Below, piece by piece: positions 1 to 64,000 of a DNA stretch of 64,000 nt. Under the pieces are notes generated by a model that saw only the letters and a list, made by a program, of their open reading frames with translations, did no database searches and had not been told where the DNA came from. Source of the stretch: Methanobrevibacter olleyae (GTDB lineage: Archaea; Methanobacteriota; Methanobacteria; Methanobacteriales; Methanobacteriaceae); contig SUTG01000003.1 in NCBI GenBank assembly GCA_015063035.1, positions 1 through 64,000 on the forward strand, written 5' to 3'. Position 1 is the first letter of the stretch; every line of letters begins with the position of its first letter. Made by a program: the position numbers and the translations under genes.

Positions 1-103
1 TTGTTTTTCAAATTATTAAAAAATAATCTAAAAAAATAAAAAAAGCAATAATTAGATTATTAACGAACTATTTTTAAACTAATAAAAAAAAGGATAGAAG
101 ACA
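1..103. other. AT-rich window edge, no gene seen
   Basis: Very A-rich sequence just 3' of the DUF2149 gene, which is transcribed leftwards. Its minus-strand reading is T-rich and could act as an oligo-T terminator for that gene. I see no open frame with a ribosome site. Confidence 0.5.
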
Positions 104-436
104 TCACTCTTCCACCATAATCAATTTACCTGACTGGTCCTGATATACCTTACCCATTTCAGTGTATCCTTGACCAGATTTATTGCTTACATCAGGAGTT
201 TCATTCAATTGCTGGCCTTGATCCACTTCACTGACCTGGCTCATCTGCTGCATCACATTCTGCTTTTCCTCTTGAGTCATGTCAGAGAATATGACCCCTT
301 GCATATTCCATGAAATAACCAAAAAGACCAAAAGTCCAACTGCAATAACCAGCATAGCATCAACTAGATTTGCAGTTCCTGACATAGGATCTTCAGTATC
401 TTCAGACAGTCTCTTTCCACCTTGACGACGTACCAT
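104..436 (-). CDS. DUF2149 protein, ExbD/TolR-like
   Basis: A 110-residue single-pass membrane protein. It has a short basic cytoplasmic N terminus (MVRRQGGKR), a PMSGTANLVDAML segment, a hydrophobic helix at about residues 28-45, and a polar Gln/Glu-rich tail outside. This is the DUF2149 pattern, and the layout matches the small ExbD/TolR/MotB-type partner of a proton channel. It lies 59 bp downstream of the MotA/TolQ/ExbB gene on the same strand, so the two probably form one transcript and one complex. The role in energised transport is inferred from the partner; the cargo is unknown. No peptidoglycan-binding domain is present, as expected for a pseudomurein archaeon. Confidence 0.8.
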   Translation of the reverse strand: MVRRQGGKRLSEDTEDPMSGTANLVDAMLVIAVGLLVFLVISWNMQGVIFSDMTQEEKQNVMQQMSQVSEVDQGQQLNETPDVSNKSGQGYTEMGKVYQDQSGKLIMVEE

Positions 437-495
437 TCAATCACCAAATAGAATTTTGATAGGAAATTCCTAAAATAAAATAATATTGTTAAATA

Positions 496-1161
496 TTATT
501 TTCCTCTCATCTCATCCTCTTTCTTTAACCTGTCCAAAACAGTGTCAGCCAAAGCATCCAAATTAGAAAGATACTGCTCATACCATCGTCTGCGGATCTT
601 TCCAGCCACATAAGCCACTGCACCTGAACCAATCCCCACTACTGTGGTGTCAAATGCAACTATAATCGCACTTGCAAGAGTGTTTACATCACCGCTTCCA
701 AGAGCCGCAAGCCCTGGTCCCATTGGAATCAATGTACCCATCAAACCAAGGGTAGGTCCGATTTTGGTTACAATGTCTGTCTTTTGAAGATTCTTTTCAA
801 TCTTATCCTGTTCCTCTTCAAACAACTTTCTGGCTAATGCACGTCTTGTGTCTTCTCTTAAGTCCTTTGACTTTGCAATCTCAATTAAAACCACTTTTTG
901 AGAATGTTGAATAGGAGCATTCTTTATAATGCCTTGAATATCGTTTATGTCCTCACAATTAGCTATCCTGTAAATCAAATCCCTGATTAATTTAACGGGC
1001 ACTTTCTTATGAGAGCTATATTCTGATATAAGGCTTCCTATAATATATACCGCGAATACTGCAAATGCCAATAAAAATATGATTACTGGTATCTGTAAAC
1101 TTTGAGAAATAACGTTCAATGCAGAACTTAATAAATCACTTCCTGGAATCACCGTTACCAT
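496..1161 (-). CDS. MotA/TolQ/ExbB proton channel family protein
   Basis: A 221-residue integral membrane protein. It has an N-terminal hydrophobic helix (about 24-46), a long charged cytoplasmic stretch (about 50-130), then two close helices (about 132-152 and 161-187). The third helix carries IIVAFDTTVVGIGSG, the conserved Thr-rich channel segment of the family. ExbB-type channels use the ion gradient to drive an outer-surface device. The next gene downstream is the ExbD-like DUF2149 protein and upstream is a DUF2162 membrane protein. The three-gene set suggests an energised uptake or surface system, possibly linked to metals or corrinoids; that substrate is inference only. Confidence 0.88.
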   Translation of the reverse strand: MVTVIPGSDLLSSALNVISQSLQIPVIIFLLAFAVFAVYIIGSLISEYSSHKKVPVKLIRDLIYRIANCEDINDIQGIIKNAPIQHSQKVVLIEIAKSKDLREDTRRALARKLFEEEQDKIEKNLQKTDIVTKIGPTLGLMGTLIPMGPGLAALGSGDVNTLASAIIVAFDTTVVGIGSGAVAYVAGKIRRRWYEQYLSNLDALADTVLDRLKKEDEMRGK

Positions 1162-1208
1162 TTCACCACCAAATTAAAAAATAATAAATAAAAATTTAAA
1201 AAATTATA

Positions 1209-1284
1209 AAAATCAAAACTTTATTAAAAAACCATTCCTTCAATATCCAATAAAATCAAAACTTTATTAAAAAATCATTCCTTC
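1209..1284. repeat. Tandem duplication of DUF2162 gene 3' end
   Basis: A 33-bp block at 1252-1284, containing the last codons and stop of the DUF2162 gene, is repeated at 1209-1241 with one mismatch (period 43). The outer copy is non-coding. It is one of about eleven such gene-end duplications in the window. Confidence 0.85.
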
Positions 1285-1969
1285 GAGAAATCATGATTCC
1301 CATAATTACAATTCCAATTGCAATCAAAAATGTCAAGGCCAAGGAAGATAAAGAAGGAATTGTCAAGAATCTCATGGATTGATTGAAAGCTTGAATTATA
1401 TTAGGTATCAATATGGAGGATAATAGGAAATAAATTCCCAAAAAGAGCATGAAGTTTCCAATAACTATCGGATAAGGCTTTTTAAGGAATTTAACTATTA
1501 CATTAGATGCAAAATAGCCTATCAAGATTACCAAAACCATTGCAATGGCCACATATTGGCTTAGTGAAAATGCACCTAATCCAATTGTAGGGGCTGCCAT
1601 TATGATGCTGGCTAGAATAGATCCGAAGTAGCATGGACAAGGAGCAACTAAAATCATTCTTGTGGTTCTCATGGTATTGTTTTCATGTTTTTTCCACTCC
1701 TTGATTGTATATATCCCTGAAAAAATCATGATAACGGCCATGATGAGGTAAATGATAGAGTTATAGCTGTTGATTATTTCTGTCATTTGGCTTGCATATA
1801 AGGAGGCAATAGCTGATAGAATCATTATTCCTCCACCATATCCTAAACACAATAGAGCCAAATTCCTTTTAGAGAGATTTGCCAAGCCACTTGCAATTCC
1901 AAGCTTTGTTCCAAACAATATAATAGCAGCAAAAACCCCTAGTTGCCATAATGCACTTAATATTTCCAT
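1256..1969 (-). CDS. DUF2162 family multi-helix membrane protein, putative transporter
   Basis: A 237-residue protein with about seven hydrophobic helices spread over its whole length. The motifs KLGIASGLANLSKRNL, CLGYGGGIM and VAPCPCYFGSI match the DUF2162 family of archaeal predicted transporters. The CPC motif near residue 111 could bind metal. It sits 94 bp upstream of the ExbB-like gene on the same strand and is probably co-transcribed with it. No soluble domain is present. Function is unproven; a role as the permease served by the proton channel pair is inference. Confidence 0.78.
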   Translation of the reverse strand: MEILSALWQLGVFAAIILFGTKLGIASGLANLSKRNLALLCLGYGGGIMILSAIASLYASQMTEIINSYNSIIYLIMAVIMIFSGIYTIKEWKKHENNTMRTTRMILVAPCPCYFGSILASIIMAAPTIGLGAFSLSQYVAIAMVLVILIGYFASNVIVKFLKKPYPIVIGNFMLFLGIYFLLSSILIPNIIQAFNQSMRFLTIPSLSSLALTFLIAIGIVIMGIMISRRNDFLIKF

Positions 1970-2209
1970 AAAAACACCTATAATTCAAAAAAATCATTAA
2001 AAATATATCGGTGTTATAAAATATGTTGCACAATATATAAATATATTCTCATCAATAAAAGAAAAAAAGATAATTTTTTGATAAAATTAAAAAATAGGCA
2101 TATAATGAAGTGATATTAAATATGAAAACAAGTTATATTCAATAGTGCAATTCATTTTATTTTCACAAATAAGAAATCAAATGAAGAGAAAGATTCAAAA
2201 CAACCGGAT

Positions 2210-2722
2210 TCATATCAATTTATTTTCACAAAAAACCTTGTCTTTGCTTTTAGGCTTACGTGTAAATACCAGGTCATATTCAATGATCTCATTCTCTTCA
2301 GTCTTTCTTACAGGCATGTCAGATAGAGAATATTCACCTATCTGCTTTCCATTCATGTGACTCAATTGCTTAATGACCTTATTGATTAGAATCAATTCCT
2401 CTTTTTTGAAATCCATTTCAGGCCCCTTTAGGGAAAAGTATCTATTCATTATCTTACCGCAAGGCAATCTTCTCTTTCCCAAGCTTATTTTCTTTTCCTC
2501 AACCAATTCCTCTATAGCCATTTCAAAATGAACAGGTACGGGACCTCTTTCCTTCTTTATGTATGATTCATTTGTAATGGACTGATTGAACTCGCTATAA
2601 TGATTGAAGTCTGAATAGTAAAGCAGCTTATGAAGCACTGTTCTTCCAACAGTGTTTCTAAAACCGCACTTGTAGATGATGAAATGCAATACGTTTTTGA
2701 ATTTATCCTTATCAAAATCCAT
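2210..2722 (-). CDS. Panacea domain (DUF4065/SocA-like) protein
   Basis: A 170-residue soluble protein. The N-terminal half has the hallmarks of the Panacea/SocA domain: KLLYYSDFNHYSEFN (about 27-41), then YIKKERGPVPVHFEMAIEEL (about 54-73). The C-terminal half is helical and charged. Panacea proteins are often antitoxins or proteolysis adaptors encoded next to a toxin. Here no adjacent candidate toxin is visible: neighbours are DUF2162 and UPF0147, and the flanks are AT-rich without credible frames. It may be a solitary adaptor or an orphaned antitoxin. Family assignment is fairly secure; function is not. Confidence 0.75.
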   Translation of the reverse strand: MDFDKDKFKNVLHFIIYKCGFRNTVGRTVLHKLLYYSDFNHYSEFNQSITNESYIKKERGPVPVHFEMAIEELVEEKKISLGKRRLPCGKIMNRYFSLKGPEMDFKKEELILINKVIKQLSHMNGKQIGEYSLSDMPVRKTEENEIIEYDLVFTRKPKSKDKVFCENKLI

Positions 2723-2900
2723 CTTAAAACCCTCTTTGAAATTATATATCGCCTATGAATTATTAAAAACTTTTTATTCAAAATTAAAAAAAGACAACAA
2801 AACCCAAAAAAATCAAATTCAAAGTAAAAAAAAGACAACATCCAAAAAATAATAAAAAATTAAATCAAACATGAAAAAGATAATCATTTCTTTATTTACT

Positions 2901-3026
2901 AACAATATACCATAAATATATATACTTTAAAAAGCATATTCTATATTGTTATAGACTATTTACTTTTTTTGAAACTGATTTGTACTTATTTTGATAATAT
3001 TTTCAAAAATTGATGAATAGGGAGGA
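2901..3026 (+). promoter_or_regulatory. Promoter and leader of UPF0147 gene
   Basis: A TATA-box-like AAATATATATAC lies at about 2914-2925. It is bracketed by a perfect 9-bp inverted repeat, AACAATATA at 2901-2909 and TATATTGTT at 2942-2950, which could be a regulator site. Initiation would be expected near 2950, giving a leader of about 80 nt that ends in a strong ribosome site GGGAGGA at 3020-3026. The intergenic stretch from 2723 holds nothing else I can support. Confidence 0.5.
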
Positions 3027-3032
3027 ATAATT

Positions 3033-3287
3033 ATGGTAGAAGAAACTTTTGAAGAAGTATCCGCAATTTTAAAACACATTATGGAAAACCCAAGTGTACC
3101 ACGTAATATCAGAAGAGCTGCAGATGAATCTTTCCAAACCTTGAATGATGAAAGTGAAGATCCAACTGTAAGAGCCAGTGCTGTTATCTTAAAGTTAGAT
3201 GAAATCAGTAACGACCCTAATATCCCAGTTCATGCAAGAACCTTAATCTGGGAAATCCTATCTAAATTGGAAGCTATCACCGTATAG
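3033..3287 (+). CDS. UPF0147 family protein
   Basis: An 84-residue, all-helical acidic protein, the usual length of the archaeal UPF0147 family. Conserved blocks seen are [14 protein letters not shown] (about 19-32), [24 protein letters not shown] (about 41-64) and [13 protein letters not shown] near the end. The start is fixed by the GGGAGGA ribosome site 6 bases upstream. A strong TATA box and T-rich downstream sequence suggest a monocistronic, well-expressed gene. Its molecular role is unknown; small size and wide archaeal conservation fit a housekeeping function. Confidence 0.92.
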
Positions 3288-3649
3288 CTTTACTGTTTTT
3301 TATCTTTTTTTACTTTTTTTAAATTATTATATTACTTTTAACAATTCTCTATTTTTTACAATAATTTATCATTATTTTTCATTTTCTATAAAATTCTTAA
3401 GACCTAAATATTTGCTATAATTGGCTATATTTCAATTAGATAGAATTATAGAAAATCTAGACGTGCATTTCAAGTGTAAAATTTACAGATTTTTTTATTG
3501 AATTGTTTTATTTTTATCAAAAATTTTCAAAATTAAAAACCTTTATAAATAACAAAATCATCCAACTGAAAACTGTACCAAATCAAAAACATTTATAAGT
3601 AACGAAATCATAAGATATTGTATATGCTATTTTTATAGGGGTGAATAGT
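3288..3649. other. Intergenic: T-rich terminator, ORB-like box, duplicated promoter
   Basis: T-runs directly after the UPF0147 stop (3297-3320) are probably its terminator. A 13-bp Cdc6-box-like motif TTTCAAGTGTAAA lies at 3468-3480. Two promoter-like blocks then follow, at 3535-3560 and 3586-3611 (period 51), each containing a TTTATAA-type element. The second leads into the HIRAN gene. The doubled block looks like a local tandem duplication of the promoter. Confidence 0.6.
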
Positions 3650-4015
3650 GTGATCGAGGAAAAGTTTAATGAAAAATATGTAACTGTAATCTGTTTTAAC
3701 CAATTTCATGGAAAGAAGATATTCAAGATTGGTACTATTTTAAAACTCATCAAGGAGCCGGACAATGCTCATGATTCAGAAGCTATCAGGGTTGAAATGA
3801 GATATGCCGGAAAAGTGGGATACTTGGCAAACAGCACTAAAACTGTTGTTAGAGGCACTATGAGTTCAGGAAGGGTTTATGATAAGATAGATGATGAGAA
3901 TGGATATGCAATCGTAAAGTTCATTTCCCATCAGAATGTGATAGCTAAAGTCATCGAAGATAATGAGCTTGCTGAACTTAAAAAGGATTCTGAAAATGAT
4001 GTGAATTTCATTTAA
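3650..4015 (+). CDS. HIRAN domain protein
   Basis: A stand-alone HIRAN domain of about 121 residues. The motifs are GTILKLIKEPDNAHDSEAI followed by a GKVGYLANSTKTV segment, the typical order (KxxxEPDNxxDxxAI, then VGYL). HIRAN domains recognise 3' ends or damaged DNA and also occur alone in bacteria and archaea. I prefer the GTG at 3650 to the in-frame GTG at 3641, because GGGGTGA at 3638-3644 is a good ribosome site for it and would overlap the earlier start. It has its own doubled promoter-like block. The DNA-related role is a family property, not shown here. Confidence 0.8.
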   Translation: MIEEKFNEKYVTVICFNQFHGKKIFKIGTILKLIKEPDNAHDSEAIRVEMRYAGKVGYLANSTKTVVRGTMSSGRVYDKIDDENGYAIVKFISHQNVIAKVIEDNELAELKKDSENDVNFI

Positions 4016-4093
4016 TGCTTTTTATCAATTATTAAAATTATAATTTATCTAATGTAATTTTGTTTGAATAATATAAAACGATTGGGTGATGAT

Positions 4094-5095
4094 ATGGAAA
4101 AATCAAACAGTGAAATTGAAAACAGTGAAAATGCTGAAGATTTAAGCAATATTGAAAACATTGCATACATTGACATAAACGGCACTAAAATGGCCATTGA
4201 GCTATTGGATAGCCAAAAGTATGAAAATGTGGAGGCAATTCCAATTAAAAGCGATTTCTTTGGAAAAAAGGATTTTATTACTCTTAAAAAAGGATATGAG
4301 ATGGACTTAGTTGAAATCAAGGAGCTTGAAAATTCAACAGTTAACACCGTCTTATGCAAAAACGATTCTGTTGTTCCTCTCATTTTGATTGATGATGATG
4401 AGATTACCGGTGCAATGCAAAACCGTATCATAAATGACACATTGCTCATTCCAGCCCAATCAAGCATTAATATTCATGTTAGCTGCACTGAACACGGCAG
4501 ATGGCACACCAGAGGAGAAGGTGAAGCATCAAGAACATTCAAGCCATCATTGTATTCTGCAAATCACAGCACAAGAAGCAGAAAATCAAGAGCTTCCTAT
4601 GAGGAACGTGACTATCAAGGTGAAGTCTGGGATTCCATAAGTGAATTTGAATCAAGATCAAATTTCAAGTCGATGACCAGCGCCTTGAATGACAGCTATG
4701 AAAACCTTAAGGATAAGCAAAATGATTACTTAAGCAAATTCCATATTGAAGATGGTCAAAATGGTGTCATATTCATTGTAAATGGTGAGCTCAAGGGATT
4801 GGAACTGTTTTATAATCATAGGATATATAAGGAGTATCATGAAAAGCTCTGCAGAAGCTACATAATAGAAGCTATTGTTGAAAAGAAATCCGTTGACAAT
4901 ATTGACAGATTGGAACTCATGAATCTTTTGGAAAACATCTCACAAAGCGAGTTCAAGTCCAAAAAATCCATAGGTCTTGGAGACAATATCAAGTTTTCAA
5001 ATGATTTCGGATCAGGTTCCGGTCTTATATGGGAAGATGAACTGATTCACATGACTTTCTTCAAGGACTTTGTAATCAATGAAGTTATTATCTAA
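4094..5095 (+). CDS. ARPP-1 family domain protein
   Basis: A 333-residue protein matching the ARPP-1 (ARG and rhodanese-phosphatase associated) family. Seen are VEAIPIKSDFFGKKDFITLKKG, the VPLILIDDDEITGAMQNR core, and IPAQSSINIHVSCTEHGRW. A charged, Arg/Ser-rich stretch at about residues 150-190 follows, and GVIFIVNGELKGLELF begins the C-terminal part. Start: GGGTGAT at 4084-4090 places the ATG at 4094; the in-frame TTG at 4064 has no ribosome site. It follows the HIRAN gene on the same strand with about 78 bp between. Biochemical function of the family is unknown. Confidence 0.75.
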   Translation: MEKSNSEIENSENAEDLSNIENIAYIDINGTKMAIELLDSQKYENVEAIPIKSDFFGKKDFITLKKGYEMDLVEIKELENSTVNTVLCKNDSVVPLILIDDDEITGAMQNRIINDTLLIPAQSSINIHVSCTEHGRWHTRGEGEASRTFKPSLYSANHSTRSRKSRASYEERDYQGEVWDSISEFESRSNFKSMTSALNDSYENLKDKQNDYLSKFHIEDGQNGVIFIVNGELKGLELFYNHRIYKEYHEKLCRSYIIEAIVEKKSVDNIDRLELMNLLENISQSEFKSKKSIGLGDNIKFSNDFGSGSGLIWEDELIHMTFFKDFVINEVII

Positions 5096-5260
5096 CTTCA
5101 TTATAATTATTTTTATAAACTCTTTTTGCATCAATTAATCACTTAGAAAGTAATATCCTTTTACACCATACTCTTTTTTATTATTGTTAACAATCATAAT
5201 ATCAATAAAATTAATACTGTTTTTAAAAAAAAGGATGAATAAAATAATAAATAAAATAGC

Positions 5261-5349
5261 TCTTCTATAACTGAAGAAGAATCAAAATCATAAAATAAAA
5301 AAAGAAAAAAACATTCTTCCTACAACTGAAGGAGAATCAAATCCATAAA
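5261..5349. repeat. Tandem duplication of cbiB 3' end
   Basis: The block at 5314-5349, covering the stop codon and last codons of cbiB, has a diverged copy at 5261-5294 (period about 53; one indel and a few substitutions). The outer copy is non-coding. Same pattern as at 1209-1284. Confidence 0.75.
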
Positions 5350-6345
5350 CACGAAAAAGAAAAATATTGTAATCAGGAATATGCTAAGCCTTGCAATGTC
5401 AATTGCCTTGTCAATGCATTCCACTTTGAGGGGATGCAAATCATCACCTAAAGTATAGACTCCCTCTTTTTCAAGTTGAATGTTCAATGCCCCTGCAACT
5501 GTTGCCATTGTGTATCCTGAATTTGGACTGTCACAGTTTCTGGCATCCCTTCCCATTATGTAATAAGCTCCTCTCCAATTCAGAGCCAAGAATGCTGCAG
5601 ATATTATGATCAAATATCCGGATATCCTGGCAGGAATGTAATTCAGTATGTCATCCAAATGAGCAGGTACATATCCAATGTTATAAAGCTCATCTGTCTT
5701 GTATCCAAGCATTGAATCCATGGTATCTACAACCCTATGGATCAATGCTGCAAGCACAGCCAATATAAGCACTGTGAAATCATTGAATCCCAAAAGGAAT
5801 GCCACTATACCAACAATTGAATAGTAAAAAATTGTTGAAACATATGAATCTGGAATGTTTTCAGTTAATGTTTCAATTACAGCTGATATGACATGCTCCT
5901 TATTCAATTCACTTGTCTTTCTGCTTACCAAGTAGCTCACTGCCTGACGTGCCTTGTTAAGATTGTTGTTTTTCAAGTCATTTCCCACATCACGTGCAGA
6001 GTCAAGAAGCAATTTTACTGAAAATGTGGATGACAGCAATAAAAGGGCCACTAGTTTGAAGAGATATATCATCCCATCGTTAATGTACATGAAATGCTTG
6101 ATGAGTATCATTGGCACTAAGACAATAAGGGAAGAAACAGCTATTACGCAGATTGAAATCACAAGTCCAGAAATCTTATTGTCATATTTGATAAGATGTT
6201 TCTTGAAAAAGCTTATGATGTTTCCAATCCATACAACAGGATGCAATCTAGCTGGAAACTCTCCAATCAGCAAATCAAATGCCAAAGAAAACAAAAGTGT
6301 TGTAAGCAGCATATAAATTGAATTTGAATAAAGTTCAGTTATCAT
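5320..6345 (-). CDS. cbiB: Adenosylcobinamide-phosphate synthase CbiB/CobD
   Basis: Integral membrane enzyme of the late cobamide pathway. It joins adenosyl-cobyric acid to the aminopropanol arm. Recognised by DLLIGEFPARLHPVVWIGNIISFF near the N terminus, VSYLVSRKTSELNKEHVISAVIETLTENIPDSYVSTIFYY mid-protein (quoted here only as the S-R-K-T and E-T-L-T-E-N motifs), NYIPARISGYLI and RDARNCDSPNSGYTMA. Length of about 340 residues is normal. A TTATATATAG TATA box at about 6370-6380 puts initiation close to the ATG at 6345, so the mRNA may be leaderless; a TTG at 6366 is less likely. The neighbouring genes are unrelated; other tetrapyrrole genes lie at 12.5 and 55.8 kb. Confidence 0.9.
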   Translation of the reverse strand: MITELYSNSIYMLLTTLLFSLAFDLLIGEFPARLHPVVWIGNIISFFKKHLIKYDNKISGLVISICVIAVSSLIVLVPMILIKHFMYINDGMIYLFKLVALLLLSSTFSVKLLLDSARDVGNDLKNNNLNKARQAVSYLVSRKTSELNKEHVISAVIETLTENIPDSYVSTIFYYSIVGIVAFLLGFNDFTVLILAVLAALIHRVVDTMDSMLGYKTDELYNIGYVPAHLDDILNYIPARISGYLIIISAAFLALNWRGAYYIMGRDARNCDSPNSGYTMATVAGALNIQLEKEGVYTLGDDLHPLKVECIDKAIDIARLSIFLITIFFFFVFMDLILLQL

Positions 6346-6453
6346 TAAAATTAAATATATTAGCAAACTATATATAATTTATTGATAGTAAAAATTTAAT
6401 TAGAATTTTATAAAAATTTTATAAAAATATAATTAAAATATAATTCAAATATT

Positions 6454-6491
<38 letters not shown>

Positions 6492-6520
6492 ATATTTATA
6501 TTTATTTTATGGATGATAAT

Positions 6521-6997
6521 ATGGCAATAGATGAAGAGCAAGTCAAAAACTGGTTATTGGACGAGGGTCTTATTCGTGAAAAGATTTATGATGAAAACGC
6601 TAATTTCCATTACATTATAAATTTTCCAAACAACAATGCGATGGATATAATCAATCCCAAATCAAAAGAGGATGTTTTAATCATAGGATGCGCAACAGAA
6701 GTTTCACATGAAGAGCAAAACATAATCAAAAACAGTCCTAAGGAAATGAATCAGGAATTCATTTGGAAGATAAGGTTTTCATTGAATGAAATGCTTCTTG
6801 ATTTTGAATTGGAACATCCAAATGATCAATTGACCAGATTCATCATAACAGAAGACATATTTGAAGATGGGCTTACAAAGCATGTCCTTATTAAAACCAT
6901 CAAGAAAGTCTTCAAGGGAAAGCTTCAATGCATTTGGATTCTTGGTAAAACATATGGATCCATACAGAACAATGATTTTCCTGATGTTTTAGATTAA
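6521..6997 (+). CDS. DUF2299 family protein
   Basis: A soluble protein of about 158 residues matching the archaeal DUF2299 family. It opens with an acidic helix (DEEQVKNWLLDEGLI), then the strand-rich segment YHINFPNNN-like (HYIINFPNNNAMDIINP) and a C-terminal TKHVLIKTIKKVFKGKLQCIW. Two in-frame ATGs exist, at 6509 and 6521. GGATGAT lies just before the second, and the TATA-like CATATTTATATTT at 6491-6503 would start transcription near it, so 6521 is preferred. Function unknown. The poly(A) tract directly upstream is unusual and may influence expression. Confidence 0.7.
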   Translation: MAIDEEQVKNWLLDEGLIREKIYDENANFHYIINFPNNNAMDIINPKSKEDVLIIGCATEVSHEEQNIIKNSPKEMNQEFIWKIRFSLNEMLLDFELEHPNDQLTRFIITEDIFEDGLTKHVLIKTIKKVFKGKLQCIWILGKTYGSIQNNDFPDVLD

Positions 6998-7000
6998 AAT

Positions 7001-8032
7001 ATTTTATATTATATTTTTTTTTTTAAAAAATAAAATTTATTAATTAAATTTTTAATTTTATTTAATTAATTTATGATTTATTCATCTATTTTTTTCTAAA
7101 TTTCTATTTTTAGTTTTTTATTGTTATTTATAATAACTGACTTTTATAATTTAATTGTTTAAATATATTTTCACGATATTTCATCTAACTTTTTCACATC
7201 TTTTCTGCTGTTTTGATCATGATTTTTCCATGATCTTTAGAGAGTGAGAGGTGTGTTTCTAGTGAAACGATTTCGAGGGTCTTTAAAGTATCGACGGGTC
7301 TGTTTCAATTGTATTCACTTGAAATTTTCCTCCCTATCTTTATTTAAAAAATTCTTCATTAAAATTCTTCAATTATGATTTAAAGCTCAAATAATGATTT
7401 TTGATTTTTTCATTAAAAAAATTTACACTTGAAATACATCCCTTTATTTCCGCTTTTCACCAATTTTGCTTTCACTTGAAATGGTACTCTCTGTCTTTTT
7501 TTAACTATTTTTTACAAATAATTTACTTTTTAAGCTTTATAATATTCTTAAAACATTGTAAAAATACAATTAATTTGTATTTTTCTAATCAAATCATAAA
7601 TTTTGATTTATTTTATTAAATCATGATAATTTTATTATTTTATTCTAATTGAAATAAAAATTTTACTTTATTTTGAAATAGACTATCATTTCAAGTGTAA
7701 AATTAATTTTAAACAATTTTAACTTCTTTAATACACTTGCAATTTATCTAATATTATTAAAGTTTTTCCATTGTTTGATTTTTTGAGAATGTTCCTTATT
7801 TTTGAAATGATAAAAAAGTTTAAATATATAATTTAATAAACAATACTAATACAGTTGAAATTTTACTATTGAAAATGAAAATTTCTATTTTTTTAATAAC
7901 TTAACTTAATTTTTCTAGAATTCAAAAAGAAAATTTTGGGTTTTAGCTTAATTTTTATACAATGTGTTTAAGATTTAAAATTCTCAGACGATGAATTTTA
8001 AAAAGCACATCATTTATTTATGGGATGATTAT
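7001..8032. other. Gene-free region upstream of cdc6
   Basis: About 1 kb with no supported gene. It holds the origin described separately. After the DUF2299 stop there is T-rich sequence, and 7750-8000 is A+T-rich with the cdc6 promoter. A hydrophobic 72-codon frame at 7401-7619 is judged a chance frame in T-rich DNA. Confidence 0.7.
7240..7750. other. Candidate replication origin with ORB-like boxes
   Basis: A gene-free stretch just upstream of cdc6. Cdc6-box cores matching the Methanothermobacter-type TTTACACTTGAAA are seen: exact at 7422-7434; near-exact at 7312-7326 and 7470-7481; and inverted, exact TTTCAAGTGTAAA at 7689-7701. A weaker one is at about 7731-7744. A longer box at 7255-7281 combines AGTGAAACGA with a G-run (GAGGGTC), like a full ORB with its G-string. 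The region between the oppositely oriented boxes (about 7500-7690) is extremely A+T-rich, a plausible unwinding element. Boxes in opposed orientation around an AT-rich core beside the initiator gene is the canonical archaeal oriC layout. Confidence 0.8.
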
Positions 8033-9202
8033 ATGAGTGATAACATTTTTGAAGGGCTTGATGAGATATTGCCTATGGATGATAATATCTTTAAGGATAA
8101 GAAACCTTTGGATCATCGTTTTTTACCTGATAACCTTCCACACAGGAAAGAGCAGATCACATCCATCGCAAGATATTGGGTAGAGGCATTAAAAGGAACT
8201 ACCCCATCAAACATTACCATTTATGGAAAGACAGGAACCGGTAAGACAGCCGCTGCAAAGTTTGCAAGAGAGCAATTGATTGAAGCAGCTCGTGACAAGC
8301 CAGTTACCCTTTCAGTGGAATATGTCAGATGCACAGATTTCAATACAGAGTATCAGGTGCTCACTTACCTATGTCAGAAGTTAGGAAGAGAGGTTCCAAA
8401 TCGTGGCTGGACAAAAGGAGAAATTGTAAATGCCTTTAGGGATGTCCTAAAAAGAAACGTCTTTGGAAGAAACCGTATCTTGATTGTTATTTTAGATGAA
8501 GTTGACATTCTTCTTGAAAAGGATGGTGACGGATTGTTGTATACCCTTACCAGGACAGACAACATTGCAATCCTGTCAATCAGCAATTACCTTAACTTCA
8601 AGCAATTCATTAAGCCTAGAGTTGCAAGCAGTCTAATGGATAAGGAGATTGTCTTCCCGCCTTATGATGCAGAGCAATTGGCAGATATCTTGAATGAAAG
8701 GTCTGAACTTGCATTTTATGAAAACACTCTTGAAGACAGTGTAATTCCATTATGTTCCGCTATGGCTGCAAAAGAGGAAGGGGATGCAAGATATGCACTT
8801 GACTTGTTGGAAAGTGCAGGAGACATAGCAATTGACAAGGGATCTGAAAAGGTTTTAGGCCAATATGTGCGTGAAGCCAAGGATGTCATTGAGTACAATA
8901 AGGTAAAGGATGTCATTGTCACATTGCCTACACAACAGCAAAGGGTTCTTGCAGCTATCTTAAGATTGACTCAGGAAGAAGAGGAAATCACTTCCGGTAA
9001 GCTATTTGAGGCCTATAAGGAGATTTCAAAAGGAGATGCTGTTACATATAGAAGAATCTTTGACTTTGTCAATGAGCTTGAGATGTTAGGAATCATTTCC
9101 ACAAACACAGTATCAAAAGGCAGAGCTAAAGGAAGAACCAATATCATTAACTTGCAAATTGACACTGATCTTTTGGAAGAGAATTTGTATAGTGTTTTAT
9201 AG
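8033..9202 (+). CDS. cdc6: Orc1/Cdc6 replication initiator
   Basis: Archaeal origin recognition and helicase-loading ATPase of 389 residues. Walker A GKTGTGKT is at about 65-72 and Walker B ILDEVD at about 153-158; sensor-1-like SISN follows near 180. The C terminus (about 300-389) is the winged-helix DNA-binding domain, with [20 protein letters not shown]. Start: GGGATGAT at 8022-8029 points to the ATG at 8033; an ATG at 7991 would add 14 poorly conserved residues. It lies directly beside a cluster of ORB-like boxes, its expected binding sites. A conserved hairpin element follows the stop codon at once. Confidence 0.95.
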
Positions 9203-9282
9203 CCCAGCTTTTCCGCTCCTTCGGAGCGCAAAACCTGGACCAAAATTTTTATCTCTAAATTTGAGTGAAAACTGTTTTTTCT
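9203..9282 (+). repeat. Post-stop hairpin element, copy A
   Basis: Starts immediately after the cdc6 stop. Outer arms CCAG (9204-9207) and CTGG (9235-9238), an inner stem CGCTCC (9214-9219) with GGAGCG (9223-9228) around a TTC loop, then GACCAAAA, a small CTC/GAG hairpin and a long T-run. The same architecture occurs at 14797, 14924 and 58976. Likely a 3' UTR/terminator RNA structure. Confidence 0.75.
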
Positions 9283-9337
9283 TTTTTTTTTAACAATTTT
9301 TTCAATTTATAATTATTTATCTTACGTATTCTCTCAA

Positions 9338-10414
9338 CTATTTATATTGTACTTTTAATATGTAATTCACATCCTGTACTCTGAAGTAATCATATTTCAA
9401 CTCACCATTTGAGATTAAATCATAGGTCATGTTCTTTGGAATGGCCACTAAAACGGTTTTAAAATCATCAATCCTATTTTTTGGAACATTGAAGTGTATG
9501 GAATAAATTTCACCGGATGAGTTTTCCAAATCCTCCATAAGGAAAGGATTCAATTCTATGAGTTCCTGATTCAACATTTTCCTATTTTCATTAGTTCGAT
9601 TCAGACTTTCTAAAATAAAGGAGGCACCGGTGTTTTTTACAGATTCATCGCTTATGAGATAGTAGTCATATTCATCCAATGATTTCTTATAGACTCTAAA
9701 GCTTTTACATAGCCAAAAGGACCTTTCATCATTTGCATGATCTCTCAAGCTTGGATCGCTGTCATGATTGCAATCCTCTTTTCTAATATAACCATCACCG
9801 GACAGTTCAAAGTCGTTGAAATTATACACAATAAAGCTTGAATAAAAATCACATTTAACGGTTCTATTCACGGTTACAATGTTATTATCATAAGTCTTAT
9901 CCCCATCATCATCAAAATCATTTCCCATCTCTATAGGCCTTATCTTGCTGTTTAAAGGGTAAATGGCCATTGAACTCATGACATTATCATTAAATAGATT
10001 TCCATCCACAAGGGAATCGTAATTGTTTTTTATCCTGATGAACTTCTTATAGGAAATAGCATTTGACATTATCATCTCATCACTTGCACTTTCACTGTAA
10101 AACTCACCATTTTCAACATTTTTCTTCTTGATTGCAAGTCCAGGGACAATGTTTTTCGATACGATTCCATTATCCAATCCCTCATCTTCCTCCCAATTTT
10201 CAGGATTTCCAGGATTATTCAAGAGATAATCGGATGATTCTACAGCGATTCTTTCAAGTGATTCAAGTTCCTCTTCACTTAGCATTTTTTCATTTAGCCC
10301 ATCACTTAAATTAGCCACCACTCCAATTATGAAAATAAGCAATATTATTGAGAGAAGCAGTTCGCTTGAGTATAATAGGCCCCATTGGTCTTTGATTATA
10401 TCCTTCATCATCAT
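9338..10414 (-). CDS. Pilin-like single-pass membrane protein, function unknown
   Basis: A 358-residue protein with a short charged N terminus (MMMKDIIKDQWG), one hydrophobic helix at about residues 16-35 containing SSELLLSIILLIFIIG, and a large polar external part. The G-x5-E start of the helix resembles type IV pilin-like N termini, but the classical processing site is not clear. No enzyme motif is recognised. It lies 6 bp after a similar membrane-anchored protein and TAGGAG overlaps that gene's stop as its ribosome site, so the two are translationally coupled. Likely surface-exposed partners or pseudopilins; that is inference. Confidence 0.6.
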   Translation of the reverse strand: MMMKDIIKDQWGLLYSSELLLSIILLIFIIGVVANLSDGLNEKMLSEEELESLERIAVESSDYLLNNPGNPENWEEDEGLDNGIVSKNIVPGLAIKKKNVENGEFYSESASDEMIMSNAISYKKFIRIKNNYDSLVDGNLFNDNVMSSMAIYPLNSKIRPIEMGNDFDDDGDKTYDNNIVTVNRTVKCDFYSSFIVYNFNDFELSGDGYIRKEDCNHDSDPSLRDHANDERSFWLCKSFRVYKKSLDEYDYYLISDESVKNTGASFILESLNRTNENRKMLNQELIELNPFLMEDLENSSGEIYSIHFNVPKNRIDDFKTVLVAIPKNMTYDLISNGELKYDYFRVQDVNYILKVQYK

Positions 10415-10420
10415 AAACTC

Positions 10421-11461
10421 CTAAAATTCGCTCATTCCATACTTGACCTTATGGCCATGAGGGTCAAGATATAAAATCTCATTCAATCCCTCTTCACTAT
10501 TGTAAATCACCTCGACTCCAGGATAGATATCATTGCTGAATATTACATGGTCTGCACCACAAGAGGAAACACGGCCAGTTTCATTGGTCTTTTGAGGATT
10601 TACAAATGTTTCAAAACCGTAATGCTCGCATCCGCCCTTTCCTTCAAGTCTGCATAGAAAACATGATCCGTCTCTGCTTTCATGATAATATCCATTATCC
10701 CTGCAGTTTTTCATAATCTTGCCATTCTCATCTCCATGATGCTTGTAAGGGTCATATGGACATTTTTTAATGATCAGTGGAGAGCTGGCATTCTCGTAAA
10801 AGGAGTAATTTTCAACGCCTTCATCCCTTAAGAATTCAGACAATGAATTTCCATAATTGTAAGAGCTGTCATTATAGGAAAGGCCAGAATATCCCTTTAG
10901 GTAAAGGATGGGAAGAGGATCCTTCAAACCGATGCAACTCACATCAGATGACACGATTCTTTCAAAGGAATATTCTCCCTTTATGCAATGGATATGGGTC
11001 TTGAATTTGTATGAGAAGGGATTTGAAGTGTTTTCAATAGCTATCAATGACGAATTTATTTGGATGTTGTGGTTTTCATAATATTGCCTGTTTTTCACCG
11101 ATAGCTTTTCATCAATGATTTCCTTCAAATCGCTTTTTGAGTCCAAACATGGCCTTTTGTTTTTAATGACCTCTTCACTTAGCTCTTCCAAGCCTTCATG
11201 TTCAATAAGTGGAATGTTTCTTATGTAGTCATTTACAATATCTTGGAAATTGTTGGATGAGATGATTTCATTATTTTCATCTTCATGGTTAATGGCCGTA
11301 TTCAAGACGACTATTGACAATATCAAAAAGCCAATCAGAATCAAGCTTGCAATGACAATTGCAAAATTTCCCTTCTCATCATTTGCTAATTCTCTTTTTA
11401 AGGTATCCTTTCCATATTTTTTATCCTTTTTAAATTGATTATTTTCATTGTTAATCTTCAT
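10421..11461 (-). CDS. Pilin-like membrane-anchored Cys-containing protein, function unknown
   Basis: A 346-residue protein with a highly basic N-terminal tail (about 1-30), then DEKGNFAIVIASLILIGF starting a single helix (about 30-52). An external domain follows, with a cluster of about eight cysteines near residues 240-310 (including CFLC and two single Cys) that could form disulfides or a metal site. The EKG-then-hydrophobic pattern resembles archaeal pilin-like or TadE-like anchors. It is the first gene of a tight two-gene unit with the next membrane protein. I do not recognise a characterised family. Confidence 0.6.
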   Translation of the reverse strand: MKINNENNQFKKDKKYGKDTLKRELANDEKGNFAIVIASLILIGFLILSIVVLNTAINHEDENNEIISSNNFQDIVNDYIRNIPLIEHEGLEELSEEVIKNKRPCLDSKSDLKEIIDEKLSVKNRQYYENHNIQINSSLIAIENTSNPFSYKFKTHIHCIKGEYSFERIVSSDVSCIGLKDPLPILYLKGYSGLSYNDSSYNYGNSLSEFLRDEGVENYSFYENASSPLIIKKCPYDPYKHHGDENGKIMKNCRDNGYYHESRDGSCFLCRLEGKGGCEHYGFETFVNPQKTNETGRVSSCGADHVIFSNDIYPGVEVIYNSEEGLNEILYLDPHGHKVKYGMSEF

Positions 11462-11910
11462 TGATAGCTTTATTATTAAAAATAATATTTATATCTTTCT
11501 CAATTTGAATTTTAATATTTTTAAATCATTATAATTTAATAAAAATAGTGTAAATTGCTTTTTCAATATAATTTTTCACTTTTGATATGATTTGGCAATT
11601 TATTGAAGTTTTCTATTGATTGATTACCTCATCGTTTTCATTGTTTTCTTGGAGTTTTTTATTGTTTGATTTATTTAGAGTTTTATTTCACTGATTTATT
11701 GAAAACTTAATTTCTTTAATAATAGTCATTTTACTTAAAACTTTATTATAGATGAATTATAAATAAAATAGTATTATAAGTAAAGATAATATTTATTAAC
11801 TAAAAGATTAATAAATATTTAAAAACTAGCAAAAGTTTAAAAAAATTATAGAAAAAAGTAAAGAGAAAAATTAATCATTTTTATCAAGCTTATTAATTAG
11901 GAGGAATTTA
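11462..11910. other. Intergenic between divergent genes
   Basis: A+T-rich sequence separating the leftward pilin-like pair from the rightward DUF35 gene. A TATA-like AATAAATATTTAAA near 11809-11823 and the ribosome site AGGAGGA at 11900-11906 serve the DUF35 gene. No RNA gene or credible frame is seen in the remainder. Confidence 0.5.
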
Positions 11911-12309
11911 ATGTCTGATACTGTAAGAACATGGCGTCATATCCAACAAAGATATAACCTTGTTGGATCCAAATGTACTACTTGTGGTCAAGTGTTTTTC
12001 CCACAAAGAGTAATCTGTCCTGATTGTAGAAGAAAAGGAAACATTGAAGATATCCAATTTTCAGGAAAAGGAAAGATATTTACCTATTCTGTAATTAGAA
12101 CACCTACTTCTGACTTCAAGAAAATAGCTCCTTATGCTGTAGCTATCATTGAGCTTGAAGAAGGTGCAAAAGTAACTGCACAAATCGTTGACGCAGATGT
12201 TGAGGATATTCAAATCGGAGACCCTGTGGAAATGGTCTTTAGAAAAATCCGTGAAGATGGCCCTGATGGTGTTATTTCCTACGGATTCAAGTTTAAAATT
12301 GTAAAATAA
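11911..12309 (+). CDS. Zn-ribbon OB-fold protein (DUF35)
   Basis: A 132-residue DUF35 protein: an N-terminal helix, a rubredoxin-like zinc ribbon with Cys at 22, 25, 36 and 39 (CTTCG and CPDCR), and a C-terminal OB-fold. In archaea DUF35 proteins act as acyl-CoA-binding scaffolds that channel acetoacetyl-CoA between thiolase and HMG-CoA synthase in the mevalonate pathway. Those two partner genes usually lie beside it but are not in this neighbourhood, so the gene is detached here. Strong ribosome site AGGAGGA and a perfect hairpin terminator downstream suggest a single-gene unit. Confidence 0.88.
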   Translation: MSDTVRTWRHIQQRYNLVGSKCTTCGQVFFPQRVICPDCRRKGNIEDIQFSGKGKIFTYSVIRTPTSDFKKIAPYAVAIIELEEGAKVTAQIVDADVEDIQIGDPVEMVFRKIREDGPDGVISYGFKFKIVK

Positions 12310-12320
12310 TTCAATTTTTT

Positions 12321-12350
12321 TAAATAGCTTTTCAGCTATTTATTTTTTTA
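12321..12350 (+). terminator. Hairpin terminator after DUF35 gene
   Basis: TAAATAGCT (12321-12329) and AGCTATTTA (12334-12342) form a perfect 9-bp stem with a 4-nt loop TTTC, followed by a run of T. It starts 12 bases after the stop codon. Confidence 0.75.
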
Positions 12351-12469
12351 TGAACCATTAGTAATACTTTTTTTTAAATTTTTATTAAAAGTAATACTTT
12401 ATATTTAGTTAAATTAAGATTAAAATTAATTATCATTGTTTAAAGATATTGTAAAATTATGTGATTATT

Positions 12470-13453
12470 ATGAGTTATGAAGATACTGCTGTATTGTTAT
12501 TAAGCCATGGGAGTACTCTTCCCTATGCAGAAGAAGTTTTTAAAAAGATATGCGCTAAGTTTAAGGAAGCGACAGAATTTGATGCTGAAGTAGGATACAT
12601 GAAAGTTGCAAAGCCAAACTTGCCACAAGCGATTAATATTTTAAAGGAGCGCAATCCTAACTTAAAACGCATTATAGCCACTCCAGTATTCTTGGCTGCT
12701 GGAATTCACACTAACATTGACATACCGATCATTCTTGGCCTTGAGCCTAAGGAAGTAGACCCAAGACAGCCTGATGGAAACTATCCTGAAGGACATTACT
12801 TATATGGCCTTGAAGAGGTTGATTTTGATGGAGACATTGATTTGCTCGGTCCTATAGGCCCTAATCCAAAGCTATTGAAAATAATCAACAATAAGATAAG
12901 CGGTGCACTTGAAGAGTCAAAGCTTGACGCAGATGCAAAAACAGGAGTATTGCTTGTAGTTCATGGAAGCAGATTGAATTACAGCAAAGAGTTCATTACA
13001 GATTTATTCGGACAATTTGAAGCACAATGCGATTATCCATGTGACTTTGGATTCATGGAACTTGTAGACCCTAACATTCCAACTTCAATCAACAAGCTTG
13101 TAAGCGAAAACGAAGTTGACAGACTGGTTGTCGTTCCAGTGTTCATTGCTCCTGGAGCACACACCACAAGGGACATTCCAACAATTTTAGGATTCATTGA
13201 AGATGATGGAACTGGCCATCACCATCACCATCATCATGACCATGGGCATTCTCACTCCCACGACCATGAACACTCACATGACCACGACCATGATCACGGC
13301 CATAGTCATTCTAATGGACATCATCACCATCATCATGGCCATGATGACGTGAAAATGGAATTTGATGGGGAAATATTATACCCAGACCCAATCTGTGATG
13401 ATGACATCCTAATCGAAATCCTTGAAGATATGGTTAAAGATGCTCTTGATTAA
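12470..13453 (+). CDS. cbiX: Two-domain CbiX/CfbA-like sirohydrochlorin chelatase with His-rich arm
   Basis: Inserts cobalt, or in methanogens nickel, into sirohydrochlorin for corrinoids or F430. Two CbiX repeats are visible: LLLSHGST (about 8-15) with PVFLAAGIHTNIDIP, and LLVVHGSR (about 165-172) with PVFIAPGAHTTRDIP. Methanogen CfbA is normally one domain of about 130-145 residues, so this is the long, duplicated form. A very His/Asp-rich stretch lies at about 250-292, likely a metal store or chaperone arm. Start ATG at 12470 follows the GTGATT ribosome site; the GTG at 12461 is part of that site. Whether it works with cobalt, nickel or both cannot be read from sequence. Confidence 0.88.
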   Translation: MSYEDTAVLLLSHGSTLPYAEEVFKKICAKFKEATEFDAEVGYMKVAKPNLPQAINILKERNPNLKRIIATPVFLAAGIHTNIDIPIILGLEPKEVDPRQPDGNYPEGHYLYGLEEVDFDGDIDLLGPIGPNPKLLKIINNKISGALEESKLDADAKTGVLLVVHGSRLNYSKEFITDLFGQFEAQCDYPCDFGFMELVDPNIPTSINKLVSENEVDRLVVVPVFIAPGAHTTRDIPTILGFIEDDGTGHHHHHHHDHGHSHSHDHEHSHDHDHDHGHSHSNGHHHHHHGHDDVKMEFDGEILYPDPICDDDILIEILEDMVKDALD

Positions 13454-13503
13454 ATCAAAGCTTTTTTAACTCTTTTTCTATTATTTTCTTCTTTTTTATA
13501 ATA

Positions 13504-13748
13504 TTTCTTATTTTCATTTTTGTAAGATTATTATTAATCTTTTTTTTAAATTTTTTCTTATTTTCATTTAGTAAAATTATTATTAACCTTTTTTTTTAAA
13601 TTTTTTCTTATTTTCATTTAGTAAAATTATTATTAATCTTTTTTTTTAAATTTTTTCTTATTTTCATTTTTGTAAGATTATTATTAAGCTTTTTTTAAAT
13701 TTTTTCTTATTTTCATTTAGTAAAATTATTATTAACCTTTTTTTAAAT
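13504..13748. repeat. Five-copy 50-bp tandem repeat array
   Basis: Five units with period 49-50 bp; the CTTATTTTCAT core starts at 13507, 13557, 13607, 13657 and 13706. Two variants alternate: one with TTTGTAAGATT (units 1 and 4) and one with TTAGTAAAATT (units 2, 3 and 5). Each unit has a long T-run. It fills most of the 358 bp between cbiX and the deaminase gene. No gene is seen there. Confidence 0.9.
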
Positions 13749-13811
13749 ATAATACTGAATCTGTCTAAATTCAAAATTAAATTTTTAAATATTATACACT
13801 AGAGGGATTTT

Positions 13812-14282
13812 ATGCATAAGAAGTTTATGGATGAAGCAATCAAGGAGGCCGAAATATCATTGTCTGAAGGTGGAATACCTATCGGTGCAGTTATTGTAAA
13901 GGATAATGAGATAATATCCAGAGGCCATAATAGGCTTATTCAGAATAATTCAGCAATTCTTCATGGTGAAATGGATGCAATTGAAAATGCAAAGGGCCTT
14001 AATTATGAGGATTATAGAAAATGCACCCTCTACACAACCCTTTCCCCTTGTCCAATGTGTTCAGGTGCCGTAATCCTTTACAACATTCCAAAAGTGGTTA
14101 TAGGTGACAACACAACCTTGATGGGTGCTGAAAATCTCTTGAAGGACAATGATGTTGAAATCATCGTTCTAAACGATTCAAGATGCAAGGAGCTATTTGA
14201 AAGGTTTGTATGTGAAAACCCAGGAGTTTGGGAGCATGAGCTTGCAAAGGTGGGAAACACTACAGAATTAAATAAACGATAG
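13812..14282 (+). CDS. Cytosine-deaminase-like zinc nucleoside/base deaminase
   Basis: A 156-residue CDA-fold deaminase. Zinc ligands are His51 with catalytic Glu53 (HGE) and Cys80/Cys83 (PCPMC). The motifs GGIPIGAV, RGHNRLIQ, TLYTTLSPCPMCSGAI-type and the C-terminal RCKELFERFVCENPGVW follow yeast Fcy1 cytosine deaminase closely rather than tRNA adenosine deaminase TadA, which has a different C terminus. Probable reaction: cytosine to uracil in pyrimidine salvage; guanine deaminase is an alternative. The ribosome site is AGAGGGAT just upstream. Its 3' end is part of a 42-bp tandem duplication that also supplies the next gene's ribosome site. Confidence 0.82.
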   Translation: MHKKFMDEAIKEAEISLSEGGIPIGAVIVKDNEIISRGHNRLIQNNSAILHGEMDAIENAKGLNYEDYRKCTLYTTLSPCPMCSGAVILYNIPKVVIGDNTTLMGAENLLKDNDVEIIVLNDSRCKELFERFVCENPGVWEHELAKVGNTTELNKR

Positions 14283-14332
14283 AAGTGACAGGTAGGAAAC
14301 ACTACAGAATTAAAGAAAGGATAGAAGTGACA
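14249..14332. repeat. 42-bp tandem duplication at deaminase stop / GNAT start
   Basis: Units 14249-14290 and 14291-14332 are identical at 39 of 42 positions. Unit 1 encodes the C-terminal VGNTTELNKR and stop; unit 2 is non-coding and contains AAAGGATAGAAGTGACA just upstream of the GNAT start, so the copy now provides the ribosome-binding region. Confidence 0.95.
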
Positions 14333-14334
14333 AT

Positions 14335-14796
14335 ATGGAATCAGTCATTATAGATGAAAAGGATGAAAGGTTCATTGAATTAACAAAGGAATTGGACAAT
14401 GAATACTTTATGAAATATGGGGATGTAGTTAAAAAATATGAGGGTTACAATGATTTGAAAGATCCCCATATAGTGATTCTTGCATTGAATTGGGGAAAGC
14501 CAATAGCTTGTGCAAGCTTTAAGTTATTTGATAATGACACAATAGAAATCAAAAGGGTCTATGTCAAAAGGAGATACAGAAGAAAGGGTATCGCATATAA
14601 GCTTGTAAAGCAGCTTGAAAAACTGGCCATGGAGGAGAACTTCAAATACTCCATAATAGAGACAGGCCGTGAAAATGAGGCAGCAATCAACCTATACAAG
14701 AAATTGGATTATGAAATCATCGATAATTTCGGCATCTTTGAAGGAGACGAACTGTGCATATGCATGAAAAAACAGTTCAAATCCCTGATCTTTTAA
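14335..14796 (+). CDS. GNAT family N-acetyltransferase
   Basis: A 153-residue GNAT-fold acyltransferase using acetyl-CoA. The pyrophosphate-binding motif is VKRRYRRKGIAYKLVKQL (about 79-96), with the preceding strand IEIKRVY, and the later strand YSIIETGRENEAAINLYKKLDYE, which is typical of motif B (given here as its key residues E-T-G and N-x-L-Y-x-K). The acceptor is unknown. It begins 52 bp after the deaminase stop, with its ribosome region inside the tandem duplication, so the two genes are probably co-transcribed. Two hairpin elements follow the stop codon. Confidence 0.85.
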   Translation: MESVIIDEKDERFIELTKELDNEYFMKYGDVVKKYEGYNDLKDPHIVILALNWGKPIACASFKLFDNDTIEIKRVYVKRRYRRKGIAYKLVKQLEKLAMEENFKYSIIETGRENEAAINLYKKLDYEIIDNFGIFEGDELCICMKKQFKSLIF

Positions 14797-14880
14797 TCCA
14801 AGCTTTTACTCGCTTCGCTCGTAAAACCTTGACCAAAATTTTTACCTCTAAATTGGAGTGAAGACTCGTTTTTCTAATTA
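14797..14880 (+). repeat. Post-stop hairpin element, copy B
   Basis: Begins directly after the GNAT stop. CAAG (14799-14802) pairs with CTTG (14828-14831) and TTTTAC with GTAAAA around a CGCTTCGC-type loop region; then GACCAAAA, an imperfect CTC/GAG hairpin and a T-run. Same order of parts as copy A. Confidence 0.75.
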
Positions 14881-14923
14881 TTTTACAATTTAAGAATATT
14901 TTTTATATTAAAAAAATCAAATA

Positions 14924-15000
14924 TCCAACTTTTACTCGCTTCGCTCGTAAAACCTTGACCAAAACTCTTTCCAATGGTTAGGAGCAATACTCTTTTTTAC
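14924..15000 (+). repeat. Post-stop hairpin element, copy C
   Basis: A second copy 44 bp after copy B, in the same orientation, sharing the TTTTACTCGCTTCGCTCG core and ACCTTGACCAAAA. The outer arm is one base shorter, and the second half is diverged but still ends in a T-run. It lies between the GNAT gene and thiL. Confidence 0.75.
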
Positions 15001-15043
15001 ATAAAGTATATTTTTTTATATTAAATGAAACAAATATCTTCAT

Positions 15044-16171
15044 ATGAAATCAAGCCAAATCAAAGTCTCTGAAATTGGTGAGAAAGGCCTTATTGAAAGA
15101 ATCATAGAAAAATCCAGAACATGTTCCTCTTGCGGATTTGAAACCGAAACAGATCTTTCCAACTTTGCCACATCAATTGGAGATGATTCTGCACTGACAA
15201 ATATCGACTTGGATGAAAATAGCTATTTGGTCTCTTCTATAGATATGTTGATTCAATCAAGTCATTTTCCAAAAGGCATGACTCATTTTCAGATGGGATA
15301 CAAGTCAGTAGTGGTCAATGTAAGCGACCTTGCTAGTATGGGTGCAGACAACATCGGATTCCTATTGAACATAGCCATTCCAAAAGACATGCTCTTAGAT
15401 GACTTTGACGATTTTGTATGTGGAGTCATTAGGGCCTGTGACAATTACAACATTCCTCTCATTGGGGGAGACACCAACGAGGCAAATGAGATAATAGTTT
15501 CAGGAACAGCCATCGGCAAGGTCGATAAGGACAAGGCATTGATGAAATACGGATTCGAAAAGGGAGACCTGGTTTGCATAAGCGATGAATTGGGATACGC
15601 TGCACTTGGTTTTGAATTATTGGCCCTTAAGGAAAAAGACCTAAATCTCTATCAGAAAAAGATAGATGAAATCAAGGAAATTGACCAAACAATAATTGAT
15701 TTGGCTCTTATAAAGGCATTGAAGCCTGAGGCAAAATATGATGAAGGCCATATCTTAAGGGAACATAATACAGCCAATAACAGAATTTCAGCAACAGACA
15801 TTACAGATGGCCTTGCAAGCGAATTTTATGAAATATTGAATTCTGATAAGAACTATTCCAATCTTAATGACAGCAATTCATCAAATTCCTATAGCAAAGG
15901 AATAAGAATCTATGAGGAAAAGCTTCCTGTAGATGATGAATTCAAGGAAATAGCCAATGTATTGGATTTAAGTTACCTTGACCTGTTCCTCCATGTGGGA
16001 GAGGATTTTGAACTTCTGTTCACAATAAACGAAGAACTAAAGGATCAATTGTCAAGAGAAATGAATTATTATGTCATAGGAGAAATAACTGAAAATAATA
16101 CAGTTGAAATAGTACTCTCAAATGGTCAAATTGAAAAAATAAGCTCAAGAGGTTATCAACATCTCAAATAG
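15044..16171 (+). CDS. thiL: Thiamine-monophosphate kinase ThiL
   Basis: Phosphorylates thiamine monophosphate to the active pyrophosphate with ATP. PurM-like fold. Motifs: SIGDDSAL (about 46-53), VSSIDMLIQSSHFP (about 64-77), NVSDLASMGA (about 97-106), the Mg-binding GGDTNEA (about 145-151) and ATDITDGLASE. Length of 375 residues is slightly above the usual 310-340, owing to a Cys-containing N-terminal insert (CSSCG near 26-30) and an Asn/Ser-rich insert near 270-285. A TATA-like stretch about 25 bp upstream and no ribosome site suggest a leaderless start. The next gene, amrS, is 69 bp downstream on the same strand. Confidence 0.9.
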   Translation: MKSSQIKVSEIGEKGLIERIIEKSRTCSSCGFETETDLSNFATSIGDDSALTNIDLDENSYLVSSIDMLIQSSHFPKGMTHFQMGYKSVVVNVSDLASMGADNIGFLLNIAIPKDMLLDDFDDFVCGVIRACDNYNIPLIGGDTNEANEIIVSGTAIGKVDKDKALMKYGFEKGDLVCISDELGYAALGFELLALKEKDLNLYQKKIDEIKEIDQTIIDLALIKALKPEAKYDEGHILREHNTANNRISATDITDGLASEFYEILNSDKNYSNLNDSNSSNSYSKGIRIYEEKLPVDDEFKEIANVLDLSYLDLFLHVGEDFELLFTINEELKDQLSREMNYYVIGEITENNTVEIVLSNGQIEKISSRGYQHLK

Positions 16172-16240
16172 GCAATGCTTAACCTTGATTAATTAATTTA
16201 TTTCATTCATAAGATTTTTAAAAATTCATCAGGTGTTTTT

Positions 16241-17266
16241 ATGATGAAGGAATCCAGCTTTTACACTAAACTATACGAAGATGAATCATCAGATGAAAAA
16301 CCAGTCCAATGCAAGCTTTGCGGAAGGTTTTGTAAGATATCCAATGAAGGTTTGGGATTCTGCAACACTCAAAAGAACATTGAAGGAAAACTGTATTCCT
16401 TAAATTATCATAGGATTGCTTCATGCCACACTGACCCTATTGAAAAGAAGCCATTGTATCACTTTTTGCCTGGTTCATCAACATACTCAATAGGTGGTTT
16501 TGGGTGTAATTTCTCATGTTTGAACTGTCAGAACTATATGCTATCCATGAATTCTTATGACGAATTCAACTCAACTAAAATACTGCCAGAAACCATCGTT
16601 AAAAATGCCATTAATGACAATTGCCTATCGATTTCTTGGACCTATAATGAACCTACGCTGTACTTTGACTTCGCTCGTGAAACCTCTTTGATTTCACATA
16701 AGGAAAATCTTAAAAACTCATATGTTTCAAATGGCTATATGAGTGAGGAATCATTAGAGGAAACACTAAAATTTATCGACGCTTTTAATATTGACTTGAA
16801 GTTCTTTGATGACAAGCTATATAGGGAAATATGTGGAGGCAAATTGGACATTGTTCTTGACAATCTAAAGGCCATTCATCAAAGCAAGTCACATTTGGAA
16901 ATCACCACCCTACTGATCAATGACTTGAATACAGAGGAGGACCATATAAGGTCAATCTGCAATTTCCTACTGGATGAATTGGGGCAAGACGTTCCCATTC
17001 ACTTTTCAAGATTCTTCCCAATGCATAAGATGAATGACAAGAGCCCTACAAAAATAGATTATCTCTTAAGAGCTAAGGAAATAGCTCTTGACATGGGAAT
17101 CGAATACGTTTACTTGGGAAACATGCCTGCTGACAACAATAGCTATTGCCCTAATTGCGGCGAGCTTCTCATAGCAAGGGAAGGGTACTGCAATAGCGAT
17201 AAAAATAGAATAGAAAATGGCCATTGTGCCAATTGCGGCCATAAGTTGAATTTTGTTTTGAAATGA
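16241..17266 (+). CDS. amrS: AmmeMemoRadiSam system radical SAM enzyme AmrS
   Basis: Radical SAM protein of 341 residues from the AmmeMemoRadiSam system, a conserved but biochemically unsettled set (AMMECR1, Memo-like, AmrS). An N-terminal cysteine block (CKLCGRFC, then GLGFC) precedes the 4Fe-4S motif FGCNFSCLNCQNYMLS at about residues 86-101. The segment SWTYNEPTLYFDF is the family signature. The C terminus has its own zinc ribbon (CPNCGELL and CANCGHKL), an addition common in methanogens. The partner AMMECR1 and Memo genes are not in this window. A short repeat of its last codons lies at about 17300-17314. Confidence 0.9.
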   Translation: MMKESSFYTKLYEDESSDEKPVQCKLCGRFCKISNEGLGFCNTQKNIEGKLYSLNYHRIASCHTDPIEKKPLYHFLPGSSTYSIGGFGCNFSCLNCQNYMLSMNSYDEFNSTKILPETIVKNAINDNCLSISWTYNEPTLYFDFARETSLISHKENLKNSYVSNGYMSEESLEETLKFIDAFNIDLKFFDDKLYREICGGKLDIVLDNLKAIHQSKSHLEITTLLINDLNTEEDHIRSICNFLLDELGQDVPIHFSRFFPMHKMNDKSPTKIDYLLRAKEIALDMGIEYVYLGNMPADNNSYCPNCGELLIAREGYCNSDKNRIENGHCANCGHKLNFVLK

Positions 17267-17391
17267 TCATTTTTTAGAAATGAGTTTTTTTATTTTTTCT
17301 CTTGAAATGATCATTAAAAAGAAAAAGAATGTTTTTTTTTTTTATTTTTTGTAGTATCCATTAATCGTTATACTACCTTTTTGAAGCTTTA

Positions 17392-18597
17392 TCAGTTGCC
17401 TTTAATCAATTCAACTACTTTTCTTGAAGCGGTTCCATCATCGAACTGATTGTATTTCTCATTGAATTTTCTGTACTTTTCGCCGAATTCATCATTGTAG
17501 CTATTGACATCAAAATTCTTCAGTAGCTCAATCAATTCCTGATTTGTCTCAACCTTAGGTCCTGGCGCTTCCTCAAAAATGTCAAAATAGAAGGACCTTA
17601 CGTTTTTTGTGTAATCCTCAATGTCATAAGTGAAATAGATCATAGGCCTTTTCAATATGGCATAGTCGAACATGACAGAGGAATAGTCTGTTATCATGAT
17701 GTCTGAAATGAGGTAAAGTTCCTGAATGTCCCATTCCTCATCGCATTCTATAATGAAGTCATCATATTTGCTCCAGTCAATGCTTTTGTCCTTTACCAAA
17801 TAGTGGAACTTGACAATCAAGGTAAAGTCATCCTTGAAGTTGTCATGCAATGCATCAAAATCCATAGCGCTTGCAAACTTGTATTCTCCTGCCTTTGTGT
17901 ACTGGTTGTCTCTCCAGGTTGGGGCATAGAGAATCACTTTCCTGTCTTTTGGAATATTGAATTTCTCCTTAATTTCCGCAATGTCTGATTCATTGTTCTT
18001 TTCAAACAACACGTCATTTCTAGGATATCCTATTTCAAGCATTTCCCCCTTGAAGTCAAATGCTTTCCTGAATATTTCTGATGAGTATTCATTTTGTGAC
18101 AAGAGGTATTGCCACTCTCTTGTATTCCTTTTGAAGTCTTCACGATACCTTTCAAGGTCAGTGTTGCCGCTCATGTCCAAGACATCCATATCCAATCCCA
18201 GTTTTTTGAATGGGGTTCCATGCCATGTCTGGATGTATCGTGTATTCCTGTTTTTTCTTAGATAATACAAATGCCTTGAGTCAAGGACCCAGACACCGCT
18301 TCTTAAAGTATAGAACAAGTGTTTGAAAAAGGACCTTTTCACCTTTATAGCTTTTCCAGGAATTTCAGTGTCAGTATTTGTAAGGGACCATACGCATTTG
18401 TACTCCTCATCAAGGCCTTGGTTAAGCATCTCTTCATAGATGTATCTTGGGCTTCCTGCATAATTGCGGCCACTGCTTGATTCAAATAGGATGACCTTGT
18501 CATTTGAAGGGATAATGTATGATTCCAATATGTAAATAGCTCTTACAGAGTATTTGGCCATATCCTTTATGATTTTCTTAAAGTTCACCATCATCAT
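17392..18597 (-). CDS. CDP-glycerol glycerophosphotransferase family protein (TagB/TagF-like)
   Basis: A 401-residue member of the CDP-glycerol glycerophosphotransferase family, which transfers glycerol phosphate from CDP-glycerol to build teichoic-acid-type polymers. Signature segments: TRYIQTWHGTPFKKLG (about 117-132), IGYPRND, VILYAPTWRDNQ, and the nucleotide-binding ITDYSSVMFDYAILKRPMI-type block (key residues D-Y-S-S-x-x-x-D-Y). The length is that of a TagB-like single catalytic unit without the N-terminal half of long TagF. It lies 28 bp after the LicC-like gene on the same strand. Whether it primes or polymerises cannot be told. Confidence 0.9.
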   Translation of the reverse strand: MMMVNFKKIIKDMAKYSVRAIYILESYIIPSNDKVILFESSSGRNYAGSPRYIYEEMLNQGLDEEYKCVWSLTNTDTEIPGKAIKVKRSFFKHLFYTLRSGVWVLDSRHLYYLRKNRNTRYIQTWHGTPFKKLGLDMDVLDMSGNTDLERYREDFKRNTREWQYLLSQNEYSSEIFRKAFDFKGEMLEIGYPRNDVLFEKNNESDIAEIKEKFNIPKDRKVILYAPTWRDNQYTKAGEYKFASAMDFDALHDNFKDDFTLIVKFHYLVKDKSIDWSKYDDFIIECDEEWDIQELYLISDIMITDYSSVMFDYAILKRPMIYFTYDIEDYTKNVRSFYFDIFEEAPGPKVETNQELIELLKNFDVNSYNDEFGEKYRKFNEKYNQFDDGTASRKVVELIKGN

Positions 18598-18625
18598 TAC
18601 CTTCCATCATCATATTGCTATGAAA

Positions 18626-19393
18626 TTATCCTTCCAGTTCCTTTACAAGTCTTTGGGCATTTTCCCAATCCTTATGGTCATCGATTTCTGTCCATTTGAG
18701 GCCGTTTGTCAAAACGAAATCTATTGTTTTGATCTCACTTAAGTCCTTGTATGCATAATCATAATAATTTTGAGGGTCTTCCTGAATCAGTCTTTCGAGA
18801 ATCCTATTGAATTCAGCAACATCATCCCTTTTCACTTTAGACACTCCTATGAATTCTCCAGTGGATGATGGAATGTCCAAGCCTTTTCCAATTGAATTGA
18901 TCTTGCCGTTAGCTATTGTCTTGTCTTCATTGAATGACTCATCATCAATTATAAGCTTGAATGATTCTTCATCAAGTTCCTTGAAGTTATCTATTATCAT
19001 TCCTGTATTGTTTGAATCGGCTATTCTGGAAATTATTTCAGGGTCAACAACATTGTCTCCATTGATTAAGACAAAGTCATCCAGATCGTTTTCCTCAATG
19101 AAGCTGCTTGCAATGAATGTTGATACGGAAGTGTTGGTGATATCGTATTTTTCGTTTGCAATGGATCTTATTTCTACGTCATGCTTTTCAGCTATTTGCG
19201 GACATAAGTCAATCACTTTTTCCTTATTGTAGCCCACTACAACTATGAATTTGCTTATACCAGCATCGATGCAGTTTTTAATCATTCTTTCAAGCAAAGT
19301 CATTTCATTTATTTTCAATAATGTTTTTGGAATATCTTTAGTAAGGGGCATCAATCTTGTACCCATTCCAGCTGATAATATCACACCAATCAT
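18626..19393 (-). CDS. LicC/phosphocholine-cytidylyltransferase-like nucleotidyltransferase
   Basis: A 255-residue nucleotidyltransferase. It opens with VILSAGMGTRLMPLT (substrate and CTP loop), then KTLLKINEMTLLERMI, VVGYNKEKV and VLINGDNVVDP, which holds the metal-binding Asp. This is the LicC-type CTP:phosphocholine cytidylyltransferase pattern; AEP cytidylyltransferase (PntC) has the same fold. The start is set at the ATG at 19393, preceded by GTGAT; a longer frame from 19483 adds a lysine-rich, non-homologous stretch. Next to glycerophosphotransferase, LicD and aminotransferase genes it likely activates an amine-bearing headgroup. Exact substrate is not determinable here. Confidence 0.82.
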   Translation of the reverse strand: MIGVILSAGMGTRLMPLTKDIPKTLLKINEMTLLERMIKNCIDAGISKFIVVVGYNKEKVIDLCPQIAEKHDVEIRSIANEKYDITNTSVSTFIASSFIEENDLDDFVLINGDNVVDPEIISRIADSNNTGMIIDNFKELDEESFKLIIDDESFNEDKTIANGKINSIGKGLDIPSSTGEFIGVSKVKRDDVAEFNRILERLIQEDPQNYYDYAYKDLSEIKTIDFVLTNGLKWTEIDDHKDWENAQRLVKELEG

Positions 19394-19508
19394 TTTATCA
19401 CATCTATCGATTATTTTTTTAAATATTTTTTTAATTCTTGATATAATTATATTTATATATTTAATTAACTTAAATATTATCAATTATGTGATACTTGTGA
19501 GGGATTAA

Positions 19509-20294
19509 ATGATTTTTCAATGTAAGGATGAGGATATTAAAAAAGTTTTAGATTATATTGGTGAAGATTATGGAAAATGTTTATATATTTTCATTGATTT
19601 AAAAAAATTTGGGCTTGATGATGAAAATTTTAATGTTTGGATTCAATACAATGAAAACGATATTTGCGCCATAATCAGTGAATACTTTGGTGGGGTTCAA
19701 ATATATAGCAAAGAGCAGGATTTGCTTCTAGAAGAAATAGCTGATTTTATTAAAGAAAAAGATACACATGTTCTTTTTGCCATTAAACCTATCATTGATA
19801 AACTTAAACCATTTTTACCCGATTATCAACAGGAAACAGGTACAGTTGGAGAATTGTTAGAATTAAAATATCCTCCAAACCCTAAAGCATATTCAGCACC
19901 AATCGAAGAGCTTCCTGAAATTGTTAAAATAGTTGCAGAAGATGAAGGCATTGGAAAACCTTATGGCTATGATTCGTTATATGAACAGTATATTCAAAGA
20001 AAAAAAGAAAACTTTGGGCGTAATTTTGTATTGAGGGATGATAACAATGAGATTATTTGTCATGCAGGAACCTATGCCGAACTTCCGGAATTGGCAGTTA
20101 TTGGTGGTGTAATCACATCTGTTCCTTATAGGGGAAAGGGCTTTTCAAAAGAAACCTTATCTTCTCTTTGCAAAGAGCTGAAAGATGAAAATAAAAGAAT
20201 CTTTTCATTCTTCTATATTCCATCTGCAGAGCATATGCATTATGGTGTAGGATTTGAAAAAATAGAGGATTGGTCTAAATTATTTAAAGACTAA
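19509..20294 (+). CDS. GNAT family N-acetyltransferase
   Basis: A 261-residue protein. The N-terminal half is a non-catalytic domain, and the C-terminal half is a GNAT domain. Motif A is GVITSVPYRGKGFSKETLSSL (key residues V-P-x-x-R-G-K-G-x-S) at about 198-218. RNFVLRDDNNEIICHAGTYAE precedes it as the strand pair facing the substrate. It is the only plus-strand gene inside the surface-polymer island and is divergent from the LicC-like gene, with the 115-bp gap holding both promoters. It could acetylate an amino sugar or amine of the surface polymer, but that is inference from location. Confidence 0.78.
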   Translation: MIFQCKDEDIKKVLDYIGEDYGKCLYIFIDLKKFGLDDENFNVWIQYNENDICAIISEYFGGVQIYSKEQDLLLEEIADFIKEKDTHVLFAIKPIIDKLKPFLPDYQQETGTVGELLELKYPPNPKAYSAPIEELPEIVKIVAEDEGIGKPYGYDSLYEQYIQRKKENFGRNFVLRDDNNEIICHAGTYAELPELAVIGGVITSVPYRGKGFSKETLSSLCKELKDENKRIFSFFYIPSAEHMHYGVGFEKIEDWSKLFKD

Positions 20295-20315
20295 TCCGTT
20301 TTAAAAATTTTTTAC

Positions 20316-20426
20316 TTTTTTATTCAATAAAATATTCTTTTTTCATTCTTTTAATTTATCATCTAACTTATTTTTTATTCAACAAAATATTCTTTTTTCC
20401 CTATTCTTTTTATCTCATCAACTAGT
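20316..20426. repeat. Tandem duplication of degenerate-LicD 3' end
   Basis: The block 20371-20426 includes the stop codon and last codons (EYFVE) of the 400-residue gene on the minus strand. A copy lies at 20316-20370 (period 55) in non-coding sequence between the two convergent genes. Confidence 0.8.
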
Positions 20427-21577
20427 TTCTTATCCCCTCTTTTCATCAAGACCCTTTCAATCAAATCGTCTGTTTTAGGGTCTATTGAAAATGTCATTCC
20501 TACTTTGGAATATGTCCTGAGAGAAGAAATGGCTGGGCTTAACTCTTCATAAAGTTCTTCAAGTTCTAGTTCATTGTTCAAATCATATTTCAGCAATTCA
20601 TCAGTTTTTTCCTTAAACATATCCTCTAAAAATATTTGTCTATCGGTCATTTGAACCAATTTCCAAACATTGTCAATAGCTATTTTTTCGTTGTATGCTT
20701 TCAATCTTCCCCACATGACTTCTTCACGGGTGGCTTTAGCCTCTTTAATGAGATCTCCCACTTCTCCCATTATTTCCTTATAACTCACTTCAGTATCTAG
20801 AATCACACGCATGTTCTGCCCTTTAGGTATGATTTTCCTTTCCTTGAAATCTTCACCGTAAATTTCAATGAAGTATGCATCTATATCCTTTGGAACGCAT
20901 AGGCTTATTCCATCAAATTCAAGTCTTCCAATTTCCTTTAGGATATGGGTTTCAATTCCCTTATTGATGAAAGCGACTCTTGAATAATTTTGGATATCTT
21001 CCCATTTATCAATGAATGTGTTGCTTTTTAACTTGTTATAGTAACGTTTTGATCCGCCGGTGAGTTCATAAGCTCCATTAATGGCCTTAAGGCCTCCTTT
21101 TACAAACCAGAATTTCTTGTTTTCAATGGTCTTGTTCATGAATTCACGAGCTTTTTTCTCCTTTGACAATCTTGGAGTGTATCCTATAATTCTTTTTCCG
21201 TCGAGAGCTACGGTTTTACGAATAGGATAGATACGAATATTGATTCCATGGTGCTTGTTTTTATTTCTGGCAATCATATGGAATTCTGCTGTATTCTCGT
21301 TTCCATATGTTACATATAATGGGAGATAATTTGGATTGTTGAATATCCCTTCAATATAACGGTCTTTTCTGTTTTCCTTTTCCACAATCTCACAAAAGCG
21401 ATCAATATCCCCTTGTGTCATGGCTAAGCTGACAATCCTATTGTCTTTTTTGATTGTATGATTAAGGTAAGCGTTTAAGGCACTGATTCCAACAAATATG
21501 TAGTTTAAATTGTTCTGTGAGCAAATTTCATCGACTTCTTGAAGCAATTCTAATTGAATTTCTTGTTTTGTTTTCAT
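20375..21577 (-). CDS. LicD-related protein lacking the catalytic DDxD motif (copy 1)
   Basis: A 400-residue protein whose N terminus follows LicD (IQLELLQEVDEICSQNNLNY, then a Gly-Ile-Ser-Ala-Leu segment). The aspartate-rich WDDDID motif of active LicD is replaced by MTQGDIDRF. It is 31% or more similar by eye to the 24435-25607 protein along its length: RINI-IYPIRK, NAYELTGG/ERANRIRY region, YSRVAFI/YPFVRVS and the Ser-Leu-Glu-rich C terminus align. It lies 16 bp after an intact LicD. Likely a nucleotidyltransferase-fold partner or a substrate-recognition subunit. The family has no established function that I can name. (The similarity is judged by eye, not computed.). Confidence 0.65.
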   Translation of the reverse strand: MKTKQEIQLELLQEVDEICSQNNLNYIFVGISALNAYLNHTIKKDNRIVSLAMTQGDIDRFCEIVEKENRKDRYIEGIFNNPNYLPLYVTYGNENTAEFHMIARNKNKHHGINIRIYPIRKTVALDGKRIIGYTPRLSKEKKAREFMNKTIENKKFWFVKGGLKAINGAYELTGGSKRYYNKLKSNTFIDKWEDIQNYSRVAFINKGIETHILKEIGRLEFDGISLCVPKDIDAYFIEIYGEDFKERKIIPKGQNMRVILDTEVSYKEIMGEVGDLIKEAKATREEVMWGRLKAYNEKIAIDNVWKLVQMTDRQIFLEDMFKEKTDELLKYDLNNELELEELYEELSPAISSLRTYSKVGMTFSIDPKTDDLIERVLMKRGDKKLVDEIKRIGKKEYFVE

Positions 21578-21593
21578 TATTTAACCCCTTTAA

Positions 21594-23258
21594 TCAGTCT
21601 TCTCCACTTAATTCCTTAATCAACTCACGTTCAATGTCCATACGGCTATATCCGCATTCATCTTCTACCTTTTGCCAAATCAAACCGTTTCTGGTATTGT
21701 CAACGGATTTCTTGTATAATTCCATGGCCTTATCATTTTCACCAAGCTCTGATTTTGCCCTAGCTTGACTAGCCATTATCTCTCCATCAAATGGATATAA
21801 GTTTAATGCCTCATCACATAGATTGTCAATTGATTTGTAATCTTCAGCAGTTTCTGCATTGCTTTCCATAAGCCAGATCTTAGCCCTATAGATGTCTATC
21901 AAATCAGGATATTCCTCATCATATTTCCCAATCAGTGATTGAACCAATTCCTTATCCTTCTTGTCATATCTAGCTATTGAGAGTTCCCTTGCAATATCGC
22001 AGATTTCTTCAATCTTAGTGAATTCCTCTCCAAGAGGCTCCTCTTCTGCTTTTCTAACGCTTAGGAACTTGTTGACATTATAGTATTGGCCCTGTTCAAT
22101 CAAGCTGAACAATGCTGTTGCAAGATTCTTGTCTGAAATAGGGACCTTGATGTTGTATCTTCTGACATCTGCAATGGATTGCAGTTTAGTGTATTCCTTG
22201 AATTCATCATTCAAAGCTTTATAATCTTTATTTTCTAATAATTCACGTAGATAATCCTCTTTTCCTTCCAATTTATTGATGATGTGTCTGGATTCGACCT
22301 TAACTTTTGCCTTTGCAACCAGCATATCGACTTTTCTACGGTTATAGTAGACTTCAGCGTTGTTCCTTTTATTTTTCTTGTATTTTCTAAATACTTTCTC
22401 ACGGTTGATCTTGCCGACATAACGTTTTGTATACTCTTCAAATGGAATTTCATTTTTAAGGCCGTTATGTGATACCTGTTCTTCATAAACTGGAATGTAC
22501 ATCCAGCTGTCACCGTATGCAGTTCTAAGGATGCCTTCTGTATTGTATCCTATAGGGAACTCGCCGTCTTCAAATTTTCCAAGCTCAATGTTTTTGAAGT
22601 GCTTCTTGTTGTAGATATAGTTCTTGATTCCCCAGTGCATGCAGTATTCATCGCATTCCTCATCTGTATAAGACTTCAATTTATCTTCAAGTTCATTCAG
22701 GACTTTCTCTTCTCCTTCCTTGTCAACCCTTTTGCAGTATTTCTTATACAGTTCATAGTGCTTTTGCCAATCCTCAAGAGAGGTGTTTTTATTCACTATA
22801 AAGTAAGGGGATAGCAATTCAGTGTAGATTTCAAGGGTTTCGAGATATTTTTCCCTTTCGGCCTCATCTCTTGGTATCAGGTCAAATATGAATAGTTCAA
22901 GGTGTTGGCCACATGCCTTTGCAGTGAATGCCTGTGAAATGTAAATGTTTGTAGAGCTTGTGTCAACATATCTAGGGAGTGGATTGCAATAGTAGGGAGT
23001 GTTTTCCTTATAGACAAAAGATCTTCCTTCAGGCAAGACATTCTCTTCGGTTTCAAGAACATGTCTCAATTTGTTCCAGTTATCTCTTGTAATGTATAAG
23101 TCTATATCATCATCCCAAGGCATGAAGCTGCGGTTTCTGACTGCGCCTAATGATGCACCTGCAGCAAGGAGATATTCCACATCATATTTCCTGCAGAGTT
23201 CATCAAATTCAACCAATAGCTGATATAGATTGCTCTGCAAAGTGTTCATTTTACTCAA
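21594..23258 (-). CDS. LicD family phosphotransferase with C-terminal helical repeats (copy 1)
   Basis: LicD proteins move phosphocholine or a similar phospho-amine from a CDP carrier to surface glycans. The catalytic segment is at residues 34-53: GASLGAVRNRSFMPWDDDID, with the metal-binding Asp cluster intact. The LicD domain spans about 1-260. The rest (about 330-554) is helical, with tetratricopeptide-like spacing (EALNLYPFDGEIMASQARAK). Length 554 is double that of a minimal LicD. It is followed by its degenerate partner after 16 bp. A close paralogue lies at 25597-27234 with the same architecture. Confidence 0.85.
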   Translation of the reverse strand: MSKMNTLQSNLYQLLVEFDELCRKYDVEYLLAAGASLGAVRNRSFMPWDDDIDLYITRDNWNKLRHVLETEENVLPEGRSFVYKENTPYYCNPLPRYVDTSSTNIYISQAFTAKACGQHLELFIFDLIPRDEAEREKYLETLEIYTELLSPYFIVNKNTSLEDWQKHYELYKKYCKRVDKEGEEKVLNELEDKLKSYTDEECDEYCMHWGIKNYIYNKKHFKNIELGKFEDGEFPIGYNTEGILRTAYGDSWMYIPVYEEQVSHNGLKNEIPFEEYTKRYVGKINREKVFRKYKKNKRNNAEVYYNRRKVDMLVAKAKVKVESRHIINKLEGKEDYLRELLENKDYKALNDEFKEYTKLQSIADVRRYNIKVPISDKNLATALFSLIEQGQYYNVNKFLSVRKAEEEPLGEEFTKIEEICDIARELSIARYDKKDKELVQSLIGKYDEEYPDLIDIYRAKIWLMESNAETAEDYKSIDNLCDEALNLYPFDGEIMASQARAKSELGENDKAMELYKKSVDNTRNGLIWQKVEDECGYSRMDIERELIKELSGED

Positions 23259-23343
23259 TTGAATTCGCTCCCAATTTTATTTTTCTCTCTAATTTCAAAC
23301 ATCTACAATTAGCATAAATCTTATCTTATTTTAAGATTTTATT

Positions 23344-24408
23344 CTAAGCATTGATAATCTCTTCAATAGCTGATACAAGTTCTTCTGTATCTTCAATGGA
23401 ATGGTTACCTACATGAGCAACCCTAAACATCTTTTTGGCATTGTCTCCACCACTTGGATTGACTGTGAATCCATACTTGTCAATGAGTTCCCTATAAACC
23501 ACATCAGCGTTTTCATCAGGGAATATCACTGGAGTCACTGCATTGGACAATGGATAGCTTGGGTAATCCAAACCGATTTCCTTGATTCTTTTTCTAAAGT
23601 AAACAGCTATTTCATGGGTGTCATTGATGATGTTTTCAATTCCTCTTTCCTCAAAGCGTTTAACTATATCTTCCAGCTCAATGATAACCCTTACAGCTGG
23701 AGTGAATGGGGTTTGGCCTCTTTCACCATTCTTCAAGTAATCCTTGAAATCAAAATAGATGGATTTGGAATCTATGGTTTCAACCCTTTTCAAGGCCTTT
23801 TCGCTTAATGCAACAACAGATAATCCTGGAGCAAGTGACAATGCCTTCTGTGAGCTTAATATGACAGCATCGATTCCATACTTGTCCATATTTACTTCAT
23901 CTGCCAAGAATGCGCTGATTGCATCTACAACAAAGACCAAATCCTTTTCCTTACAGAGTTCAGAGAGCATTTCAATGTCATACAATTGGCCTATTGAAGT
24001 TTCATCCAAGTTCACGAGCAAACCTGTAAATTCATCTTCTCCCATAACTTCATCAATCATTTCCCTTGTAAGGGTTTCGCCTTGCTCAACCTCTACAACC
24101 TTATGAGGGATTTCATGAACTTCACAAATTTGGACAAAACGGTTTCCAAAGGAACCTCCGTTTATGACTATTAGATTGTCTTCCTTTGTAAAGCAGTTCA
24201 TTATGGTAGCTTCCATAGCACCTGTTCCAGAACAGGTCAATAATATTATTTCTCCCTTTTCATTGAACAATAATCTTTTCAATCCTGCGTTAGCGGAAAA
24301 TACCACTTGCGAAAACTCATCATTTCTGAAGTAAGGGACTTGCTTTCCACCGATTTCCAATGTTTCCTCAAACATTTCTACAGGTCCGATTGCAAACAAT
24401 TTACTCAT
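23344..24408 (-). CDS. Class V PLP aminotransferase, 2-aminoethylphosphonate transaminase-like
   Basis: A 354-residue fold-type-I aminotransferase of the alanine-glyoxylate / AEP-pyruvate transaminase group. Schiff-base Lys188 lies in SSQKALSLAPG, the cofactor-binding Asp162 in VDAISAF, and the phosphate-binding SGTGAMEA at about 60-67. RGQTPFTPAVRVI and the C-terminal RVAHVGN are also typical. It sits between the two LicD pairs, 26 bp after copy 2's partner. Near a LicC-like cytidylyltransferase it could create or consume an amino-alkyl headgroup such as aminoethylphosphonate. No phosphoenolpyruvate mutase gene is in the window, so the substrate is open. Confidence 0.8.
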   Translation of the reverse strand: MSKLFAIGPVEMFEETLEIGGKQVPYFRNDEFSQVVFSANAGLKRLLFNEKGEIILLTCSGTGAMEATIMNCFTKEDNLIVINGGSFGNRFVQICEVHEIPHKVVEVEQGETLTREMIDEVMGEDEFTGLLVNLDETSIGQLYDIEMLSELCKEKDLVFVVDAISAFLADEVNMDKYGIDAVILSSQKALSLAPGLSVVALSEKALKRVETIDSKSIYFDFKDYLKNGERGQTPFTPAVRVIIELEDIVKRFEERGIENIINDTHEIAVYFRKRIKEIGLDYPSYPLSNAVTPVIFPDENADVVYRELIDKYGFTVNPSGGDNAKKMFRVAHVGNHSIEDTEELVSAIEEIINA

Positions 24409-24434
24409 AATCTAATCTCCTATAAAAGTTTAAT

Positions 24435-25607
24435 TTAAATCTCTATTTTTAATTTTTTAATATTATTTAATAATTCTATTTCTTGATTTTTTCCTAAATA
24501 ATCATATAATATGTTGTCAATATCCTCATCAACTGAATAAGTGTAACCCAATTCCATAGATTTTTTCAATGATTTAATTAATGGATCTAATTCAATTTTT
24601 AGATTTCTTTCATCTTCGATTTTATAAAGATCAATTATCTTTTCTTTTTTATTTAACATATCTTTGCGGATTTTAACAACGTTCTCACTTTGAATAATTT
24701 GTCTTTTTAAATTAGTGCTAGTTTTTTTATATTCCTCCATTTCCATTCTTTTTATATAATTTAACTCATCACATCTTTGTATAATCTCTAAACTTTCTCT
24801 TAATTTGAAATCATTTGAAAACTCTTCCCAACTAATAATACTGCTTTTATAACCATTATTTAATTTCCACTCCTTTTCTTTCCAATTTTTTCCATAAAAA
24901 TTGAATATAAACGGTTCGAAATCTTCAAGTATAAATGTAGGCACTCCATCTAATTCTTTAGAAATAAGTTTTTCAAATATATCACTATTAAATTTTCTTC
25001 CAGAAACTCTTACAAAGGGATATTTTTTGATATTAGTCCATGTATCAATTGCGTAATTTCTTTTTTTGTTTTCGTACCTTATTCTGTTAGCACGTTCATT
25101 TCCTATAAAAAAACATATGATATTTAATATTTTTTGATGCAATTTACATTTCCAAAATTTGTTGTTAATTAGTTTCAAATATCTCAAATTCCATAATCTT
25201 TGTTGAGATTTAAGTTTTTTTCCTTGTCCTTTTGGGATTTGATGATTAATAAAATGAATATTAATTCGAATGCAATGATTATCTATATGCCTGTCGGTTT
25301 GAAAATTCATATCAATCAATTTAAAATCCAATGAATTTTTAAATCCAAACATCATCATGTTTTTATCAAATTTAGGGTTTGATCTAAAATCTTCAAAGTA
25401 ATATGCATCATCATTTAAAATATCTGCAATCTTTTCAGCATCCCCTTGGCACATTATAACATCCAACGATTCCATTTCATTGATAGACTCATTTTTATAT
25501 GCCAAAATTGCTGCTTGTTTATGTAAAGCATAACTAACGTTTGCTTCTTCAGATAGTTCATTTAATTTGCGAAGCAAATCAAGTTGTATGTCTTTTCTAG
25601 TTTGCAT
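24435..25607 (-). CDS. LicD-related protein lacking the catalytic DDxD motif (copy 2)
   Basis: A 390-residue paralogue of the protein at 20375-21577. It begins RKDIQLDLLRKLNELSEEAN, has IMCQGDAEKI where active LicD has WDDDID, and shares the C-terminal LGYTYSVDEDID-like ending with GMTFSIDPKTD of copy 1. The ATG at 25607 overlaps the upstream LicD stop by 11 bp and has GGATGTG as ribosome site, so the pair is translationally coupled. The DNA is visibly more A+T-rich than copy 1, hinting at a different history. Function unknown; obligate partnership with LicD is inferred from the repeated pairing. Confidence 0.65.
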   Translation of the reverse strand: MQTRKDIQLDLLRKLNELSEEANVSYALHKQAAILAYKNESINEMESLDVIMCQGDAEKIADILNDDAYYFEDFRSNPKFDKNMMMFGFKNSLDFKLIDMNFQTDRHIDNHCIRINIHFINHQIPKGQGKKLKSQQRLWNLRYLKLINNKFWKCKLHQKILNIICFFIGNERANRIRYENKKRNYAIDTWTNIKKYPFVRVSGRKFNSDIFEKLISKELDGVPTFILEDFEPFIFNFYGKNWKEKEWKLNNGYKSSIISWEEFSNDFKLRESLEIIQRCDELNYIKRMEMEEYKKTSTNLKRQIIQSENVVKIRKDMLNKKEKIIDLYKIEDERNLKIELDPLIKSLKKSMELGYTYSVDEDIDNILYDYLGKNQEIELLNNIKKLKIEI

Positions 25608-27234
25608 TTTGCACATCCTCCGCCAATCTATCAATACCTACATATTTCTTTGCATCTTTCCAAATTAATCCATTTCTTGTATTGTGGACTGCTTCATAGT
25701 ACATTTTACTTGATTTATCCATTTCCCCTATATTGTAGAGAGCTTCTGCAATATAGGCCATGATTTCACCATCTGTAGGAAAATCTTCTAGCATTTTATT
25801 TCCTTCATCAATAATTAGATTATAATCTTTTTCATTTAGCTTATTCAATTCAAGCCATAATCTAGCCCTATAAGTTTCAACTAAATTTTCACAATAATCC
25901 TCTGCTTTATTTAACGTATTTTCAACAGTCTCTATATCTTTATTATCAAAAATAGCAACGGACAATGTTCTACAATAATCGCAAATATCTTTAAGATATT
26001 TTAAATCTTCATCAAGTTCAAAATTATTTTCACAAATATCTAAAATATTTCTACTAATAAAGTATGTTCCCTGTTTAATTTTATTCTCAATAGCTATTTT
26101 TAACAAATTCTTATCAATTTCAATGAATAAGTTAAAGGTTTTGCAATTCTCATCTAACTGAACTGAATAATAGTCTGCAAATAATTTATTCAACACATCA
26201 TATTCTCCCTCTTCTAATAATTTTTTAGGATTATAATCATTTATTTCAATTTTTTTGTATAATTCTCTAATTATTATAAATCCTTTCATTCTAATTTTTT
26301 CTAATGAAGATTTAACTCTCGGGATGTGTAAATCAATATTTAATTGTTTAAGCTTCTCATAATTTTTCAAAGTTTCCTCTTGATTAATTTGTTTTAAATA
26401 TATTTTAGTATACTCCTCAAAGGAGTGATTTAAAGAGTTTATTAAAGGGAAATGAAATATTTGATCATCTTTTTCTGGAACATACATCCAGCTGTCACCA
26501 TATTGCACTCGACACATATCTTCCAATCCTTTTGGAACTGGAAATTTTTTCCCTTCAAATTCTTCATAACGTTTTCCAGTATAATCTTCAGTTTTGAAAA
26601 TTATTTCGTTGTTTCCCCAACGCAAATATAAATTATCAGCTTTTTCTAAAGGATATGAGTAATATTTTTCATAAATTTCATCCAATATCGTAGAGTGCCC
26701 TTTCTTTTGAATTTCATTATAATACTTAAAAACTAATTTTTTATGTTCTTCATATTCATTTAAAGGAATGTGTTTGGAAGTCATAAAGGTAGGTGATAAT
26801 ATTTCCAAAAAAGCTCGCATGTGTTTTATATGTTCCTCTTGCCCATCTTCTATATTTGGGATTGGGTCTAAGATAAAAAATTCAACTTGTTCACCGCAGG
26901 ATTTTGCCGCAATTGATTGGGCTAGATGAATAACTGTTGATGTTGTGTCAGTATATCTTGCTATTGGATTTCTATAATACTTTGTATTTTCCATACAAAC
27001 TAAATCTCTATTTTTTGGTAATATTTCCGGATTTTCACTAATTAAATTGTATAGTTTTTCCCAATTTGATCTTGTAATATGCAAGTCAATATCATCATCC
27101 CATGGAAGAAATCCATTATTTCTGATTGCTCCTAATGCAGCGCCTCCACCAATACAGTAATCAATATTATTCTCTTTACAAATATCATCTATTTCTACTA
27201 ATAAGTCGAATAATCTTTTTTGTTTTTCATTCAT
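25597..27234 (-). CDS. LicD family phosphotransferase with C-terminal helical repeats (copy 2)
   Basis: A 545-residue LicD with intact GGGAALGAIRNNGFLPWDDDID (about 29-50; Asp47-Asp50 form the metal site). PIPNIEDGQEEHIKHMRAF and YGDSWMYVPEKDD also match copy 1 (PIPRDEAEREK, YGDSWMYIPVYEE). The C-terminal half is helical repeat-like with MLEDFPTDGEIMAYIAEALY. It is more A+T-rich than the first copy. It is preceded 42 bp upstream by the TagD-oxidoreductase fusion and followed by its degenerate partner in an 11-bp overlap. Two divergent LicD pairs may decorate two positions or use two headgroups. Confidence 0.85.
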   Translation of the reverse strand: MNEKQKRLFDLLVEIDDICKENNIDYCIGGGAALGAIRNNGFLPWDDDIDLHITRSNWEKLYNLISENPEILPKNRDLVCMENTKYYRNPIARYTDTTSTVIHLAQSIAAKSCGEQVEFFILDPIPNIEDGQEEHIKHMRAFLEILSPTFMTSKHIPLNEYEEHKKLVFKYYNEIQKKGHSTILDEIYEKYYSYPLEKADNLYLRWGNNEIIFKTEDYTGKRYEEFEGKKFPVPKGLEDMCRVQYGDSWMYVPEKDDQIFHFPLINSLNHSFEEYTKIYLKQINQEETLKNYEKLKQLNIDLHIPRVKSSLEKIRMKGFIIIRELYKKIEINDYNPKKLLEEGEYDVLNKLFADYYSVQLDENCKTFNLFIEIDKNLLKIAIENKIKQGTYFISRNILDICENNFELDEDLKYLKDICDYCRTLSVAIFDNKDIETVENTLNKAEDYCENLVETYRARLWLELNKLNEKDYNLIIDEGNKMLEDFPTDGEIMAYIAEALYNIGEMDKSSKMYYEAVHNTRNGLIWKDAKKYVGIDRLAEDVQNAN

Positions 27235-27276
27235 TAAATATCACCGTAAGATAATTAACGATTTTAATTTTTTATT

Positions 27277-28581
27277 TTACTTTTCAGCCTTCTTGACTTG
27301 CTCCAATACCTTAACTATATTAAAGGATTCATCCTCAAATATGCTTTTGGAATCAGTACGATTTCTTGATAGCATTCTTGACATTGCCCTGATTAGGTAT
27401 TTGAAACCGTTTCCTTCAAAGTTTGTATTATATATCTGGACATCTTTGGATCCTGGAGTGTGAAGTTCAAAGCTCTTGCTTCTCCACCAAGCGCCTTTCA
27501 TCCTGATTGTACCTTTTGTTCCAATGATTTCCAATTGGTTGTCAACACGTATTTCGTTTCCAACGTTGATCACTGCTCTTCCGTTAGGATAAGCGAAATT
27601 CATGGATGCAAATTCGATATTTTCCCCATCCTTTTTCACTAGGAAATCCGCTTTTTCCCAATCTGAACCCATTATCTTAAGCATAGGCAATATTGCAATG
27701 GAGCTTAAGTCATAGAATAGGTTGGAACGGCTTGCATCATTTTTGGAAATGGAACAGTTAAAGCTCAATATGTCTCCAATCAATCCGCCTTGTGTCATCC
27801 ATAGGAGCTGGTTGAATACATAGATGTGAACCATCTTGATGTTTTCCATCAATATGAGTTTCTTTTCCTTAGCAAGGTTCATCAGCTCTTCCAGCTCGCT
27901 TGTCTTGAATGTTGCTGGGGGGTCATAAATGACATGCTTTCCAAGCTTCAATGCCCTTTTGATGAAATTGAATCTTTTTTCTATGGAACAGCGAATATAA
28001 ACGATATCAGAGGACTCGATAAGTTCATTGTAATCATCAAAAACATTAGGAAGGGAATACTTTTTCTGGAATAGCTTCAATTCCTCTTCATTGTCACAAT
28101 AGACATTCTTCACTTCAAATCCATTAACCAACTTTGCCTCATTCACAATTTGATTGTCATCTGCAAAGTCACAGATTATTCCAATGTCGTATTGGTCGAA
28201 TTTCTCTTCCCTTATTTGTGTGCTGGATATTCCTTTGGTTCTTTCAAGGTAAATCATATCACAATATCTGGACAAATGATCGAATTTTCCTCTCCAGTCA
28301 TCACCGATTACAAATGCGTCAATGTCGTATTTGATGATATCTCCTATCTTCTGTCCGAGATATTCCTCAACGATGATCTCATCTGCAAATCCGGTGTTGA
28401 CCACATTTTCAATTCTTGTTGCAAGTGAATCATGAACGTTAAGCTTTCCACGGCCAATGTCATAGTTTTCACCAGTGACACCAACAACCAAATAGTCTCC
28501 ATGTTCCTTTGCTCTTTTTAAAATGTTATAGTGTCCTATATGAAATAAATCAAATGTTCCATATGTGATAATCTTTTTCAT
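27277..28581 (-). CDS. Fusion: glycerol-3-phosphate cytidylyltransferase (TagD) + Gfo/Idh/MocA oxidoreductase
   Basis: Two enzymes in one 434-residue chain. Residues 1 to about 130 are a TagD-type cytidylyltransferase: MKKIITYGTFDLFHIGHYN with the HxGH motif at 14-17, and RTKGISSTQIR near 113-123. This would make CDP-glycerol from CTP and glycerol 3-phosphate. Residues of about 135-434 form an NAD-dependent Gfo/Idh/MocA-like domain with GKHVIYDPPAT and a C-terminal sheet domain. The ATG at 28581 has GAGGA upstream and is chosen over 28632. It lies 19 bp after gpsA, which would supply its substrate. What the oxidoreductase half acts on is unknown. Confidence 0.88.
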   Translation of the reverse strand: MKKIITYGTFDLFHIGHYNILKRAKEHGDYLVVGVTGENYDIGRGKLNVHDSLATRIENVVNTGFADEIIVEEYLGQKIGDIIKYDIDAFVIGDDWRGKFDHLSRYCDMIYLERTKGISSTQIREEKFDQYDIGIICDFADDNQIVNEAKLVNGFEVKNVYCDNEEELKLFQKKYSLPNVFDDYNELIESSDIVYIRCSIEKRFNFIKRALKLGKHVIYDPPATFKTSELEELMNLAKEKKLILMENIKMVHIYVFNQLLWMTQGGLIGDILSFNCSISKNDASRSNLFYDLSSIAILPMLKIMGSDWEKADFLVKKDGENIEFASMNFAYPNGRAVINVGNEIRVDNQLEIIGTKGTIRMKGAWWRSKSFELHTPGSKDVQIYNTNFEGNGFKYLIRAMSRMLSRNRTDSKSIFEDESFNIVKVLEQVKKAEK

Positions 28582-28600
28582 AGTAAGTCCTCTTTTTAAT

Positions 28601-29566
28601 TTAAATGTTTTCCCACAATTTTTTAAATGCAATTTTTGGTGGGATTTGTTTTATAATGACATCATAAACAAAATCAACTATTTCACTTTTTATATTGGTT
28701 TTTTCGCAAATTTCCTTCATGGCCATAATTGAGTTTTTTCCTTCAAAAACTATCCCGCTTGCTTTCTCATCTACAATAATTCTTTGACCATATAACATAC
28801 CTAAGGTGTGATTTCTGCTTTCATTTGAAGTGGATGTAAGTACAAGATCTCCGAATCCACAGTATTCTCCAACTGTAGAGGCATTTCCCCCTACGCTTTC
28901 AATTATTTTTATAGTCTCTTTAAAACCTTTTGTTAAAACAGCATATCTTGCATTTTCATTGATATTCATTCCTTCACAGATACCATTTGCTATTGCATTG
29001 ATATTTTTTACAATTCCGCATATTTCAAGACCTACAACATCATCTAAAATCTTTACTTTAAAGTGTGGTGTTGATAACACTTCTTTTACCTTTATAGCAT
29101 TTTCTTTATTTTTTGATGCGATATTTGATACTGTTTCAAGGTTTAAGACCATTTCTGATGCAAAGTTAGGTCCAGACAATGAAACATGCCCATCATCAAA
29201 GTATTCGCTTATCACATTTCCCATGGTTTTTAAAGAAGGGTATTCAATTCCTTTTGCAGTTGAGACAAGAATTGTATCTTCATCAACACAATCTTCAATT
29301 TCAGATAAAGTTAATCTAAATGCAGATGATGGAATGGATAAAAATATTATTTTGCAATCTTTTAAATCATCATAACTGGTAGTGGCTATTATGTTTTCCT
29401 CTAATTTTGTATTGGGATAATATTCATTGTTAATGCCATCTCTGTTAATGGATTCAGCTAATTCCTCTCTTCTCATATATAGGTATACTTCATCTACATT
29501 TTGGGCTATTATTTGAGCTAATGCAGTACCTAAACTACCTGCCCCTATAATACCTACTTTATCCAT
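28601..29566 (-). CDS. gpsA: sn-Glycerol-3-phosphate dehydrogenase GpsA
   Basis: Bacterial-type NAD(P)-dependent reductase of dihydroxyacetone phosphate to sn-glycerol 3-phosphate, 321 residues. Nucleotide motif GIIGAGSLGTALA (about 4-16), FLSIPSSAF (about 75-83), STAKGIE (about 102-108), SGPNFASEM (about 137-145), the catalytic Lys in IVKNINAIANGICEGM (about 189-204) and EYCGFGDLVLTSTSNESRNH near 235-255 (substrate-binding Arg-Asn). Archaeal membrane lipids use glycerol 1-phosphate made by an unrelated enzyme, so this gene serves another purpose. Being 19 bp upstream of the TagD fusion, it very probably feeds CDP-glycerol synthesis. Confidence 0.92.
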   Translation of the reverse strand: MDKVGIIGAGSLGTALAQIIAQNVDEVYLYMRREELAESINRDGINNEYYPNTKLEENIIATTSYDDLKDCKIIFLSIPSSAFRLTLSEIEDCVDEDTILVSTAKGIEYPSLKTMGNVISEYFDDGHVSLSGPNFASEMVLNLETVSNIASKNKENAIKVKEVLSTPHFKVKILDDVVGLEICGIVKNINAIANGICEGMNINENARYAVLTKGFKETIKIIESVGGNASTVGEYCGFGDLVLTSTSNESRNHTLGMLYGQRIIVDEKASGIVFEGKNSIMAMKEICEKTNIKSEIVDFVYDVIIKQIPPKIAFKKLWENI

Positions 29567-29592
29567 AAAATCACCTAAAATTAATCAATATT

Positions 29593-30858
29593 CTATTCAC
29601 TAAAGCTCACTCTTTCGAATTTTTCAGGTTCTAAAATTGATTTGGTAGCATCCACACCTACTTTAGTGGTTGTTCCATCTATCTCAGAAGCTTTTGGATC
29701 CAATGAAGAACCTCTTGCCTTAGGCACGATGATTATATCATCATCACCTTTCACACGTGTAGCTATTGCATATTCAATGTCTTGAGGATCAAAGATATCA
29801 ACATCCTCATCAACCACAACAACATGCTTCAATGATGGGTGTGCGGCAAGTGCAGCCATAATGATGTTCTTTCCGTCACCTTCAGTTTGCTTCTTGATTG
29901 AAACTGCAGCATGCAACCAGCAGCAGCCTCCTTCTGTAAGAACCACATTCTGAACGGTAGGAACGGTGTTTTTCACTGCATTGAATATTCTTGGTTCCTG
30001 TGGCATGCCCTGAAGCAACTTATGTTCGAATCCTGCAGGAAGTATTGCATGGTACATTGGATTTTCATTCTTGATGTACATCTTGCTTAACTTGATTACA
30101 GGCTCTTCCCTTACATAATCATAAGTGTCAGTCAAGTCAACAAATGGGCCTTCCGGTGCTGTTTCATCAACAAGTATCTTACCTTCAAGGATGATGTCAG
30201 CTTCAGGCACATTGATGCCGTTCTTGCAGGTGACGAGTTCCAATTCTCCATCCTTGAATCTGTTTGCAACTTCCATTTCATCAGCATCTATTGGTATTGA
30301 AGTGGTACATGCAAGAAGGATTGCAGGTTCCATTCCAATAGCTATTGAAATGTCCAAGTCCTTGCCCATGTCCTTTGCCTTTTGGAAGTATGTGTAAAGG
30401 TTTCTTGGCACGATACGGATAGCCAATTTGTTCTTTTCCAAAACAAGCATTCTGTGAATTGAAGCGTTTTGAATTCCTGTTTCAGGGTCTCTTGCAAATA
30501 CAACGCCAGCTGTAATGTATGCGCCACCATCACGCTTGTAATGTGTAAGGATTGGAATCTTTCCTAAATCCACTCTTTTGCTGTCGTATTCATCCACCAA
30601 GTCGATGAACTTTGTAACAGGAGTTGGATTGTTCATTCCATCAATAATCTTATAGAGGATCTCATCAACCTGACAGCCAAGGGATTGGGCTATCTTTTCT
30701 CTTGTATTGCAGATACCGGAGACCACAGGGATGTCATATCCCTTTATGTTGTTTAGCATAACAGTGTCCTTTGGATATTTACGAAGCACTTTTGCAGCCT
30801 CATATTCAGCATCAAGCTCTTCATCAATTTGAATTACATTAATAATGTCTTTAGCCAT
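29593..30858 (-). CDS. UbiD family decarboxylase (candidate anhydromevalonate phosphate decarboxylase)
   Basis: A UbiD-type prenylated-flavin decarboxylase of about 421 residues. Motifs: [31 protein letters not shown], the E-x-P-F-V-D-L-T-D substrate loop ([12 protein letters not shown]), and [23 protein letters not shown] with the conserved acidic residues. In many archaea the UbiD homologue acts in the modified mevalonate pathway as anhydromevalonate phosphate decarboxylase, which is my preferred call. An aromatic-acid decarboxylase is the alternative. The ATG at 30858 follows GTGATT. It lies 26 bp upstream of gpsA on the same strand, so it may head the island transcript, though functionally unrelated. 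Confidence 0.85.
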
Positions 30859-30885
30859 AAAAATCACTATCCCCATTTCATTAAT

Positions 30886-31019
30886 TTATTTCATTTTTTT
30901 AAATAATCATTAGTCAGTATTTTTTACTTTAATACATTTCATTTTTTTAAATAATCATTAGTCAGTATTTTTTTCATTAATTTATTTCAATTTTTAAATA
31001 ATCATAAGTCAGCATTCTT
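30886..31019. repeat. Three-copy duplication of purE 3' end
   Basis: Three copies with period about 47-48: 30886-30925, 30931-30974 and 30981-31019. The last contains the stop and final codons (NADL) of purE on the minus strand. The two outer copies are non-coding and include the shared AAATAATCATTAGTCAG core. Confidence 0.85.
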
Positions 31020-32006
31020 GTATTTAATCCATTTCAAGTTCTCTTCTATTTTCTTATCAGATATTGCAAGAATCTCTCCTGCAACTATTGCCGCATTTCT
31101 TCCATTGTCTATTCCAACGGTTCCAACAGGCACTCCTGGAGGCATGTTTGCCATAGTGAGCAATGCATCCTGACCATCTAGTTTTTTGGAGCATGGAACG
31201 CCAATAACCGGCTTTTCAGTCAATGCTACTACAGATCCAGCTACAAGGGCAGATAAACCGCTTATGGCAATGAATAACTTAGCATTGTTTCTTTTGCTCA
31301 TGTAGGATTCAAAGTCCTTAGCATGTCTTATAGGAGAAATGTAATCCAATTTATATTCAATTTGCATTCTTTCAAGGAGAATGGCCACATTTTTAGCTAT
31401 TTCCATATCGGAATAGCTTCCTGCAAGTATCATTACATCTGGAGTGTCATCCAACTCTTCAAAATCAATCTTCTCATAGTTTTCTTCAGCCAAAAAGTCT
31501 TTTTGGAAGTATTCACCTTCAAGGCTTTCAATAAGTTCCTTTTCACCTGCTTCAACCTTTTTCTGATATTCAACACGCAGGTCAGATATCCTTTCTGCAA
31601 CAGCATCATCATAGCTTGCGATGATTTCACCAGCAAGAATTGCTGCATTGTCTCCCCTGTTTATTCCAACGGTTGTAACTGCTGTAGGGAAAGGCATTTG
31701 AACACATGCATACAATGCATCAAGGCCTCCAACTGCACCGTCTACAGGAACTCCAATGACAGGTCTGTGGGTATATGCAGCTATTGCACCAGGCAAATGA
31801 GCGGCAAGGCCTGCAATTCCTATGAATACTTCTACCCCTTGTCTTGTAGCATCCATAACAAGCTTCTTGACCTTATCATGGGTTCTGTGAGCAGAAGCGA
31901 CTTTTAAGCTATATGGAATCTGAAGTTTTTCCAATATCTTTATTGATTTTAGAGCTATTTCCTTATCAGAAGCACTTCCAAGAATTATCATTACTTTTGG
32001 AATCAT
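31002..32006 (-). CDS. purE: Tandem-domain PurE (5-carboxyaminoimidazole ribonucleotide mutase)
   Basis: Purine biosynthesis enzyme. The 334 residues contain two PurE domains. Domain 1 (about 1-160) has ILGSASDKEIALK, the active-site SAHRTHDKV, and VIGVPVDGAVGGLDALY. Domain 2 (about 190-334) has LAGSYSDMEIAKN and VIGVPCSKKLDGQDALL but SPIRHAKDF in place of SAHR, so its catalytic His is lost. A double-length PurE is usual in Methanobacteriales; the second half probably has a structural role in the octamer-like assembly. It is 143 bp upstream of the UbiD gene on the same strand. Confidence 0.92.
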   Translation of the reverse strand: MIPKVMIILGSASDKEIALKSIKILEKLQIPYSLKVASAHRTHDKVKKLVMDATRQGVEVFIGIAGLAAHLPGAIAAYTHRPVIGVPVDGAVGGLDALYACVQMPFPTAVTTVGINRGDNAAILAGEIIASYDDAVAERISDLRVEYQKKVEAGEKELIESLEGEYFQKDFLAEENYEKIDFEELDDTPDVMILAGSYSDMEIAKNVAILLERMQIEYKLDYISPIRHAKDFESYMSKRNNAKLFIAISGLSALVAGSVVALTEKPVIGVPCSKKLDGQDALLTMANMPPGVPVGTVGIDNGRNAAIVAGEILAISDKKIEENLKWIKYKNADL

Positions 32007-32145
32007 TTAATTTCTCCTTTATCATTCTCTAGACGATATACTGTTAATATATATGTTTCAAGATAAATTTAGATTATATTTATATTTCTATTTACTAATA
32101 TATAATATTTAATTAATACTTAATCGAGTTATTTTAGGGGTTTAT

Positions 32146-33321
32146 ATGGTAAGGATTTCTGTCATTGTCCCTGTTTACAATTGTGAAACTTATCTTGAAG
32201 AGTCATTGGGAAGCATTCTCAAGCAGACTTTCAATGACACTGAAATAATCTGCATCGATGATGGATCTTCTGATGCATCATTGAAAATATTGAATGAGAT
32301 TGCATCTCAAGATTCAAGGATTGAAGTTTTCCCTCAGGAAAATCAAGGGGCAGGGGCTGCAAGAAACTATGGGATGGAAATGGCTTCAGGAGATTATGTC
32401 TACTTCTTTGATGCAGACGATTTCCTTGAAAGGGATGGATTGGAAAAGGCATATTCCAATGCCATCAGAAACGATTCAGACATTGTATTCTTTAAGTTTG
32501 ACCAGTATAAGGACAATAGGCTTTTAGCTCATTCAGGCCCTGACTTGGAAATGCAGTTTGCCGGTGCCGATTTTGATAATTTCACATTCAATTGGCAGGA
32601 CTATAGAGAAGGTCCTTTCACAGGCCCATTTGCCCCTTGGCTTAAGCTATATAAAAAGGAGTTTTTAGACGCTCATGAATGCTTCAAGTTTCCAAATGAC
32701 TTGAACCATAACGATGTTCCCTTTCATGTGATGACATTTCTAAAGGCCTCTAGGATTTCATTTGTTCCAGAGCATCTCTATCGCTATAGAATAGACAATG
32801 CAGCTTCCATTTCAAACAATCGATTGAAGAAATATGACCATATCTTTAGGATTATCCATATAGTCGAGGATTTCCTGTTGTCTGAAGATTATATTGAAGA
32901 GTTCAAAAGGGAACTTGATTATTTCAAGGCCAATAGGATCACATATGAAATGTATGGAAGGCCTGAAGAGTATTTTTATTTAGCTAAAGAGGAACTCAAA
33001 TCAGTGGATTTAAGCAATGGATTATTGTCCAAGGACACATCATTCAAGGCCAACACCATTTTAAGCTCCAATTCCCTTGAAGAGTATAACCATAAGATCA
33101 ATGCCAATAAGGAAATAAATGGCTTAAAAAGAGAAAACATGTCTTTAGCAGATGAGATCAATAGCTTAAAAAGAAAAAACAAATCTTTAGCATATGAAAA
33201 CAAACTGCTTAGTGATAAATTAAAAAAAGCAAAAGACAAGAATGGGGAAATTTTAAATTCCAAGAGCTGGAAAATAACAGAACCTCTTAGAAGAATTAAA
33301 AGACTTAAAAGAAAGTTTTGA
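32146..33321 (+). CDS. Family 2 glycosyltransferase with C-terminal coiled coil
   Basis: A 391-residue GT2. The GT-A domain starts at ISVIVPVYNCETYLEESL, with IICIDDGSSDASL and the metal-binding YVYFFDADDFLE at about 86-97. APWLKLYKKEFL is also typical. Residues of about 320-375 form a heptad-rich coiled coil (repeated NSLKRENMSLADEI-type units), and the extreme C terminus is very basic (RRIKRLKRKF), suggesting membrane or polyanion contact. Preceded by its own promoter and a GGGG ribosome site at 32138-32141. It probably adds sugars to cell-surface glycans; donor and acceptor are unknown. A triplicated repeat begins at its stop codon. Confidence 0.85.
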   Translation: MVRISVIVPVYNCETYLEESLGSILKQTFNDTEIICIDDGSSDASLKILNEIASQDSRIEVFPQENQGAGAARNYGMEMASGDYVYFFDADDFLERDGLEKAYSNAIRNDSDIVFFKFDQYKDNRLLAHSGPDLEMQFAGADFDNFTFNWQDYREGPFTGPFAPWLKLYKKEFLDAHECFKFPNDLNHNDVPFHVMTFLKASRISFVPEHLYRYRIDNAASISNNRLKKYDHIFRIIHIVEDFLLSEDYIEEFKRELDYFKANRITYEMYGRPEEYFYLAKEELKSVDLSNGLLSKDTSFKANTILSSNSLEEYNHKINANKEINGLKRENMSLADEINSLKRKNKSLAYENKLLSDKLKKAKDKNGEILNSKSWKITEPLRRIKRLKRKF

Positions 33322-33480
33322 TTTGTTCTTATTATTCAAAAACACCTATAAAAATATCAGAAACTTAATATAGTTTTGATTTATTCTTTTTCTACAAAAA
33401 CACCTATAAAAAATTCAGAAACTTAATATAGTTTTGATTTATTCTTATTATTCAAAAACACCTAATGTATTACAAAAATA
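33315..33480. repeat. Three-copy 58-bp repeat starting at the GT2 stop codon
   Basis: Copies start at 33315, 33373 and 33430 (period 57-58). The first includes the last codon and stop of the GT2 gene (GTTTTGA). Each contains an AAAAACACCTA block and CTTAATATAG-like end. The following NCS2 promoter lies just downstream. Confidence 0.85.
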
Positions 33481-33565
33481 TCAAAAACTTAATAAATATT
33501 AATAAATTAATATAATAAATGTAGAGAACTTAATCTAGTTTAAGTTTTCATACTTGAGGTGTTTT

Positions 33566-34903
33566 ATGTTAAACAAATTTTTTAAATTAGATGAAAATAA
33601 TACTGATCTAAAAACTGAGTTTCTTGCAGGTTTAACTACATTTTTAGCAATGGCTTACATTTTAGGTGTAAACCCTACCATGCTTGCTGAAGGTGGAATG
33701 CCTGCAACAGGAGTATTTTTCGCAACTGCTCTTGCTTCAGGGGTCTCTTGTATCATCATGGGTCTTATTTCAAAATACCCTGTTGGTCTTGCTCCTGGTA
33801 TGGGTATGAATGCATTGTTTACCTATACAATTATCTTAACTATGGGTAACACTTGGGAAACTGCACTTGCAGCTGTATTTGTTTCAAGTATAATCTTTTT
33901 ATTAATTACCATTTCCGGTTTAAGGGAAGCTATTCTCAATGCACTTCCATTTGACTTAAAATTAGCAATTGGTGCTGGTATTGGTTTCTTCTTGGCATTT
34001 ATCGGATTGAAAGGTGCTGGAATTATCGTAGCTGACCCTGCTACTTTAGTAGGTATGGGCACAATCTTATCCGCTCCTGCACTTTTAGCAGTAATTGGTA
34101 TTTTACTTACCTTAATCTTATACATTAAGAAAGTGCCTGCAGCCGTATTCCTTGGTTTAGTGATAACTGCAATCTTAGGTGTAATCTTTACTTTAGCTGG
34201 TTTCGGTGCTGGAGATGTCTTAATGCCTTCCGTTCCTGCAGAATTCATTTCATTTAGTTTTGACACTTCTGTAGTCGGTGCATTTGCAAAAGGATTCACT
34301 CAATTATTCTCTAACATCCCTAACTTAATCATGATCTTATTCTCTTTATTATTCGTGACTTTCTTTGATACTACTGGAACCTTAATTCCTTTAGCAAATC
34401 AATGCGGTTTCGTTGATGAAGAAGGTAAAGCTGAAGGTATCGACAAAGCTTTCCTTGGGGACGCTATTGGTGGAATAATCGGTGCTGTTTTAGGTACTTC
34501 AACCTTAACCGCATATGTTGAAAGTGCAACAGGTATCGGTCTTGGTGGTAGAACTGGTTTAACCGCTGTATTCACTGGTATCTTCTTCTTGCTTGCACTT
34601 ATCTTCGCTCCTACCGTTTTAGCATTGTTTACTTCTTCTGTAACTGCTGCAGCATTAGTGATTGTAGGTATCTTAATGATCGTACAATTAAAAGAAGTGG
34701 ACTGGGACAACATGGTTGTAGCTGCTTCCGTATTCATGACAATCATCATGATGCTTTTAACCTACTCCATTTCCTTAGGTATCGCATGGGGATTCGTCAC
34801 TTACGCAATTGCATCCATTGCTACCGGTAAAGCTAAAGAGTTCAGTTGGATTATGTGGATTATGGTAATCATATTCGCATTATACGTATTCTTCGGACTC
34901 TAG
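33566..34903 (+). CDS. NCS2/AzgA-type purine permease
   Basis: A 445-residue transporter with about 12-14 membrane helices. Signatures of the AzgA-like guanine/hypoxanthine/adenine branch: TEFLAGLTTFLAMAYILGVNP (key residues A-G-x-T-T-F-L-x-M-A-Y), GLAPGMGMNALFTY, LFVTFFDTTGTLI and ESATGIGLGGRTGLTA. It likely brings in purine bases by proton symport. The ATG at 33566 follows GAGGTG at 33556-33561; the TTG at 33554 lies inside that site. Codon use is markedly biased (GGT, ATC, TTA), as in highly expressed genes. A perfect hairpin terminator follows. Confidence 0.9.
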   Translation: MLNKFFKLDENNTDLKTEFLAGLTTFLAMAYILGVNPTMLAEGGMPATGVFFATALASGVSCIIMGLISKYPVGLAPGMGMNALFTYTIILTMGNTWETALAAVFVSSIIFLLITISGLREAILNALPFDLKLAIGAGIGFFLAFIGLKGAGIIVADPATLVGMGTILSAPALLAVIGILLTLILYIKKVPAAVFLGLVITAILGVIFTLAGFGAGDVLMPSVPAEFISFSFDTSVVGAFAKGFTQLFSNIPNLIMILFSLLFVTFFDTTGTLIPLANQCGFVDEEGKAEGIDKAFLGDAIGGIIGAVLGTSTLTAYVESATGIGLGGRTGLTAVFTGIFFLLALIFAPTVLALFTSSVTAAALVIVGILMIVQLKEVDWDNMVVAASVFMTIIMMLLTYSISLGIAWGFVTYAIASIATGKAKEFSWIMWIMVIIFALYVFFGL

Positions 34904-34915
34904 TTGATAAAAAAC

Positions 34916-34950
34916 AGTTATCACTTTTTGTGATAACTTTCTTTTTTTCT
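34916..34950 (+). terminator. Hairpin terminator after NCS2 permease gene
   Basis: AGTTATCAC (34916-34924) and GTGATAACT (34930-34938) form a perfect 9-bp stem with a TTTTT loop, followed by a T-rich tract, 12 bases after the stop codon. Confidence 0.85.
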
Positions 34951-35144
34951 TTTTTATTATTTTCAATAATTTTTTTAAACTTTTATAGCTATTTTTGATT
35001 ATTTCATTTTCCTAATCATGAATTTATATTGTCTCATTTTAAAAAAAATAATAAGGTTTATACATTCTTAAAACATAATAATAATATTATAGTATTATAA
35101 ATTTCCATGAGATTTTAATCAATTCATGTTTAAGAGGTGAAAAA

Positions 35145-36866
35145 GTGTCTTGGCTGCTTGTGATTTTAGTGTTTTTGCTTGCTTCAATCAAAACAACTAA
35201 GGTTTCAGACAAATCAGTTTCCATAGTTATTCCTGCATACAATGAAGAGGCTACAGTTGCTAAAGTGGTAAGTGTGGCTCGCAAGCTATCATATGTGGAT
35301 GAAGTCATTGTCGTCGATGATGGATCCACTGACAGAACTGTAGAGGAAGCGGAAAATGCTGGAGCCACTGTAATACGCCACATAATGAATGAAGGTAAAG
35401 GTTCAGCAATCAAGACAGGATTCAAATACTCTCATGGAGATATTGTAGCTTTTATCGATGCGGATGTTTCAAACTTCACTTCAGAAAAGATCGATAAGAT
35501 CATAAGGCCGATTCTAGAGGACAGAACCGACATTACCAAAACCAAGTTTGCAAGGGAGAGCGGTCGTGTAACAGAGCTGACTGCAAAGCCTCTTTTAGGT
35601 TTCTTCTTCCCAGAGCTTGATTATGAACAGCCTTTAAGCGGCCAGTTTGCAGGTAAGCGTTCTGCATTGAGTAAAATAAGATTCGAAAAGGATTACGGTG
35701 TGGATGTTGGTATTGTATTGGATGCTGATGTTCACGGAATAAAGATTTTGGAAGTTGATATTGGGGAGATTTGTCATGACATGTCTCCACTAGCCGATTT
35801 AAACAAGATGGCTAACGAAGTTGTGAGAACCATTATTGACAGGGCTGTGGAATACGGCCGTGTCACCATGATGGATAAATTGGGAAACTATATCAGAATG
35901 GCCATTATGGGATTGTCCTTAATAATTTTAGGCCTTTTCATGATATTCTTTGTACCATTCATACCTGTTTTTGTCTCTGTATTTGTAGCATTTATCGGCA
36001 TTGTGCTGACAGTATTCTATTTCTTGCGCATTATTAGAAGGTCCATACCTATTCTGAAGAAAAGCAATACACGGGCATCATTGCAATCATTTGTAAGAAT
36101 GCACTTCCCATTGATTGTTGCAGGATTGATCTTAATATTGATGCTTTCAACATTCCTATCTGCAGCCAGTTTTGATGACGGTAAAATTTCAGTGGAGCTC
36201 ACTTCAAGAAACTTCGTTTACGCCCCGTCTGACCATAACCAGCAAACCATTTCTGTTAGAGGCCCATATACCATTGACAGCGCTTTAGAGAATGAAACAG
36301 ATATATTAAGGATTCCAGATGATGCCTTAAGTACGTTGGAAATGTCTGTAAACGATACAATGATTATCGATGGCAAATCCTACAACGTAAACGAAACAAA
36401 GGAAGGGGATAGTGTAAACAGATTCAGATTGCCGTCAAAGGTAAAGGAAGAATTGGATCTCTCTGATGGTGAGGTCATACCAAACAGTCACTTGACAGAG
36501 GCTTTCCAGAACATAACCGTAATGCATAATATCCAATTCAATAACTTAAGCGATGTAATGGAAGGATTCGTTGAATTTGAAATCAGTCCAAGATCCACTA
36601 ATGCAAGCTTTTTCAATTTGACTTTAGGAAATGAATCAATCCTGTCTTCAGTTGGAAACTTTGAAAACGGTTCAAGCTATTCAATTTCATATGATGGAAA
36701 CATCATGTGCACATTTGATTATGATGATGTCATGAATGGAAATTTCACATTCAGCTTTGATGGAAAGGATGGAATGATAGAGTTTTCAAATAGAAACAGC
36801 ACTTCAATAAGAAATTATGTTTCAAGCGATAAGGATTCTTTTGTTCAGTTAAGGTCACTTGAATAA
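35145..36866 (+). CDS. Family 2 glycosyltransferase with membrane helices and an external domain
   Basis: A 573-residue three-part protein. After a signal-anchor-like start, the GT-A domain (about 25-240) has VSIVIPAYNEEATVAKVV, VIVVDDGSTDRTV, and the metal site VAFIDADVSNF. Two to three helices follow (about 250-300 and 325-345). The C-terminal 225 residues form an external domain rich in Asn-X-Ser/Thr sequons, with no recognised fold. The GTG start has AGAGGTGA eight bases upstream. The GT resembles lipid-linked sugar synthases of the DPM type. It may couple sugar transfer to an extracytoplasmic sensing or anchoring module; that coupling is inferred. Confidence 0.8.
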   Translation: MSWLLVILVFLLASIKTTKVSDKSVSIVIPAYNEEATVAKVVSVARKLSYVDEVIVVDDGSTDRTVEEAENAGATVIRHIMNEGKGSAIKTGFKYSHGDIVAFIDADVSNFTSEKIDKIIRPILEDRTDITKTKFARESGRVTELTAKPLLGFFFPELDYEQPLSGQFAGKRSALSKIRFEKDYGVDVGIVLDADVHGIKILEVDIGEICHDMSPLADLNKMANEVVRTIIDRAVEYGRVTMMDKLGNYIRMAIMGLSLIILGLFMIFFVPFIPVFVSVFVAFIGIVLTVFYFLRIIRRSIPILKKSNTRASLQSFVRMHFPLIVAGLILILMLSTFLSAASFDDGKISVELTSRNFVYAPSDHNQQTISVRGPYTIDSALENETDILRIPDDALSTLEMSVNDTMIIDGKSYNVNETKEGDSVNRFRLPSKVKEELDLSDGEVIPNSHLTEAFQNITVMHNIQFNNLSDVMEGFVEFEISPRSTNASFFNLTLGNESILSSVGNFENGSSYSISYDGNIMCTFDYDDVMNGNFTFSFDGKDGMIEFSNRNSTSIRNYVSSDKDSFVQLRSLE

Positions 36867-36921
36867 ATACATTTTTATTTAATTGTTTTCTTAAATTTTT
36901 TATGTTTTAATGGGGATTATA

Positions 36922-37302
36922 ATGGAAATTACAGGAATAGTCACAACAGGATTGGGAAAGGCAGCATATTTTTTAGGCCAGGATTTCTATAAGAATCAAT
37001 TCAGGGAAAAATGCGGTTTCACCCCATTTCCTGGAACCTTAAACCTCATTGTGGAAGAGGATAAGCTAGATGATATAAGATTGATGAAAAGCAGCTGCAA
37101 GAATCTTATAAAGCCGGATCAAGGATTCGGTGCAGTAAGGTATATTCGAGCTCATCTAAACAAGGACATTGTAGGAGCCATTGTATTTCCAGACAAGACA
37201 ACCCATGATGAGAATTATTTGGAATTCATATCAAAGGACAAGTTAAGGGACAAATACAATTTCAAAGATGGGGATGAAGTGACTTTAACTATTGATATTT
37301 AA
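36922..37302 (+). CDS. ribK: CTP-dependent riboflavin kinase RibK
   Basis: Archaeal-specific kinase making FMN from riboflavin with CTP. 127 residues, normal for the family. Seen are GIVTTGLGKAAYFLGQDFY near the N terminus, the CGFTPFPGTLNL substrate segment (about 32-43), and VGAIVFPDKTTHDENYLEFIS (key residues P-x-x-T-x-H) near 86-106. A C-terminal DGDEVTLTI strand closes the barrel. The ATG at 36922 is favoured because GGGGATTAT lies just before it; an ATG at 36910 overlaps that site. Located 55 bp after the membrane glycosyltransferase on the same strand. Confidence 0.93.
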   Translation: MEITGIVTTGLGKAAYFLGQDFYKNQFREKCGFTPFPGTLNLIVEEDKLDDIRLMKSSCKNLIKPDQGFGAVRYIRAHLNKDIVGAIVFPDKTTHDENYLEFISKDKLRDKYNFKDGDEVTLTIDI

Positions 37303-37371
37303 CGATTTGATTTAATAATTTACTTTTTTTTTTTAACATTGTATAGCTAAATTTTATATTGGAGGGGGAAT

Positions 37372-38169
37372 ATGAAAAAATGTGCCAATTGTGGAAAGGA
37401 AAACGTTGATGAGGCTATTTTTTGTGCTGATTGTGGTGCAAAATTAGGCATTTATAATAGTTCCACCTCTTCAAGTGCCTCAACAACGGATAATTCTTTA
37501 AATTATTCTTCTAATCAAACAAGCAATCAAGCAAATAATAAAGAACCGAATAAATTAAAGGTCTGCTGTTGCTATGTACCTATAGTTCTATTTGTTCTCT
37601 TTTTAGCAGCTGCATTAATTTACGCCGGATTTGCTGAAAGTTTTGGAACATACTATCCTGATGATTTTAATTATTTGGACTCAAATGCCGATGGCAAGGT
37701 AACCTTTGAAGAAATTACAGAAGTGAACTGGATTTATTTAGATAATTCAACACTTAAAAGATTCTTTGAGGGAGCTGATCTTAATCATAACGGTTATTTG
37801 AAGGGTCATGAATTTGATCTTTTTGGGGATGATGTAGTAAGTTATGGAGAGTCTTCTGAAGACACCAGTTCCAGCAATGATAAGTATAAATATTCATCAT
37901 CTTCCTCATCTTCAAGTTCTAGCCATGGCAGTGATTACAGTTCAGGTAGTTCTAAATACACCAACAGCCTTAACAATCATGAATACGATAGGTCAGAAGG
38001 ATACGTTTTAACATGCCCATACTGTGGAAGTGAATCGGTATATGAAACCGGAGGGCATTACAGATGTGCTGAATGTGGCAGTAACATTTACAATCCAGAC
38101 GATTTGGAATTAGGATATTGGGAAGGATATATGGAGTTATTGGCTCCAGTATCGTTAACTATTAATTAA
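37372..38169 (+). CDS. Membrane protein with zinc ribbons and EF-hand-like motifs (copy 1)
   Basis: A 265-residue mosaic. An N-terminal zinc ribbon (CANCGKENVDEAIFCADCG, residues 4-22), a low-complexity Asn/Ser stretch, one helix (about 66-87), then two EF-hand-like loops, DSNADGKVTFEE (about 103-114) and DLNHNGYLKGHE (about 139-150). A Ser-rich linker (about 165-205) leads to a second zinc ribbon (CPYCGSESVYETGGHYRCAECG). The single helix places the EF-hands and second ribbon on the opposite side from the first ribbon. Strong GGAGGGGG ribosome site. Tandem with a shorter paralogue 60 bp downstream. Function unknown; calcium binding is inferred from the loops. Confidence 0.7.
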   Translation: MKKCANCGKENVDEAIFCADCGAKLGIYNSSTSSSASTTDNSLNYSSNQTSNQANNKEPNKLKVCCCYVPIVLFVLFLAAALIYAGFAESFGTYYPDDFNYLDSNADGKVTFEEITEVNWIYLDNSTLKRFFEGADLNHNGYLKGHEFDLFGDDVVSYGESSEDTSSSNDKYKYSSSSSSSSSSHGSDYSSGSSKYTNSLNNHEYDRSEGYVLTCPYCGSESVYETGGHYRCAECGSNIYNPDDLELGYWEGYMELLAPVSLTIN

Positions 38170-38229
38170 GATATGAACATAGTAATTAACATCAGAAAAC
38201 GATAATATTTGTAAAAAAAAGGGGATTTT

Positions 38230-38901
38230 ATGTCAGGTATAGAAGATTTGATAAATCAATTTAATGAAATGAACATCATCAAAAGAATTATAGTCGGATG
38301 CTGTGCAGTTTATTTGATTCTAATGATAATCACTCTTTTAGGCCATGCAATACTTGGAATTCCATGGGATTCATATACAGAGGAAACACCAACCGATTAC
38401 ACTGATTTTGTGGACTTGGACCTTGATGGAAATGGCGGTTTGAGTTTTGATGAAGTCAAATATTATGACCACAATTCAGAATTCACCATTTCAGATTCGG
38501 ATTTATACAGCATCTTTGAGCGGTGCGATAAAAATGGAAATGGCTTGCTTATTGGCGGTGAGTATGACCATTATGTCATCAGTGTAAAAAATCATCTCAG
38601 TGATTTGAAGGCCCAAAAGGAAAAAGCTCAAAGGGAAGCTCAAGAAAGGGCTAGGCAATCTTCAAGCTCTTCTTCAAGTTCCAGCTCCAGTCATAGTCAT
38701 TCAAGCTCTTATGATAGTTATGATGGTGCTGAAACCTGTCCATACTGTGGAAGCGAAGCTGTTTATTCATCAGGAAATGGGTATAGATGCGCTGAATGTG
38801 GAAACTATATATCAAATCCAGATGACTTGAACTTGAATTACGAAGAGGGGTATTATGAATTAACACTCCCTTCGTTTATTAATTCTATAAATAAGGTTTA
38901 G
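38230..38901 (+). CDS. Membrane protein with EF-hand-like motifs and C-terminal zinc ribbon (copy 2)
   Basis: A 223-residue paralogue of the preceding gene without the N-terminal ribbon. One helix (about 16-38, IIVGCCAVYLILMIITLLGH), EF-hand-like DLDGNGGLSFDE (about 58-69) and DKNGNGLLIGGE (about 100-111), a charged helix (KEKAQREAQERAR), a Ser-rich linker and the ribbon CPYCGSEAVYSSGNGYRCAECG. The final NPDDLNLNYEEGYYEL block is nearly the same as in copy 1. Ribosome site GGGGATTTT. The two clearly arose by tandem duplication and may form a heteromeric envelope sensor; that role is inference. Confidence 0.7.
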   Translation: MSGIEDLINQFNEMNIIKRIIVGCCAVYLILMIITLLGHAILGIPWDSYTEETPTDYTDFVDLDLDGNGGLSFDEVKYYDHNSEFTISDSDLYSIFERCDKNGNGLLIGGEYDHYVISVKNHLSDLKAQKEKAQREAQERARQSSSSSSSSSSSHSHSSSYDSYDGAETCPYCGSEAVYSSGNGYRCAECGNYISNPDDLNLNYEEGYYELTLPSFINSINKV

Positions 38902-38937
38902 GATATGCGTTCCCTTCGTTTATTTATTCCATAAATG
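38866..38937. repeat. Tandem duplication at the 3' end of the EF-hand/zinc-ribbon gene
   Basis: CTCCCTTCGTTTATTAATTC and following bases at 38866-38893 recur, slightly changed, at 38910-38937 (period 44). The first copy encodes the C terminus; the second is non-coding. Confidence 0.75.
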
Positions 38938-39034
38938 AAATTTAATAGTAAATTTCAAATTTACTATTTTTCTATTTTTTATTATTGAAATCATAGCTAT
39001 TGTTTTATCTATCTATTTTTTAAAAATAAGCAAA

Positions 39035-39715
39035 TTAATTTTCATACTTTTTCAATAGCTCTCTATAATTGCCGATTTGCAATTCAAGACTGGTTATTGT
39101 AGCATTATTGTCCTTAGCCAATTGCTTTGCGGAATCAATCATTTCCTCAATTGCCTTGTCCTGCTTTTCTATGATTGAATCCTTTTGCAAGAGGAGATTG
39201 TCATAGGTTCTTGTTATCTTTTTCAGCTGCAATTCCAAATTGTCACTATTGCTTTTGACCTGCTCCTTATAGTCATTGATTAGGCTTCTGAGATAGTTTA
39301 TTTGATCCTGCTTGTCATCAATGATAGCCATTTTCTCATTGATCTTCTTCTCCAAGTCATCCATCTCTTTCATTCTGGACTTTTCATAGTTGATTTCATT
39401 CTTCAGCTTCAAGTCAAGCTTTTCCTTTTCAAACTTGTATTTAATTAGTGTGTTATTAAGAGCAGTGATCTTTTTATCTTTTTCATCTATCTTTTGGCTG
39501 TATTCATCGATTTCGACGCTTTTCAATTCCAAATCATTTCTAATGTCTTCTATTTTTTCATCTTTCAATGACAATTCATATTTCAATTCCTGAATCTCTT
39601 CATTTTTGATTTCAAGCTGTTCTTTCAATTCATTAATTTCTTTAATTAACTTCTTATTGGAATTGTTTTTATTTCTCTTGGAATTGTTTTGTTTTTTTGA
39701 TGAATTATCAGTCAT
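39035..39715 (-). CDS. Coiled-coil protein, function unknown
   Basis: A 226-residue protein with a basic, Asn/Lys/Ser-rich N-terminal tail (about 1-25) and then an almost continuous heptad-patterned coiled coil to the end (ELKEQLEIKNEEIQELKYEL, IDEYSQKIDEKDKKI and so on). There are no membrane helices, cysteines or enzyme motifs. The basic tail could contact DNA or RNA. It is isolated between the EF-hand pair and gatA, transcribed towards the former. It is not detectably related, by eye, to the other coiled-coil gene at 58280 apart from composition. Homology calls based on coiled coils would be unreliable. Confidence 0.6.
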   Translation of the reverse strand: MTDNSSKKQNNSKRNKNNSNKKLIKEINELKEQLEIKNEEIQELKYELSLKDEKIEDIRNDLELKSVEIDEYSQKIDEKDKKITALNNTLIKYKFEKEKLDLKLKNEINYEKSRMKEMDDLEKKINEKMAIIDDKQDQINYLRSLINDYKEQVKSNSDNLELQLKKITRTYDNLLLQKDSIIEKQDKAIEEMIDSAKQLAKDNNATITSLELQIGNYRELLKKYEN

Positions 39716-39750
39716 TTTAAGCCCTCTTAAAATATTAAAAAATAGTTTTT

Positions 39751-39806
39751 GAATTAAAATAATAAAAAAAGTAAAAAAAGTAAATTAATAGCTAAAAATA
39801 GCTATT
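39751..39806 (-). terminator. Terminator of gatA
   Basis: On the minus strand, directly after gatA, AATAGCTA and TAGCTATT (39787-39794 and 39799-39806) make a perfect 8-bp stem with a 4-nt loop, followed by T-rich sequence (39760-39785 read in reverse). Confidence 0.7.
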
Positions 39807-39818
39807 TAATGTTTTCAT

Positions 39819-41204
39819 TTATTTTGCATACTCAAATGCAGCCATTGCCTGAACGATTTTTGCATCATCTTGAGGTTTGGCCTGCAATTGCAATCCTACA
39901 GGAATGCCATCAACTTCACCAGCTTTGACGCTTGCAGCTGGAATGCCGGCCAAGTTAGCGATTACGGTAAGAACGTCGTATGCATACATTTCCATAGGCT
40001 CTAGCTTTTCACCTAATTTGTGTGGCAATTTAGGAACGGTTGGACCTACAATCAAGTCAACACCTTCAAGCATTTCATTGATTTCATTTCTAATGACTGT
40101 CCTTGCTTGGAGCGCTTTTTGATAGTATTTGCCGCTGAATTCCTTTTGTGAAATGTAGGAACCCATTTGGATTCTTCTTAGAACCTCTTCACCGCATACC
40201 TCTTCGATTCTGGAACCGTATTTTCTTCCATCGTATTTTCTGGTTGCAGAGAAGAATTCAACATAGTTGATCAAGTAGTAAGTAGGAAGACAAATGTCAA
40301 TGTAGTTGAAACTCAATTCCACTACTTCAGCACCTAATTCCTCTAGTTTTGCTACAGATTCATCGACAATTGCATTTATTTCATCATTGGTGACTTCCTT
40401 GAACTGCTTACAGGTAGCTATTTTCATTCCTGCCAATGGCTTTTCAGCATCCTTGACAGATACAGCTATTTCAGTGAAGTTTGGAGCGTCCCATTTCAAG
40501 GTGGTACATTCAGTAGGGTCGTATCCAACAATGGTGTCTAAAGCGAGGGTGATTCCAGTTATGTCACGAGCCATAGGGCCGATTTGGTCTAAACTCATTG
40601 ACAAGTCAAGCAATCCTTGCCTTGAAACTGCACCGTAGGTAGGTTTCATACCAAGCACTCCACAGTGGGAAGATGGGTTTCTGATTGATCCACCGGTATC
40701 GGAACCGATTGCGATGTCGCACATTTCCGCTGCAACTGCCGCTGCGCTTCCTCCACTTGAACCTCCAGGGATTCTTCCAGGTGCAGCTGGGTTGTTTACT
40801 GCTCCATAGTATGAGGTTTCGGTTGAACTTCCTGCTGCAAATTCATCCATGTTGTTGATTCCTATGATGATTCCGTCTTCAGCCTTGATTTTCTTGACTA
40901 CAGTTGCATCATAGCTTCCGATATAATCCTCTAAGGTTTTGGATGCAGCAGATATGATAAAGTCTTCCACATTTATGTTAGCTTTAATACCAAAGACTAA
41001 ACCGGCAAGAGCTCCGACTTCTTCTCCTGCCTTTATTTTAGCATCAATCTCTTCTGCCTTAGCGATAGCTTCTTCCTTATTCAATTCAAGAAAAGCGTTA
41101 ATGCCATCATTCTTCTCTTCAATAACCTTAATGTAAGCTTCTACATTTTCCTTTGCAGTGATTTCCTGATTTTTAATTGCATTTAATTTTTCAAGGATAT
41201 TCAT
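39819..41204 (-). CDS. gatA: Asp/Glu-tRNA amidotransferase subunit GatA
   Basis: Amidase subunit of the GatCAB enzyme, which converts Asp-tRNA(Asn) to Asn-tRNA(Asn) using ammonia from glutamine; archaea use GatDE for Gln. 461 residues, normal. The Ser-cisSer-Lys triad is visible: Lys in VFGIKANINV (about 74), GGSSGGSAAAVAAEMCDIA-type block (about 148-160) and GSDTGGSIRNPSSHCG (about 168-183). GIPAASVKAGEVDGIPVGLQ near the C terminus is the conserved ending. It stands alone; gatB and gatC are not adjacent. A hairpin plus T-tract terminates it. Confidence 0.94.
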   Translation of the reverse strand: MNILEKLNAIKNQEITAKENVEAYIKVIEEKNDGINAFLELNKEEAIAKAEEIDAKIKAGEEVGALAGLVFGIKANINVEDFIISAASKTLEDYIGSYDATVVKKIKAEDGIIIGINNMDEFAAGSSTETSYYGAVNNPAAPGRIPGGSSGGSAAAVAAEMCDIAIGSDTGGSIRNPSSHCGVLGMKPTYGAVSRQGLLDLSMSLDQIGPMARDITGITLALDTIVGYDPTECTTLKWDAPNFTEIAVSVKDAEKPLAGMKIATCKQFKEVTNDEINAIVDESVAKLEELGAEVVELSFNYIDICLPTYYLINYVEFFSATRKYDGRKYGSRIEEVCGEEVLRRIQMGSYISQKEFSGKYYQKALQARTVIRNEINEMLEGVDLIVGPTVPKLPHKLGEKLEPMEMYAYDVLTVIANLAGIPAASVKAGEVDGIPVGLQLQAKPQDDAKIVQAMAAFEYAK

Positions 41205-41392
41205 TAAAACACCTTACTTTCTTTTAAAACATTGTAATTATGATTAAGTAATCTTAATAATCAAATTTTATATTAGTTTTTATCAAATTTATACCAATTT
41301 TTTTATAAATTTTGATAATTTTTTATATAATAATATAATTATATTTTTCAAGTTATATAAACTATTAGTTATAAAATAAGGAATACAATATC

Positions 41393-42331
41393 TCATTGCA
41401 TATTTTCCAATGATTTCAAAGCCTTTTTAGACCACTCAGCATCCATTATCATGGCTCTGCCAATCCCAATTAGGTCACAATATCCCTCATTCAGCAGTTT
41501 TTCAGCATCTTTAGCTTTTTTCACTCCTCCAGTAAGAATCACTGGAACGGAAGATGCTTCTTTAGCTATTTTGCTAAGTTCCTTAAAGTATCCCGGCTCT
41601 TTGCTGTAGGGGTTTTGAAATCTGCAAAGGCCACCGCTAATGTCAATCAAATCCACTCCAGAATCTATGAAAGATCTTACAGCCATTGGAATTTCCTCTA
41701 ATCTGCTTCCCCCTTCCCAATAATCATAAGCGCCAAAACGAATTGCTACAATGTAGTCTTCACCTACAGACTTTCGAACTTCCTGAATGATTTCATTAGC
41801 CAATCTCAAACGATTTTCAAGATTTCCACCATATTCATCAGTTCTTTTGTTTGTGAGTGGGGAATAGAAATGATTCAAGAGGTATTCGTGAGCGGCATGT
41901 ATTTCAACACCATCAAAGCCCGCTTTCTTGGTTCTTATGGAGGCATTTATAAAATCATTTTTAACTTTCTCAATATCTGCTTTTGTCATATTGTTTACAT
42001 TTGACTTATCATATGCAATTGATTGAGGCCTTGCATGATTCAATTGGGCCATTGCAAAAGATTTTTCCTTGTGAATGGCATCTGTCAATCTTTTAAAGCC
42101 ATCTATAACAGAATCATCTGCCATTGAAAGCTGCTTTTGACTTGACTTGCCTTCTAAAGACACATATGCATGTTCAACTATTACAAGCCCAGTATCTCGA
42201 GCCCTTTTTCGATAATATTCTATCAAGTCCTCAGACACCTTCCCATCATCACTCATCTCCCTTGCCATGGGAGGCATGACTATACGGTTGGAAAGAGTGA
42301 TGTTCTTTATTTTTAAAGGTTCATTTAGCAT
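41393..42331 (-). CDS. NADH:flavin oxidoreductase (Old Yellow Enzyme-type TIM barrel)
   Basis: A stand-alone FMN-binding barrel of about 312 residues, lacking the C-terminal FAD/Fe-S parts of larger family members. Signatures: NRIVMPPMAREMS near the N terminus, QLNHARPQS, the catalytic/substrate HAAHEYLLNHFYSPLTNKRTDEYGG block (key residues H-x-x-H, N-x-R-x-D-x-Y-G-G), and LTGGVKKAKDAEKLL, GIGRAMI for phosphate binding. Reduces activated double bonds with NAD(P)H in relatives; the natural substrate is unknown. The ATG at 42331 has GTGA upstream; an ATG at 42346 is possible. Isolated gene. Confidence 0.85.
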   Translation of the reverse strand: MLNEPLKIKNITLSNRIVMPPMAREMSDDGKVSEDLIEYYRKRARDTGLVIVEHAYVSLEGKSSQKQLSMADDSVIDGFKRLTDAIHKEKSFAMAQLNHARPQSIAYDKSNVNNMTKADIEKVKNDFINASIRTKKAGFDGVEIHAAHEYLLNHFYSPLTNKRTDEYGGNLENRLRLANEIIQEVRKSVGEDYIVAIRFGAYDYWEGGSRLEEIPMAVRSFIDSGVDLIDISGGLCRFQNPYSKEPGYFKELSKIAKEASSVPVILTGGVKKAKDAEKLLNEGYCDLIGIGRAMIMDAEWSKKALKSLENMQ

Positions 42332-42444
42332 AGTTTCACTTTTCATAGGTCTTATGGAATTCTTTCGTTTGAAAATTTATATATAATAGTTTTAAATTAT
42401 ATTTAATAAAAGCTTATTTATTCAAAATGATTGAGGGGATTTAA

Positions 42445-43242
42445 ATGACTAAAAAAGCTATTGTATTTGATAACTCAGGAACATTGATAGAAAGGTTCAG
42501 GGTCATAAAGGATGTCTCCACAGGGGAACTGATCACTCATGTCAACTCTTTGGATTTGATTGACAGCTTCTTGAATGCAGCCCTTGTAGTTCTTCAATTC
42601 AATACAAAACGCTTAAATGGTCTCAATCCAAATACATTGATAAGCGATTTCGTATTGGAAAACAAGATAGACTTTGACATCAGCTATTATTCAACAGATG
42701 TTTCAAAAGAGGAAATCACAGCCATTTTAGAAAAGGATACAGCAGTCATCAAGGACATTACAGACACTTTCCCTCTATTGAAGGAAAGAGTTCCAAATAT
42801 GGAAATATGCAATGGATCAGCTGTCATTATAGACATTGCAGAAGAGAGAATAGCCTATACAATCACATCTGCTGGCCAGCTCTTCAGTGGTGTAAAGGAT
42901 ACTATAGCCCAGCTTCAGGATAATGATATAGATGTTTTCATCGCTTCAGGGGATAGGTCTGGAGCCATAAAAAGACTTGCAAACATCACAGGCATACCTG
43001 AAGACCATGCCTTTGCAACAGCAAGCACCCATAGAAAAGCTGAAATTGTCTCTAGTCTGCAGGATGAAGGCTATAAGGTCATGATGGTAGGTGACGGACC
43101 GAATGACATCTTGGCATTTGAGCAAGCGGACCGTGCTGTTCTTACAACAGAACAGAAAGATGGCGATTTTCCAGAGAAATTGAAAGGGTATGCTGATTTT
43201 GTAATAGAAGACATTTCAGAAGTCCTTCAAATAGATTTTTAG
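42445..43242 (+). CDS. HAD-superfamily hydrolase, soluble P-type-ATPase-like
   Basis: A 265-residue HAD protein. Motif I is FDNSGTL (Asp9), closer to the D-K-T-G-T of P-type ATPases than to the D-x-D-G-T of phosphatases, motif II is FIASGDRSGAI (about 171-181) and motif IV is VMVGDGPNDILAF (about 214-226). There is no membrane segment, so it resembles an isolated phosphorylation/nucleotide domain. A family-specific insert (about 20-130) replaces the usual cap. Likely a phosphatase of unknown substrate, common in Methanobacteriales. Ribosome site GAGGGGAT lies 6 bases upstream. It is flanked by divergent and convergent unrelated genes. Confidence 0.82.
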   Translation: MTKKAIVFDNSGTLIERFRVIKDVSTGELITHVNSLDLIDSFLNAALVVLQFNTKRLNGLNPNTLISDFVLENKIDFDISYYSTDVSKEEITAILEKDTAVIKDITDTFPLLKERVPNMEICNGSAVIIDIAEERIAYTITSAGQLFSGVKDTIAQLQDNDIDVFIASGDRSGAIKRLANITGIPEDHAFATASTHRKAEIVSSLQDEGYKVMMVGDGPNDILAFEQADRAVLTTEQKDGDFPEKLKGYADFVIEDISEVLQIDF

Positions 43243-43356
43243 ACTAGCCATTTTATTTTTTATAGCTAGCCAAATTCTTATTTTCTTTTTTACTAATTTT
43301 CACTATTTTTATTAATTTTTACTAATTTTTATTAATTTTAATAATTTTAATAGTTT

Positions 43357-44115
43357 TTACTTATTTTCACTTAAGAAATCCTCTATTACCTTTTTGCTTT
43401 TCATCACGTTATCGAAATTATTCAATTCAATGATTCCGTGCTTTACATGTTTCAGCAAATTCAAGTCCAGTGTACCGTCACCGATTGCTTGATGCTTATC
43501 CTTTATCCCATCGTTATCGTTTATGTGATTGTAGAGGATATTAGGTATTTTAAAGAAGCTCAATTGATCATCGCATGTATTTACATGGCCTAAGTCGATT
43601 GTAATGCTGCAGCCTGTCTCATTGGTAAGGTTTTCCAATTCATAAGCACGGTTTCCAAGATATGAAAAGCGTTCAGGCATGTTTTCAATGGATATTTTAG
43701 CTTCCTTATCTTCTGCATAGGCCACCAGTTCATGGGTTGATTCTGTCAAGAATTCAAGGGCCATATCCCTTAGGTATTTTTCAGGCCTGCCTATTTTACC
43801 TGGATGGGCAGTTATGCCTATTGCACCTATCTCATCTGCAAGGTCAAGGCAGTCCTTTGTCTGCTTCACTGATTCCTTACGTATTCCAGGATTTAAGCTT
43901 GCAAGGTTTATGTCTACATTCACAGCATGCATATAGATATCCAAGTCATATGAGTGAAAGACCTCTGTGATTTCCTTGTTTCCAAGCATTTCATCAGGTC
44001 TGTAGGGGCCTTCAGCCAAGAGTTCAACACTATCAAATCCATTTTCAACTGCTATATCCAGCATCTCATTTACATCTTTCATGAATAGTGAAAGAAGCGA
44101 AAATCCTAATTTCAT
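43357..44115 (-). CDS. Sugar phosphate isomerase/epimerase-type TIM barrel
   Basis: A 252-residue AP-endonuclease-2-like barrel. Metal-site features: Glu in SVELLAEGPY, His in ITAHPGKIG, Glu in KISIENMPE, Asp-x-x-His in ITIDLGHVN, and His in LYNHINDNDG, with HQAIGDGTLDLNLL as the conserved final loop. Members include xylose isomerase-like, hydroxypyruvate isomerase and endonuclease IV; endonuclease IV has more metal ligands than I see here. A sugar isomerase/epimerase is the best general call. Downstream of the ParA-type operon on the same strand but separated by about 230 bp containing hairpin repeats. Confidence 0.78.
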   Translation of the reverse strand: MKLGFSLLSLFMKDVNEMLDIAVENGFDSVELLAEGPYRPDEMLGNKEITEVFHSYDLDIYMHAVNVDINLASLNPGIRKESVKQTKDCLDLADEIGAIGITAHPGKIGRPEKYLRDMALEFLTESTHELVAYAEDKEAKISIENMPERFSYLGNRAYELENLTNETGCSITIDLGHVNTCDDQLSFFKIPNILYNHINDNDGIKDKHQAIGDGTLDLNLLKHVKHGIIELNNFDNVMKSKKVIEDFLSENK

Positions 44116-44190
44116 TACAATCCCCGTGTTTTAAATTATTTATTTATTTATTTTCAATATAGTTCTTAAATTCATAAATTTTCTTGATCA

Positions 44191-44290
44191 TTATTTGATT
44201 GATAGATAATGGGATTATTAGATTCTCATTACCTCTAGATTTTTATTTGATTGATAGATAATGGAATCTTAAAGATTCCCATTACCTACC
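44191..44290. repeat. Duplicated hairpin sequence between ParB-tail gene and TIM-barrel gene
   Basis: Two copies, 44191-44234 and 44244-44287, begin TTATTTGATTGATAGATAAT and end CATTACCT. Each contains an inverted repeat (AATGG...CCATT type). Lying 3' of the minus-strand ParA operon, they may act as terminators. Confidence 0.7.
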
Positions 44291-44346
44291 AATTCCTTTG
44301 ATTTATTGATGTTAGTGGATAATCATGATTCTATATTTTAAGCATC

Positions 44347-44991
44347 TTACAAATGATTGAACAATGTCCAGATTTCAGGATACTTTTCAGCTATTGCAGC
44401 ATCGATTAGGTTTGATGCTTCACTGCTTATGCTGAATTCAGGTTCGGTCTTTCTCAAGTACCTTAGCACAGCTGCTGATCTTGCAGACCATAAGGTGATT
44501 CTTGGATTATTTTCCACAGTTTCGATAACTTCATCTATAAGTTTCTCTTCCTTTTCTGAAAGAAGACTACCAACTTCTTTTAAATCATCGGGTGCTTCAA
44601 TAATTTCACTACTTACATCATTTTCTTCATTTAAATCAACTGTAGATTCAATATTATCTGCACTTATTTCAGAGCTGATTTTTTCCTCTTCTTTTTCAAC
44701 ATCTTCAGCTGGTTTTTCATCATCATTGAACAAAACATTTGTGTATTCTGATGTGTCTTTAGGTTTTTCCTCTTCCTCATCTGCAGATTTTTCTAAAGCT
44801 TGAAGTTCATCTTCACCTTCAAACTCCTCTTCAACTTCCTCAACCAGTTCCTCAAAAGTCTTTGCTTCATCTTCAGATTCCTTAAGTAAATCTTCAAGAC
44901 TGATGCCTTCTTCAACTTCAGTCTCTTCAATCTTTGGAATCAATGAATCCAATCCTCTTCCTAATCCTGTATTCTTTTCCTTTTTAGCCAT
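44347..44991 (-). CDS. ParB-tail-like acidic partner of ParA
   Basis: A 214-residue protein. Residues 1-20 (MAKKEKNTGLGRGLDSLIPK) match the N-terminal ParA-activating tail of bacterial ParB/Spo0J (L-G-x-G-L-x-x-L-I). But the ParB CTPase fold, helix-turn-helix and dimer domain are absent. Residues of about 25-145 are very acidic and probably disordered. Residues of about 148-214 form a helical domain (EVIETVENNPRITLWSARSAAVLRYLRKTE). It is encoded 91 bp downstream of a ParA ATPase. I infer that it stimulates ParA through the tail and targets it through the C-terminal domain. The ParB relation is restricted to the tail, so I do not call it parB. Confidence 0.75.
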   Translation of the reverse strand: MAKKEKNTGLGRGLDSLIPKIEETEVEEGISLEDLLKESEDEAKTFEELVEEVEEEFEGEDELQALEKSADEEEEKPKDTSEYTNVLFNDDEKPAEDVEKEEEKISSEISADNIESTVDLNEENDVSSEIIEAPDDLKEVGSLLSEKEEKLIDEVIETVENNPRITLWSARSAAVLRYLRKTEPEFSISSEASNLIDAAIAEKYPEIWTLFNHL

Positions 44992-45082
44992 TTTACCAAA
45001 CCCTTCGTGTTAAAAATTTAATATTAAGTTAATATTAATTATTATAATCGTCAATTCATATTCTTAAATCAAATACCCATCT

Positions 45083-45856
45083 TTATTTTTTGTCCCTTTC
45101 CAGTATTTCCTTAGCAAGTTTCAAGTAAGCTATTGCTCCCTTACTTTCTGGGTCATATACTATGCATGGTTTTCCATAACTTGGAGCCTCTGCCAAACGT
45201 ATGTTTCTTGGAATGACGGTATTGAATACGTATTCCTTGTCCTTGAAGTATTTCTTTAGCTCTGAATACACTTCCCTACCTAATCTGGTTCTTGCATCAT
45301 ACAATGTTAGAAGTATTCCCTTGATCGGTGTTGGGCTTCTTAATCTTGTTTCAACAAGCTTGATGGTGTTCATCAAATCAGCCAATCCTTCAAGTGCAAA
45401 GTATTCCGCTTGAATTGGTATCAATACGCTGTCAGCAGCTATCAATGAATTAATTGTTATTATTCCAAGAGATGGCGGCAGGTCTATTATAATGTAGTCA
45501 AAAATGCCTTTGATCGGTTCAAGCAAGTTCTTTAAAGCTATGTGATAGTTGGATTCTTTGCTCAATTCCACTTCGATACCGCTTAAGTCGATATTGCTTG
45601 GAAGTATGAATAGGTTTTCGATTTTTGTAGGAATGGTTGCTTTCTGAACACTGCATTCATTTACCAAAGCAGTGTAGACGGTTTTCTTGATTTCTGTTTT
45701 ATTTATTCCAAAACTTGTTGTAGCGTTAGCTTGCGGATCCATGTCAACTACAAGCACAGCCTTTCCCATTGCAGCAAGGGATGTTGCCAAATTCACTACG
45801 GTTGTAGTCTTTCCACATCCACCTTTCTGATTCATTACGGCAATTGTTTCTCCCAT
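45083..45856 (-). CDS. parA: ParA/Soj family partition ATPase
   Basis: A deviant-Walker ATPase of 257 residues that forms ATP-dependent dimers on DNA and positions chromosomes, plasmids or protein cargo. Deviant Walker A KGGCGKTT is at 11-18 with the signature Lys11; VDMDPQANATTSFG (about 38-51) is the switch I region and YIIIDLPPSLG (about 119-129) the Walker B. NTVIPRNIRLAEAPSYGKP near the C terminus is typical of Soj, including the Arg residues used for DNA binding. There is no N-terminal HTH, so it is a chromosome-type (Ib-like) ParA. Followed by the ParB-tail-like gene. Confidence 0.93.
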   Translation of the reverse strand: MGETIAVMNQKGGCGKTTTVVNLATSLAAMGKAVLVVDMDPQANATTSFGINKTEIKKTVYTALVNECSVQKATIPTKIENLFILPSNIDLSGIEVELSKESNYHIALKNLLEPIKGIFDYIIIDLPPSLGIITINSLIAADSVLIPIQAEYFALEGLADLMNTIKLVETRLRSPTPIKGILLTLYDARTRLGREVYSELKKYFKDKEYVFNTVIPRNIRLAEAPSYGKPCIVYDPESKGAIAYLKLAKEILERDKK

Positions 45857-46382
45857 TATATTAAATCTCCTAAAGTATTTTTCTTAAAATAAAGTGATTT
45901 TTTAAATTATAAGTTCTAATGAATAACTTAGAAGTTTTTCCATTATCACTTTTCACTAATTATTTTTTACTTATTACTTAGCAATTATTACTTTTAAGTT
46001 ATTACTTCTAAGTTATTACTTATATATTATAATTTATAAGTTATACTATATAAGTTTTAAGTTATATCTTATTACTTTTACTTTATAATTTATCATTTAT
46101 ACGTTTTTACTTTTAAGTTATTTCTTATATTTTATAAGTTATTAGTTATAACTTATAACTTATAACTAATAACTAAAATTTATCATAAAAAAAAGAAAAA
46201 ATATTCTTAAAAAATAGCTAAAAAATAAGAAAGCATTAAAGATAAAATAACAGATAAAATACCTAAAAAATAGCTAAAAAATAAGAAAGCATTAAAGATA
46301 AAATGCCCGATAAAATACCTAAAAATAAGAAATATTAAAGAAAAACTATCTAAAATATAAGAAAAAAAATAAGAATGGAAAT
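45857..46382. other. Low-complexity intergenic with TTATAAGT and 57-bp repeats
   Basis: 45900-46180 consists of many imperfect copies of AAGTTATTACTT and ATAACTTATA, largely self-complementary. 46208-46262 and 46265-46319 are two copies of a block (period about 57) with AAAATAGCTAAAAAATAAGA. It lies 3' of trpB2 and 5' of parA. No gene is seen. The AT-rich palindromic part could be a ParA-linked centromere-like or terminator region, but nothing proves this. Confidence 0.6.
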
Positions 46383-47684
46383 CTATTTGGAGTTTTCCAT
46401 AGATCCATCCATATAACTTGCGTAACCTTTAAAGTCCATTAAACCATGGCCAGAGAAGTTAACAACAATGGTTTTCTCTTCACCAGTTTCCTTACATTTT
46501 TTAGCTTCATCAATGGCTGCCTTGATTGCATGGTTTGTTTCAGGTGCTGGAATGACTCCTTCGCACATTGCAAACATTTTACCCGCTGCAAATACATCTC
46601 TTTGGTGAACAGCTACCGGATTGATGTAGCCTAATTCTCTAAGCAAGGACACTTGTGTGTTCATACCGTGGTATCTTAGTCCGCCTGCATGTACAGAAGG
46701 AGCAATGAAGTTGTGTCCTAATGTAAACATCTTCAGGAGTGGAGTGAATCCAACTTCATCCCCAAAGTCGTATCTATATTCTCCTTGAGTTAAAGTAGGG
46801 CATGCAGAAGGCTCTACAGCAATGAATTCAGTATCGGAGTTACCTTGGATCTTATCCTTAATGAATGGGAACAATGATCCACCAAAGTTACTTCCTCCAC
46901 CAACACAAGCAATCATTGTGTCTGGCTCCTCTTCAACTTTTTCAAGCTGCAATTTAATTTCCTGACCAATGGTTGTTTGATGCAAGATAACGTGGTTCAA
47001 TACACTTCCTAAGGTGTATTTTACTTTATCATCAGTTAAAGCATCCTCTACAGCTTCAGAAATAGCTATTCCAAGTGAACCAGGAGTGTCAGGAGTTTCT
47101 GCAAGAACTTTTCTACCAACTTCAGTGTTTTGGCTTGGAGATGCATGGACTTTTCCATCATATAGCTCCATGATTGTTTTTCTGAAAGGCTTTTGATCAT
47201 ATGAAACCCTTACCATATAAACGGTGCAATCGATTCCCATCATGGAAGCTGCAAGGGATAATGCAGTACCCCATTGTCCTGCACCGGTTTCAGTGGTAAT
47301 TCTTTCTATGCCTTCCTTTTTAGCATAGTATGCTTGAGCTATTGCACTGTTTAGCTTGTGACTTCCGGTAGGAGATGTATCTTCCCGCTTATAATAGATT
47401 TTTGCAGGCGTATTCAGTTTCTCTTCCAATCCTTTTGCTCTCACTAAAGGAGTAGGTCTTCCTAATCTTTGGTAGAGTTCCCTCACTTCTTTTGGGATAG
47501 TGATGTATCTGTCAGTAGCGAACTCTTGATTAAGACATTCGTTTACGAATATTTGAGGTAAGGTGCCTATTTGATTCTTTCCTTCACTGTTTTTAGGAGC
47601 AGGAAGTTCTACAGGTAAATCAGCGTTAATATTGTACCATTTAGTTGGTACTTCGTCATTGGTTAAGTCAATTCTGTATTGCAT
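46383..47684 (-). CDS. trpB2: Tryptophan synthase beta chain, TrpB2 type
   Basis: PLP enzyme joining indole (or O-phosphoserine-derived aminoacrylate) to give tryptophan. 433 residues with the long N terminus and insertion of the TrpB2 class, not the 390-residue TrpB1. Schiff-base Lys110 lies in TGSHKLNSA; the phosphate-binding CVGGGSNFGG is at about 262-271; ETGAGQWGTALS is the catalytic Glu region. TrpB2 proteins often act without TrpA as indole salvage or serine deaminase enzymes. No other trp gene is adjacent. The upstream region carries TGTACA-type boxes like those bound by TrpY in Methanothermobacter. Confidence 0.92.
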   Translation of the reverse strand: MQYRIDLTNDEVPTKWYNINADLPVELPAPKNSEGKNQIGTLPQIFVNECLNQEFATDRYITIPKEVRELYQRLGRPTPLVRAKGLEEKLNTPAKIYYKREDTSPTGSHKLNSAIAQAYYAKKEGIERITTETGAGQWGTALSLAASMMGIDCTVYMVRVSYDQKPFRKTIMELYDGKVHASPSQNTEVGRKVLAETPDTPGSLGIAISEAVEDALTDDKVKYTLGSVLNHVILHQTTIGQEIKLQLEKVEEEPDTMIACVGGGSNFGGSLFPFIKDKIQGNSDTEFIAVEPSACPTLTQGEYRYDFGDEVGFTPLLKMFTLGHNFIAPSVHAGGLRYHGMNTQVSLLRELGYINPVAVHQRDVFAAGKMFAMCEGVIPAPETNHAIKAAIDEAKKCKETGEEKTIVVNFSGHGLMDFKGYASYMDGSMENSK

Positions 47685-47751
47685 AATATCACATTTTTGT
47701 TTTTTAATAATCTATTTGTAAATATTTTTAAAGAATGTCATCTAATCATTC

Positions 47752-47810
47752 TGTACTAATATTATGTATAATGTACTATATAAAGCTTTGTAGTACATTT
47801 TTGTACATTA
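47752..47810 (-). promoter_or_regulatory. trpB2 promoter with TRP-box-like operators
   Basis: TGTACA-like hexamers occur at 47752-47757 (TGTACT), 47772-47777 (TGTACT), 47792-47797 (AGTACA) and 47802-47807 (TGTACA). AATGTACTA (47770-47778) and TAGTACATT (47791-47799) form a perfect inverted repeat. It encloses the minus-strand TATA-like CTTTATATAG (47776-47785), so a bound regulator would block TBP. TrpY of Methanothermobacter binds TGTACA boxes and represses trpB2 there; an orthologue is assumed, not seen. Confidence 0.65.
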
Positions 47811-47903
47811 TAGTATTTAAAATAAAAGATTTTTCATAGTTTTTATCATTTTCAATCAATCATTTTTAAAAAATTTAAATATTCCTAAAACAAATAGAAA
47901 ACT

Positions 47904-48965
47904 ATGAAAATTTTAGCTATTGATGTAGGAACCGGCACTGAAGACATCTTATTGTATGACAGTGAAAAGGAGATTGAAAATTCAATGAAACTGGTCATCC
48001 CTTCCCCTCATTTGACAATTGGCCAAATGATAAGTGAATGTGAAAGTGACATTTACTTTGACGGAGTCATCATGGGTGGGGGAAAGATTAAGGATAGATG
48101 TCTTGAGCATATGGAAAAGGGATATAAGGTCGCTTTTGAGGATTTGGCAGCAAGAACAATACGTGACAATATAGATCAGGTAAAGTCATATGGATTTGAA
48201 GTTGTTGAAGAAAATGCATATGAAAAGGATTCTACCTATTCTAATTATACAAAAATTTCATTAAAGGATGTGGATGTAAACCATTTGATTGAAATATTCT
48301 CATCATTTGACCTGGACCTAAATGTTGATGAGCTCATTGTAGCTGTTCAGGATCATGGATACAGTGAAAATATGGGGGATAGGGACTTCAGGTTCGAGAA
48401 AATCAAGGAAAAGCTCCCTGTACCTATGGAGCCTGAAACATTTGCAATGGAAGCTGAAGAAGTTCCTGAATACTTTACAAGAATGCAATCTGTAATAAAA
48501 TCTTTAGCTAAAGAAAGTCCTGAATTTAAGCCAGTTCTCATGGATACCAAGTTTGCATCAATCGCTGGAGTATGTTACGATAAGGAAGTTCTAAAGCTGA
48601 ACAGCTTTGTTGTTATGGATATAGGCAATGGACATACTACTGTAGCCTCCATTGAAGAGGGTAAAATACAAGGAGTATTCGAGCACCACACAAGAGATTT
48701 GACCCCTCAAAGACTTGAAGAGCTCGTTTTAGCCCTTGCTGACGGAACAATAAAACATGAGGATGTCCACGATGAAGGAGGCCATGGCGCATTTGCATTG
48801 AATCCTATTTCAAAATTGGAAAAGGTTATCGTAGCCGGCCCAAAAAGAGCATTGATCGAAGGCACTAATCTTGACTATTATCATGCAGCGCCTGGTGGAG
48901 ATGTCATGATGACAGGTACTGTTGGCCTTGTAAAGTCAATGGAATTCTTAAGAAAAAATAAATAA
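47904..48965 (+). CDS. DUF1786 family protein (ASKHA-like)
   Basis: A 353-residue protein of the archaeal DUF1786 family. The start MKILAIDVGTGTEDILLYD and a second glycine-rich phosphate loop FVVMDIGNGHTTVASIEEG (about 226-244) resemble the two ATP-binding motifs of the actin/hexokinase/Hsp70 fold. Other conserved parts are GVIMGGGKIKD and YHAAPGGDVMMTGTVGL at the end. Sometimes annotated as pyruvate formate-lyase activating-like, but there is no radical SAM cysteine motif, so I reject that. TTTAAATATT about 25 bp upstream suggests a leaderless mRNA. Divergent from trpB2. Function unknown. Confidence 0.82.
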   Translation: MKILAIDVGTGTEDILLYDSEKEIENSMKLVIPSPHLTIGQMISECESDIYFDGVIMGGGKIKDRCLEHMEKGYKVAFEDLAARTIRDNIDQVKSYGFEVVEENAYEKDSTYSNYTKISLKDVDVNHLIEIFSSFDLDLNVDELIVAVQDHGYSENMGDRDFRFEKIKEKLPVPMEPETFAMEAEEVPEYFTRMQSVIKSLAKESPEFKPVLMDTKFASIAGVCYDKEVLKLNSFVVMDIGNGHTTVASIEEGKIQGVFEHHTRDLTPQRLEELVLALADGTIKHEDVHDEGGHGAFALNPISKLEKVIVAGPKRALIEGTNLDYYHAAPGGDVMMTGTVGLVKSMEFLRKNK

Positions 48966-49424
48966 AAAAATAATAATAAAATTATAAATTTAATTATAAA
49001 AATATTATTTTAATTATATTATAATAATTTTAAATTAAATTATAAAATTATTTTTTTAATTATATTATAATAATTTTAAATAATTTTAAAAAAATTAAAT
49101 AAAATTAAATAAAATTATTCTAATTAATTTATCTTATATTTTTTCATGCATTTTTCCTTATTTTTTAATTTTTTCTTATCACTTTTATCCTTTATTCAGT
49201 AATTTTTTTCTAAAATTTAATCATTTCCCAGTTACTTTTTTATTTTTCCTTGCAACTTTTTTTGAATATACAGTAAATTTTTTTACAATTTATTTTGAGT
49301 AGCAGTGAAATTTTTCATTAATTTTCTAGATATATAAAAAAAGTTTATAATGGATTAATGATAATATAACAATTGAGAATATTAATACAAAATTAATTTT
49401 TTTATACAATAAACGAGGCATAAT
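48966..49424. other. AT-rich intergenic before PHP gene
   Basis: Extremely A+T-rich. TTTAATTATATTATAATAAT and neighbours occur twice (about 49008-49040 and 49051-49083). A TATA-like stretch and the AACGAGGCATA ribosome region at 49411-49421 serve the PHP gene. No other gene or structured RNA is seen. Confidence 0.55.
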
Positions 49425-50090
49425 ATGAAATTTGATCCACATATCCATAGTGTTTATTCAGGTGATTCCCGTTCAGAAGTTATAGACATTCTAATAGAAG
49501 CTGAAAAGAAAGGGCTAGATGCTATTGCAATCAGTGATCATAATGAAATAAAGGGTTCAAGAATTGCAAGAAGCATTAAAGGGGATATAATAGTTGTCCC
49601 ATCTATAGAAATATCATCTGACAAAGGCCATATTTTAGGATTAGGTGTGGATGAAATCATTCCAAAGGGATTGTCTGCTGTAGAGACTGTTGATAGAATT
49701 CATGATGCTGGTGGACTTGCCATCGTTCCCCATCCATTTTCATATTATAGGCATGGGCTTTTCTGCAAGGTTGACAAGAATCTTGTTGTCGATGGTGTGG
49801 AAACCAAAAATGCAAGGTACATTTTCGGATACTCAAACAAGCAGGCAGAAACCTTGGCATACAATAAAAGGCTTGCAACATTGGGGGCTAGCGATTCTCA
49901 TTTCCTAAAATCAATTGGAGACGCGTTCACTGAAGTCAACACCAAGGGAAACGATTCTGTAGATGGAATCCTAAAAGCCATAAAACATAGACGCTGCAAG
50001 GCTATGGGTCATAGAACAAGCAATTTCCTCATTGCTAAGGAAGTCTTTGTAAAGAAAGTCCTTAGAAGGTATCCGAAAAGAGAGGAATAG
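49425..50090 (+). CDS. PHP domain metal-dependent phosphoesterase
   Basis: A 221-residue PHP-fold enzyme. Metal ligands: DPHIHSVYSGDS (His6, His8 region and Asp), ISDHNEIKG (Asp-His), and VPSIEISSDKGHILGLG (Glu, His). VPHPFSYYRHG and GASDSHFLKSIGDAFTEV (Asp-Ser-His) complete the site, followed by the PHP-associated C-terminal region. Relatives hydrolyse phosphoesters such as AMP-derived nucleotides or short oligonucleotides. The exact substrate is unknown. It is monocistronic and followed by T-rich intergenic sequence. Confidence 0.85.
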   Translation: MKFDPHIHSVYSGDSRSEVIDILIEAEKKGLDAIAISDHNEIKGSRIARSIKGDIIVVPSIEISSDKGHILGLGVDEIIPKGLSAVETVDRIHDAGGLAIVPHPFSYYRHGLFCKVDKNLVVDGVETKNARYIFGYSNKQAETLAYNKRLATLGASDSHFLKSIGDAFTEVNTKGNDSVDGILKAIKHRRCKAMGHRTSNFLIAKEVFVKKVLRRYPKREE

Positions 50091-50439
50091 CCTTTGCTTC
50101 TGAGGAGCTTTCTGAAATTCCACATAAAATTTTCATAAATCCATTTTTCTTAAATAACTTATTTTTACTTTTTTTAGTTAATTTTTAATTTTTCTCTATT
50201 TCTTAATTTTCTATCATGATTTTATCTTATTTTCACTTTTTTTAGCTAATTTTTAATATTTTTAGTTTGTTTACTATTTTAAAGATATAGTAAACTTTAA
50301 ATTTATATTAAACTATTTATAACTCTTATTTTTACTTTTCAAATGCTCTTAGGCTATTTTTTTAATACATGAAATTCAATTTTAATTCATGTCTCAATAT
50401 ATTTTTAGAAATTTTTTATTAAATTTAGGAGTTTAAAAT
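50091..50439. other. Intergenic with inverted repeat upstream of Bro-N gene
   Basis: T-rich after the PHP stop. A perfect 9-bp inverted repeat, GTTTACTAT (50269-50277) and ATAGTAAAC (50287-50295), lies about 145 bp before the Bro-N gene, close to a TATA-like TTTAAATTTATATTAA. The ribosome site is TTTAGGAG at 50425-50432. Nothing else is seen. Confidence 0.6.
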
Positions 50440-51264
50440 ATGGATGAATTTGAAATAAAATTATTTGAAAACCAGGAGATTCGTAGAAAATGGGATGCAG
50501 AGTTGGAGGATTATTACTATTCTATTGTTGATGTTATAAGCGTATTATCAAAAAGCAATAATCCCCGTAGATATTGGAGTGACTTGAAACGAAAAATGAA
50601 AGAACAAGAGGGAAGTCAGTTGTACGAAAATATCGTACAACTCAAATTGAAATCAAGTGACGGAAAATTTTATAAAACAGATGTTGCAAATACAAAGCAA
50701 CTATTAAGAATAATACAATCAATTCCATCCCCAAATGCGGAACCATTTAAAATTTGGCTTGCTGAAGTAGGTAAAGAACGTATCGATGAAATCAAAGATC
50801 CTGAAAGAGCCATAGAAAGGGCAATAGAATCATATCGCCGGCAAGGCTATAGTGAAGAATGGATCAGTCAAAGAATGAGGTCCATAGAGGTTCGTAAGGA
50901 TTTGACTGGGGAATGGAAAAACAGAGGAGTGAAATTTGGTGAATATGGCATATTAACCAATGAAGTCAGTAAAGCTTGGTCTGGAAAGACTGTGCCTGAA
51001 TATAAAAAATTTAAGAATCTTAAAGGCGAAAGTCTTAGGGACAACATGACCAATGCCGAACTGGTTTTCAATATGTTGGCTGAAGTGTCAACCACGGAAT
51101 TGAGCCGTGGCACTAAGCCAAAAAATTTCGAGGAAAACAAAATCGTTGCACGGGAAGGAGGTGGAATTGCAGGTGATGCCCGAAGAAAGTTGGAGAGAAA
51201 ATCCTGCAGAAATATAGTCAGCAGCAGAAATGCAAAATGCGATAAAAATGTTTTAGATATATAA
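50440..51264 (+). CDS. Bro-N domain protein, phage antirepressor/DinD-like
   Basis: A 274-residue protein with an N-terminal BRO-like domain (IRRKWDAELEDYYYSIVDVI, then NNPRRYWSDLKRKM) followed by ANTKQLLRIIQSIPSPNAEPFKIWLAEVGKERI-type core (key residues P-S-P-x-A-E-P-F-K-x-W-L-A). The C-terminal half (YSEEWISQRMRSIEVRKDLT, then LTNEVSKAWSGKT) is shared with widely spread gut-bacterial and phage proteins related to DNA-damage-inducible protein D. It is alone here, without other phage genes. It could be a cargo gene gained by transfer or a prophage remnant. The last residues (CDKNVLDI) depart from the usual ending. Confidence 0.78.
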   Translation: MDEFEIKLFENQEIRRKWDAELEDYYYSIVDVISVLSKSNNPRRYWSDLKRKMKEQEGSQLYENIVQLKLKSSDGKFYKTDVANTKQLLRIIQSIPSPNAEPFKIWLAEVGKERIDEIKDPERAIERAIESYRRQGYSEEWISQRMRSIEVRKDLTGEWKNRGVKFGEYGILTNEVSKAWSGKTVPEYKKFKNLKGESLRDNMTNAELVFNMLAEVSTTELSRGTKPKNFEENKIVAREGGGIAGDARRKLERKSCRNIVSSRNAKCDKNVLDI

Positions 51265-51329
51265 AACTAATTTTTATAAAAATTGATTTCTATATTTCAT
51301 CAATAAAATTTTTTTTTAATCATCTGCAT

Positions 51330-52157
51330 CTAAATCATGCCTATTGCCAGTGTCAAAAAGTTCCTCATTCCAGGTGCCAATCCTAATACAAATACTGTTA
51401 ATTTTAATAGATTTTTTATAGTTAAGTCATCGAAATATTGATCGATTATGTATAATGCTGAAAGCACCACTATAACTTTCATAGGAAACAGTGTAGTATA
51501 TGTACCGAATAATTGATTCATGGCATTTGGCAAAACATGCTGTTCATAGTAATTGAAGCACTCGACAGCAATAAATGTTGTAGAGGCATCGAACAGATGT
51601 GCTAGGATTATGATCCTATTGATTTTATCGGATAAAAGTTTCACAATTGGCGAATAATTTTTCAGCAATTTTTCTCCAATATAAAATATGAGAAAAACAA
51701 TTAAACTTACAAAAACTAATGTTGATAAGATATAATTCATAGGCTTAATGCTTAGGCATGGAATAAAAAATAGGGTAGGGATGAGCAAGACCATACCAAT
51801 AATAAATAAAGTGTAACGGTAATCTATATTTTTCCGATTAAACAGCTCTATGCTCAGCAGGAATGATAGGATTGTCAAAAAGCCAATTAGGATATAAATT
51901 CCCGGTGTAATCAGAAAAACGGTTTTTGGAAATACCCCGTGATCCACCAATGCTCTTATTAAACCTCCTAGGATGATGAATGGAATTATAGAGCATATGA
52001 TGGAGAGAGGGTCTATTTTTATTTTTTTGAATATTCTTATAATTGCAAGTACAAAAACAACTAGAATTAATGTATAGACAACTGTATTAAATACAGTATA
52101 GCCTGAAAAGAAATTAGCTTGAATAAATTCAGGAAGAAAACTGTCTACAGTTGGCAT
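51330..52157 (-). CDS. DUF63 family membrane protein
   Basis: A 275-residue protein with about eight membrane helices, matching the archaeal DUF63 family. Conserved: LPEFIQANFFSGYTVFNTVVY near the start (key residues F-x-x-x-Y-x-x-x-N), PFIILGGLIRALVDHGVF (about 79-96), and AHLFDASTTFIAVECF (about 190-205) with an intramembrane His and Asp. GLAPGMRNFLTLAIGM ends the protein. The arrangement of buried His/Asp/Glu suggests an enzyme or ion carrier rather than a simple anchor, but the function is unknown. It starts 11 bp after the isopropylmalate synthase stop, so it is probably co-transcribed with it. Confidence 0.85.
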   Translation of the reverse strand: MPTVDSFLPEFIQANFFSGYTVFNTVVYTLILVVFVLAIIRIFKKIKIDPLSIICSIIPFIILGGLIRALVDHGVFPKTVFLITPGIYILIGFLTILSFLLSIELFNRKNIDYRYTLFIIGMVLLIPTLFFIPCLSIKPMNYILSTLVFVSLIVFLIFYIGEKLLKNYSPIVKLLSDKINRIIILAHLFDASTTFIAVECFNYYEQHVLPNAMNQLFGTYTTLFPMKVIVVLSALYIIDQYFDDLTIKNLLKLTVFVLGLAPGMRNFLTLAIGMI

Positions 52158-52168
52158 CTTATCACAAT

Positions 52169-53704
52169 TTAAATTATTTTCTCAATGGACAACAATCTGT
52201 TGATTGAGTTGATGACTGCAACCACACTTGAGATGATAACGTCCTCTCTTGTAGCTCTTCCTGTTGCCCTATGGCCATCATTGTTTGAAATCACTACAAA
52301 GGTTTCTGCCAATGCATCGGTACCGCTGCTCACAGCCTCAAGCCTATACTCTTCAAGGTTTATGTCTATGGTTTCCTTTACAAGTGACTTGATTGCACCG
52401 ACTGCTGCATCAACTGGCCCCACTCCAATTTGAGAGGTTTCCATGATCTTTCCTTTAATTGAAAGTTTCACGGTTGCTGTTGCAGATACGGATTCGCCTG
52501 TCATTACATTGAGACCAAGCAATTTGATGTATTCCTTGTCGCTTGTGGAGAGTTCAGTGATTGCAATGGATTTCAAATCCTCGTCTGTAATGCATTTGCC
52601 CTTATCGCCAAGTGTTTTCACTTGATTGTAAATGTTCTCGAATTGCTTAGGAGTCACTTCTATATTGAACTCTTCCAATTTAGACTTGATTCCAGCATGG
52701 CCGGTATGCTTTCCAAGTGCAATTCTTCTCTTGCGACCTACAAGTTCAGGTGGAATCGGTTCATAGGTGGAAGCGTTTTTCAATATCCCATCAACATGGA
52801 TGCCTGATTCATGAGCGAATGCATTTTCCCCTACTATAGGTTTTGTAGGCGGCATCTTAATACCTGTTATGGATCCTATGAAATTGGAAGTGTCATAGAG
52901 TTTGGTTGTATCCACACCGATATTTGCGCCATAAGCTATTTTTAAGCTAACTACAAGTTCCTCTAAAGAGGTGTTACCAGCTCTCTCACCGATACCGTTT
53001 ATTGTACAATGGGCCTGATTTGCACCTTCTTCAATACCAATGATTGAATCTGATACTGCAAGTCCAAAGTCATTGTGGAAGTGAAGACTTATAGGAACGT
53101 TAATTTTCTTTCTGAGTATTCTTATCAAATCTCTTGTAGTGGATGGGACTAGTATTCCAACAGTGTCTGGAACATTTATCATGTCTGCTCCTGCATCTTC
53201 AACGCTTTTATAGAATTCTATTAGATAATTAAGCTCGGTTCTTGTAGCATCTTCAGCTGAAAATTCCACAGTAAGGCCATGGTCCTTTGCATATTCAACA
53301 GCCTCTATGGCCTGATTTATGATTTCTGTCTTTGATTTCTTTAACTTATAGTCTCTGTGAAGTGGAGAAGTGCCTATGAACAAGTGGACATATGACAAGT
53401 TAGAGTCAATAACCGCATCAATGTCTTTTTCCAATACTCTAGCAAGACCACATATATTGGATTTAAAGCCTAAATCCACCATTCTTTTTGCAGTTTGCCT
53501 TTCACCTTCGGATACGGTTGGAAAACCCATTTCTATTGTGTCCACTCCAAGCTCATCAAGCTTTTGAGCTATTTTTATCTTCTCATCAACTGTTAAGGCA
53601 ATGCCCGGAGCCTGTTCCCCATCCCGCAGGGTAGTGTCAAAAATCTTTATATAATCAGGAATCTTCAATTCTTCCTTGATGTCTTTGATGTTTATTGCAT
53701 TCAT
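52169..53704 (-). CDS. leuA: 2-Isopropylmalate synthase family (LeuA; CimA possible)
   Basis: A Claisen-condensing enzyme of about 511 residues. FDTTLRDGEQAPG (about 21-33), SLHFHNDFGLAVSD with the metal-binding HxH, NGIGERAGNTSLEE, and AFAHESGIHVDGILKN. The C-terminal allosteric LeuA domain begins near residue 385. NVPDTVG and ICGLAR favour LeuA over citramalate synthase CimA, where I expect a Cys-Asp-Thr version; this is moderate evidence. The ATG at 53704 is preferred to that at 53713. The start region is tandemly duplicated, which creates an upstream 14-codon frame overlapping this start as ATGA. DUF63 follows after 11 bp. Confidence 0.85.
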   Translation of the reverse strand: MNAINIKDIKEELKIPDYIKIFDTTLRDGEQAPGIALTVDEKIKIAQKLDELGVDTIEMGFPTVSEGERQTAKRMVDLGFKSNICGLARVLEKDIDAVIDSNLSYVHLFIGTSPLHRDYKLKKSKTEIINQAIEAVEYAKDHGLTVEFSAEDATRTELNYLIEFYKSVEDAGADMINVPDTVGILVPSTTRDLIRILRKKINVPISLHFHNDFGLAVSDSIIGIEEGANQAHCTINGIGERAGNTSLEELVVSLKIAYGANIGVDTTKLYDTSNFIGSITGIKMPPTKPIVGENAFAHESGIHVDGILKNASTYEPIPPELVGRKRRIALGKHTGHAGIKSKLEEFNIEVTPKQFENIYNQVKTLGDKGKCITDEDLKSIAITELSTSDKEYIKLLGLNVMTGESVSATATVKLSIKGKIMETSQIGVGPVDAAVGAIKSLVKETIDINLEEYRLEAVSSGTDALAETFVVISNNDGHRATGRATREDVIISSVVAVINSINRLLSIEKII

Positions 53705-53778
53705 TTTCCCCATCCTTCGTTTTTCACAATAAATTCAGCATTCATTTTTCCCATCCTTCGTTTTTCACAAAAAATTCA
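53697..53778. repeat. 41-bp tandem duplication of the leuA start region
   Basis: Units 53697-53737 and 53738-53778 differ at only two positions. Each has, on the minus strand, GAAGGATGGG and ATGAATGC, so ribosome site and start codon exist twice. The upstream ATG (53745) opens a 14-codon frame whose TGA (53703-53701) overlaps the leuA ATG. Confidence 0.92.
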
Positions 53779-53855
53779 TTATTATAAACTTTTCAAATTT
53801 AGAGTTCATTCATAAACAATTCATTGATATATAGAATCTTATAGCATTAATTTTA

Positions 53856-54971
53856 TTAATAATTATCTAAAGCGGTCTGATAGTTTCCATCCAATTTTAT
53901 ATATGGTTCCGCCCTTTTCACCACAACACCTATCCTTTGAAGCTCTTCCAGTTTTTTAAATGGCTTGTTTTTACGTATTGCCATTATCCTTCTGGCAGAT
54001 TTAGGGCCTATTCCCGGAACCCTGATCAAATGCTTATAAGGCGCATAGTTAATTTCTACAGGGAATATGTTCATTTCCCTTGCAGCCAATATCTTTGGAT
54101 CTTCCTTCAAGGATAATTTGTCATTATCGTCAAATACAAGCTCCTTCACATCAAACTTATAATCGCTTATCAGGGCATCTGCATGATACAATTTGGCAGT
54201 TCTGTCTGTATTGCAGGACTCCTTGTTCTCGAATTCAGTTCCTTCTACAGGAGAGAATGCGCTGAAGTAGCTTCTTCTCAAGTCCACTTTCTTATACAGG
54301 CTTTCCATTCTTTTTAAAATTTCAAGGTCTGTTTCATCATTTGCACCGACTATCAATTGTGTAGTGTGGCCGGATTTTGCAAAACTCGGATTCTTTCTTG
54401 ATATTTCATTCATCCAGTCAAGCCTTTTTAGGATGTCCTTATTGTAGTCCTTTGTAGATGTGATTTCGCTTAGCCCATCCTTTGTAGCTGCCTCTATGTT
54501 AAGGCTTACCCTATTTGCCAAGCTCATGGCCCTTTTGATTGAATCCTTTGATGCCCCTGGAATGATCTTGAGATGTATGTAATCATCATAGCCATAGTCC
54601 TTTCTCAGTATCCTTGCAGTCTCTATGGTCTTTTCCATTGTGTTGTCTATTGTATCTCCAATTCCTGAACTTAAAAAGAGACCATTGACATAACCGTTGT
54701 TGTAGTAGTGCAGGAATGCTCTTGAAAGCTCTTCAGGACTTAATTCAAGACGGGTGAAATTGCGTTTGCTTTGGTTGATGCAGTATTTGCAGTCGTTTTT
54801 GCACTTGTTTGTCATCAATGTCTTAAATAGAGGTATCTTGCATCCATTATGTCCTGTAGCATGATAAATCCCAGGGAGATTTACCTGAGAGCTCTTGCTA
54901 TGGCTGACATAATCGCACAAATCATATTGTGCACTATCTGCCAAAACTTGCATTTTCTCTAATGTAGACAT
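53856..54971 (-). CDS. Radical SAM / helix-hairpin-helix protein (putative DNA modification/repair)
   Basis: A 371-residue protein matching the putative DNA modification/repair radical SAM family. The 4Fe-4S motif is KCKNDCKYCINQ (about 55-66), followed by a TIM-barrel core (GLFLSSGIGDT, IHLKIIPGAS, NIEAATKDGL). The C terminus has a DNA-binding-type helix-hairpin-helix VPGIGPKSARRIMAIRK (about 317-333). In bacteria it is normally paired with an uracil-DNA-glycosylase-fold partner, but no partner is adjacent. The substrate is unknown. It is transcribed alone; AGGTAAATT precedes the ATG. Confidence 0.87.
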   Translation of the reverse strand: MSTLEKMQVLADSAQYDLCDYVSHSKSSQVNLPGIYHATGHNGCKIPLFKTLMTNKCKNDCKYCINQSKRNFTRLELSPEELSRAFLHYYNNGYVNGLFLSSGIGDTIDNTMEKTIETARILRKDYGYDDYIHLKIIPGASKDSIKRAMSLANRVSLNIEAATKDGLSEITSTKDYNKDILKRLDWMNEISRKNPSFAKSGHTTQLIVGANDETDLEILKRMESLYKKVDLRRSYFSAFSPVEGTEFENKESCNTDRTAKLYHADALISDYKFDVKELVFDDNDKLSLKEDPKILAAREMNIFPVEINYAPYKHLIRVPGIGPKSARRIMAIRKNKPFKKLEELQRIGVVVKRAEPYIKLDGNYQTALDNY

Positions 54972-55096
54972 AATTTACCTCTTTTTAATAAAATCATTTA
55001 ATTTAACTTATTTTTTAAATAATATTATCTTCATTGTCATTTATAAATATTAACAATATATTATAGTAAATTATATTATTGCCAATTTCAGATATT

Positions 55097-55258
55097 TTAG
55101 AGGAAGCATAATATTATATTTATTAGAACTAAAACTAAAGAAACAATGCTCAATATTCTGCTTTCCTTATTTCTGCCCTTGTTTAGTTTGTAGTTTATGC
55201 ATATCATCATTGCCACTAAAACCAATAATGCAATATTTATTAGCTCTTTGATTATCAT
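55097..55258 (-). CDS. Small two-helix membrane protein, 53 residues
   Basis: A short frame that gene finders may skip. It has an excellent ribosome site AAAGGTGAT three bases before the ATG at 55258, and a TATA-like TTATATATTATA at 55301-55312 about 25 bp from the likely start of transcription. The protein has two hydrophobic helices (ELINIALLVLVAMMICI, then ILSIVSLVLVLINIILCFL) joined by a basic loop KLNKGRNKESR, and no other features. I do not recognise a family. Together with the hydrophobic 31-codon frame just upstream it makes a small-membrane-protein locus, reminiscent of type I toxins or membrane stress peptides. Confidence 0.65.
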   Translation of the reverse strand: MIIKELINIALLVLVAMMICINYKLNKGRNKESRILSIVSLVLVLINIILCFL

Positions 55259-55347
55259 TCTATCACCTTTAAGAAATCTATTTTTTTGATTAGGTAAGGT
55301 TTATATATTATAGGGAATAAATTTAAACTCAAGAAATAAGAGATAAA

Positions 55348-55443
55348 TTAATCTCCCTTATTTTTGAGGATGTACAAGTTCAATATTTGTACAATAAGAC
55401 TTAAAGTACCAATAAGTACTTGTACATCAATTTTGCCTATAAT
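55348..55443 (-). other. 31-codon hydrophobic frame with ATT where the start codon is expected
   Basis: GGGAGGTGATGAT at 55444-55456 (minus strand) is a near-perfect ribosome site, and the codon at the usual distance is ATT (55443-55441), not ATG/GTG/TTG. The frame then reads 31 residues to a TAA: a helix DVQVLIGTLSLIVQILNLYIL and a basic tail KNKGD. This resembles short holin-like or type I toxin peptides. Either ATT is used as a weak start or the gene was inactivated by an ATG-to-ATT change. Inside it lie an 11-bp inverted repeat and a central TTGTACAA. Confidence 0.45.
55369..55428. promoter_or_regulatory. 11-bp inverted repeat with three TGTACA hexamers
   Basis: GATGTACAAGT (55369-55379) and ACTTGTACATC (55418-55428) are perfect inverted copies. 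TTGTACAA (55387-55394) sits between them. It could fold the small-ORF mRNA or be a repressor operator; the hexamer equals the TRP box seen at trpB2. Confidence 0.55.
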
Positions 55444-55820
55444 ATCATCACCTCCCAGTAACAAGTTTTAAGATTCTATTTTTCAAAACAAAACCTATTT
55501 TAAACCCGTTACATTTTAACATTAATTTTTAATGCTTATATTGTTTAAATAAGAGCATTTGATAAGTATTATTTACTATATCTAATGTATAGTAAACTAT
55601 TTTAGATTTTAAGCATTTTTAGTTTTTATTTATAAACCATATCTATTTGTAATTTACAATATTTTTTTTAAAGCTTTTTAGTCTTTTTTTAAACAAAAAT
55701 TATTACTTTTTTTTAAAAATCCCTTATTTTTATTATTTTTATCAAAAATCAATTAAAATTTAAAATAATTCATTCTAAGGATAAGAAAATTTTAAATAAA
55801 ATATATGCTAATTTAATATT

Positions 55821-57305
55821 ATGAAAGTCGTACTAGCTGGAACTGGAAGTGCTGTTGGAAAAACAACCATTTCTACAGGAATAATGAAGGCACTTCAAGA
55901 TGAAAATGTTCAACCCTTTAAGGTTGGCCCTGATTTTATTGACCCTTCTTACCATACAATTGCTACAGGCAATGTATCAAGGAACTTGGATTCATTTTTC
56001 ATGGATGAGTTTCAAATAATCAATTCATTTGAAAGGGCACTTAAGATATCCAAATCCAATATGGGCATTATAGAAGGTGTAAGAGGCCTATATGAAGGTA
56101 TAAGCCCTATTAGTGATATTGGCAACACCGCATCAATTGCAAAGGCTTTAGATGCACCTGTAGTGCTTCTTATGGATTCAAGAAGCTTGGTTAAAAGCGC
56201 TGCAGCTGTTGTATTGGGCTTTAAGGCCCTTGACCCTGATGTACGTATAGAAGGAGTTATCTTGAATAAGGTCAAAGGACAAAGACATTTCAAAAAGGCT
56301 AAGGAGTCTGTTGAAAAATTGGCAAATGTTCCAGTTATAGGAGGCATTCCAAGAAATGAAGAGATTGCAGTGGAGGAAAGGCATCTTGGTTTGGTCCCAG
56401 CTCTTGAAAAGGAAAAGATCAATAGGAATATTGAGCTTTGGGGAAACATTGCTGAGGAATATATAGACTTGGATGCTTTAAAGGATATAATGAAAACATC
56501 CAGCAAATCTGCTGTAAAAGACAATAAGGATAAGGCCATTGAATCAATGGAAGAGGATAATGGCCACGGCCGTCGTGTTGATTTGTCAATTCATGAGGAT
56601 GAATTCAACAGGGAGCATAATGAGGCGATAAACCTTGAAGTCACCAATGGCTCCAAACCAGGAGAGTTATGGAAAACAGGCAATAAGGCTCCTATTAAGA
56701 TTGGTGTGGCCATAGATGAAATCTTCACCTTTTACTATAAGGAAACATTGGAATCACTTGAGGACAATGGGGCTAGGATTGTTCCATTCAGCCCATACAA
56801 GGATGAGGAAATTCCAGATGTTGATGCCCTTTACATTGGCGGAGGCTACCCTGAAGTCTTCAAGAAGGAATTGTCTGAGAATGAATCCATGCTGAAATCC
56901 ATCAATAAATTCCACAAGGAAGATAGGCCAATATATGGTGAATGCGGTGGATTGATCTATTTATCAGAGTCTATTGACGGCTTAGGAATGGTCAATGCAA
57001 TTCCATACACAGCAGAAATGACTCCTAGAGTTCAAGGATTGAATTATGTTGTGGCAAGATCAAATAAGGATAATCTCATATCTGACGAAGGGGACATTTT
57101 CCGTGCACATGAATTCCATTACACTAAACTCAACATAGACAGTACAGATGATCTTGTATTTGACGTCCTTAGAGGAAGAGGTGTATTGAATAATATGGAT
57201 GGAGTCAGCATTGGAAACACTTTAGCTAATTACATTCACATTCATGCCTGTTCATGTCCTAACTTTGCATATAATTTCACTAAAAATATAGCTGAGTTAG
57301 ACTAG
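55821..57305 (+). CDS. cfbB: Ni-sirohydrochlorin / cobyrinic acid a,c-diamide synthase (CfbB/CbiA)
   Basis: A glutamine-dependent amidase of 494 residues acting on the tetrapyrrole acetate side chains. The N-terminal ATPase domain has [11 protein letters not shown] (6-16), [13 protein letters not shown] (about 33-45), and [12 protein letters not shown]. The C-terminal glutaminase has [13 protein letters not shown] with the nucleophilic Cys (about 379) and ends with HIHACSC. A charged, poorly conserved linker (about 235-285) lies between. In methanogens one homologue serves F430 (CfbB) and may also serve cobyrinate (CbiA); sequence alone does not separate them. With CbiX at 12.5 kb it provides two early F430 steps. 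Confidence 0.88.
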
Positions 57306-58279
57306 AGTTTTATTTTTCACCAACTTGTTTGGTAACAATACAGATCATATTTATTTTCTTTTAAAATTCAAGATTCTATTTTTATTTCTATTTTTATTTT
57401 TTCATCATATCATCTAGTCATTTCATATAATCCATTTTAATGTTTTCATTTCCGTGAACTTTTTTTATAATTAATTTTTGTATAATGTATACGATTTTTT
57501 CTTAAATTTTTTTACAATATACAAAATTTTCGAATTTTCGATGATATTTTTATCATAAAAAAGTATTACTTTAGGTTTCAGGAGGAATTTTTTTAAAAAA
57601 ATTTTAAATTTTGAAAATCTATTTAAATTTATTATTTTATTTTAAAACTTGAGTTTTTTTAGCTATTTTTTCAAAAAACTATAATGAATAGTTATTTTTT
57701 TATAATAATTATTTTAAACCATTATTAATATCATTTTTTTCAATGCATTTTGTAACTTTTTGTAGATACAACGTTAACTCAATGATATTACATGCTATAT
57801 TTTTGTACATTTATGTATATGGATTGCTTATTTTTTCATACTTTATTCAAATTTTTAAATTCGCTCCATGATCTTCATTTTCTTTAATGAAAATGATGTT
57901 AATATCATTTGGGATTCTACAGATTTTTTGAAACTCTCATTTCAAATTTTGTAACTCAATTTTTACACTTGAAACGATACCTGCTATTTTTCTTCGATTT
58001 TTTCAAATTTTCAACTCATCTTAAAAAATTGATAACTCAAATCCTCACAGCTAAACTATTGATGTAATATCATTATGACTCATCTTCATTTTTTTATAAT
58101 TTTTTTCAATTTTTTGAGTTACAAATTAATTTTTTTTATAGTTTTTTAAAATAAGTTTATATGCAATGAGTTAACATATATAATAGTGTTAATAATTTTT
58201 TATATAATTTAATTGTATTATTTATTTAAAAATTTTAAATTTCATGATAATATCAATTTTTTCATTCGAAGGTATTTTT
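57306..58279. other. Repeat- and ORB-bearing intergenic upstream of AbrB-like coiled-coil gene
   Basis: Nearly 1 kb without a gene. It has a Cdc6-box-like TTTACACTTGAAACGA at 57962-57977; TAATATCATT-type decamers at about 57726, 57901 and 58066, with an inverted copy at 57781-57790; and GTTAACTCA at 57773-57781 with its complement TGAGTTAAC at 58167-58175. AAATGAT (57891) and ATCATTT (57904) form a small palindrome. Promoter-like AT-rich DNA precedes the gene at 58280. Confidence 0.6.
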
Positions 58280-58975
58280 ATGTTAGAAAAGGAAGTCAAA
58301 CAATATAAGAGAGGAAACAGTTTCACTTATCGTATCGATCTTTCAAAAAAGGATAATTTTGAAGGTGGAGAGAAAGTGATGATTCTTAGGATAAGTGAAT
58401 ATGAATCTTACCTTAATGAAATCGATGATCTCAAGGCTAAAATTGACGATAATAAGAATACCATTTCAGATTTGAAGCAATCACGCAGTGAAGCGGATTC
58501 TTCCATAAATGAGATTATGGAACAAAGGAATCAGGAGATTTCAGACAAGAATAAGGAAATCATGGAACTGGTTGAAGAAAACAAATCTGCCATTGCAAAA
58601 TGCTATGAAATCATTGATGAGAAAGATCAGCTTATCAAACAGGCTAATGAAGAGATTAGGCTTGAAAGGGCAAAATCTGATTTAGCTCAGCAAAAGGCTG
58701 AAGAAAATCTCCTTGAAGAGAGAAAAAGACACGACGAACTTGTTTTAGAAAAGGACAAGGAATTGCACAATGTCAACCAGCAACTTCAGGACACCCTTAA
58801 GGAAATCGCTTATAAGGATCAATTGCTAACTGCCGATAGGCTTTTAATTGACAGATATAAAAACAGAAGCTTCATTGATCGTCTATTAAACAGGCAACCT
58901 GATGACAGTGACTTGCAAATTGACAGCAAGCCTAAGGAAACCTACGTCTTGGAAGCTGAAAAACAAAATGAATAA
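58280..58975 (+). CDS. AbrB-like N terminus plus coiled-coil protein, function unknown
   Basis: A 231-residue protein. The first 45 residues (VKQYKRGNSFTYRIDLSKKD, then GGEKVMILRISEYESYL) resemble a SpoVT/AbrB-type swapped-hairpin DNA-binding domain. A long heptad coiled coil covers about 45-190, and the C terminus has a conserved-looking block LLTADRLLIDRYKNRSFIDRL followed by a polar tail. Start: the ATG at 58280 follows GAAGGT; an ATG at 58244 has no site. It is flanked by oppositely oriented Cdc6-box-like motifs about 1.3 kb apart. A plasmid-like replication/segregation or nucleoid role is a hypothesis; the AbrB match is by eye. Confidence 0.55.
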   Translation: MLEKEVKQYKRGNSFTYRIDLSKKDNFEGGEKVMILRISEYESYLNEIDDLKAKIDDNKNTISDLKQSRSEADSSINEIMEQRNQEISDKNKEIMELVEENKSAIAKCYEIIDEKDQLIKQANEEIRLERAKSDLAQQKAEENLLEERKRHDELVLEKDKELHNVNQQLQDTLKEIAYKDQLLTADRLLIDRYKNRSFIDRLLNRQPDDSDLQIDSKPKETYVLEAEKQNE

Positions 58976-59030
58976 TCCAAACTTTTACTCGCCTTTGGCT
59001 TGCAAAAGTTTGATCAAAATTTTTTCAATA
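58976..59030 (+). repeat. Post-stop hairpin element, copy D
   Basis: Begins right after the stop of the coiled-coil gene. CAAACTTTT (58978-58986) pairs perfectly with AAAAGTTTG (59004-59012); the loop region keeps ACTCGCC, and GATCAAAA plus a T-run follow. The arm sequence differs from copies A-C but pairing is kept. Confidence 0.75.
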
Positions 59031-59782
59031 TTTTTTCATAATTAATTTTCTTTTTTTTTCACTTTTTATAATTGCATTATCATTTTATTTTTTTGAATAT
59101 TCAATTCATATGCATTTTTCATTCTTTGAGTTGTATTTTTTCCAATATTTTCATTGTAACTCTTAGACATACATTTCAACTGTATAATGAGTTAACCTGT
59201 CATTATCATTTTTTGCCAATTTTAGGGCCAGAAATTCTTTGACGTAAGTTTCAAGTGTAAGTTTTTTTAGAATTTTTCAAAATTTTTTTGAATGTCATTA
59301 TCAAAACATAATCCTGTTAATTTATTTTCATCATCATTTGAAATCTTCTGCAATATCATTTATTTTGACGATTTTTTCCTCTCAAAAATGTCATTATCAT
59401 AAATTTTCAATAAATTTTTCAAATTTTTTAAAGATCTTCATTAAATTTTCACTATTTTTTGTATTACTGGATGATTTTTTTAGCTATTGTAATAATTGTT
59501 CTATAGTATTAAAATTATTCCTCTTCAAACATATCTATTTTTCACTCTCTGTATACTTTTCATATTCTCAAAACATTTTCCCATACACTTTTTTTCTTTT
59601 GCATTGGCAAAATTTTTTCAACCATCTTCTATTTGGTCTGTATTTCTCATTCAATCGGCTGATTTTATCAACTCACAAAAACCTTGGCTTTGATTTGAAA
59701 ATTCTTAAGAATTGTCCATTTAATAAAATTATTATAATAGTTTTTACAAAATCTAAAATAATGCTTACATAAGGGGTTTTTT
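58976..59782. other. Gene-free region with ORB-like box downstream of coiled-coil gene
   Basis: Besides hairpin copy D it contains TGAGTTAAC at 59188-59196 (third copy), a degenerate box at about 59173-59184, and an inverted Cdc6-box-like TTTCAAGTGTAAG at 59249-59261. A 144-codon Phe-rich frame (59338-59772) is judged spurious. The polymerase gene's ribosome site is GGGGTTTTTT just before 59783. Confidence 0.6.
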
Positions 59783-60928
59783 ATGAACTTTAATTTTAAA
59801 AACGGAAATCTTGATCTATTCAATCCACTGATTATTGTAGTCATGGCTATCCTTTTCCTAATCATAGCTATGCCTATGTGGTATTTTTATCAGGAATTGC
59901 CTTCTCCAAATTTAGATTTGTATATCTATATCGGATTAGGGCTTTTGTTCTTTATTTTTGGTGTTTTTTCATCTAACTACCTCTTAAGCAAAAAATTCAA
60001 AATCGATGCGACCAGTTCCCCTAAAAAAATTTTTAACCCTGAGGAATTATCATTGTCTGATTCATATTCAAAAAAAGAATTGGTTCTTGTGGGACTGGTT
60101 TTATTAGGCATTTTGCTGCAGATTATAAATATAGCTTTTTTGGGAGGAATTCCACTTTTCTCCGCTACATTAAAGGCAAAGGCGGCAACTAAAATATGGC
60201 TAATTTCATACATAATTTTCCTACCATCCATCAATGTCTTGCTTGCAAGGTTCAATAGAAAATCACATTATCTATTATTACTTATAGGTTTAGTCTTGTT
60301 TGCTCTTACTGGATATAGGACCACTCCTATTGCAATCATGCTTTCAGCACTTATCACCTTGTACTATACAAGGGATGTTGATGTGAAATACATAATCCTA
60401 GCTATTTTAGCTATTGCAGTTGTGCTTTTGGCAGTTGGATTCATTGCAGTTCAAGCCATCAGCTGGCAGCACTGGTCTTTGAATCCAATTGAATTGGTCT
60501 CTTATAGGGCGGCATTTACATTGAACATACTTTCAAAGGCTATCGAGAATCAATGCGCCACCATGGGCAATCTATTCTACACAACATTGACAGGATTCTT
60601 CACACATTCAGATGCAAGGGTTCTGGTTGGCCAAGCCACATTAGGTCAGGTCCATTCCATAACCTCAACTATATTCGGCCCTGCATTGCTTGACTTTGGG
60701 ATTGTGGGAATGATTATTCAAATGCTCTTATTAGGATTTATCCTCAAGACCTTACATAGCATACAAAATTACAAAAAGGAAATCTTTACAGCATTTTATG
60801 GAATTTTGCTTGCACAAACAATCATATGGATAGAGACAGGCCCAACTGATGTTGTGGTTTGGCTATTCTATTTAATAGGAATCTTACTCATCATCCATTT
60901 TTTAAGGGGTGCAAATCATGAAATCTAA
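59783..60928 (+). CDS. Oligosaccharide repeat unit polymerase-like membrane protein (Wzy-type)
   Basis: A 381-residue protein with about ten membrane helices. The pattern of helices with a large loop holding SWQHWSLNPIELVSYRAAFT and the family-like SKAIENQCATMGN and QVHSITSTIFGPALLDFGIVG (key residues T-x-x-G-x-x-x-x-D-x-G) is that of archaeal oligosaccharide repeat unit polymerases. These join lipid-linked repeat units outside the membrane. The downstream glycosyltransferase-like gene overlaps its 3' end by 11 bp, so the two are coupled. Sequence conservation in this group is low, so the call rests on topology and a few motifs. Confidence 0.75.
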   Translation: MNFNFKNGNLDLFNPLIIVVMAILFLIIAMPMWYFYQELPSPNLDLYIYIGLGLLFFIFGVFSSNYLLSKKFKIDATSSPKKIFNPEELSLSDSYSKKELVLVGLVLLGILLQIINIAFLGGIPLFSATLKAKAATKIWLISYIIFLPSINVLLARFNRKSHYLLLLIGLVLFALTGYRTTPIAIMLSALITLYYTRDVDVKYIILAILAIAVVLLAVGFIAVQAISWQHWSLNPIELVSYRAAFTLNILSKAIENQCATMGNLFYTTLTGFFTHSDARVLVGQATLGQVHSITSTIFGPALLDFGIVGMIIQMLLLGFILKTLHSIQNYKKEIFTAFYGILLAQTIIWIETGPTDVVVWLFYLIGILLIIHFLRGANHEI

Positions 60929-62042
60929 GAATTTAGCCATTGCCGGAGAGATCACTCCATCCAAGACAATCATCCCAATCATTGAAAAGTTAAGGGAGCA
61001 GGAAAGGGAAGGCAAATTAAAATTTAAGATAGATAAGATAATAGGCCTTTATCATGGAGAATCATCAAGAGATTTACTCGAACCTTATTGTGATGAAACA
61101 TATTCTATTGGAGAAGGCAGAAGAGGGAAAAAGAATTCTCGTGGAAAATTGGCATACCTCATTTCAAAGGATATCTTAAAGTCATTCAATGCCCTTAAAG
61201 GAAAGGATATTGACTTATTGATTACTGCAGGAAATGCTGGGGATGTTAGAAAGGCCATATTAGCTGCAAACATTTTGAATATTCCAGTCTTGCATATAGA
61301 GCAGGATATTTATAATCCTATAGAAGTCATTTCACAAGCCAATCTCATAACGGTTCCATCTGAGGAATACAAGGAATATCTGGAGAAGAGTTATAATCTG
61401 AAGAATGTTGTCAATATCCAAGGATATCCTATGGCAAAATATGTTCACAATTACATCAAGGATGAAAGCAATTTAATAGACAAGGATGAAATATACGGAG
61501 AATATGGAATGAAGGAATTCGTCCTTATTGTCCTTGGTGGAGATTTGAAGGACGATGATATTGAGCCATTGATAAGGTCTGTTGAAGAGCTTAATCTCAA
61601 GGCATTGATTGCTCCCTATAGGTTTGACAGAAACATGGTGCAGGATTTGATCTTATCACCAAACATTAAGGTTTTGCCTCAATATGTTGATTTATTGAGC
61701 TTTATGAATGCCGCTTCCCATCTAATCTATGCTGCAGGTATGGGGATGACAATTGAAGCAGGAGTATTCAACATCCCATCATTAAAAATAGAAGGATTCC
61801 ATAAAACCCATGGCAGTGTTGACTTGGCAAAGGAACTGAACATACCAATCGTAAAAATAGAGGAAATTCCAGAAGCATTTGAAAATCTCCCCGAACAAAA
61901 GGAATCAGATCTTGTAAAGGATAGTGAGATAGCTATTGAAAGATTAGTGGATTTGATAAATGATTTTGATGAAAAATCATTAAAAAGAAGCGGATTTAAC
62001 TCCACTAAGCAAATTTGGAATAGCCGTAAAGTATACAGATAA
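60918..62042 (+). CDS. GT-B-fold glycosyltransferase/epimerase-like protein (MurG/WecB-like)
   Basis: A 374-residue soluble protein with a two-domain GT-B look. N-terminal GEITPSKTIIPIIEKLREQE and IDLLITAGNAGDVRKAILAANILNIPVLHIEQD (key residues T-A-G-x-x-x-x-V; H-I-E-x-D) resemble the part of UDP-GlcNAc 2-epimerase and MurG that reads a partner sugar. The C-terminal FVLIVLGGDLKDDDIEPL and SHLIYAAGMGMTIEAGVFNIPSLKI (G-G then A-G-x-G-M-T-x-E-A) fit nucleotide-sugar binding. The ATG at 60918 follows AGGGGTG and overlaps the polymerase gene. Probably adds or prepares a sugar for the same glycan. Epimerase and transferase remain alternatives. Confidence 0.68.
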   Translation: MKSKNLAIAGEITPSKTIIPIIEKLREQEREGKLKFKIDKIIGLYHGESSRDLLEPYCDETYSIGEGRRGKKNSRGKLAYLISKDILKSFNALKGKDIDLLITAGNAGDVRKAILAANILNIPVLHIEQDIYNPIEVISQANLITVPSEEYKEYLEKSYNLKNVVNIQGYPMAKYVHNYIKDESNLIDKDEIYGEYGMKEFVLIVLGGDLKDDDIEPLIRSVEELNLKALIAPYRFDRNMVQDLILSPNIKVLPQYVDLLSFMNAASHLIYAAGMGMTIEAGVFNIPSLKIEGFHKTHGSVDLAKELNIPIVKIEEIPEAFENLPEQKESDLVKDSEIAIERLVDLINDFDEKSLKRSGFNSTKQIWNSRKVYR

Positions 62043-62104
62043 TTTTTCTTTTTAATTTTTTTTTTCTGAAAATTTTTAAGTTTTTTTATTTTTCATGTCT
62101 TATT

Positions 62105-62419
62105 TTAATCAGCATCCTCCTCCATGGTTTCAAGCAAAAAGCTTACAGGACGGAACCCATCATTGCAGGAAATCATTGCTGATTTCTTATTCTTCATCCA
62201 ACCGTCATAAAAGTCTTCTGCACCATTTGCTAAACCCATTACAAATGGGGATAATACTTCCCATGCACTAGGACAGAAGTTCTCTGGCTTTTCCCAACCA
62301 TTGGCTATAAAGACATCCCCACACTCAACATCGCATTCATGTTCCAACGGGTTTTCATACTTTTCAATCAAGTCATCATGCCTTACTTTCTTCATGACTG
62401 TAATCTTAACTTTTTTCAA
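62105..62419 (-). CDS. TIGR04076 family protein
   Basis: About 105 residues. KKVKITVMKKVRHDDLIEKYE starts the domain; ECDVECGDVFIANGWEKPENFCPSAWEVL and GWMKNKKSAMISCNDGFRPVSF contain the conserved Cys residues (CPSAW; C-N-D-G-x-R-P-V-x-F) of TIGR04076. Start: TTG at 62419 is preferred because AGGTGA lies 5 bases before it; a GTG at 62428 is part of that site. The family is small, cysteine-conserved and of unknown function, common in anaerobes. Convergent with the preceding glycosyltransferase. Confidence 0.8.
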   Translation of the reverse strand: MKKVKITVMKKVRHDDLIEKYENPLEHECDVECGDVFIANGWEKPENFCPSAWEVLSPFVMGLANGAEDFYDGWMKNKKSAMISCNDGFRPVSFLLETMEEDAD

Positions 62420-62774
62420 TTGATTCACCTAAAAATTTAAGCTGTTTTTAATTATTTATTATTTCTCATCATTTAAATATTTTCAAAATTGAAACTTAAT
62501 TCAATACGAAATTCATTATCTTAAAAGTTAAAATAGAAATCTATCCAATACTCAAATTCCTTATCTTAAGTTTTTTAATTGAAATCAATTCAATACTTAA
62601 ATTCCTTGTCTTAAGTTTTTTAATTGAAATCAATTCAATACTTAAATCCCTTGTCTTAAGTTTTTTAATTGAAATCAATTCAATACTTAAATCCCTTATC
62701 AAAAAATTTTAAATATCATAATCCCTTTAAATTTAAATGGAATACTATTTTTAATTGATGGGAAAGGTTTTAGA
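62420..62774. repeat. 45-bp tandem repeats upstream of YczE-like gene
   Basis: At least three clear copies, plus a diverged first one, between about 62520 and 62700. The core CTTAAGTTTTTTAATTGAAA starts at 62565, 62610 and 62655 (period 45). A ribosome-like GGGAAAGG precedes the next gene. No gene is seen. Confidence 0.85.
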
Positions 62775-63416
62775 ATGGATAAAAAATTAATTATCAGATA
62801 CATTTTACTTATTCTTGGGGTGACCATTATGTCTTTAGGCATTGCATTATCCCTTAAGTCCACCTTAGGAACTCCTCCTATATCATGCATTCCTGCTGTT
62901 CTATCCGTTGCTTTTCCTTGGACTGTAGGGGAATTCACAATACTTTTCAATGCCTTGCTTGTCATATTCCAAATGGTCCTTTTAAGAAAAATCACATTGT
63001 CACAAATAGCTCAAATGCTTGTCTGCATTCTCTTTGGCTACATGATCGATTTTAACTTAGTTGTTATTGATTTCCTCAATCCTACAAATTATATAAGTCA
63101 ATGGATCTTGCTTATAATAAGCTGTCTTGTACTTGCTTTCGGGCTTGTCATTGAAGTAAAGTCAGACATTACCATGCTTCCTGGAGATGGTGCAGTTGTG
63201 GCAATAGGTGAAGTCTTAAACAAGGATTGGGGTAAGGTCAAGCCATTTTTTGATGTTACCGTTGTAAGCATCGGTGTCATTTTAGCATTGGTATTCATAG
63301 GCCACCTTGAAGGGGTTCGTGAGGGAACCATTTTTTCAGCTGTTACAGTTGGTTTCATAATTCAATTCTACAACAGTGTTTTTGGTGAAAAGATTGATGA
63401 TTATCTAGAGGGATAA
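62775..63416 (+). CDS. YczE/DUF6198-like membrane protein
   Basis: A 213-residue protein with about five to six helices. The start ILGVTIMSLGIALSLKSTLGTPPISCIP (key residues S-L-G-I-A-L-S-x-x-x-x-x-G-T-P-P-I-S) and LPGDGAVVAIGEVLNKDWGKVKPFFDVTVV (L-P-G-D-G-x-V-x-A-I; K-x-x-F-D-V) are the pattern of YczE/DUF6198 proteins. The family is found in bacteria and methanogens and its function is unknown; transport or membrane modification is possible. GGGAAAGG lies about 14 bases upstream. Its 3' end is tandemly duplicated. Confidence 0.8.
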   Translation: MDKKLIIRYILLILGVTIMSLGIALSLKSTLGTPPISCIPAVLSVAFPWTVGEFTILFNALLVIFQMVLLRKITLSQIAQMLVCILFGYMIDFNLVVIDFLNPTNYISQWILLIISCLVLAFGLVIEVKSDITMLPGDGAVVAIGEVLNKDWGKVKPFFDVTVVSIGVILALVFIGHLEGVREGTIFSAVTVGFIIQFYNSVFGEKIDDYLEG

Positions 63417-63491
63417 TTAATATTTTTTTTAAGCATTTTTGGTGAAAAGATTGATGATTATCTAGAGGGATAATTAATATTTTTTTTTTTA
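63378..63491. repeat. 57-bp tandem duplication of the YczE-like gene 3' end
   Basis: Units 63378-63434 and 63435-63491 are nearly identical. The first encodes the final GEKIDDYLEG and stop; the second is a non-coding copy with the stop triplets preserved and a longer T-run. Confidence 0.95.
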
Positions 63492-63700
63492 AAATTTTGA
63501 TGATTTTTCTTAAGATTCATAATTTTTATATATTCGATTAAATTTCATTATTTTTCCAAAATACTTTCTCTCCGTTCTTTATTTTTTTCATTAATTTTAT
63601 TTAAATTTAAAAAATAATTATTCTAATATATAAAGTTTTTTATTTGTTTTTTTACATTAACTTTATAATAATCAAATACTATAAATATTATTGTGATATT

Positions 63701-64000
63701 ATGGTAGTTAAAATCGCTATATTAAGAAGTGGAAATATTGGTACTTCACCAATATTAGATTTATTATTAGACGAAAGAGCAGACAGACCAAACATCGACG
63801 TAAGAGTATTTGGATCTGGAGCAAAAATGAACCCTGAACAAGTCGAAGACGTTGTACCTAAGTTCAAACAATTCGACCCAGATTTCTGCATTTTCATTAG
63901 CCCAAACCCAGCAGCACCTGGTCCAGCTAAAGCAAGAGAATTATTATCTGCAGAAGATATTCCAGCTATTATCATTGGTGACGCTCCTGGTAAAGGTAAG
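63701..64000 (+). CDS. mtd: F420-dependent methylene-H4MPT dehydrogenase Mtd (5' part, runs off the window)
   Basis: The first 100 codons of Mtd, which oxidises/reduces methylene-tetrahydromethanopterin with F420 in the CO2-to-methane pathway. Recognised by VVKIAILRSGNIGTSPILDL, the ERADRPNIDVRVFGSGAKMN stretch, CIFISPNPAAPGPAKARELL (key residues S-P-N-P-A-A-P-G-P) and IPAIIIGDAPGKGK. Full length is about 275 residues, so roughly the last two thirds lie outside. The ATG at 63701 has GTGATATT just upstream, and a TATA-like CTTTATAATAA lies near 63660-63671. Codon use is strongly biased as in highly expressed genes. It is the best single marker that the organism is a methanogen. Confidence 0.96.
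   Translation, partial: MVVKIAILRSGNIGTSPILDLLLDERADRPNIDVRVFGSGAKMNPEQVEDVVPKFKQFDPDFCIFISPNPAAPGPAKARELLSAEDIPAIIIGDAPGKGK

Follow-up and report, generated by a model that had tools for sequence, protein, structure and literature searches.

Ten genes lie across positions 17392–29566 of the window, by which is meant the whole 64,000-nucleotide stretch of Methanobrevibacter olleyae contig SUTG01000003.1 that was analysed, and all but one are encoded on the minus strand, where neighbouring genes are mostly separated by less than 100 bp (Table 1). Pfam and NCBIfam profile searches recover the gene families that a sequence-only reading had named here, each where it had been placed, and the strand and gap pattern and the two LicD genes described in that reading are real. 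Its gene list was incomplete: two genes for LicD-fold proteins of ∼400 aa were overlooked, and the plus-strand GNAT gene, the TPR-like tails of the LicD proteins, and the Gfo/Idh part of the TagD fusion were missed or under-described. Because the block is flanked by methanogen genes that keep an identical order in other Methanobrevibacter genomes, and because the core is also found in one single-contig Methanobrevibacter genome (putative M. ruminantium M1) and a version of the amine module in another (putative M. smithii PS), the block is neither a chance arrangement nor contamination. The block had been read as one pathway, and is instead two modules at one locus, a GpsA/LicC-like/TagF-type core and an inserted amine module.

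Table 1. Genes of the block, with window positions, strand, and supporting match or method.
Gene product	Positions	Strand	Support
Core gene 1, GpsA-type sn-glycerol-3-phosphate dehydrogenase	28601..29566	-	PF01210/PF07479, NCBIfam NF000942 above cut-off
Module, TagD-like cytidylyltransferase fused to Gfo/Idh/MocA domain (TagD-Gfo)	27277..28581	-	TIGR01518, PF01408
LicD phosphotransferase copy A, C-terminal TPR-like region, WDDDID	25597..27234	-	PF04991 92 bits
Partner of LicD A, degenerate LicD-like, DDDxD lost	24435..25589	-	Alignment
Module, class-V PLP aminotransferase	23344..24408	-	PF00266
LicD phosphotransferase copy B, C-terminal TPR-like region, WDDDID	21594..23258	-	PF04991 83.7 bits; NCBIfam Mf1 79.7 bits
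Partner of LicD B, degenerate LicD/FKRP-fold, DDDxD lost	20375..21577	-	AF2 fold
Module, GNAT N-acetyltransferase-like protein	19509..20294	+	PF00583
Core gene 2, LicC-like NTP transferase, proposed CTP:glycerol-3-phosphate cytidylyltransferase	18626..19393	-	PF00483 57 bits
Core gene 3, TagF/TarF-type CDP-glycerol glycerophosphotransferase (Glyphos_transf)	17392..18597	-	PF04464 385.7 bits (cut-off 22.1)

The first core gene encodes a GpsA-family protein that matches PDB 3k96 (E 4e-45) and retains the catalytic KN, GFGDLVLT, and SRN motifs. An EgsA-type glycerol-1-phosphate dehydrogenase candidate is present for lipids elsewhere in the genome, and the earlier expectation of glycerol-3-phosphate rather than glycerol-1-phosphate chemistry at the locus is supported. 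What had been called a TagB/TagF-like transferase is a CDP-glycerol-type polymerase near TagF: it aligns with the catalytic domain of Staphylococcus epidermidis TagF 3l7i (E 2e-93) and keeps the catalytic histidine of WHGTP, at which position 3l7j, reading WNGTP, aligns, while its score of 338.7 on the TarF equivalog model falls below the cut-off of 550. The LicC-like protein has LicC 1jyk as its best PDB match (E 1e-12), and its similarity to sugar-1-phosphate nucleotidyltransferases in a profile search counts against the substrate assigned to it below. A TagH/Wzt-like ABC ATPase (209 bits, with a TagGH-type cut-off of 320) is encoded away from the locus on contig C66; TagGH genes near the core in some genomes were dropped as support, since GatB and a CBS protein intervene.

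Members of the GpsA family are present in 58 of 139 Methanobacteriaceae genomes, and in 49 of the 139 they occur together with the LicC-like gene (GpsA alone in nine, LicC-like alone in two; Fisher 1e-25), the two being less than 250 bp apart in 39 of 47 measured pairs. The TagF-type gene comes next in M. olleyae and in most of 25 sampled core loci. No LicC-like gene was found in 13 genomes of the same phylum outside Methanobacteriaceae, and in six loci a second GpsA type is immediately next to an IspD/TarI-like cytidylyltransferase. TagD-Gfo is absent from 32 of the 49 genomes that hold the pair. Given this co-occurrence with GpsA, so often without TagD-Gfo, the LicC-like enzyme is probably a better candidate for making CDP-glycerol than the TagD domain to which that role had been given, and stand-alone TagD also appears beside TagD-Gfo in four bacterial loci. 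Nor does the LicC-like gene probably belong in a phospho-amine branch, where the sequence-only reading had put it: it is tied to GpsA and is present in five Methanobrevibacter genomes with no LicD match, including the putative M. ruminantium M1 genome, in which the core is present and both LicD and TagD-Gfo are absent.

In the inserted module, TagD-Gfo has its start codon at ATG 28581, 19 bp past GpsA. The TagD part of this protein scores 113 bits on TIGR01518, below the cut-off of 165.4 expected of a stand-alone TagD, and matches Bacillus subtilis TagD 1coz (E 2e-33), and a profile search of the genome found no other TagD besides a 157-aa protein at 32.7 bits. The remainder matches PF01408 (44.5 bits), and the AF2 model of the protein (pLDDT 89) has the two-domain Gfo/Idh/MocA fold, with fold matches to 3e9m and KijD10. 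The catalytic EKP lysine is missing from all 75 of 75 fusions, with Ser, Ala, Thr, Met, or Pro in its place, and members of the methanogen clade have a degenerate first Rossmann glycine loop; oxidation by the Gfo domain is consequently doubtful. The C-terminal region is strongly conserved. A literature search on the EKP lysine in KijD10 returned nothing usable. TagD-Gfo is found in 16 genomes that lack GpsA, which counts against the model given below, and in 24 that lack the GpsA/LicC-like core.

Both LicD-TPR proteins carry the WDDDxD motif and exceed the Pfam LicD cut-off, and their TPR region yields TPR matches only in bacterial homologues. Each is paired with a ∼400-aa partner in which unrelated residues stand in place of WDDDxD. 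The partner of copy A has no Pfam match and aligns with the copy B partner and with bacterial ones; the AF2 model of the copy B partner (pLDDT 90) has FKRP as all 13 of its best PDB fold matches, at probabilities of 0.98–1.00 but with E values of 0.007–0.07. The two LicD/partner pairs share just 36% and 24% identity, and related pairs elsewhere stand beside other genes; a recent tandem duplication is therefore rejected as their origin in favour of separate acquisition or old paralogy.

The aminotransferase is nearest among solved structures to the aminotransferase 3f0h (309 bits, 44% identity). In 47 of 65 loci spread over several bacterial phyla its gene adjoins TagD-Gfo (median gap 15 bp), and in 34 of these loci a LicD gene is no more than three genes away. 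Recurring amine-handling partners of the module are a GNAT and an OCD/alanine-dehydrogenase-like gene, the former within four genes of the aminotransferase in seven bacterial loci. In Longibaculum muris a 65% identical homologue of the M. olleyae GNAT sits between TagD-Gfo and the aminotransferase, in a locus that also has TagG/TagH-like transporter genes, a TagD of its own, and TarF-like genes. The GNAT gene, though on the plus strand, belongs to the module. Three methanogen loci that lack the class-V enzyme have a class I/II aminotransferase and an opine dehydrogenase instead. Three label changes are counted for TagD-Gfo, and one common origin for the methanogen aminotransferases is rejected (p-AU 0.0004); the module was acquired from bacteria of the gut. 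What the sequences show is families, fold, motifs, adjacency, co-occurrence, and transfer.

These observations may be drawn together in a two-module model, a glycerol-3-phosphate polymer core with a transferred, LicD-linked amine decoration, which we consider somewhat probable as a whole and for which we infer the substrates throughout, the order in which the amine steps run, and the polymer. GpsA would form sn-glycerol-3-phosphate by reducing dihydroxyacetone phosphate. The LicC-like nucleotidyltransferase would convert this to CDP-glycerol, and the TagF-type enzyme would build a teichoic-acid-like polymer by adding units of glycerol phosphate to a surface glycan. The TagD domain may make a second cytidylyl-activated glycerol phosphate, to which the Gfo/Idh domain and the aminotransferase would add an amino group, most simply by conversion of CDP-glycerol to CDP-2-aminoglycerol (CDP-serinol) with CDP-dihydroxyacetone as the intermediate. 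This amine may be acylated by the GNAT, and the two LicD-TPR enzymes, each with its catalytically degenerate LicD-fold partner, would transfer the phospho-amine to the polymer or to another glycan. The phospho-amine decoration proposed earlier is retained as probable, with an amine chemistry that we infer.

The family-wide loss of the EKP lysine beside a strongly conserved C-terminal region, and the independence of TagD-Gfo from GpsA, would also fit amination before activation. The aminotransferase would then make serinol phosphate from dihydroxyacetone phosphate (or 3-amino-1,2-propanediol phosphate from glyceraldehyde-3-phosphate) prior to cytidylylation by the TagD domain, and the Gfo-like domain would have a binding or structural role. 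This order is possible but on the unlikely side, as it leaves unexplained both why a conserved Gfo/Idh fold stays fused and why an oxidoreductase-type domain is paired with a transaminase. Family names, co-location, and the kinship of the NTP transferase with LicC, its nearest relative of solved structure, all invite a single pathway, in which the TagD domain would supply CDP-glycerol to the polymerase and the LicC-like enzyme would activate the phospho-amine for LicD. Such a pathway is improbable given that the LicC-like gene tracks GpsA rather than LicD and is present in 34 genomes of the family without TagD-Gfo, and given the occurrences of TagD-Gfo, noted above, apart from the core or with a stand-alone TagD.

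It might be argued that GpsA serves membrane lipids or redox metabolism (G3P lipids or DHAP/G3P cycling) and that its neighbours are accidental, as GpsA of Methanobacteria has been handled as a lipid-divide gene (PMC5059525; PMC6431249). The adjacency of GpsA to one or other of two unrelated cytidylyltransferases, the TagF-type gene that follows in most sampled core loci, and the EgsA-type candidate make this quite improbable. Decoration with phosphocholine or phosphoethanolamine of the Lic1/Mf1 type has similarly poor prospects: the LicD proteins match the model of the Mf1 cholinephosphotransferase, which transfers both groups (PMC11982090), but no choline-uptake or choline-kinase gene is seen within the block, and the aminotransferase and TagD-Gfo are left without a role. 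Hardly credible is an aminoethylphosphonate pathway in which a PhnW-type aminotransferase would work alongside a PntC-type nucleotidyltransferase, even though the aminotransferase and NTP transferase each match the PntC-AEPT fusion 6pd1. PEP mutase was not found in the M. olleyae genome (95.6% complete), so that the route would want its first enzyme and is rejected for this genome, and the cytidylyltransferase-PepM fusion of other Methanobrevibacter genomes is in a separate cluster.

The idea that Methanobrevibacter makes a teichoic-like polymer is not new. It was suggested when homologues of teichoic genes were reported (Leahy et al. 2010; PMC2812497), where teichoic-like amounts of phosphate in M. 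ruminantium walls are also cited, and GpsA was already known in Methanobacteria (PMC5059525). What is new is the core operon, together with the changed, still putative, enzyme assignments and the transferred amine module. No description of an aminotransferase/TagD-Gfo/LicD pathway or of CDP-aminoglycerol was found in the literature searched. We would suggest, tentatively, that TagD-Gfo and the aminotransferase make a cytidylyl-activated amino-glycerol, either CDP-2-aminoglycerol or one of its isomers, by a previously undescribed route. Across at least four phyla, many gut bacteria would use this route to decorate surface glycans via LicD. Gut methanogens would have received it in two or more transfers, and in them it would have joined a native-looking glycerol-3-phosphate polymer operon with LicC-type instead of TagD-type CDP-glycerol synthesis. 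The GpsA/LicC-like/TagF-type kit is common to about a third of Methanobacteriaceae, may underlie the high phosphate content that has been reported for walls of Methanobrevibacter, and would give a non-lipid role to the puzzling GpsA of Methanobacteria, debated as evidence on the lipid divide. A module that is widespread in gut bacteria is brought to light, with a testable prediction as to its product, and surface phosphodiesters of gut methanogens would be relevant to immune recognition, to phages, and to vaccine or inhibitor work on rumen methane.

The proposed core follows the same course as TagD/TagF (TarD/TarF) of Bacillus and Staphylococcus, from glycerol-3-phosphate through CDP-glycerol to TagF-type transfer, but in an archaeal pseudomurein cell, probably with a LicC-like source of CDP-glycerol, and with the TagH-like ATPase away from the core locus. 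The WDDDID catalytic motif is common to the M. olleyae LicD proteins, to LicD of the phosphocholine-decorating LicC/LicD system of Streptococcus, and to Mf1 of Mycoplasma fermentans (PMC11982090), and transfer of a phospho-alcohol from a cytidylyl donor, here proposed from the genes, is a further likeness. The M. olleyae proteins differ in their TPR-like tail and degenerate partner gene, and in a donor that would come from TagD-Gfo and the aminotransferase in place of choline genes, none of which is seen in the block. The PntC-AEP transaminase fusion (6pd1) likewise pairs an NTP_transferase-fold enzyme with a class-V aminotransferase for a phospho-amine headgroup, whereas in M. olleyae there is no PEP mutase and the aminotransferase, nearer 3f0h, is tied to a TagD-type protein. 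The serinol of the Campylobacter jejuni capsule arises by a DHAP aminotransferase route. This capsular serinol (2-amino-1,3-propanediol; PMC12096443) resembles the proposed module product as a three-carbon amino-diol destined for a surface glycan, but is carried as an amide on glucuronic acid rather than as a cytidylyl-activated phosphodiester. Pairs of KijD10-type Gfo/Idh nucleotide-sugar ketoreductases and aminotransferases resemble the module in fold, and also in its proposed combination of an oxidoreductase and a transaminase on a nucleotide-linked substrate. TagD-Gfo departs from them in lacking the EKP lysine and in a substrate that would be a CDP-linked polyol.

All genes that a sequence-only reading had assigned to one CDP-glycerol/teichoic-acid-like pathway (positions 17392–29566) were found in the window, and a GNAT gene lies inside the block on the plus strand. 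The window genome (2.28 Mb, 95.6 per cent complete) belongs to the Methanobrevibacter group. Methanogen genes border the block at both ends (PurE and UbiD-like; an AmrS-like radical SAM protein and ThiL), and further genomes of the genus keep this order. In the window and in some relatives, GpsA and the LicC-like gene stand about 9 kb apart, with other genes in between; in other genera the two adjoin each other.

GpsA, the LicC-like gene and the TagF-type family were each searched in 139 Methanobacteriaceae genomes. GpsA was present in 58. It shared 49 genomes with the LicC-like gene, 11 genomes had only one of the two, and 79 had neither (Fisher p = 1e-25, ignoring genome relatedness; a partial match was counted as positive and one weak paralogue match was excluded). 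The distance between them was below 250 bp in 39 of 47 measured pairs, and a TagF-type gene comes next after the pair in most of the 25 loci examined, across several genera. Coupling of GpsA to the TagD-Gfo fusion was loose (both in 25 genomes, GpsA without the fusion in 33, the fusion without GpsA in 16; p = 0.004), the LicC-like gene was uncoupled from it (p = 0.45), and five same-genus genomes with the LicC-like gene, including the one matching M. ruminantium M1, gave no LicD match.

The window polymerase aligns with S. epidermidis TagF over the whole catalytic domain (E = 2e-93) and has the WHGTP motif, which reads WNGTP in variant entry 3l7j. Because of this alignment and the GpsA/LicC-like linkage, a glycerol-phosphate core appears likely, in which GpsA would feed a LicC-like CTP:G3P cytidylyltransferase and then a glycerophosphotransferase. 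That the LicC-like gene is the core cytidylyltransferase is somewhat favored. The substrate is suggested by linkage to GpsA, not by the protein's own sequence; among solved structures LicC is nearest to it (E = 1e-12). A second, more distant GpsA type (about 52 per cent identical) directly adjoins an IspD-family (IspD/TarI-like) cytidylyltransferase at six loci (L129, L146, L148, L152, L156 and L157). The most economical general reading is that G3P is produced in these methanogens for cytidylylation.

Features and side observations (L numbers, loci in the compared genomes; C65 and C66, other contigs of the window genome G000)
Feature	Location	Remark
TagF-type glycerophosphotransferase	window 17392-18597	minus strand
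LicC-like NTP transferase	window 18626-19393	minus strand
GpsA	window 28601-29566	minus strand
Class I/II aminotransferase + opine dehydrogenase	L035:9335-11636; L036:172-2490; L037:8022-10351	between LicD pair and LicC-like gene
Cytidylyltransferase-PEP mutase fusion (435 aa), TPP enzyme, LicD genes	L030:9103-16297; L156; L157; L158	other Methanobrevibacter genomes
TagH/Wzt-like ABC ATPase (209 bits)	G000:C66:16795-17559 (L184)	candidate polymer exporter
Further Glyphos_transf domain	G000:C65:4513-5613	within 946-aa open frame
CbiX/sirohydrochlorin-chelatase-like protein	window 12461-13453	by eye; long histidine-rich stretch
Phage antirepressor-like protein, Bro-N type	window 50440-51264	by eye
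O-antigen-type polymerase-like membrane protein adjoining possible glycosyltransferase or epimerase-like protein	window 59783-62042	by eye

The inserted module was very probably acquired by transfer from bacteria. In the aminotransferase tree methanogen sequences form two groups amid bacterial ones, and a tree constrained to a single methanogen group was rejected (p-AU 0.0004); the TagD-Gfo tree requires three label changes, some of which could be losses. An aminotransferase profile scanned over 84,980 species genomes recovered loci in Bacillota, Bacteroidota, Fibrobacterota, Actinomycetota and Saccharibacteria. Of 65 bacterial loci with the aminotransferase, 47 have the fusion as its direct neighbour (median gap 15 bp) and nine others have it no more than four genes away; LicD is found within three genes at 34 of the loci. 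In Longibaculum muris, whose GNAT is 65 per cent identical to that of the window, the locus also holds TagG/TagH-like transporter genes, TarF-like genes and its own stand-alone TagD, above the family cut-off. Four bacterial loci contain both a stand-alone TagD and the fusion, and the fusion product should therefore differ from plain CDP-glycerol. A literature search found no paper on the aminotransferase/TagD-Gfo/LicD module, which is no proof of absence.

Both LicD proteins carry a TPR-type C-terminal extension (TPR models match bacterial homologues only), and each is followed by a gene of ∼400 aa without a Pfam match. Human FKRP is a LicD-family enzyme, and the 13 best PDB fold matches to an AlphaFold model of one such partner (pLDDT 90) were FKRP (probability 0.98–1.00, E 0.007–0.07). 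The modelled protein has lost the WDDDID motif seen in the LicDs and is probably a non-catalytic partner. The LicD-TPR/partner pair also occurs in some Clostridia and L. muris. The LicD-family enzyme Mf1 uses CDP donors in vitro to transfer phosphocholine and phosphoethanolamine (PMC11982090). Separately, the cytidylyltransferase-PEP mutase/LicD cluster is a probable archaeal phosphonate headgroup cluster, its TPP enzyme possibly a phosphonopyruvate decarboxylase.

An amine is somewhat favored as the module product, since genes for transamination and amine handling accompany the module throughout. These include the class-V aminotransferase and GNAT, and in some methanogens and Clostridia an OCD/alanine-dehydrogenase-like gene; three methanogen loci without the class-V gene have a class I/II aminotransferase and opine dehydrogenase instead. 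In the neatest scheme CDP-glycerol would be oxidized and then transaminated. This is not secure because the catalytic EKP lysine is missing from all 75 TagD-Gfo sequences, despite the Gfo/Idh fold (nearest structures 3e9m and KijD10) and a strongly conserved C-terminal region, and the main rival is that amination precedes activation. Placing the amine at C2, and hence the name CDP-2-aminoglycerol, is a guess, and the exact route to that compound is rather doubtful.

Homologues of teichoic-acid genes have been reported in M. ruminantium, with wall phosphate cited as matching the level of teichoic-acid walls (Leahy et al. 2010; PMC2812497). GpsA of Methanobacteria was already known and has been treated as a horizontally acquired lipid gene (PMC5059525; see also PMC6431249); in the former study, gene order gave no hint of the direction of transfer. 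The core operon offers a non-lipid explanation for this GpsA.
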